This document shows positions 1-25,275 of a DNA stretch of 25,275 nt, piece by piece (positions within the stretch are counted from its first letter, which is position 1; every line of letters begins with the position of its first letter). The translations under genes and the position numbers were made by a program. The notes under the pieces are model-generated. The model searched no databases. It was given only the letters and a program-made list of their open reading frames with translations, and had not been told where the DNA came from. This DNA comes from a virus: positions 1-25,275 of the IMG/VR virus record IMGVR_UViG_3300035698_009021; one strand, 5' to 3'.

Positions 1-42
1 AATCGAACCTACACCAGAGTTTTATTTGCTATTCTTTCTTCT

Positions 43-100
43 ATTAAGTCTTAAATCCTCGCTAGAATCTAAGACTTAATAAGCCTTAAATTCTAGCGAG
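43..100. terminator. Nested inverted repeats downstream of the leftward operon
   Basis: CTCGCTAGAAT (58-68) pairs perfectly with ATTCTAGCGAG (90-100). The intervening bases continue the hairpin (AAGACTT 71-77 with AAGCCTT 81-87, one mismatch, loop AAT). A competing perfect 11-bp pairing exists: ATTAAGTCTTA (43-53) with TAAGACTTAAT (70-80). The element lies just past the stop of the leftward gene at 127-447, so a transcription-end or mRNA 3'-end role is likely. No clean U-tract follows on either strand, so it is not a textbook intrinsic terminator. Confidence 0.4.
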
Positions 101-126
101 TCTTATCTAACTATCCCATTTTTCGC

Positions 127-447
127 TTAGGCAGTATATCCCTGGAAACACCAACGGGGCTGGTAAACGATTTCAACAGCATCAAGTTTAATCACAACAT
201 CACTCGCAATCTCATCTTCAGTATTAGGCTTGTCGGCTGAAGAAGGGCCAGAAACCTCAACGCTCTTTGCATCTGAGATAACAATGCAACTACCATCTTT
301 TGCGACCTTAGATAGAATACCTCGATACTGATATCTTGCACATAGAACTGCAACTGGCTGTCCTACAAAATGGTTGACGATATCAACTAGAGTATCATCT
401 GCTTCTACTGCTACTTTTTCAACTTCTACAACTTCGGATTTTGCCAC
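127..447 (-). CDS. Small hypothetical protein, possibly Sm-like beta fold
   Basis: A 106-residue leftward gene starting with GTG (445-447). It is preceded on the minus strand by AAAGGA about 8 nt upstream, which is the reason for choosing this start. The N-terminus is acidic. The rest alternates short beta-like stretches (VGQPVAVLCARYQYRGIL near residues 28-45, then IVISDA, VVIKLDAVEIVYQP) with a glycine/serine/proline-rich insertion near residues 65-78. This pattern is reminiscent of a small beta-barrel (Sm-like) fold, but that is only an impression from strand pattern. A short hairpin, TTTCCG/CGGAAA, sits immediately upstream and its 3' arm runs into the ribosome binding site. No catalytic motif is visible. 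It appears to be the last gene of the leftward group. Confidence 0.65.
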   Translation of the reverse strand: MAKSEVVEVEKVAVEADDTLVDIVNHFVGQPVAVLCARYQYRGILSKVAKDGSCIVISDAKSVEVSGPSSADKPNTEDEIASDVVIKLDAVEIVYQPRWCFQGYTA

Positions 448-504
448 GATGTCGTCCTTTCCGTATTTCGGAAAAAGTTTTCTACTCTTCTAAAAACAAT
501 AGCT

Positions 505-519
505 AGGTTCCGCGAACCT
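505..519 (-). terminator. Hairpin with U-rich tail at the end of the 519-848 gene
   Basis: AGGTTC (505-510) pairs with GAACCT (514-519) around a 3-base loop, overlapping the stop codon of the leftward gene. On the minus strand it is followed about 8 nt later by a run of five U residues (492-496). This is a modest intrinsic terminator candidate. Confidence 0.35.
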
Positions 520-848
520 TAATCAGCTACTCTACGTTCCTTCTCAACAGCAAGCGTATCATACTCTCGTTGGCGAGAAACACAAATCCACTCATTCGCA
601 GGGAGTTCTACTATCCCATGCTCGTCATGGTCAATCTGAATGTCCTGTTCACTTCTCAGATAGATATTACCCTTCTCGTCTATAACAGAATCCCGGGGTG
701 AAGCAACAGACGACTCGCAGATTGCATGAGAGTGTCCTGTAACTTCGCCATAAGCTAAAATATGGCTGTTATATGGCTTAGTCTTAGCTGGAGGAGCTGT
801 TACGGACTCGAAAAAAATATCACCTTGTCTTGCTTGGAACTTGTTCAT
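519..848 (-). CDS. Small phage protein with QGD and GEVTGHSHA motifs
   Basis: Read from the inner ATG (846-848) it is 109 residues long. Conserved-looking segments are FQARQGDIFF at the N-terminus, ILAYGEVTGHSHAI near residues 31-44 and a C-terminal region with HDEHGIVELPANEWICVSRQREY. I recognise this pattern from uncharacterised small phage and bacterial proteins containing QGD and GEVTGHxH; I know no function. The histidines could bind a metal, but this is a guess. A second in-frame ATG at 900-902 adds 18 residues (127 in total) because a 54-bp tandem duplication has copied the ribosome binding site, start codon and first codons. Both starts carry the same AAAGGA-type site, so both may be used. 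A terminator-like hairpin overlaps the stop. Confidence 0.75.
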   Translation of the reverse strand: MNKFQARQGDIFFESVTAPPAKTKPYNSHILAYGEVTGHSHAICESSVASPRDSVIDEKGNIYLRSEQDIQIDHDEHGIVELPANEWICVSRQREYDTLAVEKERRVAD

Positions 849-935
849 TTTCTTTTCCTTTCTTAAAAAATGCCGAACTTGTCTTGCTTGGAACTTGTTC
901 ATTTTCTTTTCCTTTCTTAAAAAATGCCGAACTTG
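824..935. repeat. 54-bp tandem duplication of a translation start region
   Basis: Positions 824-877 are repeated without change at 878-931, and the match continues four more bases to 935. The unit holds the leftward gene's AAAGGA-type ribosome binding site, its ATG and its first codons (MNKFQARQ). Because 54 is a multiple of three, the outer copy fuses in frame to the inner one. The perfect identity suggests a recent event. Confidence 0.9.
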
Positions 936-988
936 ATTATCAGTAGTTTACATCTGTTCTTTGTCCCCCGTAAGGACGAAATCGACCC

Positions 989-1020
989 AAAAAATTCTTT
1001 CGACAGCGAACGTCGCTGCC
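989..1020 (-). terminator. Candidate intrinsic terminator
   Basis: CAGCGA (1004-1009) and TCGCTG (1013-1018) pair around ACG. On the minus strand the stem can extend to 1002-1020 through one G-U pair. Six U residues (989-994) follow about 7 nt after the stem, so the spacing is longer than ideal. It would end transcription of the leftward genes at 1038-1968. Confidence 0.35.
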
Positions 1021-1037
1021 CTCGCTTCTTTATCAGA

Positions 1038-1097
1038 CTACCACTTATAAAAATCATCTAGGTCTTTAATTTCGTGACATTTATTGCATCTTTTCAT
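1038..1097 (-). CDS. 19-residue mini-ORF with a CxxC zinc-knuckle start, possible remnant
   Basis: The minus strand from ATG (1095-1097) to TAG (1038-1040) encodes MKRCNKCHEIKDLDDFYKW. A GAAAGG site lies 7 nt upstream. The sequence looks like the first half of the short zinc-binding segment (K-x-C-x-x-C...F-Y-K) found at the N-terminus of many HNH and small zinc-ribbon proteins, but it stops before a second CxxC pair. It overlaps the 3' end of the lipoprotein gene in another frame. It may be a functional micro-protein or the broken start of a lost gene. Continuing past the stop does not restore a convincing zinc ribbon. Confidence 0.35.
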   Translation of the reverse strand: MKRCNKCHEIKDLDDFYKW

Positions 1098-1677
1098 TTT
1101 TTAACCTTTCCAAAGTTACCTCAGGGTCATCAAAATATTTCTTTAATTTCTTAACATTTTTCAATAACAATATGATTCCCACCACAATACTTACAGCGAA
1201 ACATACCCATATACAAATCTTTAAGACAATAGTTATTGTAGTTATAACTAGTCCTAAAGCAAGTACCACACCGGACGCTAAGCCGACTGTCATTGATAAT
1301 CTTACCATCCGTGCAATCACAATCAAGCCTATTGACAGAACGATTCCCGTTACTCCAATTCCTATTAGAATTCTTCTTTCCCATAACTGATTCTCCTTTA
1401 GATTGCGTTCTAAGCCTTCGTTTTGTTTTTGTAGGTCAGATAGACCTTTTTCTAGGTTTGTCGCCTCCTGGCCTACCCTGGTGGCTCCGTGATTAATATC
1501 TGAGGCTAGATAGTCTATTATCTTATCATCTGAGGTATTTTCAATCTTAGATGCATTTCTTTTTATTGCTTCTATTTCTGCTGAGATACTTCCCAATGAT
1601 TTTGAAGGTGTATCAATTTGAGCAGGTGTACAACCTATCATTAAAACAATTACTATTAAATATATTTTGAATTTCAT
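1081..1677 (-). CDS. Lipoprotein with coiled coil and C-terminal membrane helices (unimolecular-spanin-like candidate)
   Basis: 198 residues, with GGAG 5 nt before the ATG. Residues 1-16 form a lipoprotein signal with lipobox LMIGC, giving lipidation at Cys16. Residues about 30-100 are charged and predicted helical or coiled coil. Three hydrophobic segments follow at about 103-121, 127-146 and 148-172, then a basic C-terminal tail. A lipobox plus coiled coil plus C-terminal membrane anchor is the layout of unimolecular spanins, which fuse inner and outer membranes during lysis of Gram-negative hosts. Those normally have one membrane helix and are shorter, and no endolysin or holin is visible beside it, so the role is unproven. 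It could instead be a host-surface or superinfection-exclusion lipoprotein. Confidence 0.75.
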   Translation of the reverse strand: MKFKIYLIVIVLMIGCTPAQIDTPSKSLGSISAEIEAIKRNASKIENTSDDKIIDYLASDINHGATRVGQEATNLEKGLSDLQKQNEGLERNLKENQLWERRILIGIGVTGIVLSIGLIVIARMVRLSMTVGLASGVVLALGLVITTITIVLKICIWVCFAVSIVVGIILLLKNVKKLKKYFDDPEVTLERLKNEKMQ

Positions 1678-1698
1678 ATTAACTCCAATATAAATCCT

Positions 1699-1968
1699 TC
1701 AGCCAAAATAGATATCTAGCCGCCACGGTCTCCTGCCAGCGGCATAACGCTTAGACGTTCCAAAACATGAAAAAAAACAGTAGCTTAAATGTTCTAAATG
1801 CTCAAACATCGAGCCTGACATATAGATTAAATCAGTCTCGTAAGGCGGACGGAATTCTTTAAACAGCAAGCCACTGGCGCTTCGGTTCTGGCTTGGCCTC
1901 CAACCATCGCCTTCATTTCGTCTAGTCATAGACATAGCTTCACTATTCAATCTCGTAATCATTTTCAT
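1699..1968 (-). CDS. Hypothetical protein, no recognised family
   Basis: 89 residues. The start is supported by GGAGA on the minus strand about 7 nt before the ATG. The product is rich in Arg, Ser and aromatic residues, has two Cys close together (YCFFSCF near residues 63-69) and no obvious membrane segment. It lies between the primase and the lipoprotein gene in the same orientation, so it probably belongs to the same leftward transcript. No motif suggests a function. Confidence 0.55.
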   Translation of the reverse strand: MKMITRLNSEAMSMTRRNEGDGWRPSQNRSASGLLFKEFRPPYETDLIYMSGSMFEHLEHLSYCFFSCFGTSKRYAAGRRPWRLDIYFG

Positions 1969-2033
1969 ATTTGGTCTCCTATCTATCTTAACGTCTATAT
2001 CTTAATTCATCTTAACTAAAATTAATCCTTCTT

Positions 2034-3557
2034 TTACTTTAGAACATCCCAAGTTCTAGCTCGTTTGCCCACAATGTAGTTCTTATTTAATATTATAAAA
2101 CCTTTTTCTTTTAACCACCTGAGAAGGATAGTCAGCAGTCTTCTTCTAAATCCTTTCAAATTATTATCTTCTGCTATCTTTTTAATGTATTCAAACGGTG
2201 CTGAATTCTTTTGTTTAAATTTTAGGGCGTAATACAATAGATAGATATATTCTTCTTTTATCGTTCTTTTTTTTCCATCTCGATAATATTCAGGTAAATC
2301 ATATTCACTAAATTTAACTTCTATTTTAATTCTTTGACTTTCAAAATTTAGTATTGAATTCCAATTCTTCAGCCAATATCTTAATATTCTTCTGAAATCA
2401 TTAATTCTTTTTGTGTTTAATTCAATTCTTGTATTACTTACTCCTTTATTTATATATTCTCGATTTAATTCTTCTGCTGTAACTTCTTCTGTTATCAGTC
2501 TTTGGCTTAAATAGTATTGGGTGAAGACCGTTCTCCTTCTATTAGAATCTTCAATTAAAGCTATATCCTCATATTTGCTTGACGCCAAAAGTGGGTCATC
2601 ATAGTTCTTCGGATATACTACTACTACTGCTGCTGTGTCTATCACATCTTTCTTTCGCGGCATTCTTTTGCCGCGTTCTTTAATTTCTGAGCGTTGTTGA
2701 CCTTGCTGTTGGTTTTCTTCTTCAGATTGAAGATTTGAAAGGAATGAAGAATAAAGTAAATCATAAAAGTAAACTGGAGAAGAAGAAAAAGAAATAATAG
2801 TATCATAAGAATTAAGCATAGGCAATTTAATTGATTGAGCCCGATTTTTTACCAATAATCTACCGTAAACTGAATGAAAAGAAGTAGGAAATCCACAAAT
2901 CATATCTATATTAGTATCATAATTATTATAGGAGCATAATTCGTTGATATAATCCTTAAAGATATTCATTTTAGATTCAATATCTGTTAATGAATCAAAG
3001 TCGTGAGAATAAGCTAATTTAAGATAGATATGGATTCCTGTCCCTGAAGTTGATTTCTCCCAATATAAACCTGGCAGGTATTGGAGAATTAAATTTTTTA
3101 CAGCCAAAGCATCTAATTCACTATTTTTAGCATCAATATCAAATCCAAGCAGTAGTTGATGGATATGTTTGAAATCTTTTCTATTAGAATTTATTTGTAA
3201 TTCAGGGAGGAATTCTTGCTTCTGTCTTGTCTTGTGAGAAGTGCTATAGCCATCAGAAACATATGCGTTATTGGAGGAGGAGTAATAAATAACATTAGAA
3301 CCGTCTAAATGAGATTGTAATTTATTTTTAGAAAAAGTATCTAGCCATTTTTTCTCAACTTCATCTCCAAATTCATTCAAATAGGTTGTAATTACTTCTC
3401 CATTTTTCCATTTATTTACTGATTCGTTTGTAGAATAGGCATAGATGCCTAGTGTTTGTCCTGTTAAATCTGTCCCTTTGTAGGATATATCCCAAGGTTC
3501 GATGTATTTTTTGAGGAGATAAAACGCTGAGTTTAGAATTGATTGATTTATTTGCAT
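2034..3557 (-). CDS. Archaeo-eukaryotic-type primase (AEP/PrimPol-like) replication protein
   Basis: 507 residues. The central region shows the AEP pattern in order: LLLGFDIDA with Asp140 and Asp142 (metal-binding DxD), STSGTGIHIYLKL with His176 (the S-x-H type nucleotide-binding motif), and a later NIDM Asp218 followed by YGRLLVKNRAQSIKLP near residues 231-246. The last about 100 residues (KRTIKEEYIYLLYYALKF onward) look like a helical, winged-helix-type DNA-binding domain with many Lys and Arg. Residues about 280-310 are a polar linker. AEP enzymes make primers and sometimes extend DNA, so this is the likely replication initiator or primase of the phage. No helicase domain is visible in the same protein. 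The ATG has AAAGGA about 8 nt upstream, and that site is complementary to the loop of an upstream hairpin (3575-3636), suggesting control of translation. Confidence 0.75.
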   Translation of the reverse strand: MQINQSILNSAFYLLKKYIEPWDISYKGTDLTGQTLGIYAYSTNESVNKWKNGEVITTYLNEFGDEVEKKWLDTFSKNKLQSHLDGSNVIYYSSSNNAYVSDGYSTSHKTRQKQEFLPELQINSNRKDFKHIHQLLLGFDIDAKNSELDALAVKNLILQYLPGLYWEKSTSGTGIHIYLKLAYSHDFDSLTDIESKMNIFKDYINELCSYNNYDTNIDMICGFPTSFHSVYGRLLVKNRAQSIKLPMLNSYDTIISFSSSPVYFYDLLYSSFLSNLQSEEENQQQGQQRSEIKERGKRMPRKKDVIDTAAVVVVYPKNYDDPLLASSKYEDIALIEDSNRRRTVFTQYYLSQRLITEEVTAEELNREYINKGVSNTRIELNTKRINDFRRILRYWLKNWNSILNFESQRIKIEVKFSEYDLPEYYRDGKKRTIKEEYIYLLYYALKFKQKNSAPFEYIKKIAEDNNLKGFRRRLLTILLRWLKEKGFIILNKNYIVGKRARTWDVLK

Positions 3558-3561
3558 AGTT

Positions 3562-3636
3562 TAGTCCTTTTTTAATACTGCTAGGTGCCCTCCCGATAAA
3601 AGGACTAGTAAAACCGGGAAGGACACCTTTCAGTAT
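3562..3636 (-). promoter_or_regulatory. Leader hairpin whose loop can pair with the primase ribosome binding site
   Basis: ATACTG (3575-3580), AGGTG (3583-3587) and CCT-CCCG (3589-3595) pair with CGGG-A-AGG (3615-3622), CACCT (3624-3628) and CAGTAT (3631-3636). The 19-base loop (3596-3614) carries AAAAGGACTA on the plus strand (3598-3607). This is perfectly complementary over 10 bases to TAGTCCTTTT (3562-3571), the segment holding the primase Shine-Dalgarno site on the minus strand. The linker is too short for the full stem and the loop-site pairing to coexist easily. The leader therefore looks like a two-state switch or a pseudoknot using only the upper stem. Confidence 0.5.
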
Positions 3637-3638
3637 CT

Positions 3639-3668
3639 ATTAAACTTTACGGCATAAGTCGTTCACAA
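3639..3668 (-). promoter_or_regulatory. Candidate leftward promoter of the primase operon
   Basis: On the minus strand TTGTGA (3668-3663) is followed after 18 bp by TTTAAT (3644-3639), a fair sigma-70-type pair. Transcription would begin just before the leader hairpin. Its -35 box overlaps the -35 box of the rightward candidate (3662-3689). Confidence 0.35.
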
Positions 3669-3689
3669 TCCTTTAAGAAAATTTAGATT
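3662..3689 (+). promoter_or_regulatory. Candidate rightward promoter
   Basis: TTCACA (3662-3667) and TAGATT (3684-3689) are separated by 16 bp. The start point would be near 3696, ahead of the structured leader ending at the 3776-3838 hairpin. An inverted copy of the -35 region, TGTGAA, occurs at 3703-3708 and could form an operator pair with TTCACA. Confidence 0.3.
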
Positions 3690-3710
3690 TTTTTTGGAAA
3701 AATGTGAATA

Positions 3711-3838
3711 AGGCTTGCTGTAGAATTGGGCAACGGTGGTAGGAAGCCTAAATGATTGAGAAAACAAATTGAAATAATAGCTAACTTTCAGGTATTCCTA
3801 CATTATTCAATCAGCCTGTTAGTTAGCTATTTTTTTTT
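3711..3838 (+). ncRNA. Structured leader or small RNA ending in a terminator-like hairpin
   Basis: Several exact complementary pairs lie close together: AGGCTT (3711-3716) with AAGCCT (3744-3749), GTAGGAA (3739-3745) with TTCCTAC (3795-3801), TGATTGA (3753-3759) with TCAATCA (3807-3813), and the 11-bp terminal stem. The second and third pairs interleave, so they can only coexist as a pseudoknot, and both use the terminal hairpin's loop. I do not recognise a known riboswitch or ribozyme. It could be a stand-alone small RNA or an attenuator for the gene at 3850. Confidence 0.35.
3776..3838 (+). terminator. Strong intrinsic-terminator-like hairpin upstream of the 3850 gene
   Basis: AATAGCTAACT (3776-3786) pairs perfectly with AGTTAGCTATT (3821-3831), followed by an uninterrupted T run to 3838. 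The loop is long (34 nt). The T run leads directly into the ribosome binding site of the next gene, which suggests attenuation rather than a simple transcript end. Confidence 0.6.
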
Positions 3839-3849
3839 GGAGAAAAATA

Positions 3850-4077
3850 ATGTCTAAAAAAAACAGGAGCAGAAAAACTAAAGAAAAAAACAGGCTAAAT
3901 CCTGCTACTTTAAGACAGCTAGCTTTCTTAAAAGAATTAGATTATGATGGAGATTTTGAAGATATTGCCTTAACCATTGAAAAAGCTTGCGCAATTATAG
4001 ATAGTTTAGTAAAGAAGAAGGAATCTGAAAGGGTTAAAATCACTGAACCACAGATTGATTATTCAAAATTCTGTTAG
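3850..4077 (+). CDS. Small basic hypothetical protein
   Basis: 75 residues with GGAG 7 nt before the ATG. The first 15 residues are almost all Lys, Arg, Ser and Asn. They are followed by TLRQLAFLKELDYDGDFEDI and a helix ending ACAIIDSLVKKK. This resembles a short motif (T-x-x-Q-x-x-F/Y-L-x-x-L-x-Y-x-G ... A-x-x-I-D-x-L) I associate with the ends of uncharacterised phage and plasmid proteins; its function is not known to me. The basic tail suggests nucleic-acid contact. It is the first rightward gene after the control region and sits directly behind the terminator-like hairpin. Confidence 0.65.
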   Translation: MSKKNRSRKTKEKNRLNPATLRQLAFLKELDYDGDFEDIALTIEKACAIIDSLVKKKESERVKITEPQIDYSKFC

Positions 4078-4118
4078 AAAAATATACCCACTTTTTCGAA
4101 CAAAAAAATAAAACAAAC

Positions 4119-4150
4119 AAAGGATATTTTCCAGGAATTCCGAATATATA
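4119..4150 (+). promoter_or_regulatory. Two-part promoter-like element, copy 1
   Basis: AAAGGATATT (4119-4128), then 10 bases, then TCCGAATATA (4139-4148). The same two blocks with the same 10-base spacing recur at 5268-5297. The downstream block runs into TATATA (4145-4150), which would be a -10 box with GGATAT (4122-4127) at -35 distance (17 bp). It lies upstream of the 4214 gene. Confidence 0.5.
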
Positions 4151-4213
4151 AGATAGGAAGACTAGGTTTTTACTTTCATCATTCAAGGTATAAAAGGAGT
4201 AGAAATAATTAAT

Positions 4214-4429
4214 ATGATTGAATATAACGACATTTTAATAAGGGCAATCATCAATGAAGACCCAATAACATACAAGATTATTCTATTAGAAAATGGTGAT
4301 ATTGTTTTAACTGGCGTCAGAACTACTGAACACTGTATGGATTTTGTTATTATGAAACCAGTTATAGGGACATTAGATATGGAATCCGTTAGAAAAATAA
4401 TTGACAGGCGAGTTAGGAATCATAGATGA
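4214..4429 (+). CDS. Small hypothetical protein
   Basis: 71 residues, alternating beta-like stretches (ILIRAIINE, ITYKIILLENGDIVLTGVR, MDFVIMKPVIGTL) with a short C-terminal helix rich in Arg. There is no known motif. The nearest Shine-Dalgarno sequence, GGAG, lies about 14 nt before the ATG, which is long. An in-frame stop just upstream rules out an earlier start. It follows the first copy of the repeated promoter-like element, so it may begin a transcript. Confidence 0.55.
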   Translation: MIEYNDILIRAIINEDPITYKIILLENGDIVLTGVRTTEHCMDFVIMKPVIGTLDMESVRKIIDRRVRNHR

Positions 4430-4444
4430 AGGAGATTAAAAAAG

Positions 4445-4567
4445 ATGGCACCACACGAATATAATTAAGAATGCGAATTGGAAGACCAGATACAACAACT
4501 TGAATTAGAATTAGAACTAGAAAGATTATTTAGCGACTTGGAGATTGATAAATGCTATCAGCAATAA
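4445..4567 (+). pseudogene. Small coiled-coil ORF interrupted by an in-frame TAA
   Basis: ATG (4445) with GGAG about 10 nt upstream reads MAPHEYN, then TAA (4466-4468), then the same frame stays open: ECELEDQIQQLELELELERL and on to DKCYQQ and TAA (4565-4567). The second part has a clear leucine/glutamate coiled-coil pattern, so one gene of about 40 residues has probably been cut by a point mutation (or, less likely, a recoded stop). No ATG start is available in frame after the stop. Confidence 0.35.
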
Positions 4568-4641
4568 TATTTGGAACAACTTGTGGACTTGTTTTTATCG
4601 CATCGCATTGGGTTTTGACAAAGATATTGACTAAATTTTAG
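4552..4641 (+). CDS. 29-residue small membrane protein
   Basis: ATG (4552) has GGAG 8 nt upstream and encodes MLSAIIFGTTCGLVFIASHW followed by a short basic tail ending LTKF. Residues 3-23 form a single hydrophobic helix; the remainder carries two Lys. It overlaps the coiled-coil ORF in another frame and ends at 4641, overlapping the last codons of the convergent leftward ORF. Tiny one-helix proteins next to phage early genes can act on the membrane, but nothing here fixes a role. Confidence 0.45.
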   Translation: MLSAIIFGTTCGLVFIASHWVLTKILTKF

Positions 4642-4870
4642 TTTTTCTAGGCTCCTTGTACTCCATCCAGCGGAGTAACTGTATTGCGTTTTTAAAGCCA
4701 CGAACATAATAGCCACTGTAATTTTTCGCGGAAGCATAAAAAAATATTCTAAATTGTTTACATAACTCTTTCGAAATTCTAAATTTAGGATAGAGCTTCT
4801 TAACGATATATAGATTATCAGATTTAGATTTAGATTTAGATGATATTGTGATTTTAATTATATTGTCCAT
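4631..4870 (-). CDS. Small leftward hypothetical protein
   Basis: 79 residues on the opposite strand to its neighbours. The composition looks protein-like: a Lys/Ser-rich segment SKSKSKSD (from a GATTTA repeat in the DNA), then a basic aromatic region with FRIFFYASAKNYSGYYVRGF and LLRWMEYKEPRK. No Shine-Dalgarno site precedes the ATG at 4868-4870, which weakens the call. The frame stays open upstream without a good start. The complementary strand here has no competing gene longer than the 29-residue ORF, so the region is either this gene or non-coding. Confidence 0.4.
   Translation of the reverse strand: MDNIIKITISSKSKSKSDNLYIVKKLYPKFRISKELCKQFRIFFYASAKNYSGYYVRGFKNAIQLLRWMEYKEPRKTKI
4821..4840. 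repeat. GATTTA hexanucleotide microsatellite
   Basis: Three tandem GATTTA units plus GA. On the minus strand it encodes the SKSKSKSD stretch of the small leftward ORF. It could expand or contract by slippage. Confidence 0.7.
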
Positions 4871-4898
4871 GCCAGTATTACGAAATAAGGAATTAATT

Positions 4899-5255
4899 AT
4901 GGAAAAAATAACTCAACATAAACGAGTCGAAAAAACCTGGGGATTTGAACTATGGTTAGCTAATACCGATTTATATTGCGGGAAATTCCTAAACTTCAAA
5001 AAGGGCGCAAGTTGTAGCTACCACTATCATGAAGAAAAGCACGAAACATTCTATGTTAATGCAGGGAGCTGTCGTATTGATTTTGGATATGGAAATAAAC
5101 CAGATATGTCAATTACATTATCTAATGATGAAAGCTTTGTGGTTCCTCAAGGGCTAAGGCATAGAATCACAGGGTTAAGGGATTTTAATAATCTAATTGA
5201 AATATCTACACACCACGACGATTCTGACTCATATAGAATTATTTTGGAAAAATAA
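4899..5255 (+). CDS. Cupin-domain protein, sugar-isomerase-like
   Basis: 118 residues from the ATG at 4899, chosen because AAGGAA lies 6-7 nt upstream; an ATG at 4848 has no such site. The whole protein is one cupin barrel. WGFELWLANTDLYCGK near residues 14-29 resembles the start of phosphomannose-isomerase type cupins. YHYHEEKHE gives metal ligands His42, His44 and Glu49, and VPQGLRHRITG gives His88. Such small cupins often accompany sugar-nucleotide pathways as epimerases or isomerases. The glycan operon starts only about 600 bp downstream, so a part in that pathway is plausible but not shown. Another possible role is simple ligand binding. Confidence 0.75.
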   Translation: MEKITQHKRVEKTWGFELWLANTDLYCGKFLNFKKGASCSYHYHEEKHETFYVNAGSCRIDFGYGNKPDMSITLSNDESFVVPQGLRHRITGLRDFNNLIEISTHHDDSDSYRIILEK

Positions 5256-5267
5256 ATGAAATAAAAT

Positions 5268-5299
5268 AAAGGATATTAAACATAAACTCCGAATATAAT
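5268..5299 (+). promoter_or_regulatory. Two-part promoter-like element, copy 2
   Basis: AAAGGATATT (5268-5277), 10 bases, TCCGAATATA (5288-5297), identical in blocks and spacing to 4119-4148. It contains a perfect TATAAT (5294-5299) with GGATAT (5271-5276) 17 bp upstream in place of TTGACA. It lies just ahead of the 5315 gene. Confidence 0.6.
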
Positions 5300-5314
5300 A
5301 GTAAAGGAGTTATT

Positions 5315-5791
5315 ATGTTTAAACAAGATTTAAAGATTGGACAAAGAATGGAATTACAAATCGCTATTATATTTTTACAAAACGAATGCACAGTAAAGTG
5401 CGGAGGCCTAGACTTCAGATTAGACCTGACTGTACAAATTCCCGGAGGATTCACAGAACGAGTCGAAGTGAAAGACGAATCTAATTTTTCAGCATCTGGT
5501 AATATTGTATTAGAGACTAGGCAAGGCAGAAAACCTAAGCCGTCAGGACTAATGATTTCAGAGTCAAGTGTTGTGATTCATGTGCTTGGGGATAAGGCTA
5601 TATTGTATAGAACACAACCTATGAGATTATGGTTAAGAAAAATGTTAAAATCTAAGAAATATGTTATGAAATCCTTCGGAAAATCCGATAATTATACAGC
5701 AGGCGTTAAATTGCCAATTAAAGATGTAAATGAAAATTGGTTTGATATCATAAGTCTTGATGATATAACGACTAGTAAAGTTTTTAAGTAA
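5315..5791 (+). CDS. Probable PD-(D/E)XK-fold nuclease
   Basis: 158 residues with AAAGGAG 5 nt before the ATG. LDFRLDLTVQIPGGFTERVE followed by VKDES fits the D...(D/E)xK signature: Asp33 or Asp37 on one strand, then Glu51-Val-Lys53 on the next. A basic helix-rich segment (RLWLRKMLKSKKY, residues about 104-116) follows. Later SDNYTAGVKLPI and WFDII look like ordered core elements. Proteins of this fold in phages include Holliday-junction resolvases, recombination exonucleases and restriction-type nucleases; the motif does not decide between them. It is preceded by the second promoter-like element and followed by the glycan operon. Confidence 0.5.
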   Translation: MFKQDLKIGQRMELQIAIIFLQNECTVKCGGLDFRLDLTVQIPGGFTERVEVKDESNFSASGNIVLETRQGRKPKPSGLMISESSVVIHVLGDKAILYRTQPMRLWLRKMLKSKKYVMKSFGKSDNYTAGVKLPIKDVNENWFDIISLDDITTSKVFK

Positions 5792-5800
5792 AATAAAGAA

Positions 5801-5823
5801 TTAATTAGATATTAACTAATTAA
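5801..5823 (+). promoter_or_regulatory. AT-rich inverted repeat ahead of the glycan operon
   Basis: TTAATTAG (5801-5808) and CTAATTAA (5816-5823) form a perfect 8-bp inverted repeat with a 7-base centre, about 15 nt before the AAGGAA-type ribosome binding sites of the 5848 gene. It could be an operator or a weak hairpin. No clear promoter is visible nearby. Confidence 0.3.
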
Positions 5824-5847
5824 CTAATTTAAGGAAAAGGAATACTA

Positions 5848-7833
5848 ATGGCGAAGAAAAAGACAGCCAAGAAAAAGACAACCAAGAAGATTTCGATACC
5901 AGACCCATTACCAACATCCTTGGACTCACCAACACAGCCGGAAGCTCCTCTTATGGTAGTAACTGGTGTTTGCAGTTGGGATTTAAAAACGCTAAGGTGG
6001 ATACATACACTGAGAGCAAGTGGCTTTGCTGGCCATATTATTTTGTATATTACAGATGAGAGTTGTGATATAGCTCTATTACAAGCGATTTCAGGGGCGT
6101 ACAAGGTCGAATTCCGTCAACAGGCTCAGAACCCACTTATTTGGAGTTGGGGCTCACAGCCTTGCTTCTTGGCGTTCCAGTGGATATTCATTGAGCAGAT
6201 AGCCAAGGAGTTCCCAGACTCCTGGATTCTTAGAACTGATATTCACGATGTTGTTTTTCAAACCAACCCAGAAGAACAAATAAAAACAGCTAAACCTAAT
6301 CAGGTATTTCTAGGGACCGAGGGTACTCTAGCTAAAGATAATCCGTTTATGGTTCAGTGGTATGGTGATGATGTAGCTTATGCTAATAATCTAGTTCATA
6401 GAAATTTGTTAGATGACCCAACATATAATTCTGGTATGATATGTGCAACCGGTAAGACACTGCAACCAATAGCTAAACGCATTCACGAGAATTATTTCAA
6501 AACTTTAGCAGACCAAACAGAAACATATGCTTCTGTTGTTTTCGCGCAAGAATTTGAGAATGTAGAATTAGTTTCAAACCTAGAATTCATGTTCGCCCTT
6601 AATAGTAACCTCAAGGACTCAGCAAGGGACTATGGGAAGATTTACAACAAAGATAGAAAGCTAGTCTGTATAGTTCACGCCAATGGAGATAATGTCAAAA
6701 AAGTTATTGATTTCTACTGGCCAGAAGAAAATTATAAATTTATTGCTAATAGAATTGTTAATAATTTAAATCCATTTTATCCCACCATTACAGCTTATAT
6801 TTCGACTAAGGGCAGAAGTGAATCCACTCTTCCACTAGCAGTTAAATCATTAATGCAACAAACCTTGAAGCCAGACCAGATTACTATCATAGACGACAAC
6901 GAGCCAAGATATAATTATAATAACAATGCTATATATAAATATCTTATTACCGAGGCTGCTAATAAACAAATATCAATGATATTTGTAGATGGGAAAAAGC
7001 GAGGTCAGGTAGCTAACCACGAGACCATTAGAAGCACAACCAAAACTGATTTGATTTTTAGAATGGATGATGATGAAATTGCAGATAATGAAGTTTTAGA
7101 AAATCTAGTTAAATCGATGCAAGATAAGAAAACAGGTGCAGTTGGACCACTGGTTCTGGTCCCTGGAATCGTTTCCCAGCCTCACGAAATGGTATCATCA
7201 AAAATTGAACACGTCAAGGATTACCAAAACGTACAGTGGTTTGTTCCGGATAGTACTGAATTAATTCCTGTAGACCATCTATATTCCTCATTCATCTATA
7301 GGCGAATAGCCTCATCTAACTATCCCAAGCTATCACCTCAAGGGCACAGGGAAGAGACAATCTTCACATATACTATGGCATTAGGAGGTTGGAGATTGTT
7401 TGTTGACCCAACTAATATCATTTGGCATTATAGATTAGTAGGTTCTGGAATACACCAAAACCTTAATAAGGCAAACCAAGAAAATGATGAGAAGGTTTTC
7501 GCTGATTTCCTAGCTAAGTATGGCGTTGAACAAGAGCCTATTTTCCTGTTACACGGTAAACACGGGCTTGGAGACCTAGAGGTTCTAACCCGTATTATCC
7601 CTGAAATTATAAAGCAGCATCAGGACGATAAGATTATAATTGGGACAGGACAAGGGGCATACGTGGAACTACTTGAAAAGTTCAAAGATGATATTACCAT
7701 TATATCTGAGGACCAAGCACTTAATTCCTTTGGAGAAAGATTTAAGAAATTATCTATATATAACTATATGGGTGTTAATAAATGGGATAAGTCACTAGAA
7801 GAAGCTTATAAGAAGCTATACTTAAAGGATTAA
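5848..7833 (+). CDS. Three-domain glycosyltransferase (GT-A + GT2 + GT9-like N-half)
   Basis: 661 residues, beginning with a Lys-rich AKKKTAKKKTTKK tail. Domain 1 (about 35-300) is a GT-A type sugar transferase: VVTGVCSW at the start, LRTDIHDVVFQTNP with Asp131 and Asp134 as the metal/nucleotide-binding acidic pair, and VHANGD with His277 at the end. Domain 2 (about 311-545) is a GT2-type transferase: ITAYISTKGRSESTLPLAVK, IIDDNE, then RMDDDE (Asp407-409) as the DxD motif, and QGHREE and WHYR near 498-529. Domain 3 (about 563-661) starts IFLLHGKHGLGDLEVLTRII, which resembles the N-terminal half of GT9 heptosyltransferases (G-x-GD). A separate GT9 C-terminal-half protein is encoded at 11316. 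It is the first gene of the operon and is followed after 1 bp by the cytidylyltransferase. The product is probably cytoplasmic. Confidence 0.8.
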   Translation: MAKKKTAKKKTTKKISIPDPLPTSLDSPTQPEAPLMVVTGVCSWDLKTLRWIHTLRASGFAGHIILYITDESCDIALLQAISGAYKVEFRQQAQNPLIWSWGSQPCFLAFQWIFIEQIAKEFPDSWILRTDIHDVVFQTNPEEQIKTAKPNQVFLGTEGTLAKDNPFMVQWYGDDVAYANNLVHRNLLDDPTYNSGMICATGKTLQPIAKRIHENYFKTLADQTETYASVVFAQEFENVELVSNLEFMFALNSNLKDSARDYGKIYNKDRKLVCIVHANGDNVKKVIDFYWPEENYKFIANRIVNNLNPFYPTITAYISTKGRSESTLPLAVKSLMQQTLKPDQITIIDDNEPRYNYNNNAIYKYLITEAANKQISMIFVDGKKRGQVANHETIRSTTKTDLIFRMDDDEIADNEVLENLVKSMQDKKTGAVGPLVLVPGIVSQPHEMVSSKIEHVKDYQNVQWFVPDSTELIPVDHLYSSFIYRRIASSNYPKLSPQGHREETIFTYTMALGGWRLFVDPTNIIWHYRLVGSGIHQNLNKANQENDEKVFADFLAKYGVEQEPIFLLHGKHGLGDLEVLTRIIPEIIKQHQDDKIIIGTGQGAYVELLEKFKDDITIISEDQALNSFGERFKKLSIYNYMGVNKWDKSLEEAYKKLYLKD

Positions 7834-7834
7834 T

Positions 7835-8512
7835 ATGAGAACATTATTGTTAGGTCAGGCTAGAGAAAACTCAACTAGATGTAAATCTAAGATGGTTAAA
7901 CCATTCGCAGAAACAACATTAACTGATTTATATTTAAAATTACTATCTACATTAAAGAATAGTAATGTTTGGACTGATGTTAAGTTTGCTTATCATCCTG
8001 GTGATACTAACATTTCCAACATAGTTAAGAAGTATGATATAGAAACAATAATTAGGAATGATGATTCTATATCTAAGAATCCTGATATTTCTAGATTACA
8101 GATACATCATTATCTTAAAAATATGGATTATGATTATGTTCAAATCGTAAATGGGTGTTTTCCTTTCCTACAACCAGAAACTATATATAATATATATAAG
8201 AAGTTTATAGATACTAATTGCGAAGGTTTACTACCTGTTATTGAATTTAAAGACTGGGTATTCAATGTAGACCCTTGGTTCCCTATCTCATTTACTAATC
8301 CTAATTTACACGGGACTCAGTTGTCAGACCCTATGTGGCGAGCATTCCACGCATCTTTCATCTTCAATAGACAATATTTAGTATCATCAGGAGATTTCTT
8401 TCCTATAAAGAAAGGGAACCCTTATTTACACAAAATAGATATAGCTGAGTATGAGAAAATTGACATAGACACAGAAGAACAGTTTTTAATAGCGGAGATG
8501 CTTTATGAGTAA
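7835..8512 (+). CDS. NeuA-like CMP-sugar cytidylyltransferase
   Basis: 225 residues. The N-terminus, ARENSTRCKSKMVKPF (Arg10, Arg15, Lys19), matches the CTP-binding A-R-x-x-S-x-R-x-x-x-K loop of acylneuraminate and KDO cytidylyltransferases. IVNGCFPFLQPETI occupies the place of the usual T-x-P-F segment, and the C-terminal YEKIDIDTEEQFLIAE matches the E-x-IDIDT-x-x-D/E-F-x-x-AE ending of the family. Known members join CTP and a nonulosonic acid to give the CMP-sugar. With a NeuB-like synthase four genes downstream the reaction is a good fit, but the acceptor sugar (sialic, legionaminic, pseudaminic or other) cannot be read from sequence. It overlaps the radical SAM gene by 8 nt. Confidence 0.75.
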   Translation: MRTLLLGQARENSTRCKSKMVKPFAETTLTDLYLKLLSTLKNSNVWTDVKFAYHPGDTNISNIVKKYDIETIIRNDDSISKNPDISRLQIHHYLKNMDYDYVQIVNGCFPFLQPETIYNIYKKFIDTNCEGLLPVIEFKDWVFNVDPWFPISFTNPNLHGTQLSDPMWRAFHASFIFNRQYLVSSGDFFPIKKGNPYLHKIDIAEYEKIDIDTEEQFLIAEMLYE

Positions 8513-9329
8513 ACACGAAAATGATTCAGCGAGAATAGATAAATCATATCTAAATTTTTGGTATAATCACAAAGGCGTCGCCCCACAGTTTATGGCTGAT
8601 TTAGGACTTATGTTTAAACGAGTTCTAATAGAAATGACTGATTATTGTCCGTTGAAATGCGATAGATGCAACAGGGCTTGTAACTTAGTAGATGATTGTA
8701 ACTACCTCACAGTAGAACAAGTTAAGGTGATTCTAGACGAAATGAAGGAGCTTAGTTTTGAGCCAGTCAAATTCAGTTTGCAGGGGGGAGAGCCCACGGA
8801 TAGCCCATTTCTAATTGATATAATTAAGACTATACACGAGTATTTTTCAGATGTTGAAATTCACGTGTATACTAATGGGCTCTCTGAGAAGACCAAAAGA
8901 CTTATTAGTTTATTAGATTTAATACCATATGTTACTATTCAGGATTCAGCTAAAACTGGTTCGAAGGACAACAAAAGCCACGGAATAACATTTGAACAGT
9001 TTACAATCTCGCCTGATAGTTTAGGTATGGATGATGAGTTAATTGCTAGAGGTTGTAAATTCCCTTATCAGTGTGGAGTTACGATTTCAGCTACCGGATT
9101 AATTTATCCTTGTCCTTGTGGAGGTATAGTTGACAAAGTATTTTATGATAGTTCTCACGGTTTTGAGTCTTTAAAAGATTATACTTTACCAAACATTATT
9201 AAACTATTCCCTGACCTATGTAAATATTGTGGTAGGCTCCACGGACAATCTGACCTACCTATGCCAGATATTAGTTTAGACTGGTTTAAAGCTTTAAAGG
9301 AATATAATAGCAAGAGGAGCACTTTGTGA
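8505..9329 (+). CDS. Radical SAM protein with SPASM-like C-terminal cysteines
   Basis: 274 residues. YCPLKCDRC gives the CxxxCxxC cluster ligands Cys48, Cys52 and Cys55 for the SAM-binding 4Fe-4S centre. LQGGEPT (94-97) is the GGEP motif and VYTNG the following strand. The C-terminal part has further cysteines, GCKFPYQC (184, 190), YPCPCGG (203, 205) and LCKYC (239, 242), as in SPASM or twitch domains that hold auxiliary clusters. Such enzymes modify peptides or sugars by radical chemistry. The neighbours are all sugar genes, so a sugar-modifying step is possible. It overlaps genes on both sides (8 nt and 4 nt), so it is translated with the operon. Confidence 0.85.
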   Translation: MSKHENDSARIDKSYLNFWYNHKGVAPQFMADLGLMFKRVLIEMTDYCPLKCDRCNRACNLVDDCNYLTVEQVKVILDEMKELSFEPVKFSLQGGEPTDSPFLIDIIKTIHEYFSDVEIHVYTNGLSEKTKRLISLLDLIPYVTIQDSAKTGSKDNKSHGITFEQFTISPDSLGMDDELIARGCKFPYQCGVTISATGLIYPCPCGGIVDKVFYDSSHGFESLKDYTLPNIIKLFPDLCKYCGRLHGQSDLPMPDISLDWFKALKEYNSKRSTL

Positions 9330-9847
9330 AAATAGCAATACTTAGTCCAGGTCCATCATTGAAGTTATTCCCAACTAAGAACGATTATGATATCTTAGTT
9401 GGAGTTAATAGGGCTGCTAACTATATTGACTGCGATTATTTATCAATATATAATGATTTCAATTGGGAGTATATTAACACCAATAATAAACCAATAATAT
9501 TAACCCAGACCTGGGAGTATTGCCGAATGATTGATAATTTTGGTTTAATAGGTTTAGACAATAAAAGATATAAAATTGAAAATATGGTTTGGCCTGACAT
9601 CGACGGGGTTGAACATTTATCGTTTACTGTCGCTATTGTGTTTGCAATTAACAAATCCAATAAAGGCTCTGTTATTGATTGTTATGGAAATGATTTCAAA
9701 GGCAATGAAGATTTTGATGGATATTCAACAGAAGTTAATAAGAAAAACAGGATAGCCAGTAACTTCGATAAGACAATAATTATTTATAATCAGCTAGTTG
9801 ATTATGCTAAAGCTAAAGATATTACGTTGAATAGAATAAGGAGTTAA
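9326..9847 (+). CDS. GPSL-motif protein 1, putative sialyltransferase-like or MptE-like enzyme
   Basis: 173 residues starting with GTG (9326-9328) inside the previous stop (GTGA overlap), with GAGGAG about 9 nt upstream. AILSPGPSLKLF (Gly9-Leu12) and YDILVGVNRAANY (residues 21-33) match the glycine-rich start and N-R-A segment seen in GT29-like and DUF115/MptE-like proteins, which handle nucleotide-linked substrates. DFDGYSTEVNKKNRI lies near the C-terminus. It is a paralog of the protein at 10681, which has the same motifs in the same order. Lying between a CMP-sugar synthetase, a radical SAM protein and NeuB, it is a candidate transferase for a CMP-activated keto-sugar. This role is inferred from context. 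Confidence 0.6.
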   Translation: MKIAILSPGPSLKLFPTKNDYDILVGVNRAANYIDCDYLSIYNDFNWEYINTNNKPIILTQTWEYCRMIDNFGLIGLDNKRYKIENMVWPDIDGVEHLSFTVAIVFAINKSNKGSVIDCYGNDFKGNEDFDGYSTEVNKKNRIASNFDKTIIIYNQLVDYAKAKDITLNRIRS

Positions 9848-9848
9848 T

Positions 9849-10688
9849 ATGCAAAGACCTAGACCAATGATAATAGTAGACTTGGGGGTAAACCATAATG
9901 GAGATTTAAAGCTAGTATTAGAAATGATAACTGCCTGTAAGGAAGCTGGAGCTGATATAGTAAAATTTCAAAAAAGAACAATAAATAAGGTGTATAAAGA
10001 TTCTCATTTAGATTCAATTTCTTATGACAACGTACATACGTGGAGGGAGATTTGGTCTAAATGGGAGTTAAGAAAAAAGGATTATAATGTTATAGATAAA
10101 CATTGTCGTAGTTTAGACATATCTTGGACAGCCTCAGTGTGGGATAAAGAATCAGTTGATTTCATTCTTGATTATGATGTGCCTTTCCTAAAGATTTCTT
10201 CAGCGTGTATAACTGATATTCCTTTATTAGAATACGTTAAAGCAACTGGCAAAGATGTCTTTATGTCTACAGGAATGTCTAATATGAAAAATATATTAGT
10301 TGCTTCTAATATCTTAAATCCTTCCTTTATTATGCATTGCACTAGCTCATATCCAACTCCGGATTTGGAATTGAACTTAGCATTTATTCACAATTTGCAG
10401 CAGCTATTTCCTGACACTGCCATTGGTTTCTCTTCTCATACTGATATATTCCCATCTCAGATGGCTATGTTGTTAGGGGCTATGGCGATAGAGCATCACG
10501 TAACACTTTCTAAAACGATGGAAGGTCCAGACCAATCAGCATCTATTGATATGGAAGAGCTAAAAATTCTTTGTTCTTTCGCGAAAAAATGCGAAAGATG
10601 TGTTGATTGTCTAACTGGCGAATATAAATCAATTTATGATTCAGAATTAGATAAAATTATAGAACTAAGAGGCTATCAAAATGTTTAA
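9849..10688 (+). CDS. NeuB-like nonulosonic acid synthase, without SAF domain
   Basis: 279 residues forming a NeuB TIM barrel. Visible motifs are VDLGVNHNGD (residues 10-19), ADIVKFQ (35-41), STGMS (140-144), MHCTSSYPTP (162-171), GFSSHT (193-198) and IEHHVTL...GPDQSAS (214-232). These correspond to the PEP-binding and metal-binding parts of sialic, legionaminic and pseudaminic acid synthases, which condense phosphoenolpyruvate with a six-carbon sugar to a nine-carbon keto-acid. Typical NeuB proteins have about 340 residues and end in an antifreeze-like SAF domain, which is absent here. The 3' end overlaps the next gene by 8 nt. The enzymes that would make its hexose substrate are not in the window, so that sugar may come from the host. 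Confidence 0.85.
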   Translation: MQRPRPMIIVDLGVNHNGDLKLVLEMITACKEAGADIVKFQKRTINKVYKDSHLDSISYDNVHTWREIWSKWELRKKDYNVIDKHCRSLDISWTASVWDKESVDFILDYDVPFLKISSACITDIPLLEYVKATGKDVFMSTGMSNMKNILVASNILNPSFIMHCTSSYPTPDLELNLAFIHNLQQLFPDTAIGFSSHTDIFPSQMAMLLGAMAIEHHVTLSKTMEGPDQSASIDMEELKILCSFAKKCERCVDCLTGEYKSIYDSELDKIIELRGYQNV

Positions 10689-11307
10689 ATTAAGACGCCT
10701 AGGACCAGGTAAAATTGAGTGTAGAGAGGATTATGACCGAAGGTTGGCCGCCTGGAGGTATGAGAGAGAATTCTCTAGGAGCGGGAAAGCGCTTATAATT
10801 TGTCCTGGTCATTCATTAAACAATTTTAATAAAGACAATCTGAAAAACTATGAAATCTTGATTGGAATAAACAGGGCTTGTAATTATTCGAATTTATTTG
10901 ATTATTTTTGTATAGGAAATACTTATAATTTCCCAAAAATAGATTGGAACAAATACACTAGATTGCCTATGATTTGTTGCTTAGAAAAAACGTGGAATGT
11001 AATGATAGAAAAAGAAGGGCTTCAAACGAAACATTTTGATAGAGTTTCAGCAGAACAATTATATTATTACGAGATTCCAAAGCCTCACCATTATAGTTTT
11101 CATTTAGGTGTTTTTCTAGCTTTGTATAAAGAATATAAAGATATCGATATTGTAGGTTTAGATTGCGACCCTAACCAGCAATCTGATTGGGATGGATATG
11201 TTACTGATATTAATGTAAGAGATAGAATAGAAAAGAATTTTGATTTTACATTAGAACTGTTAAACGAGATAAAGAAAAGAACTAAAGCGAATATTAATAG
11301 ATTATAG
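10681..11307 (+). CDS. GPSL-motif protein 2, paralog of the 9326 product
   Basis: 208 residues. After a basic N-terminal extension (residues 1-35) it repeats the pattern of the 9326 protein: LIICPGHSLNNF (Gly43, Ser45, Leu46; His replaces Pro in GPSL), YEILIGINRACNY (57-69), and DWDGYVTDINVRDRI near the C-terminus. The two genes flank neuB, which suggests duplication inside the operon with divergence of specificity. As for its paralog, a GT29/MptE-like nucleotide-sugar role is the best guess. No signal peptide or membrane helix is present. It starts inside the end of neuB and is followed after 8 nt by the GT9-like gene. Confidence 0.6.
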   Translation: MFKLRRLGPGKIECREDYDRRLAAWRYEREFSRSGKALIICPGHSLNNFNKDNLKNYEILIGINRACNYSNLFDYFCIGNTYNFPKIDWNKYTRLPMICCLEKTWNVMIEKEGLQTKHFDRVSAEQLYYYEIPKPHHYSFHLGVFLALYKEYKDIDIVGLDCDPNQQSDWDGYVTDINVRDRIEKNFDFTLELLNEIKKRTKANINRL

Positions 11308-11315
11308 GAGATATT

Positions 11316-11780
11316 ATGGCTAAGATTTTAATTCATCCCTTTGCTTCAAAGCTACAGAGTGGAAAGATGAACGCAAAGAGCTTTCCTTACTGGCGTGAGC
11401 TTAAGGTATTACTCCACCAACAGGGACACACCTTAACCCAGATTGGGACTGACCAAGAAGAGGATTTGGATATGGACGAATTCAAGAAGAATTTGCCTAT
11501 GGATGAGGTTAGGAAGGAAATTAACAATCACGATTTCTTCATAGCCTGCGATTCGTTTATTCCCCATATGGGTGCTACGGAAGGAGTATCAGGGATAGTT
11601 ATATTCTCAAAGTCTGACCCAAAGATATTTGGTTATGAATTTAATGATAATTTGGTTAAGCCTGAGCATCTGAGGTCGTCCCAACACGCAGTATGGAGCG
11701 AGGTGCCTTGGGTTAAGGAAGCTTTCGTTAAGCCAGAGGAGATAGCTGTGGTAGTGGAAAAGTGGGCTAAAGGAGAATAA
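11316..11780 (+). CDS. GT9 (heptosyltransferase-like) C-terminal-half protein
   Basis: 154 residues with GGAGAT 5 nt before the ATG. ILIHPFASKLQSGKMNAKSF starts like the second Rossmann half of GT9 enzymes. FPYWRELKVLLHQQGHTLTQ and IGTDQEED follow, and IACDSFIPHMGATEGVSGIV near residues 76-95 matches the D-S-x-x-x-H-x-x-x nucleotide-sugar-binding turn. FSKSDPKIFGYEFNDNLVKP completes the fold. GT9 enzymes normally have both Rossmann halves in about 300-350 residues; here only one is present. The first half may be the last domain of the 5848 protein. The stop overlaps the HNH start by one base. Confidence 0.7.
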   Translation: MAKILIHPFASKLQSGKMNAKSFPYWRELKVLLHQQGHTLTQIGTDQEEDLDMDEFKKNLPMDEVRKEINNHDFFIACDSFIPHMGATEGVSGIVIFSKSDPKIFGYEFNDNLVKPEHLRSSQHAVWSEVPWVKEAFVKPEEIAVVVEKWAKGE

Positions 11781-12163
11781 TGGCAAGACCTAAAACTAAA
11801 TTCAATCAAGGAGAATGCCTGAAGGTTTGGTCTAAGATTATAAAGAAGCAGAATGGAAGGCATTGTGCTGTTTGTAAGAAAGCAGAAGGCAAACTTGATA
11901 GTCATCATATTATATCTAAAAGATTCTGTTCTTTTGAATTTTTAAATGGAATAATTTTGTGTCCTTTTCACCACTCGTTCGGACTTGAATCTGCCCATAG
12001 AAATGCTGTTTGGTTTGCCGAATGGTTGAGGGAGCATCGACCAGAACAGTATAAGTTTATTATGAAGTTCAAATACCATAAGAAGATTTGGACACCAGCC
12101 AAGTATAAAATAAAGTATTACGAGTTAAATAGTTATTTGGAGAAAATGAAAAATGGAAAATGA
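11780..12163 (+). CDS. HNH endonuclease family protein
   Basis: 127 residues. CAVCKK (Cys29, Cys32), LDSHHIISKR (Asp40, His42, His43), the Asn of FLNGIIL (Asn56) and CPFHH (Cys61, His64, His65) form a zinc-bound beta-beta-alpha HNH motif. The C-terminus is basic and aromatic. HNH proteins near terminase genes often assist packaging nicking, but this one is about 3 kb before the terminase and joined to the glycan operon by a 1-nt overlap, so it may instead be a free-standing homing-type nuclease. Its TGA overlaps the ATG of a tiny ORF that carries the tRNA fragment. Confidence 0.8.
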   Translation: MARPKTKFNQGECLKVWSKIIKKQNGRHCAVCKKAEGKLDSHHIISKRFCSFEFLNGIILCPFHHSFGLESAHRNAVWFAEWLREHRPEQYKFIMKFKYHKKIWTPAKYKIKYYELNSYLEKMKNGK

Positions 12164-12237
12164 AACAATGTACCTTCGGGTACCCTGGGTTCGAATCCCA
12201 GCGCTTCAGTTCAAAGGATGGTTATGAAAAAAAATGA
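12160..12237 (+). CDS. 25-residue ORF tiled between HNH and sigma-like genes
   Basis: ATG (12160) overlaps the preceding TGA in an ATGA arrangement, and its own TGA (12235-12237) overlaps the next ATG in the same way. It encodes MKQCTFGYPGFESQRFSSKD and GYEKK. Most of the codons coincide with the tRNA-derived sequence at 12170-12209, so the amino acid sequence may have no selected function. The neat coupling on both sides could simply keep ribosomes moving to the next gene. No family is recognised. Confidence 0.3.
   Translation: MKQCTFGYPGFESQRFSSKDGYEKK
12170..12209 (+). tRNA. 3' half of a class II tRNA (serine type likely), fragment
   Basis: GTACC-TTCG-GGTAC forms a five-pair variable-arm hairpin. 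It is followed by C-CTGGG-TTCGAAT-CCCAG (12185-12201), a perfect T-arm with consensus T-loop, then CGCTTCA (3' acceptor strand) and G at the discriminator position, as in serine tRNAs. No 5' acceptor strand (TGAAGCG) or D-arm exists in the 60 bases upstream, which are the end of the HNH gene. It is therefore a fragment: perhaps an attachment-site core, or a captured relic. Confidence 0.7.
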
Positions 12238-12578
12238 GATTAAATAAGAAACAATTTATTTCAGGGGTTAAATATTCAGGTTTTGAATTACTCTTCAATG
12301 ACATAGACCCGATTCTTTATAGTCATTTATCCAAAAAATATGTCAATGAGAATAATGCCGACGATTATATTCAAATAGCCCACATCAAAATATGGACATT
12401 AATTCTCGGAAATAAAATATTAATCTCTGGTGACTGCAATCCACGTAGCTTTACCGTCACTTGCTGTCTAAACGCAATTAGAGACCAAATGAGAAAAGAC
12501 GCAAAATATCGCAAGCACTTCAAAGAAATCCCCATATCTAAAGTAGATTTCGATAAAATAGATACAAAATTAAACTGA
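12234..12578 (+). CDS. Sigma-factor region-2-like small protein
   Basis: 114 residues. NADDYIQIAHIKIWTLI (from about residue 41) resembles sigma region 2.1-2.2 (D-D-x-x-Q-x-x-x-I-K-x-W), and FTVTCCLNAIRDQMRKDAKY with the following Arg/Lys residues resembles region 2.3-2.4 (A-x-R-D-x-x-R-K). There is no region 4, so it is shorter than ECF sigma factors. Phages use such small proteins to direct host polymerase to late genes. It sits directly ahead of the structural block, and a repeated non-consensus promoter element occurs in the early region. The assignment is by motif pattern only. Confidence 0.5.
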   Translation: MRLNKKQFISGVKYSGFELLFNDIDPILYSHLSKKYVNENNADDYIQIAHIKIWTLILGNKILISGDCNPRSFTVTCCLNAIRDQMRKDAKYRKHFKEIPISKVDFDKIDTKLN

Positions 12579-12658
12579 TTTATATTTTTTCCCTCTCACC
12601 CAGTCACCTCTTACGTATTACTACTGGAATTGTTATGTTTATCCAACAGGAGAGTAGT

Positions 12659-12946
12659 ATGAGCCTAAAAGACGTCAAGTGTATAGGAACAATTATAGGC
12701 GTTGTAATTTGTGTGTTATCTACTGTTATAACAGCCAGTTTGGCTTATGGGGAAGACAAGACGGAAGTAACTAAATTAAATATTCAGGTTATGAATTTAA
12801 AAGAAGAATTGTGTGATTTAAAGAACATCAATAAGACTACCATTTTAATCTTACGTAGTCAAGATGTTATGAAAAATGATATAACTCACCTAAAAAATGA
12901 TGTTCTTAGTATAAGAACAATCATCGAAAAGATAGAGGACAATTAA
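12659..12946 (+). CDS. Single-pass membrane protein with coiled coil
   Basis: 95 residues from the ATG at 12659, which has AGGAG 6 nt upstream; an upstream in-frame ATG (12635) has no site. Residues about 9-31 form one hydrophobic helix (IIGVVICVLSTVITASLAYG). The rest is a charged coiled coil with leucines and isoleucines spaced by three or four (LNIQVMNLKEELCDLK and onward). This layout is shared by inner-membrane spanin subunits and some holin-associated proteins. No lysis enzyme is adjacent, so the call stays structural. It abuts the fibre gene with no spacing (TAA then ATG). Confidence 0.65.
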   Translation: MSLKDVKCIGTIIGVVICVLSTVITASLAYGEDKTEVTKLNIQVMNLKEELCDLKNINKTTILILRSQDVMKNDITHLKNDVLSIRTIIEKIEDN

Positions 12947-14602
12947 ATGGGTCTCGAAAAACTTCAAAGCAATGCAGCTAAAACCGTAGATTCACTTGGC
13001 AACGTTGACCCTAGCGTTATAAATGCTGCTGATAAAAATGTCTTATCGTGGAATTCTGGTTCAGGGCTTTGGTTCGCTATAGACCCTGCTGTTAGCTCAG
13101 GAGCTGTTTTTGACGGAAATGTTTCCATCTCTGGGACCTTAAAAATTTCAGGCATAACAACCGATGTTGCTACATATATTAAAGTTGTTTCCGGTTGGGC
13201 GATATCTAACTCAGGCAGAATAGATACCAATATAACACAGATAGGAAATAACTCAGGACTTATATCTGGTCTTTCTGGTTATGTCGTCTTAAACTCAGGT
13301 CGGATAGACGCAAATACTTCTAATATTACTTCTAATTCGGGTTGGATTGTTTCTAATTCAGGTAGAATAGACACAAATACTTCTAATATTACTTCTAATT
13401 CAGGATGGATTGTTGGCAATTCTGGGGAAATCGTCTTAAACTCAGGTAGAATAGATACAAATACAGGAAATATTACTTCTAATAGTGGCTGGATTGTTTC
13501 TAATTCTGGCAGAATAGACAGTAATATAACCCAAATAGGAAATAACTTAGGGGAAATCGTCTTAAACTCAGGTAGAATTGATACCAATACTTCTAATGTA
13601 ACTAGTAATTCAGGCTGGATTGTTTCTAATTCTGGAAGAATTGATACAAATATAACACAGATAGGAAATAACAGTGGTAGAATAGACACAAATATAACAC
13701 AGATAGGAAATAATTCAGGACAAATTGTTTCTAATTCTGGAAGAATTGACAGTAACACAAGCCAAATAGGAAATAACAGCGGAAGAATAGATGATGCCTT
13801 ACTCAAAGACGCTAGCGTAGCGTCTGTAGGATTACAATATTTTAATTCTGGATTAACTGTGCCTGTCGGGGCGGGGACAGGAAACGATTTTCTCGGGTCT
13901 GGGGCTGGTACCGGAGGCGTAACAGGTTCTAATAACTCCAGCCTCGGGCGAAATACATTAAAAGCACTGACGACAGGTTCGTCAAATATGGCGATTGGCG
14001 CTCACGCAGGCCAGTCAATTACTGGAAGTACAGCTAACGCTTTTATAGGCAACAGTGCTGGACGGGACCAATCAACAGGTGGTACTTCAACATTTATTGG
14101 TTACACCGCAGCCGTAACTTATGGCGGAGGCTGGAATAATACCGTAATTGGAGCGGTCGGTGCTGCGACATTAACAGGTGGGAATGACAACGTCCTAATC
14201 GGAGCAAGGGTAGATGTAATAGCAGCGTCGCAAACTGGTACTATTATTATTGGAAAGTCTTGTTCAGGAGCCACTGGGGACATTAATATTGGCACTAAAT
14301 TCTGGTATGACGCTGATGGAATTGGAATTATCTTGAACGATGATACTGAAGTGTCAGGTACTCTTACAATCCAAGATTCTAGTAATAAAATTGTAGTAGA
14401 CCCAGATAATTCAATTATACAGTGGGACGGCGGTTCTACAATCACAGTTCTAACCTGCTCCCAAGAATCTGATATAACTGATGCAGAAACTATTCACGCC
14501 GCTACCGACTTTAGTGAAGTAAATACAGCGTTAGATAATCTCGGGGAAAAGGTGAACGAAATATTAAGCAGTTTAAGAACAAGAAGCATAATTAATAATT
14601 AA
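12947..14602 (+). CDS. Phage fibre: N-at-d coiled-coil stalk and YadA-like head
   Basis: 551 residues. Residues 1-80 are a beta-rich base (VLSWNSGSGLWFAI is typical of phage fibre N-termini). Residues about 82-285 are an unbroken run of roughly 28 heptads of the form I-x-x-N-(S/T)-x-x, e.g. IDTNTSNITSNSGW. In trimeric autotransporter adhesins this spacing puts Asn at core position d, where it coordinates anions. Residues about 300-435 have glycine-rich IG..AG repeats (MAIGAHAG, AFIGNSAG) as in YadA-type left-handed beta-rolls. A C-terminal helix (SEVNTALDNLGEKVNEILSS) follows. It is therefore probably a homotrimeric receptor-binding or decoration fibre. Its position ahead of the terminase, not after the tail genes, is unusual. 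The DNA repeats create a long spurious ORF on the other strand. Confidence 0.8.
   Translation: MGLEKLQSNAAKTVDSLGNVDPSVINAADKNVLSWNSGSGLWFAIDPAVSSGAVFDGNVSISGTLKISGITTDVATYIKVVSGWAISNSGRIDTNITQIGNNSGLISGLSGYVVLNSGRIDANTSNITSNSGWIVSNSGRIDTNTSNITSNSGWIVGNSGEIVLNSGRIDTNTGNITSNSGWIVSNSGRIDSNITQIGNNLGEIVLNSGRIDTNTSNVTSNSGWIVSNSGRIDTNITQIGNNSGRIDTNITQIGNNSGQIVSNSGRIDSNTSQIGNNSGRIDDALLKDASVASVGLQYFNSGLTVPVGAGTGNDFLGSGAGTGGVTGSNNSSLGRNTLKALTTGSSNMAIGAHAGQSITGSTANAFIGNSAGRDQSTGGTSTFIGYTAAVTYGGGWNNTVIGAVGAATLTGGNDNVLIGARVDVIAASQTGTIIIGKSCSGATGDINIGTKFWYDADGIGIILNDDTEVSGTLTIQDSSNKIVVDPDNSIIQWDGGSTITVLTCSQESDITDAETIHAATDFSEVNTALDNLGEKVNEILSSLRTRSIINN
13195..13798 (+). repeat. Degenerate 21/42-bp repeats coding the fibre stalk
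   Basis: Units such as AATTCAGGTAGAATAGA and ACTTCTAATATTACTTCTAA recur many times in frame with modest variation, giving the IxxN(S/T)xx heptads. Copies are close enough in sequence to recombine, so stalk length may vary between relatives. Confidence 0.8.
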
Positions 14603-14625
14603 TAGTTAAGAACAAGGAAAACGAA

Positions 14626-14934
14626 ATGGCTTTAACAATAGATTACACAACTAATATGGGATTTTCAATTTCAAATTCTTATGCAAAAATAATCAGAATA
14701 AATTTTGTGAATAAACCTGTAAATATTGGCTATGATGCTGAAGGCTCGCCAGTCTATGGTAAGCAAATTAAAGTGATTGTTGGATATTACAACAGTGCTG
14801 CTGACAAAGACATCAAAAATGTCCTAGGAACTGGCGTATTTTATGTTGATTATGATGGCGAAGCCGAGATGTTAACTCATTGTTATACTGAGATTAAATC
14901 GCTATCCGCATTTAATGGTGCGGAGGATGCATAA
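14626..14934 (+). CDS. Hypothetical protein ahead of the terminase genes
   Basis: 102 residues, with AAGGA 7 nt before the ATG. It is a beta-rich small protein (KIIRINFVNKPVNIGYD, KQIKVIVGYYNSA, GVFYVDYDGEAEML) without Cys-rich, membrane or catalytic signatures. Its stop shares one base with the start of the next gene, so it is co-translated with the packaging genes. It could be a minor structural or fibre-associated protein because it follows the fibre directly. I recognise no family. Confidence 0.65.
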   Translation: MALTIDYTTNMGFSISNSYAKIIRINFVNKPVNIGYDAEGSPVYGKQIKVIVGYYNSAADKDIKNVLGTGVFYVDYDGEAEMLTHCYTEIKSLSAFNGAEDA

Positions 14935-15278
14935 TGGGAGCCCCAGGTTCGTCAGAAAGGCTTTTCAAGAAAGGAAATGTTTGTAGAACTGGCGCAAAAT
15001 CTCCAAGGGCTGCAACTAAGCGTAGATTCCGTGAGTGGTTAGGGAAGACTGAGACTGAGGACGATTTTGCAAAAGTTTGGAAAAAGCTCAAGGACATTAT
15101 AGATAAAACCAAAAATACAAAGGAATTATTAATAGCCATTAAGACTTATCTTGAATATACAATTGGTAAACCTAAGCAAGAAATTGATGCTGTCATAGAG
15201 CACGGAATGTCAACCGAAGACCAGTATATTATAATTAAGGACATCATTAACGAAAAATTAACTGCCAATAATGATTAG
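14934..15278 (+). CDS. Probable terminase small subunit
   Basis: 114 residues. The basic N-terminus (SERLFKKG, AATKRRFREWLGK) and helical middle (DFAKVWKKLKDIIDKTKNTK) are followed by LLIAIKTYLEYTIGKPKQEI. The TIGKPKQ segment followed by an acidic I-D-A stretch resembles the end of several small terminase subunits, where a Y-x-x-G-K-P-x-x sequence links to the oligomerisation part. It overlaps the large terminase by 8 nt, the usual place for this gene. Small subunits bind the packaging start site on DNA. No classical helix-turn-helix is obvious, so the call depends partly on position. Confidence 0.6.
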   Translation: MGAPGSSERLFKKGNVCRTGAKSPRAATKRRFREWLGKTETEDDFAKVWKKLKDIIDKTKNTKELLIAIKTYLEYTIGKPKQEIDAVIEHGMSTEDQYIIIKDIINEKLTANND

Positions 15279-16548
15279 TTTTTTACCTTACCAATTAGAA
15301 TACATAAGACATAAAAGTAACCTAATTTATGAGAAATCCAGACAAATTGGAGTTACTTATGCTGCCGCTTTTAAATCGATTTTAAGGGCATTAGACAAAA
15401 ATGATACTTTTTATGTTGCGCAGGATGAAAAATCATCAAAGAATTTTATAAGCTTATGTTCTTTTTTCGCGAAAGAATTTGAGATACCAGAAGTAGAGGT
15501 GACAGCCTTGGGTCTAACCCTGGGGGGAAACTGTTCTAAGATAGTAGCGTTAACAAGCAATCCTAGGACGCTGAGAGGAAAGACTGGTTCAGTTATACTA
15601 GATGAATTTGCTTTCCACCTAGACCAGGACGACCTTCTTGCTGCGGCTGTTCCAGTGACGACCTGGGGAGGCAGCCTAGAAATAATTTCCACTCATAATG
15701 GTCCTAATTCTGTTTTTTATAGAATGCTATTGGAAGCAAGAGAAGAAGAAGATTCATCTTATAAAATATTACATACTGATGTTTATGATGCTATATCTCA
15801 AGGATTGGCACAAAAGATTGCTAAAACAAGAGGCGTAGAAATATCAGATGATGCTTTTCTTAAAGAAATTAGAAGTAAAATATCAAGCTTCGCCTGGGAA
15901 CAAGAATATGAATGCAAGATAGCCTCAGAAGGCTCCACAATCGTCGGTATGGAGTCTTATAAAGGATTACTATCTAAGCATCCTATTCCAGATTTTCTTG
16001 AGGATAGAGATTACGGAGAGCTTTATGCCGGTATAGATGTAGGTAGGACCAAGAACTATACCGTCCTGTGGATAATAGAAAAATGCTATAATGACGAAGA
16101 AGATAAAATTTATTATAAAACAGTTTGTATTAAATGGATTCAAAATATGGATTTAACTAAACAAACAAAGATTTTAGATAAAATAGTTGGTCATAAATGC
16201 ATAGTAAAATGCGCTATAGACCAAGGTTTGTTTGGTAGGTCGATATCTGATGATTTACTTAATGCTTATGGAAAAAAAGTAATAATTCCAATAGGCTTTT
16301 CAAATAAACTAGAGGCTGAGCTTTGTGAGATTACCAGAAAAGCAGTTGAATATGAACAGATAGATTTTCCTGATAATAACTTAATTATGCACGATATTTG
16401 TTCTATGAGACAAACTTATACCAATTCTGGAAATATTAGATACGAAGGTGGAGTTGGAGATAGTCACGCAGATTTCTTTTATGCTTTAGCACTGGCGATA
16501 AAAATGGCTGAGCAATTCGCCAAAAAGAAATTAATGTTTGCAATTTAA
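15271..16548 (+). CDS. terL: Terminase large subunit (packaging ATPase and nuclease)
   Basis: 425 residues. ATPase domain: EKSRQIGVTY (residues 21-30) is the deviant Walker A of large terminases, VILDEF with Asp111 and Glu112 is Walker B, and SLEIISTHNG (135-144) is the coupling motif. Nuclease domain with RNase H-like fold: AGIDVGRT (Asp256), CAIDQG (Asp317) and DSHADFFYALALA (Asp401) supply the metal-binding acidic triad. The protein pumps DNA into the prohead and cuts it. The length is at the short end of the family but both domains are complete. It is followed after 12 bp by the portal gene. Confidence 0.93.
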   Translation: MISFLPYQLEYIRHKSNLIYEKSRQIGVTYAAAFKSILRALDKNDTFYVAQDEKSSKNFISLCSFFAKEFEIPEVEVTALGLTLGGNCSKIVALTSNPRTLRGKTGSVILDEFAFHLDQDDLLAAAVPVTTWGGSLEIISTHNGPNSVFYRMLLEAREEEDSSYKILHTDVYDAISQGLAQKIAKTRGVEISDDAFLKEIRSKISSFAWEQEYECKIASEGSTIVGMESYKGLLSKHPIPDFLEDRDYGELYAGIDVGRTKNYTVLWIIEKCYNDEEDKIYYKTVCIKWIQNMDLTKQTKILDKIVGHKCIVKCAIDQGLFGRSISDDLLNAYGKKVIIPIGFSNKLEAELCEITRKAVEYEQIDFPDNNLIMHDICSMRQTYTNSGNIRYEGGVGDSHADFFYALALAIKMAEQFAKKKLMFAI

Positions 16549-16560
16549 TAAGGAATTAAT

Positions 16561-17865
16561 ATGGGACTTTTCAATATCTTTAATAGATTTCACAAGAAAC
16601 AAGCAACTACGATAACATCTAGTGCACAGTCTGTTTCTCCTCAATCTAACAACAACTTTACATCTCCATTGCTATATGGATTTAATTCACCTAGTTTCGG
16701 AAGTTACACAGACTCTAAATCATTAGAGAATTTCCTATCCTGGGTTTATGTTTGTGTAGACGGAAACGCAGGGCGACTAGCAGGCGCTGATATGGGTCTA
16801 TATACCCAAGCCCCTGAATCGTTCTCAAGAACTAAAGCTGTTAATGTTAGAAATCCAGCTAGGAAATTGAGAAATAAGATATTAGATACTGGACAAAAGT
16901 TTGTTAAAGTAGTTGATACTGACCATCCTATTGTGCAGATTATAAACCATCCTAATGAACTGCAAAACTATTATACATTTTTCTATAAAACTTTTGCCTA
17001 CCTATTCTTAACTGGAGATGCTTACTGGTATAAACTTCGAAATGAATCAGGGCAAATGACCGGAATGGCTGTTATCGACCCAAGAAGAATTAAGGCAATT
17101 GTTTCCTCAGACACCTGGCAAATACTGGGATGGACCTGGGAGAACAGTGGCACAACGACTCAGATTCCAAGAGAAGATATAATTCACGTACCGTATCCTA
17201 GTCCTCAATCTGACACTAACGGGTACTCACCAGTCCATGGGCTTTGGGATGATTTAGTGATTTCCCGAGAAAAAGCAAATTCTGATTTATCCTCAGCGAA
17301 AAATTCAAGCAAGCCGTCATTTGCTGTTATGGTTAAAGACGCTGACCAGGATGACTTAACCAGATTTAAAAATGCTATAAAAAAGGAACATTCAGGAACG
17401 TCTAACTCAGGCAAGTTTATGGTCTTAGACGCTGACCAAGCTTCTATTGAAACGTTACAATTTGATGGAGAAGTCACGGGTGACCCTGAGATTATTGTCA
17501 GGAAAATTTGTGCTGGTTTGAAATATCCTTATGCTAAGATTATAAGCAACGAAGTTAATATGGCTTCAGCAGATACCGTTTTTAATTCTTGGATGGAAGA
17601 TTTGGAGCCTTTGCAATCACAAGTTGAGGATGCCTTAAATTCTGAATTTATTACAGAATTCCCTGAGCTACAGGCAGGCTCAATGCTTTTATTTGAAAAT
17701 CTTTCTAAAAAAGATAAAGAATTCTCACTGAAAGAAAGTACAGAATTATTTAAGAATAAGATTATTGATAGACATACAGCAAAAACAATTCACGGTCTTG
17801 CAGCAGAAGATAACGATAAAGACATTTATTTCGATGGCAATACAGATGACCTTGAACAGGAGTAA
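16561..17865 (+). CDS. Portal protein, HK97 type
   Basis: 434 residues, with AAGGAA ahead of the ATG. Hallmarks of the HK97/phi105 portal family: WVYVCVDGNAGRLAGADMGL (clip and wing start), HPIVQIINHPNELQNYYTFF, GDAYWYKLR, VIDPRRIKAI, IIHVPYPSPQSDTNGYSPVH, a long helix near KKDKEFSLKESTELFKNKII, and DRHTAKTIHGLAAEDN at the C-terminus. It forms the dodecameric ring at the capsid vertex through which DNA enters and to which the tail joins. The N-terminal 40 residues are polar and poorly conserved. It sits between the terminase and protease as expected. Confidence 0.92.
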   Translation: MGLFNIFNRFHKKQATTITSSAQSVSPQSNNNFTSPLLYGFNSPSFGSYTDSKSLENFLSWVYVCVDGNAGRLAGADMGLYTQAPESFSRTKAVNVRNPARKLRNKILDTGQKFVKVVDTDHPIVQIINHPNELQNYYTFFYKTFAYLFLTGDAYWYKLRNESGQMTGMAVIDPRRIKAIVSSDTWQILGWTWENSGTTTQIPREDIIHVPYPSPQSDTNGYSPVHGLWDDLVISREKANSDLSSAKNSSKPSFAVMVKDADQDDLTRFKNAIKKEHSGTSNSGKFMVLDADQASIETLQFDGEVTGDPEIIVRKICAGLKYPYAKIISNEVNMASADTVFNSWMEDLEPLQSQVEDALNSEFITEFPELQAGSMLLFENLSKKDKEFSLKESTELFKNKIIDRHTAKTIHGLAAEDNDKDIYFDGNTDDLEQE

Positions 17866-17867
17866 TA

Positions 17868-18773
17868 ATGAGCAAGTTTAATAAAGTACAGAAACAAGAA
17901 ATTAAAGACAGATATGCTTCTAAGAAAGGGCAAAAGCTAACTGCTTCAGCCTCAATTCAAATCAAAAGTGATTTAGAATTTGAAATCGGCAAAGATGAAA
18001 AAGCTTTTGTTGGTGTTGTAACTGCCTCAACTGTTGATTCTGACAATGAGGTAGTTCTTAACTCCGGTCTAAATTGGAAGAGATTTGATAAAGTCGGTGG
18101 ATATGTATATTACAATCACGACCGTCAAAGTTTGCCTATCGGGTTTTCCTCGAATAGAAAGCAATATGAAGATTATACCGTAGCTAAAACCATTCTATTC
18201 GACCGTCCAGAGGACCACGAAGGCTCGTGGTTGCCAGATGTCATCCATAGCATAGGAAAGCAAATGAGCGAGGCTGGAAAGCCTATGGGGGCTTCTATTG
18301 GTTTTATCCCATTGGACGGCCGCGTGGCGACTGAGAAGGATAGGGAAAAATTTGGGAAAAAGGTCGAATGGCTATGGACCAAGGGTGATATCCACGAATA
18401 TTCGATTACTCCAAGTCCTGCCAACTCAGATGCTTTATCATTTACTAAGTCTATTGACACAGATACTTATAAATCCGCAATAAAAGAGCTTAAGAAAGAT
18501 GTAGAAGATGTAGAAGATGTAGAAGATGTAGAGGCTGAGGCGACTACGGTAACTTTAGATGCTTTAAATGCCAGATTGGATGAGATTTTAGAATTACTGG
18601 CAGATAAACCAAATGAAGAAGTTGTTGAGGAAGTAGTTGAGGAAGTCCCAGAAGAAGTTGTTGAGGAAGAAGTAGTAATTGAGGATTACGAGCCAGTATT
18701 AGATTATACCCCTGATATTGACGTAGAATCTGTAGAAAATAGCTTATCTAAAGGAAAAATAAGGTTTAAATAA
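17868..18773 (+). CDS. Prohead maturation protease with acidic scaffold-like tail
   Basis: 301 residues. The first 190 form a herpes/HK97 (U35-type) protease: VYYNHDRQSLPIG with His84, MGASIGFIP with Ser143, and IHEYSITPSPANSDAL (175-190). This serine protease cleaves scaffold and capsid precursors. Residues about 195-285 are strongly acidic with DVEDVEDVEDVE and EEVVEEVVEEVPEEVVEEE and a short helix DALNARLDEILELLADKP. No separate scaffold gene lies before the capsid, so this tail may serve as the scaffold, a known solution in some phages; here it is inferred. A GATGTAGAA tandem repeat encodes the DVE part. Confidence 0.88.
   Translation: MSKFNKVQKQEIKDRYASKKGQKLTASASIQIKSDLEFEIGKDEKAFVGVVTASTVDSDNEVVLNSGLNWKRFDKVGGYVYYNHDRQSLPIGFSSNRKQYEDYTVAKTILFDRPEDHEGSWLPDVIHSIGKQMSEAGKPMGASIGFIPLDGRVATEKDREKFGKKVEWLWTKGDIHEYSITPSPANSDALSFTKSIDTDTYKSAIKELKKDVEDVEDVEDVEAEATTVTLDALNARLDEILELLADKPNEEVVEEVVEEVPEEVVEEEVVIEDYEPVLDYTPDIDVESVENSLSKGKIRFK
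18500..18535. repeat. 9-bp GATGTAGAA tandem repeat in the protease tail
   Basis: Four near-perfect units of GATGTAGAA encode DVE repeats. Slippage would change the acidic tail by whole codons without loss of frame. Confidence 0.8.
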
Positions 18774-18793
18774 GTTTTTATATCAAAATTCTT

Positions 18794-18907
18794 ATGTCTA
18801 AACGTATTACTTATGGAAAAATAAAACGCTTGAACCGGGTAGTTGAATTTCTGGACCGGACGAGGCGAGTATTTTTACTAGAACTTAATTTAATTATTGG
18901 AGAATAA
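18794..18907 (+). CDS. 37-residue basic micro-ORF before the capsid gene
   Basis: ATG (18794) to TAA (18905-18907) encodes MSKRITYGKIKRLNRVVEFL followed by DRTRRVFLLELNLIIGE. No good ribosome binding site lies directly before it. Its stop is one base before the capsid ATG, and its last codons contain the capsid GGAG site, so translating it would couple to capsid synthesis. It is strongly basic at the start and hydrophobic at the end. If it is not coding, the 130 bp between protease and capsid form an unexplained leader. Confidence 0.35.
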   Translation: MSKRITYGKIKRLNRVVEFLDRTRRVFLLELNLIIGE

Positions 18908-18908
18908 A

Positions 18909-20084
18909 ATGATTTATCAAGTCAAAGACCTCGATACTATTATCCGAGAAAAGGGTAATGATGGTATTGATGAGGTTGGTAAAATTCTCGCTAAAAAAGA
19001 TTCTGAAATTATGAAAGGCGAGACAAGAGTTAATTACAAACTACCTGAAAAGGCAAAAATTATAGAGGAAAAGAAAATGGATACGATAGTACCGGTTCAA
19101 AAAGAAAAGCTTAGTCAGAAAGAATCTGCTCGTAATTTCTATATGGGTATGTTCAAGGCTATTAAAGACGGCGATAGAATTAATTTCAATGTTGACAATG
19201 TTCAGAAGGCGTTCCCAACTGGGGCTACCTATACCGTCGATATAAATGACGGACTTGTTGATGCCGTTGCTGAAACTACAATTCAATTGTTAGATACGCC
19301 ATTGCTTAGTAGAATAACTGTTATTCCTATGAGCAATCCTACGCTGAGACTACCTCAGATGAGACTAGGTTCTGGCGCGCCCTCAGGGATAACCGAAGGT
19401 TCATCCAAGCCTCAGATTAGAGGTTCTGGCGATTATGTCCTGTTAACTGCTGAAGTTTACGCAGGCTGCCTACCAATTACCGAGGAAGCACTTGACGACG
19501 TTGCTGCGTTTGCAACATACGGACCTCAGCTTCTAACAAATGAAATTAAGCTTCGCCTTAACGGTAAAGTGGCTGGAGATATTGTCGCCGCGAGCGGACG
19601 CCATAGTTTCACCCAGACCTCGGGTGTTGGCGCAACAGCACAGAGTGGTTATATCAGCGGTCTCCCCACCCCGACTGACCTTATCAATGCCGTTAGTCAC
19701 CTAACCGATAGTATGGTTGGTTCAACCGCCATCGTTTGTCACCCACTCGTTGGAACGCAAATCAAGCTATTCGATTCTGGCGTTCGGGCACTTTGGGATG
19801 TTGCCGCAAAGACTATGACATACCTTGGAATTCCTATTATTGAGGACCCAAATATGACGACCCCGGCCAGCGGTGCTTCAGGGACTTGGGCGGTTGTTGA
19901 CCTTGCTAAGATAGCAATTGGTATTCGTTCTGCGATGAAGACAGAATTTAATCCACTTTATGCGTGGGATGCAGATGGGGTCAGTTTCCGCACTAAGATT
20001 AGAGCTGATATTGCTCCTATCAATAACTTCGTACTAACTTACTCCGGTTTCGAGTTCAGTTCTTACGTTGTTCAGAGTCAATAA
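18909..20084 (+). CDS. Major capsid protein, HK97 fold
   Basis: 391 residues from the ATG at 18909 (GGAG 6 nt upstream); a TTG-started reading from 18897 is unlikely. The first about 90 residues are charged and helical, like the delta/scaffold part removed by the protease. The HK97 core follows: LLSRITVIPMSNPTLRLPQM, TEGSSKP, DYVLLTAEVYAGCLPITEEA (E-loop to P-domain) and LTNEIKLRLNGKVAGDIVAA in the spine-helix region. The later PIIEDPNM, WAVVDLAKIAIGIR and SFRTKIRADIAPINNFVLTY are A-domain elements. GC content is visibly higher than in neighbours, as often seen for the most highly expressed phage gene. A G+C-rich hairpin follows the stop. Confidence 0.9.
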   Translation: MIYQVKDLDTIIREKGNDGIDEVGKILAKKDSEIMKGETRVNYKLPEKAKIIEEKKMDTIVPVQKEKLSQKESARNFYMGMFKAIKDGDRINFNVDNVQKAFPTGATYTVDINDGLVDAVAETTIQLLDTPLLSRITVIPMSNPTLRLPQMRLGSGAPSGITEGSSKPQIRGSGDYVLLTAEVYAGCLPITEEALDDVAAFATYGPQLLTNEIKLRLNGKVAGDIVAASGRHSFTQTSGVGATAQSGYISGLPTPTDLINAVSHLTDSMVGSTAIVCHPLVGTQIKLFDSGVRALWDVAAKTMTYLGIPIIEDPNMTTPASGASGTWAVVDLAKIAIGIRSAMKTEFNPLYAWDADGVSFRTKIRADIAPINNFVLTYSGFEFSSYVVQSQ

Positions 20085-20113
20085 ATCTCTGTTTGTTTAG
20101 TAATTTTTCCCAA

Positions 20114-20149
20114 GGGGGAGAGTCTAAAAAGGCTCTCCCCCTAAAGGGG
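20114..20149 (+). terminator. Stable hairpin after the capsid gene
   Basis: GGGGGAGAG (20114-20122) pairs perfectly with CTCTCCCCC (20133-20141). A competing small stem pairs CCCC (20138-20141) with GGGG (20146-20149). No U-tract follows, so it may protect or process the capsid mRNA or give partial termination. Confidence 0.5.
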
Positions 20150-20170
20150 TGAAACTAATAAGGAATACTT

Positions 20171-21316
20171 ATGGCTAATAACTTACTTGTATTAGAAAAT
20201 TCTGCAACCAGTACTATTTATGCTATCATTAGAAAAACTTCTGATGTAACTGTTTATGTACCTGGTAGCGGAACTTTTGAGACTTGGGCTAACGCAAATA
20301 TTGCAACGTATGATATCCCTTTAACCTTTAGGGGCGGAGATATCTACTCAGCCGACCATCCTGATATAACAACCAATGTTGAATATACTTATGCTTTTTA
20401 TAGACAAGGAGGGGCGAACCCAGCGATTACTGATGTTTTAATTGATGGGTTTACCGGTCGCTGGGATGGCTTAGAAATAACAACCCCAGCAGGAGTTGTA
20501 ACGTTAGGTTCTTATGCATTATGTACTTTAGCTGAGCTTAAACGAGAATTAGGAATTACAGGAACAGATGATGATGATTTATTAAAGCAAATTATCAATG
20601 AGAATTCTGCTAATTTCGAAACACTAACAGACAGACTTATAAAAGCTCGGGATTATGTTGAGTATTCTACTGCTACTAATTCTATTATATTCACGAAGCA
20701 ATACCCGATTATTTGGGTCAAAAGAGCAGGCTGGGGAAGAGAAGATGCCTTCTCGTTAAACTACTCAGGGGCTGCTATTAATGCTACAGCTTATGCTTCT
20801 GATGCTGATGTTAAGATTAACATTATCACAGCAGCAGGGGTTGAGACTACGTCTACGTTTACCTTTGCAGCCTACGCGTCTACGTCAGGCATGGTCGATG
20901 CAGTGAATGCTGCGGCTTTAGGCGTGACAGCCAGTTTATCCACCAATTATCCCTCTAAGTATATCACTCCGCAAGCAGGTTTAGATATAAATGGGGATAC
21001 TAGAAATATTGATATTTCGTTTAGAAATACTGTTTCAGCTAAAATACTTGACGACGCTGGTGTCATTGGACTACCGGCTAACGTTAGACAACAATACATT
21101 ATGGTGGAATATCGTGCTGGTTTTGAATCTATACCTTATGATGTTAGACAGGCAGTAATTAATATGAGCAAAAACTCATATTCGTTTAAAGGAACAGGAA
21201 CAAACTTAAAGTCATTCAAGCTTGATGATTATTCTTATACTTTAGGTGGTTCGGATATTATTTCTGAATCAACATCTGAGACTATAAGACATTATCGAAA
21301 AGCTATAATAGCTTAA
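20171..21316 (+). CDS. Head-tail connector with extra N-terminal beta domain
   Basis: 381 residues. Residues 1-112 are beta-rich (STIYAIIRKTSDVTVYVPGS, DIPLTFRGGDIYSADHP) and resemble a small beta-sandwich. From LCTLAELKRELGI (about 117) the protein follows the head-tail connector (HK97 gp6-like) pattern: LLKQIINENSANFETLTDRL, then IVEYRAGFESIPYDVRQAVI-type helices near residues 315-340 and LKSFKLDDYSYTLG. A central insertion (residues about 195-290) is also beta-rich. Standard connectors have about 100-200 residues, so the extra domains are unusual and may be exposed decorations. It lies directly after capsid and before the adaptor genes, as in many siphoviruses. Confidence 0.7.
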   Translation: MANNLLVLENSATSTIYAIIRKTSDVTVYVPGSGTFETWANANIATYDIPLTFRGGDIYSADHPDITTNVEYTYAFYRQGGANPAITDVLIDGFTGRWDGLEITTPAGVVTLGSYALCTLAELKRELGITGTDDDDLLKQIINENSANFETLTDRLIKARDYVEYSTATNSIIFTKQYPIIWVKRAGWGREDAFSLNYSGAAINATAYASDADVKINIITAAGVETTSTFTFAAYASTSGMVDAVNAAALGVTASLSTNYPSKYITPQAGLDINGDTRNIDISFRNTVSAKILDDAGVIGLPANVRQQYIMVEYRAGFESIPYDVRQAVINMSKNSYSFKGTGTNLKSFKLDDYSYTLGGSDIISESTSETIRHYRKAIIA

Positions 21317-21327
21317 ATGGTGAATTA

Positions 21328-21672
21328 ATGAGTCAAATATTTTTATTAAATGAAATTGTTAATAATGGTATAACTGTTAACCATCAACGACCTGCTACAA
21401 ACAGAAATCAGATGGGACAAAAGAAATTAACTTATTCAACTGAAAATGCTTCTGTTAAGGCTTGGATATCTCCTATTTCGACGAATGAGACGGAAAGATG
21501 GGGACGGAGAGGGATTGAAGTTGACCACAAAGTTTTTATTACGACTGATATCTCTGCTGTAATTGGAGATAGATTTGAGTATGGAAGTCGTTATTTAATT
21601 ATTGAGGGTGTTGAAAATCCGGCAGAAAAAAGTATGTTTTGGAAATTCTTCACACGAGAAGAGAACGATTAA
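21328..21672 (+). CDS. Head closure / head-tail adaptor protein
   Basis: 114 residues. The pattern of a small beta-barrel closure protein (SPP1 gp16-like) is visible: a short N-terminal segment, SVKAWISPISTNETERWGRR as the alpha-beta middle, VDHKVFITTDI, IGDRFEYGSRYLIIEGVENP and a final WKFFTREE. Such proteins form the ring that closes the capsid exit under the portal. The identification combines this strand pattern with gene order between connector and gp10-like protein. The ribosome binding site is weak. The stop shares one base with the next start. Confidence 0.65.
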   Translation: MSQIFLLNEIVNNGITVNHQRPATNRNQMGQKKLTYSTENASVKAWISPISTNETERWGRRGIEVDHKVFITTDISAVIGDRFEYGSRYLIIEGVENPAEKSMFWKFFTREEND

Positions 21673-22028
21673 TGGCTAATTTAAAATGGTATGGTCCTCA
21701 AGTTTTAAAACAAATTGACAATGGTATAAATAAGAATTTAGAAAAAGCCTTAGACTTTTACCAGGAAGAAACTAAATCATTATTAAACAAACAAGGCGGT
21801 TCCTCAAGACCTGGAGAGCCTCCACATATGCAATCTGGCGATTTAAGAGATTCTATCGAAATATCTGTAGATGAAGGAAATAATACAGCAATAATAGGAA
21901 CTGATTTAGATTATGCAAAATGGCTAGAACTAGGAACCCAGCACATAAGACGCAGACCATTTTTATCAGTTATGTTCCAAAAGAAATTAAATCAGTTAAT
22001 GAAACTTGTAGGTAAAGAAATTAAATGA
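21672..22028 (+). CDS. HK97 gp10-like tail completion protein
   Basis: 118 residues from the ATG at 21672, which overlaps the preceding TAA by one base; an in-frame ATG at 21639 lies inside the previous gene and is unlikely. The family signature is clear: SSRPGEPPHMQSGDLRDSIE near residues 40-60, then YAKWLELGTQHIRRRPFL (residues about 81-98). Proteins of this family sit at the head-tail junction and are needed to complete the tail. The stop overlaps the next start (ATGA). Confidence 0.85.
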   Translation: MANLKWYGPQVLKQIDNGINKNLEKALDFYQEETKSLLNKQGGSSRPGEPPHMQSGDLRDSIEISVDEGNNTAIIGTDLDYAKWLELGTQHIRRRPFLSVMFQKKLNQLMKLVGKEIK

Positions 22029-22438
22029 AAGAAATAGTTCAAGCAATTTATGATTCCTTAGTAGCAAGCGACATAAACAATATTGATTCAATTGTGCTGG
22101 GACCTGACTTTAATGTTGAAGAAGAGAATGTAGTTGTAATAAGAAATGTAACAAGTTCTGGTAGAGTTTATAATGCATTTGATACAAGAGTACAGGAATT
22201 TTCTGCTGAACTACAAATTTATTCTCAGGATTCAGTTATTGCTTCTCAAATTGGAGAAAGCATTATTAATGAGTTTATTGACGATGGAGATTTTACTCAT
22301 CCAGTTTTAACGACTGGAAAAATAATTACTATTAATGCTGGGGCTGAGGATTTATCAGAGGACCCAGATAGAACTGACAAAGGCAACGTTGTTTGGATTT
22401 ATACAATTATGTTAGAATTGGTAGTTCATTGGAATTAA
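22025..22438 (+). CDS. Tail terminator protein
   Basis: 137 residues with an ATGA overlap to the gp10-like gene. IVQAIYDSLVASD at the N-terminus, SIVLGPDFNVEEENVVVIRN, VYNAFDTRVQEFSAELQIYS, QIGESIINEFIDD and the final VWIYTIMLELVVHW fit the alpha-beta pattern of tail terminators (HK97 gp10-neighbour / DUF3168-type). These form the ring that stops tail-tube growth and joins the tail to the head. The assignment comes from fold pattern and gene order; no catalytic residues are expected. Confidence 0.7.
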   Translation: MKEIVQAIYDSLVASDINNIDSIVLGPDFNVEEENVVVIRNVTSSGRVYNAFDTRVQEFSAELQIYSQDSVIASQIGESIINEFIDDGDFTHPVLTTGKIITINAGAEDLSEDPDRTDKGNVVWIYTIMLELVVHWN

Positions 22439-22447
22439 GGAATAATT

Positions 22448-22978
22448 ATGGGATTTACAACGGGTTCATTAAATTTAAATTATAGCGCTAATGCTAATAA
22501 AAACAACGGCGCTTCTGGCGAAACTTCTTTAAGAGAAAGTGTTTCATTATCTTATGCTAATAAGTTAGCTTCTGGTGATGGAGCTAATAAGGCGGAAGCT
22601 AATTGGTCTCAAGATATTGCAATCCTAACATCTGAATCGGGGATTATAGACCTCACAGGAGGCGTTGGCGCTACCACTGGGGTCGTTATAGGTTGCGTTA
22701 ATGGGTTTGGAGACGATATCGTTTTTACTCGCTTAAAACAGATTGTGATAGTAAATGATTCTGATTCCAATGTTAGTTTATCGATGACTTCAGGAGTTGA
22801 TGATTTAGGACTTACTACTACTGGCGGACTTATTCTTCCCGGTTCTGGTACAGTTGCTTTATCTCATCCAAATTCAGGATACGTTGTTGTTACAAATACT
22901 TCTGATAAAATTACGTTTAAAAATGCAAGTGCAGGTACAGTTAACTTTTCAATCTACCTTACAGGTAGTACTTCTTAG
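22448..22978 (+). CDS. Beta-rich structural protein, probable virion or tail component
   Basis: 176 residues, with AAGGAAT ahead of the ATG. The N-terminus is Asn, Ser and Ala-rich. The C-terminal half alternates strands: LKQIVIVNDSDSNVSLSM, GGLILPGSGTVALSHPNSGY, VVVTNTSDKITFKNAS, and ends YLTGS. I have seen similar short beta-sandwich proteins between tail terminator and tail tube genes in uncultivated phages, but I do not know a defined function. No signal peptide, membrane helix or enzyme motif is present. Decoration or a tail-associated role is an inference from position. Confidence 0.65.
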   Translation: MGFTTGSLNLNYSANANKNNGASGETSLRESVSLSYANKLASGDGANKAEANWSQDIAILTSESGIIDLTGGVGATTGVVIGCVNGFGDDIVFTRLKQIVIVNDSDSNVSLSMTSGVDDLGLTTTGGLILPGSGTVALSHPNSGYVVVTNTSDKITFKNASAGTVNFSIYLTGSTS

Positions 22979-22987
22979 GAGATTATT

Positions 22988-23377
22988 ATGGCAGGAGCCC
23001 CAATTAGTTCAAAACTATCTTACTTAACCTATGCGACGGTTAAGATGGATGATATTACAAATATCACAGTTTCTCAAACTAACGATGCGCAAGCATATGG
23101 TAGTTCTGATACCGGTGGTTATATCCACCGTGTTGCTGGTCATAATGATAGTAGCATAACATTTACCCAGCTGTGTTCAGGCGGAGTTTTCGGCGGGATA
23201 ACCATCGGAGCTACGGTCGCCTTAATTGTAACTGCTTCTGGCGGAGCGGCTAATAAAACTTGGACTGGTTCTTATGTCATTACTGATATCAGTCAGTCAG
23301 TTCCAATCGGAGATGGTGGAATTGTATCTAGAGATGTGACGGCTGCCCAGCAAGACACCCCAACCGGCGCAGCCTAA
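22988..23377 (+). CDS. Tail tube protein, paralog 1
   Basis: 129 residues starting MAGAPISSK. Shared with the next protein are DDITNITVSQTNDAQAYGSS, SDT-x-x-Y-x-x-R-V-x-G near residues 40-51, SSITFTQL, then VITDIS and VPIGDGGIVSRDVTA at the C-terminus. This length and strand pattern fit the small tail-tube subunits that stack as hexameric rings. The paralog follows after 23 bp with the same orientation. It is placed just before the gene that precedes the tape measure, as expected for a tube protein. Confidence 0.7.
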   Translation: MAGAPISSKLSYLTYATVKMDDITNITVSQTNDAQAYGSSDTGGYIHRVAGHNDSSITFTQLCSGGVFGGITIGATVALIVTASGGAANKTWTGSYVITDISQSVPIGDGGIVSRDVTAAQQDTPTGAA

Positions 23378-23400
23378 CATATAGTTCAAAGGAGATTATA

Positions 23401-23787
23401 ATGGCAGGAAGACCTATTAGTTCTAAGAATGGAGCCCTTGCGGTGAGCGGCGTTGTACAGGACGACGTCACTAACGTTTCAGTAAACGTCACAGATGACG
23501 CGCAGGCTTATAATTCCAGTGATACGGCGTGTTATACAAACCGTGTGAGTGGAATGGCAGACTGCACGATTACCTGGACGCACCTAGCTGACCAAGGAGA
23601 GTTCAGTAGCGCGCCGTATGTGATTGGACAAATTATGCCAATTATGGTAACTAGTTCAGGAACTAGCAGCTATAGTGGCGTGGTAGTTATTACCGATATT
23701 TCAAATGCATTACCAATCGGAGATGGTGGAATTGTCACTCGTGATATTACGGCTAGTCAACGAAATAGCACAATAGCGATAGTTTAA
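23401..23787 (+). CDS. Tail tube protein, paralog 2
   Basis: 128 residues starting MAGRPISSK, with GGAGA before the ATG. It matches the preceding protein along its length (DDVTNVSVNVTDDAQAYNSS, RVSGMADCTITWTHL, VITDIS, LPIGDGGIVTRDITA). A 23-base DNA stretch around CCAATCGGAGATGGTGG is identical in both genes, indicating tandem duplication with divergence elsewhere. The two could form a mixed tube, or one could be a cap or initiator ring. This copy contains two Cys that the first lacks. Confidence 0.7.
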   Translation: MAGRPISSKNGALAVSGVVQDDVTNVSVNVTDDAQAYNSSDTACYTNRVSGMADCTITWTHLADQGEFSSAPYVIGQIMPIMVTSSGTSSYSGVVVITDISNALPIGDGGIVTRDITASQRNSTIAIV

Positions 23788-23796
23788 GGTGGTTAA

Positions 23797-24357
23797 ATGG
23801 ATAATGTTTTTGTCAGCTTATGCGCACCGCCTGCATTAATCTTCCGCGAAAGATTCTTACGTAAGCCACAGCCTTTCTTGGTATATCCATTAAAGATGAA
23901 AGATGTGGCTTTCGTTATAAGGAATCAAACGGAAGATAAGAATTTTGCTATAATTTTAATAGTTTGGAAGTGTCTTAGAGGATATACCCTTTTAGAAACA
24001 GTCAAGTTATTAAAGAATAAGAAGTTTGCAAAAGTATTAGTTGATAAAGTGATTGAAATTAATCCTAGGCACTTTTCAACTGAAGTCGCAGAAGAATTAG
24101 ATGCCAGGGATGCTGTAGATAAAACAGCATTAATGATTAAGGCGTTATCTGATAACAACCATTGGTTGCCTGAGCAAGTTTTTAATATGACTGATGAGCA
24201 GCTTGAGTCTGTATGTCAAGACGATAAACTGGCAGAGTCCAATCTTCCTAGATGGGTTACTAAATACGGGATGGATGCCATCAAAGCATTTAACCGTGGT
24301 GACGTTAGTACAGAGGAAGAGTATCTCAGTTATAAGGAATCTAAAAATGGCATTTAA
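23797..24357 (+). CDS. Probable tail assembly chaperone (by position)
   Basis: 186 residues. It is helical and charged, with LLETVKLLKNKKFAKVLVDK, AEELDARDAVDKTALMIKAL and a C-terminal acidic region DRGDVSTEEEYLS-like (residues about 172-182). It lies between tail tube and tape measure, the usual place of the assembly chaperone. I see no slippery heptamer, and the tape measure reading frame is +1 relative to it, so a classic -1 frameshift product is not supported. The gene overlaps the tape measure start by 11 nt. No sequence motif independently proves the role. Confidence 0.5.
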   Translation: MDNVFVSLCAPPALIFRERFLRKPQPFLVYPLKMKDVAFVIRNQTEDKNFAIILIVWKCLRGYTLLETVKLLKNKKFAKVLVDKVIEINPRHFSTEVAEELDARDAVDKTALMIKALSDNNHWLPEQVFNMTDEQLESVCQDDKLAESNLPRWVTKYGMDAIKAFNRGDVSTEEEYLSYKESKNGI

Positions 24358-25275
24358 ATTATTCGAACTTTTCGGAAAAATAAAAGTAGATAAGAAAGAT
24401 GCTGAAAAGTCCGTGAAATCTTTTAAGTCTTCGCTTGCAAGTCTAGGTAAAAGCTTAAAGAAATTCGGTAACTTCGCTATCGGCGTATTCAAAAGACTAG
24501 CTATTGCAGGTATTGCTGTAGCTGCGATTTCACTTCGAAATTTCTTCAAGCAAGTTGAGGCTGAATCTAAATTAGAACAAGCCTTAGCAAACATAGGAAA
24601 AGCTGCTCATTCAACTGCCGAAGAATTAAAGAAGATGGCTTCTGAGTTCCAAAAGGTATCTAATTTTGGGGACGAAACGATTTTGGGCGCTCAGAAAACA
24701 TTGCTTATTTTCCAAAAAATAGGTAAAGTAAATTTTAGTAAAGCCTTAGAATCTGTTTTGGATTTTGCGGAGGTCTTTAAAGATAAAGAATTAGTTAATT
24801 CTGCCATTATGATTGGTCGGGCTTTAAATGACCCGATAAGAGCTTCGACCTTACTAGGCAGAAGATTAGGTGAGTTTTCTAAAGGCCAGCAAGCGACCAT
24901 AAAAGGTTTTATGGACCAAAATAATATAATGGAAGCTCAGGGTGTTATTTTAGATATTCTTGCTAGTAAGATTGGGGGGCAAGCCAAAGCTGCTTCTAAA
25001 ACTCCATTGGGAAAACTTAATCAAGTATGGATGAGGCTTGGAGACCTCACCGAAAAAGCCGGTGAGATTATTTCAAGAGTTATAGGAAAAGTAATTCTTC
25101 CTAAAATTGATGCGCTCCTTAAAAAATTCGAAGATGCCTCAGGCAATTTAGACATTGACAAAATAGTTAAAGATATATCTGAAGAATTAGAAAAATTCAT
25201 AGATATGTTGCCTAGCTTCGAAAAAATGATTGATATGGTAAAAGGTTTTGCCAAAGGTATTAATCTCGCATTAAA
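24347..25275 (+). CDS. Tape measure protein, 5' part (cut by window end)
   Basis: Open from ATG (24347) to the last base: 309 complete codons without a stop. The start reads MAFKLFELFGKIKVDKKDAE, followed by SLASLGKSLKKFG, a hydrophobic stretch FAIGVFKRLAIAGIAVAAIS (residues about 43-62), and FKQVEAESKLEQALANIGKA with AAHSTAEELKKMASEFQKVS. This alternation of long helices with a hydrophobic segment is typical of siphovirus tape measures, and LASKIGGQAKAASKTPLGKL matches their common G-x-A-x-A-x-x-x-x-x-G-x-L-x-x-L/V junction. It sets tail length and aids DNA ejection. The 3' end is outside the window. Confidence 0.88.
   Translation, partial: MAFKLFELFGKIKVDKKDAEKSVKSFKSSLASLGKSLKKFGNFAIGVFKRLAIAGIAVAAISLRNFFKQVEAESKLEQALANIGKAAHSTAEELKKMASEFQKVSNFGDETILGAQKTLLIFQKIGKVNFSKALESVLDFAEVFKDKELVNSAIMIGRALNDPIRASTLLGRRLGEFSKGQQATIKGFMDQNNIMEAQGVILDILASKIGGQAKAASKTPLGKLNQVWMRLGDLTEKAGEIISRVIGKVILPKIDALLKKFEDASGNLDIDKIVKDISEELEKFIDMLPSFEKMIDMVKGFAKGINLAL

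Follow-up and report, generated by a model that had tools for sequence, protein, structure and literature searches.

The locus described here raises two questions: which sugar would a phage operon built around a NeuB-family synthase make, and onto which target would this sugar be transferred? The operon lies on a 25,275-bp virus fragment (the window, that is, the whole stretch of DNA analysed) from a tailed phage, for which metagenomic DNA is the sole evidence. Seven genes, all in one direction, occupy positions 5848-11780 with spacings of +1, -8, -4, +1, -8 and +8 bp. An initial annotation had placed the same seven open reading frames at these coordinates and had read them as a system for making, activating and transferring a nine-carbon nonulosonic acid. 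The features are the following.

5848..7833, + strand: P0001, three-domain glycosyltransferase (GT-A-fold domain ~34-243, GT2 domain ~313-440, GT9 N-half ~560-661)
7835..8512, + strand: P0002, NeuA/PseF/SpsF-type cytidylyltransferase (TIGR03584, PseF, 2.5e-6)
8505..9329, + strand: P0003, radical SAM enzyme (PF04055, 9e-9; CxxxCxxC at 48/52/55)
9326..9847, + strand: P0004, GPSL protein a, putative sugar-acid transferase (MptE/Maf/Cst-II-like fold in an AF2 model)
9849..10688, + strand: P0005, SAF-less NeuB-family PEP aldol synthase (PF03102, 9.6e-60; active-site mapping; tree)
10681..11307, + strand: P0006, GPSL protein b, paralog of P0004 (36% identity)
11316..11780, + strand: P0007, GT9 C-half (PF01075, 0.0026, below cut-off; relatives in 46 viral loci)
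7834..11315, + strand: five-gene block (cytidylyltransferase, radical SAM, GPSLa, NeuB, GPSLb), exactly between the GT9 halves

Relatives of these genes occur together in other phages, which shows that the set did not assemble by chance. The outer genes, P0001 and P0007, hold the two Rossmann halves of a GT9 glycosyltransferase, as judged by homology to proteins in which they are fused; the only direct Pfam match among the GT9 halves is that of the C-half, below cut-off. The initial annotation had named a three-domain glycosyltransferase and a GT9 half, but overlooked that these two proteins share out a single GT9; it also overlooked the lack of a SAF domain in NeuB and the cupin gene a short way upstream. 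In P0001, the GT2 domain matches PF00535 (1.2e-9), and the AF2 model of residues 1-310, though of low confidence (mean pLDDT 58.8), gives top VIA rows that are all GT-A-type glycosyltransferases (Z 10.4-11.9). Homologs of the GT2-GT9N part occur in 45 phage loci, with the C-half fused on in two of them (L131/L132). A single-sequence scan of viral contigs returned no relatives of the C-half; P0007 is 40-42% identical to the gene adjoining the GT2-GT9N gene of Methylophilaceae phage P19250A. The halves are adjacent or fused in 44 of the 45 relatives where both are visible, the only other separated case (L133) having 3,572 bp between them, whereas five genes separate them in the window. This arrangement is consistent with insertion of the five-gene block between the GT9 halves. 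A search for flanking repeats at the ends of the block gave none that was convincing, and a terminase search for near relatives of the phage found no close kin (best 28%), so that an empty site cannot be demonstrated in a near relative.

Two genes outside the operon bear on the target of the glycosylation.

4899..5255, + strand: small cupin, 118 aa from the first ATG (Cupin_2, 2.9e-8; phrog_7851, 3.7e-34)
12947..14602, + strand: fibre/tail-spike protein, candidate acceptor (phrog_4636 tail spike, 3.3e-5)

The fibre gene lies 1.2 kb downstream of the operon. Its product carries a Ser/Gly heptad repeat, with 19 NSG motifs spaced mostly by 7 or 14 residues and an SG count of 29, against a mean of 10.3 and a maximum of 19 in shuffled sequences. 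Of 7 informative lineage groups, 4 have tail proteins with SG repeats close to the GT2-GT9 module, against 0/80 NeuB loci and 0/10 terminase-kin loci; the independent lineages are few, and three loci (L094, L133, L091) are without such proteins. With the repeat fibre downstream and the SG-repeat tail proteins beside the GT module elsewhere, the linkage evidence leans towards the virion fibre as the leading candidate target, ahead of the host envelope.

A possible, if doubtful, alternative is that the operon would modify the host envelope (LPS, capsule or a teichoic-type polymer), thereby blocking superinfection or changing a receptor. Clusters of phage sugar genes that combine cupins, HAD phosphatases and multiple glycosyltransferases, such as those of cyanophages, have been read as envelope modifiers (PMC7824862). 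The cupin of the window is typical of cyanophage sugar clusters: homologs turn up in 35 records of cyanophages or marine viruses, frequently next to genes for a nucleotidyltransferase or a phosphoheptose isomerase. In addition, bacterial SAF-less NeuB genes are often adjoined by NeuA-type and other sugar genes. Envelope modification is disfavoured by the position of the operon, on the same strand as the repeat fibre and the terminase-portal-capsid block and a short way upstream of them, and by the SG-repeat linkage described above; moreover, the genes searched include none that could be recognised as a polymerase, flippase or acyltransferase. The cupin is also a recurrent partner of phage SAF-less NeuB genes, its homologs being present at 25 NeuB loci that fall into 16 non-redundant groups. 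It may be a sugar isomerase, its match to MannoseP_isomer (9e-5) being slightly below cut-off. A role as phosphomannose isomerase supplying Man-6-P was considered and could not be confirmed, the PDB and cyanophage matches being generic cupins.

The nature of the sugar depends mainly on P0005. Its initial assignment as NeuB-like survives the profile search (PF03102, see above), and it matches PDB 2wqp at 1.3e-30. The protein has 279 aa and the NeuB domain match stops at residue 250; the SAF domain with Arg314 is absent and no SAF open reading frame is found nearby. In Nm NeuB, the R314A variant is inactive (PMC6795526). In Nm numbering, P0005 has all the PEP/Mn residues (K53, K129, S132, S154, S213, H215, H236), and at the acceptor-side positions T110, F112, E134 and N184 it has S, W, C and S. 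The same picture emerges from 81 non-redundant short viral NeuBs; the viral set comprises the 80 sequences most similar to P0005, and the recoded position used below in a bacterial search pattern played no part in its selection. K53, Q55, K129, S132, S154, Y186, S213, H215, E234, H236 and D247 are conserved, while T110 is replaced by S, F112 by W, N184 by S, and E134 mostly by M, L, S or C. The acceptor-side recoding is uniform across the whole SAF-less subfamily, viral and bacterial, the bacterial set being partly preselected, as one search pattern contained S[VC]WD. SAF-domain matches among NeuB-family proteins are found only in canonical-length NeuBs.

Loss of active-site residues, which the initial annotation had named as evidence against its own reading, is therefore seen on the sugar side, acceptor-side residues and SAF domain being missing throughout the subfamily; the PEP side is intact. 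Thus, the idea of a phage that makes, activates and transfers a 2-keto-3-deoxy sugar acid stands, upheld by profiles and intact residues, whereas an ordinary nine-carbon nonulosonic product is not supported. Because the SAF domain is absent and the ManNAc-side residues are recoded, the acceptor of P0005 is probably a sugar other than ManNAc. The best guess for the product of the predicted reaction is a Kdn-type sugar. The absence of NeuC and PseBC genes, correctly pointed out before as regards the 25-kb fragment, would be explained if the acceptor were a common non-amino sugar. Two observations weigh against the preferred reading of the operon given below: P0005 sits on a very long branch of the tree, and no sugar-acid phosphatase gene is seen within the 25-kb fragment.

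It is rather unlikely that the operon instead serves an ordinary pathway, in which Neu5Ac, Leg or Pse would be made from host-supplied N-acyl sugars and the loss of the SAF domain would be tolerated. The best NCBIfam models do belong to this pathway (NeuB_NnaB, 3.2e-59, and PseI, 1.7e-46, for P0005; PseF for P0002), but P0005 falls well short of the equivalog cut-offs, scoring 200.6 against 399.65 and 159 against 340.25. The uniform acceptor-side recoding and the lack of R314 also argue against it. Furthermore, in three phage loci (L030, L049, L073) a short NeuB-family gene coexists with a longer one, which suggests that the two have different jobs. SAF-less NeuBs seem to form a subfamily common in phages and little noticed, with a starting sugar different from that of ordinary sialic acid; no description of a SAF-less viral NeuB was found in the open-access literature. 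More tentatively, they may represent a large and mostly uncharacterised branch of PEP aldol synthases with a rebuilt acceptor pocket and a product of their own (Kdn or an undescribed sugar), here altered by the radical SAM enzyme and decorating the Ser/Gly repeats of the tail fibre. The neighbour of a Streptomyces NeuB homolog was also considered as a polysialyltransferase; Pfam did not confirm this guess, so that any connection with the teichulosonic acid cluster, which contains Kdn, is conjectural.

The activation step is assigned to P0002. Its TIGR03584 match covers the full length (residues 8-225) while staying under the equivalog cut-off, and PF02348 is matched at 20.9 bits, slightly below the cut-off of 22.6. 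A profile of 12 viral relatives built without the window matches P0002 at 5.9e-42, and the family profile matches CMP-NeuAc synthetase structures (1qwj, 3.2e-11; 1eyr, 5.9e-6). The nucleotide residues are intact, with QARENSTR at 8-15 (QAR/STR, the N-terminal nucleotide motif) and DIDT at 210 (C-terminal DxD), in agreement with the NeuA-like assignment proposed initially. A NeuA/SpsF-type gene is a conserved neighbour of phage NeuB: in 56 of 66 non-redundant groups it lies within 7 kb, in 16 the distance is 60 bp or less, and it is found in none of the GT9C control loci. As for P0003, the radical SAM part of its earlier "radical SAM/SPASM" label is borne out by PF04055 and C48/C52/C55; the SPASM part has no profile support (no PF13186 match), and six more cysteines are present in the C-terminal part. 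No relative was found among annotated phage records, and a single-sequence scan of viral contigs gave one short match; this orphan status counts against the preferred reading.

The two GPSL paralogs would be the transferases, a role suggested by structural modelling and gene context. Neither P0004 nor P0006 has a meaningful Pfam, NCBIfam or PHROG match, nor an MptE-like or CST-I match. The AF2 model of P0004 (pLDDT 74.1, pTM 0.73) gives VIA Z-scores of 10.9 to TPK (116 residues), 10.5 to MptE-type HPPK (133 residues) and 9.2 to Cst-II (165 of the 173 residues). The Maf_flag10 domain (PF01973) is similar to Cst-II; flagellin is modified by Maf proteins, which transfer CMP-nonulosonic acids onto its Ser/Thr residues (PMC11339370). 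The GPSL fold is common to thiamine pyrophosphokinase and MptE, with Z-scores similar to or above that of Cst-II, an observation unfavourable to the preferred reading. Scans of viral contigs with the single GPSLa sequence and with a two-sequence GPSL alignment gave no relatives. The family evidence rests on a cleaner profile, made from two other phage GPSL families and leaving out the window, which finds P0006 at 27.8 bits. In 17 groups a GPSL-like gene lies no more than 60 bp from NeuB, a count obtained with a looser iterative profile that included an antisense open reading frame and may have drifted. In one huge phage, four GT29-like genes flank the NeuB gene (the one checked matches PF00777 at 2.2e-30). 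In most viral relatives of the GPSL proteins, GxD is followed by a conserved His, whereas P0004 and P0006 have (F/W)DGY there; if this His is a Cst-II-type catalytic base, the two proteins may be inactive or mechanistically different. It is very improbable that the operon builds a small molecule, such as a secondary metabolite or a modification of nucleotide type, and no glycan on protein or envelope, as the versatility of radical SAM enzymes, the cytidylyltransferase and the fit of the GPSL fold to pterin- and thiamine-type enzymes (MptE-type HPPK, TPK) might suggest, since glycosyltransferase genes stand on both sides of the block and GPSL relatives adjoin NeuB and other sugar genes, with GT29-type genes there in one phage.

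Altogether, we consider, with a probability of about one half, that the operon is a phage decoration system using a 2-keto-3-deoxy sugar acid, most likely attached to the phage's own Ser/Gly-repeat fibre. In this mechanism, P0001 and P0007 would build a base glycan, most likely on the 12947-14602 fibre, and the five-gene block between the GT9 halves would supply the acidic sugar. P0005 would condense PEP with an aldose, probably other than ManNAc; mannose or Man-6-P is the best guess, and the product would then be Kdn or Kdn-9-P. P0002 would convert this product into a CMP-sugar, P0003 may alter the sugar, and P0004 and P0006 would transfer the CMP-activated sugar acid. Phage glycan clusters are usually taken as host-envelope modifiers; here, a sugar-acid cassette inside a GT module that accompanies repeat-rich tail proteins in several lineages makes virion decoration directly testable. 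Moreover, the uniform residue changes of SAF-less NeuBs are easy to use as a diagnostic and lead to a concrete prediction of the substrate for hundreds of viral and bacterial genes, which current models would call N-acetylneuraminate synthase.

The window resembles bacterial nonulosonic acid pathways (NeuB/NeuA with a sialyltransferase, PseI/PseF with Maf) in its PEP aldol synthase, its cytidylyltransferase and the Maf/Cst-II-like candidate transferase in the same operon. It differs from them by a SAF-less NeuB with a recoded acceptor site, by the absence of NeuC and PseBCGH/Leg genes, by the added radical SAM gene and by its phage setting beside virion genes. Kdn pathways (B. thetaiotaomicron BT1714 type; Prymnesium parvum Kdn-9-P synthetase, which is Man-6-P-specific; PMC6200933) offer another parallel, as Man-6-P and PEP would suffice and no amino-sugar genes would be needed, whereas the fragment shows no phosphatase gene. 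P0004 and P0006 are like Maf flagellin glycosyltransferases and GT42 Cst-II in a GPSL-type N-terminal motif and, probably, in a fold extending over most of the protein, but they are shorter (173-208 aa), have no Pfam match and carry DGY in place of their relatives' conserved His. Mycobacteriophages Che8, Corndog and Myrna decorate virion proteins with their own glycosyltransferases; in the part of that account considered here, sugar-acid synthesis genes are not described (PMC12363180). Finally, Methylophilaceae phage P19250A and its relatives share with the window a GT2-GT9N gene and a GT9C gene; in these modules the two halves are adjacent or fused, whereas the window has five genes between them and an extra N-terminal GT-A domain.

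The seven genes of the proposed glycosylation-type operon were all found at 5848-11780 on the plus strand, spaced by +1, -8, -4, +1, -8 and +8 bp, and the operon called in the initial annotation is borne out as real and coherent. The window is the entire 25,275-bp IMG/VR record, which is probably a fragment. The terminase, portal, protease and major head protein genes indicate a tailed phage; no close terminase kin were found, the best reaching 28% identity in viral contigs and about 31% in annotated phage records.

4899-5255, small cupin
5848-7833, plus strand, three-domain glycosyltransferase carrying a GT9 N-half
7835-8512, plus strand, cytidylyltransferase
8505-9329, plus strand, radical SAM protein
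9326-9847, plus strand, first GPSL protein
9849-10688, plus strand, NeuB-like synthase
10681-11307, plus strand, second GPSL protein
11316-11780, plus strand, GT9 C-half
12947-14602, fibre protein, candidate acceptor (phrog_4636 tail spike, 3.3e-5)
15271-20084, terminase, portal, protease and major head protein genes

Elsewhere in the window, two tandem genes of the virion region (22988-23787) are about 48% identical to one another, and a perfect 54-bp tandem duplication at 824-935, real or an assembly artefact, lies at the start of a minus-strand ORF (519-902).

Assignment of the synthase to the NeuB family is secure (PF03102, 9.6e-60; PDB 2wqp, 1.3e-30). In canonical NeuB, a SAF (antifreeze-like) domain forms the C-terminal part and uses Arg314 to contact ManNAc; the R314A variant is inactive (PMC6795526). 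The window protein stops short of this domain. Across all loci, 91 of the 96 NeuB-family proteins near the query are short, the viral set being the best 80 of at least 567 relatives from a profile scan. Across 81 different short sequences (median length 281 aa), the PEP and metal residues vary hardly or not at all, and on the acceptor side T110 is replaced by Ser, F112 by Trp, N184 by Ser and E134 mostly by Met, Leu, Ser or Cys (Neisseria meningitidis numbering). The same pattern is seen in 80 bacterial relatives, among them Streptomyces, Chloroflexota and Caulobacter, although one of the search patterns used had partly preselected for it. Three phage loci (L030, L049, L073) have a SAF-less NeuB-family gene as well as a longer one, and a tree sets the short and canonical forms apart (96/96); the window protein sits on a very long branch and its exact placement is unsure. 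Because the SAF domain and Arg314 are absent, the acceptor residues recoded and the two forms separate, ManNAc is, judging from sequence, unlikely to be the acceptor.

Our best guess for the predicted product is Kdn, since amino-sugar genes would not be needed, since one Streptomyces genome has a short-type gene as its sole NeuB-family member, and since KdsC/Kdn-9-P-phosphatase-like HAD proteins occur among the bacterial neighbours. In addition, Kdn is found in the teichulosonic acid of Streptomyces walls (PMC11481543), the product of SCO4873-4882 (PMC13011467). Aminotransferase genes adjoin some bacterial SAF-less copies, which hints that the clusters may not all make the same product. Separately, three bacterial loci (L144, L158, L195) carry aminotransferase class III, SDR, KdsC-like phosphatase and SAF-less NeuB genes, in an order repeated in distant phyla.

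The cytidylyltransferase, first proposed as NeuA-like, is of the NeuA/PseF/SpsF type (PseF model, 2.5e-6, full length), with intact QARxxSTR and DIDT motifs. It is matched at 5.9e-42 by a profile of viral relatives built without the window sequence, and the profile including it matches the CMP-NeuAc synthetases 1qwj and 1eyr. Of the 66 non-redundant viral loci with NeuB, 56 have a NeuA/SpsF-type gene no more than 7 kb away from it and 16 have one no more than 60 bp away; the same neighbour search found none in the GT9C control loci. The supposed radical SAM/SPASM protein is a radical SAM protein (9e-9), but no SPASM domain was recognised by profile. The small cupin belongs to a family present in 16/66 non-redundant viral NeuB groups, which directly abuts the cytidylyltransferase-NeuB pair in two loci (L019, L024). 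The cupin is widespread in cyanophage sugar clusters, where RefSeq names it 'cysteine dioxygenase' but its neighbours there suggest a sugar-related role.

Neither GPSL protein gave a meaningful sequence match in any library searched. The AF2 model of the first (pLDDT 74.1) aligns to Cst-II across 165 of its 173 residues (Z 9.2) and to human GT29 sialyltransferases (Z about 8), but also to thiamine pyrophosphokinase (Z 10.9 over 116 residues) and MptE-type HPPK (Z 10.5 over 133 residues). GPSL-like genes occur in 24/66 non-redundant viral NeuB groups with a clean profile. NeuB-adjacent relatives match the MptE-like/Maf Pfam family, one of them above the cut-off, and this one also weakly matches CST-I. 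In the huge phage LR756508.1 (L006, 7247-12068), four GT29-like sialyltransferase paralogs surround a SAF-less NeuB, and the one put to Pfam gave PF00777 at 2.2e-30. The modelled fold, these matches and these neighbours support, together with gene position, a putative transferase role; however, a His conserved in the relatives is replaced by DGY in both window proteins, which counts against it.

The three-domain glycosyltransferase comprises a predicted GT-A domain at the N-terminus (modelled with low confidence, at pLDDT 58.8 and a Z of at most 11.9), GT2 (1.2e-9) and a GT9 N-half, whose C-half is the last gene of the operon. This C-half has relatives in 46 viral loci, one of them phage P19250A, and the upstream GT2-GT9N part is visible in 45. 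The halves are adjoining genes in 42 of these 45, sharing four bases in 38. Since most of the loci are close kin (35/45 in one cluster, of one phage group), independent lineages number about ten. In the window, five genes (3,482 bp) separate the halves, which is most simply explained by insertion of the NeuB block at their junction; no convincing flanking repeats were found at its ends, and no near relative is known with an empty-site version. Only one other locus among the 45, L133, has genes between the halves (3,572 bp); insertion may have recurred at this junction. The intervening genes of L133 (2629-8660) are two that are methyltransferase-like and two related to the N-terminal domain of the window glycosyltransferase. 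In L131 (3391-6435) and L132 (2623-5667), the halves are fused: a single 1,014-aa chain carries a complete GT9 together with GT2 and, N-terminally, a methyltransferase-like region. An HNH endonuclease-like gene (11780-12163), overlapping the final base of the C-half gene, could be related to mobility of the cluster.

As for the target, the fibre protein contains 19 NSG motifs spaced mostly by 7 or 14 residues. Collagen-like SG-repeat proteins occur alongside the GT2-GT9 module in 4/7 informative lineage groups and were found in 0/80 NeuB loci and 0/10 terminase-kin loci; this provides a lead, and only a lead, towards virion decoration rather than envelope change. Virion glycosylation is known in mycobacteriophages (PMC12363180), and cyanophage sugar clusters are usually read as modifying the envelope (PMC7824862). 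Taken at the level of sequence, the operon is a variation on the nonulosonic-acid theme, set apart by its distinctive synthase subfamily and unusual nested arrangement, with a predicted chemistry and a candidate target.
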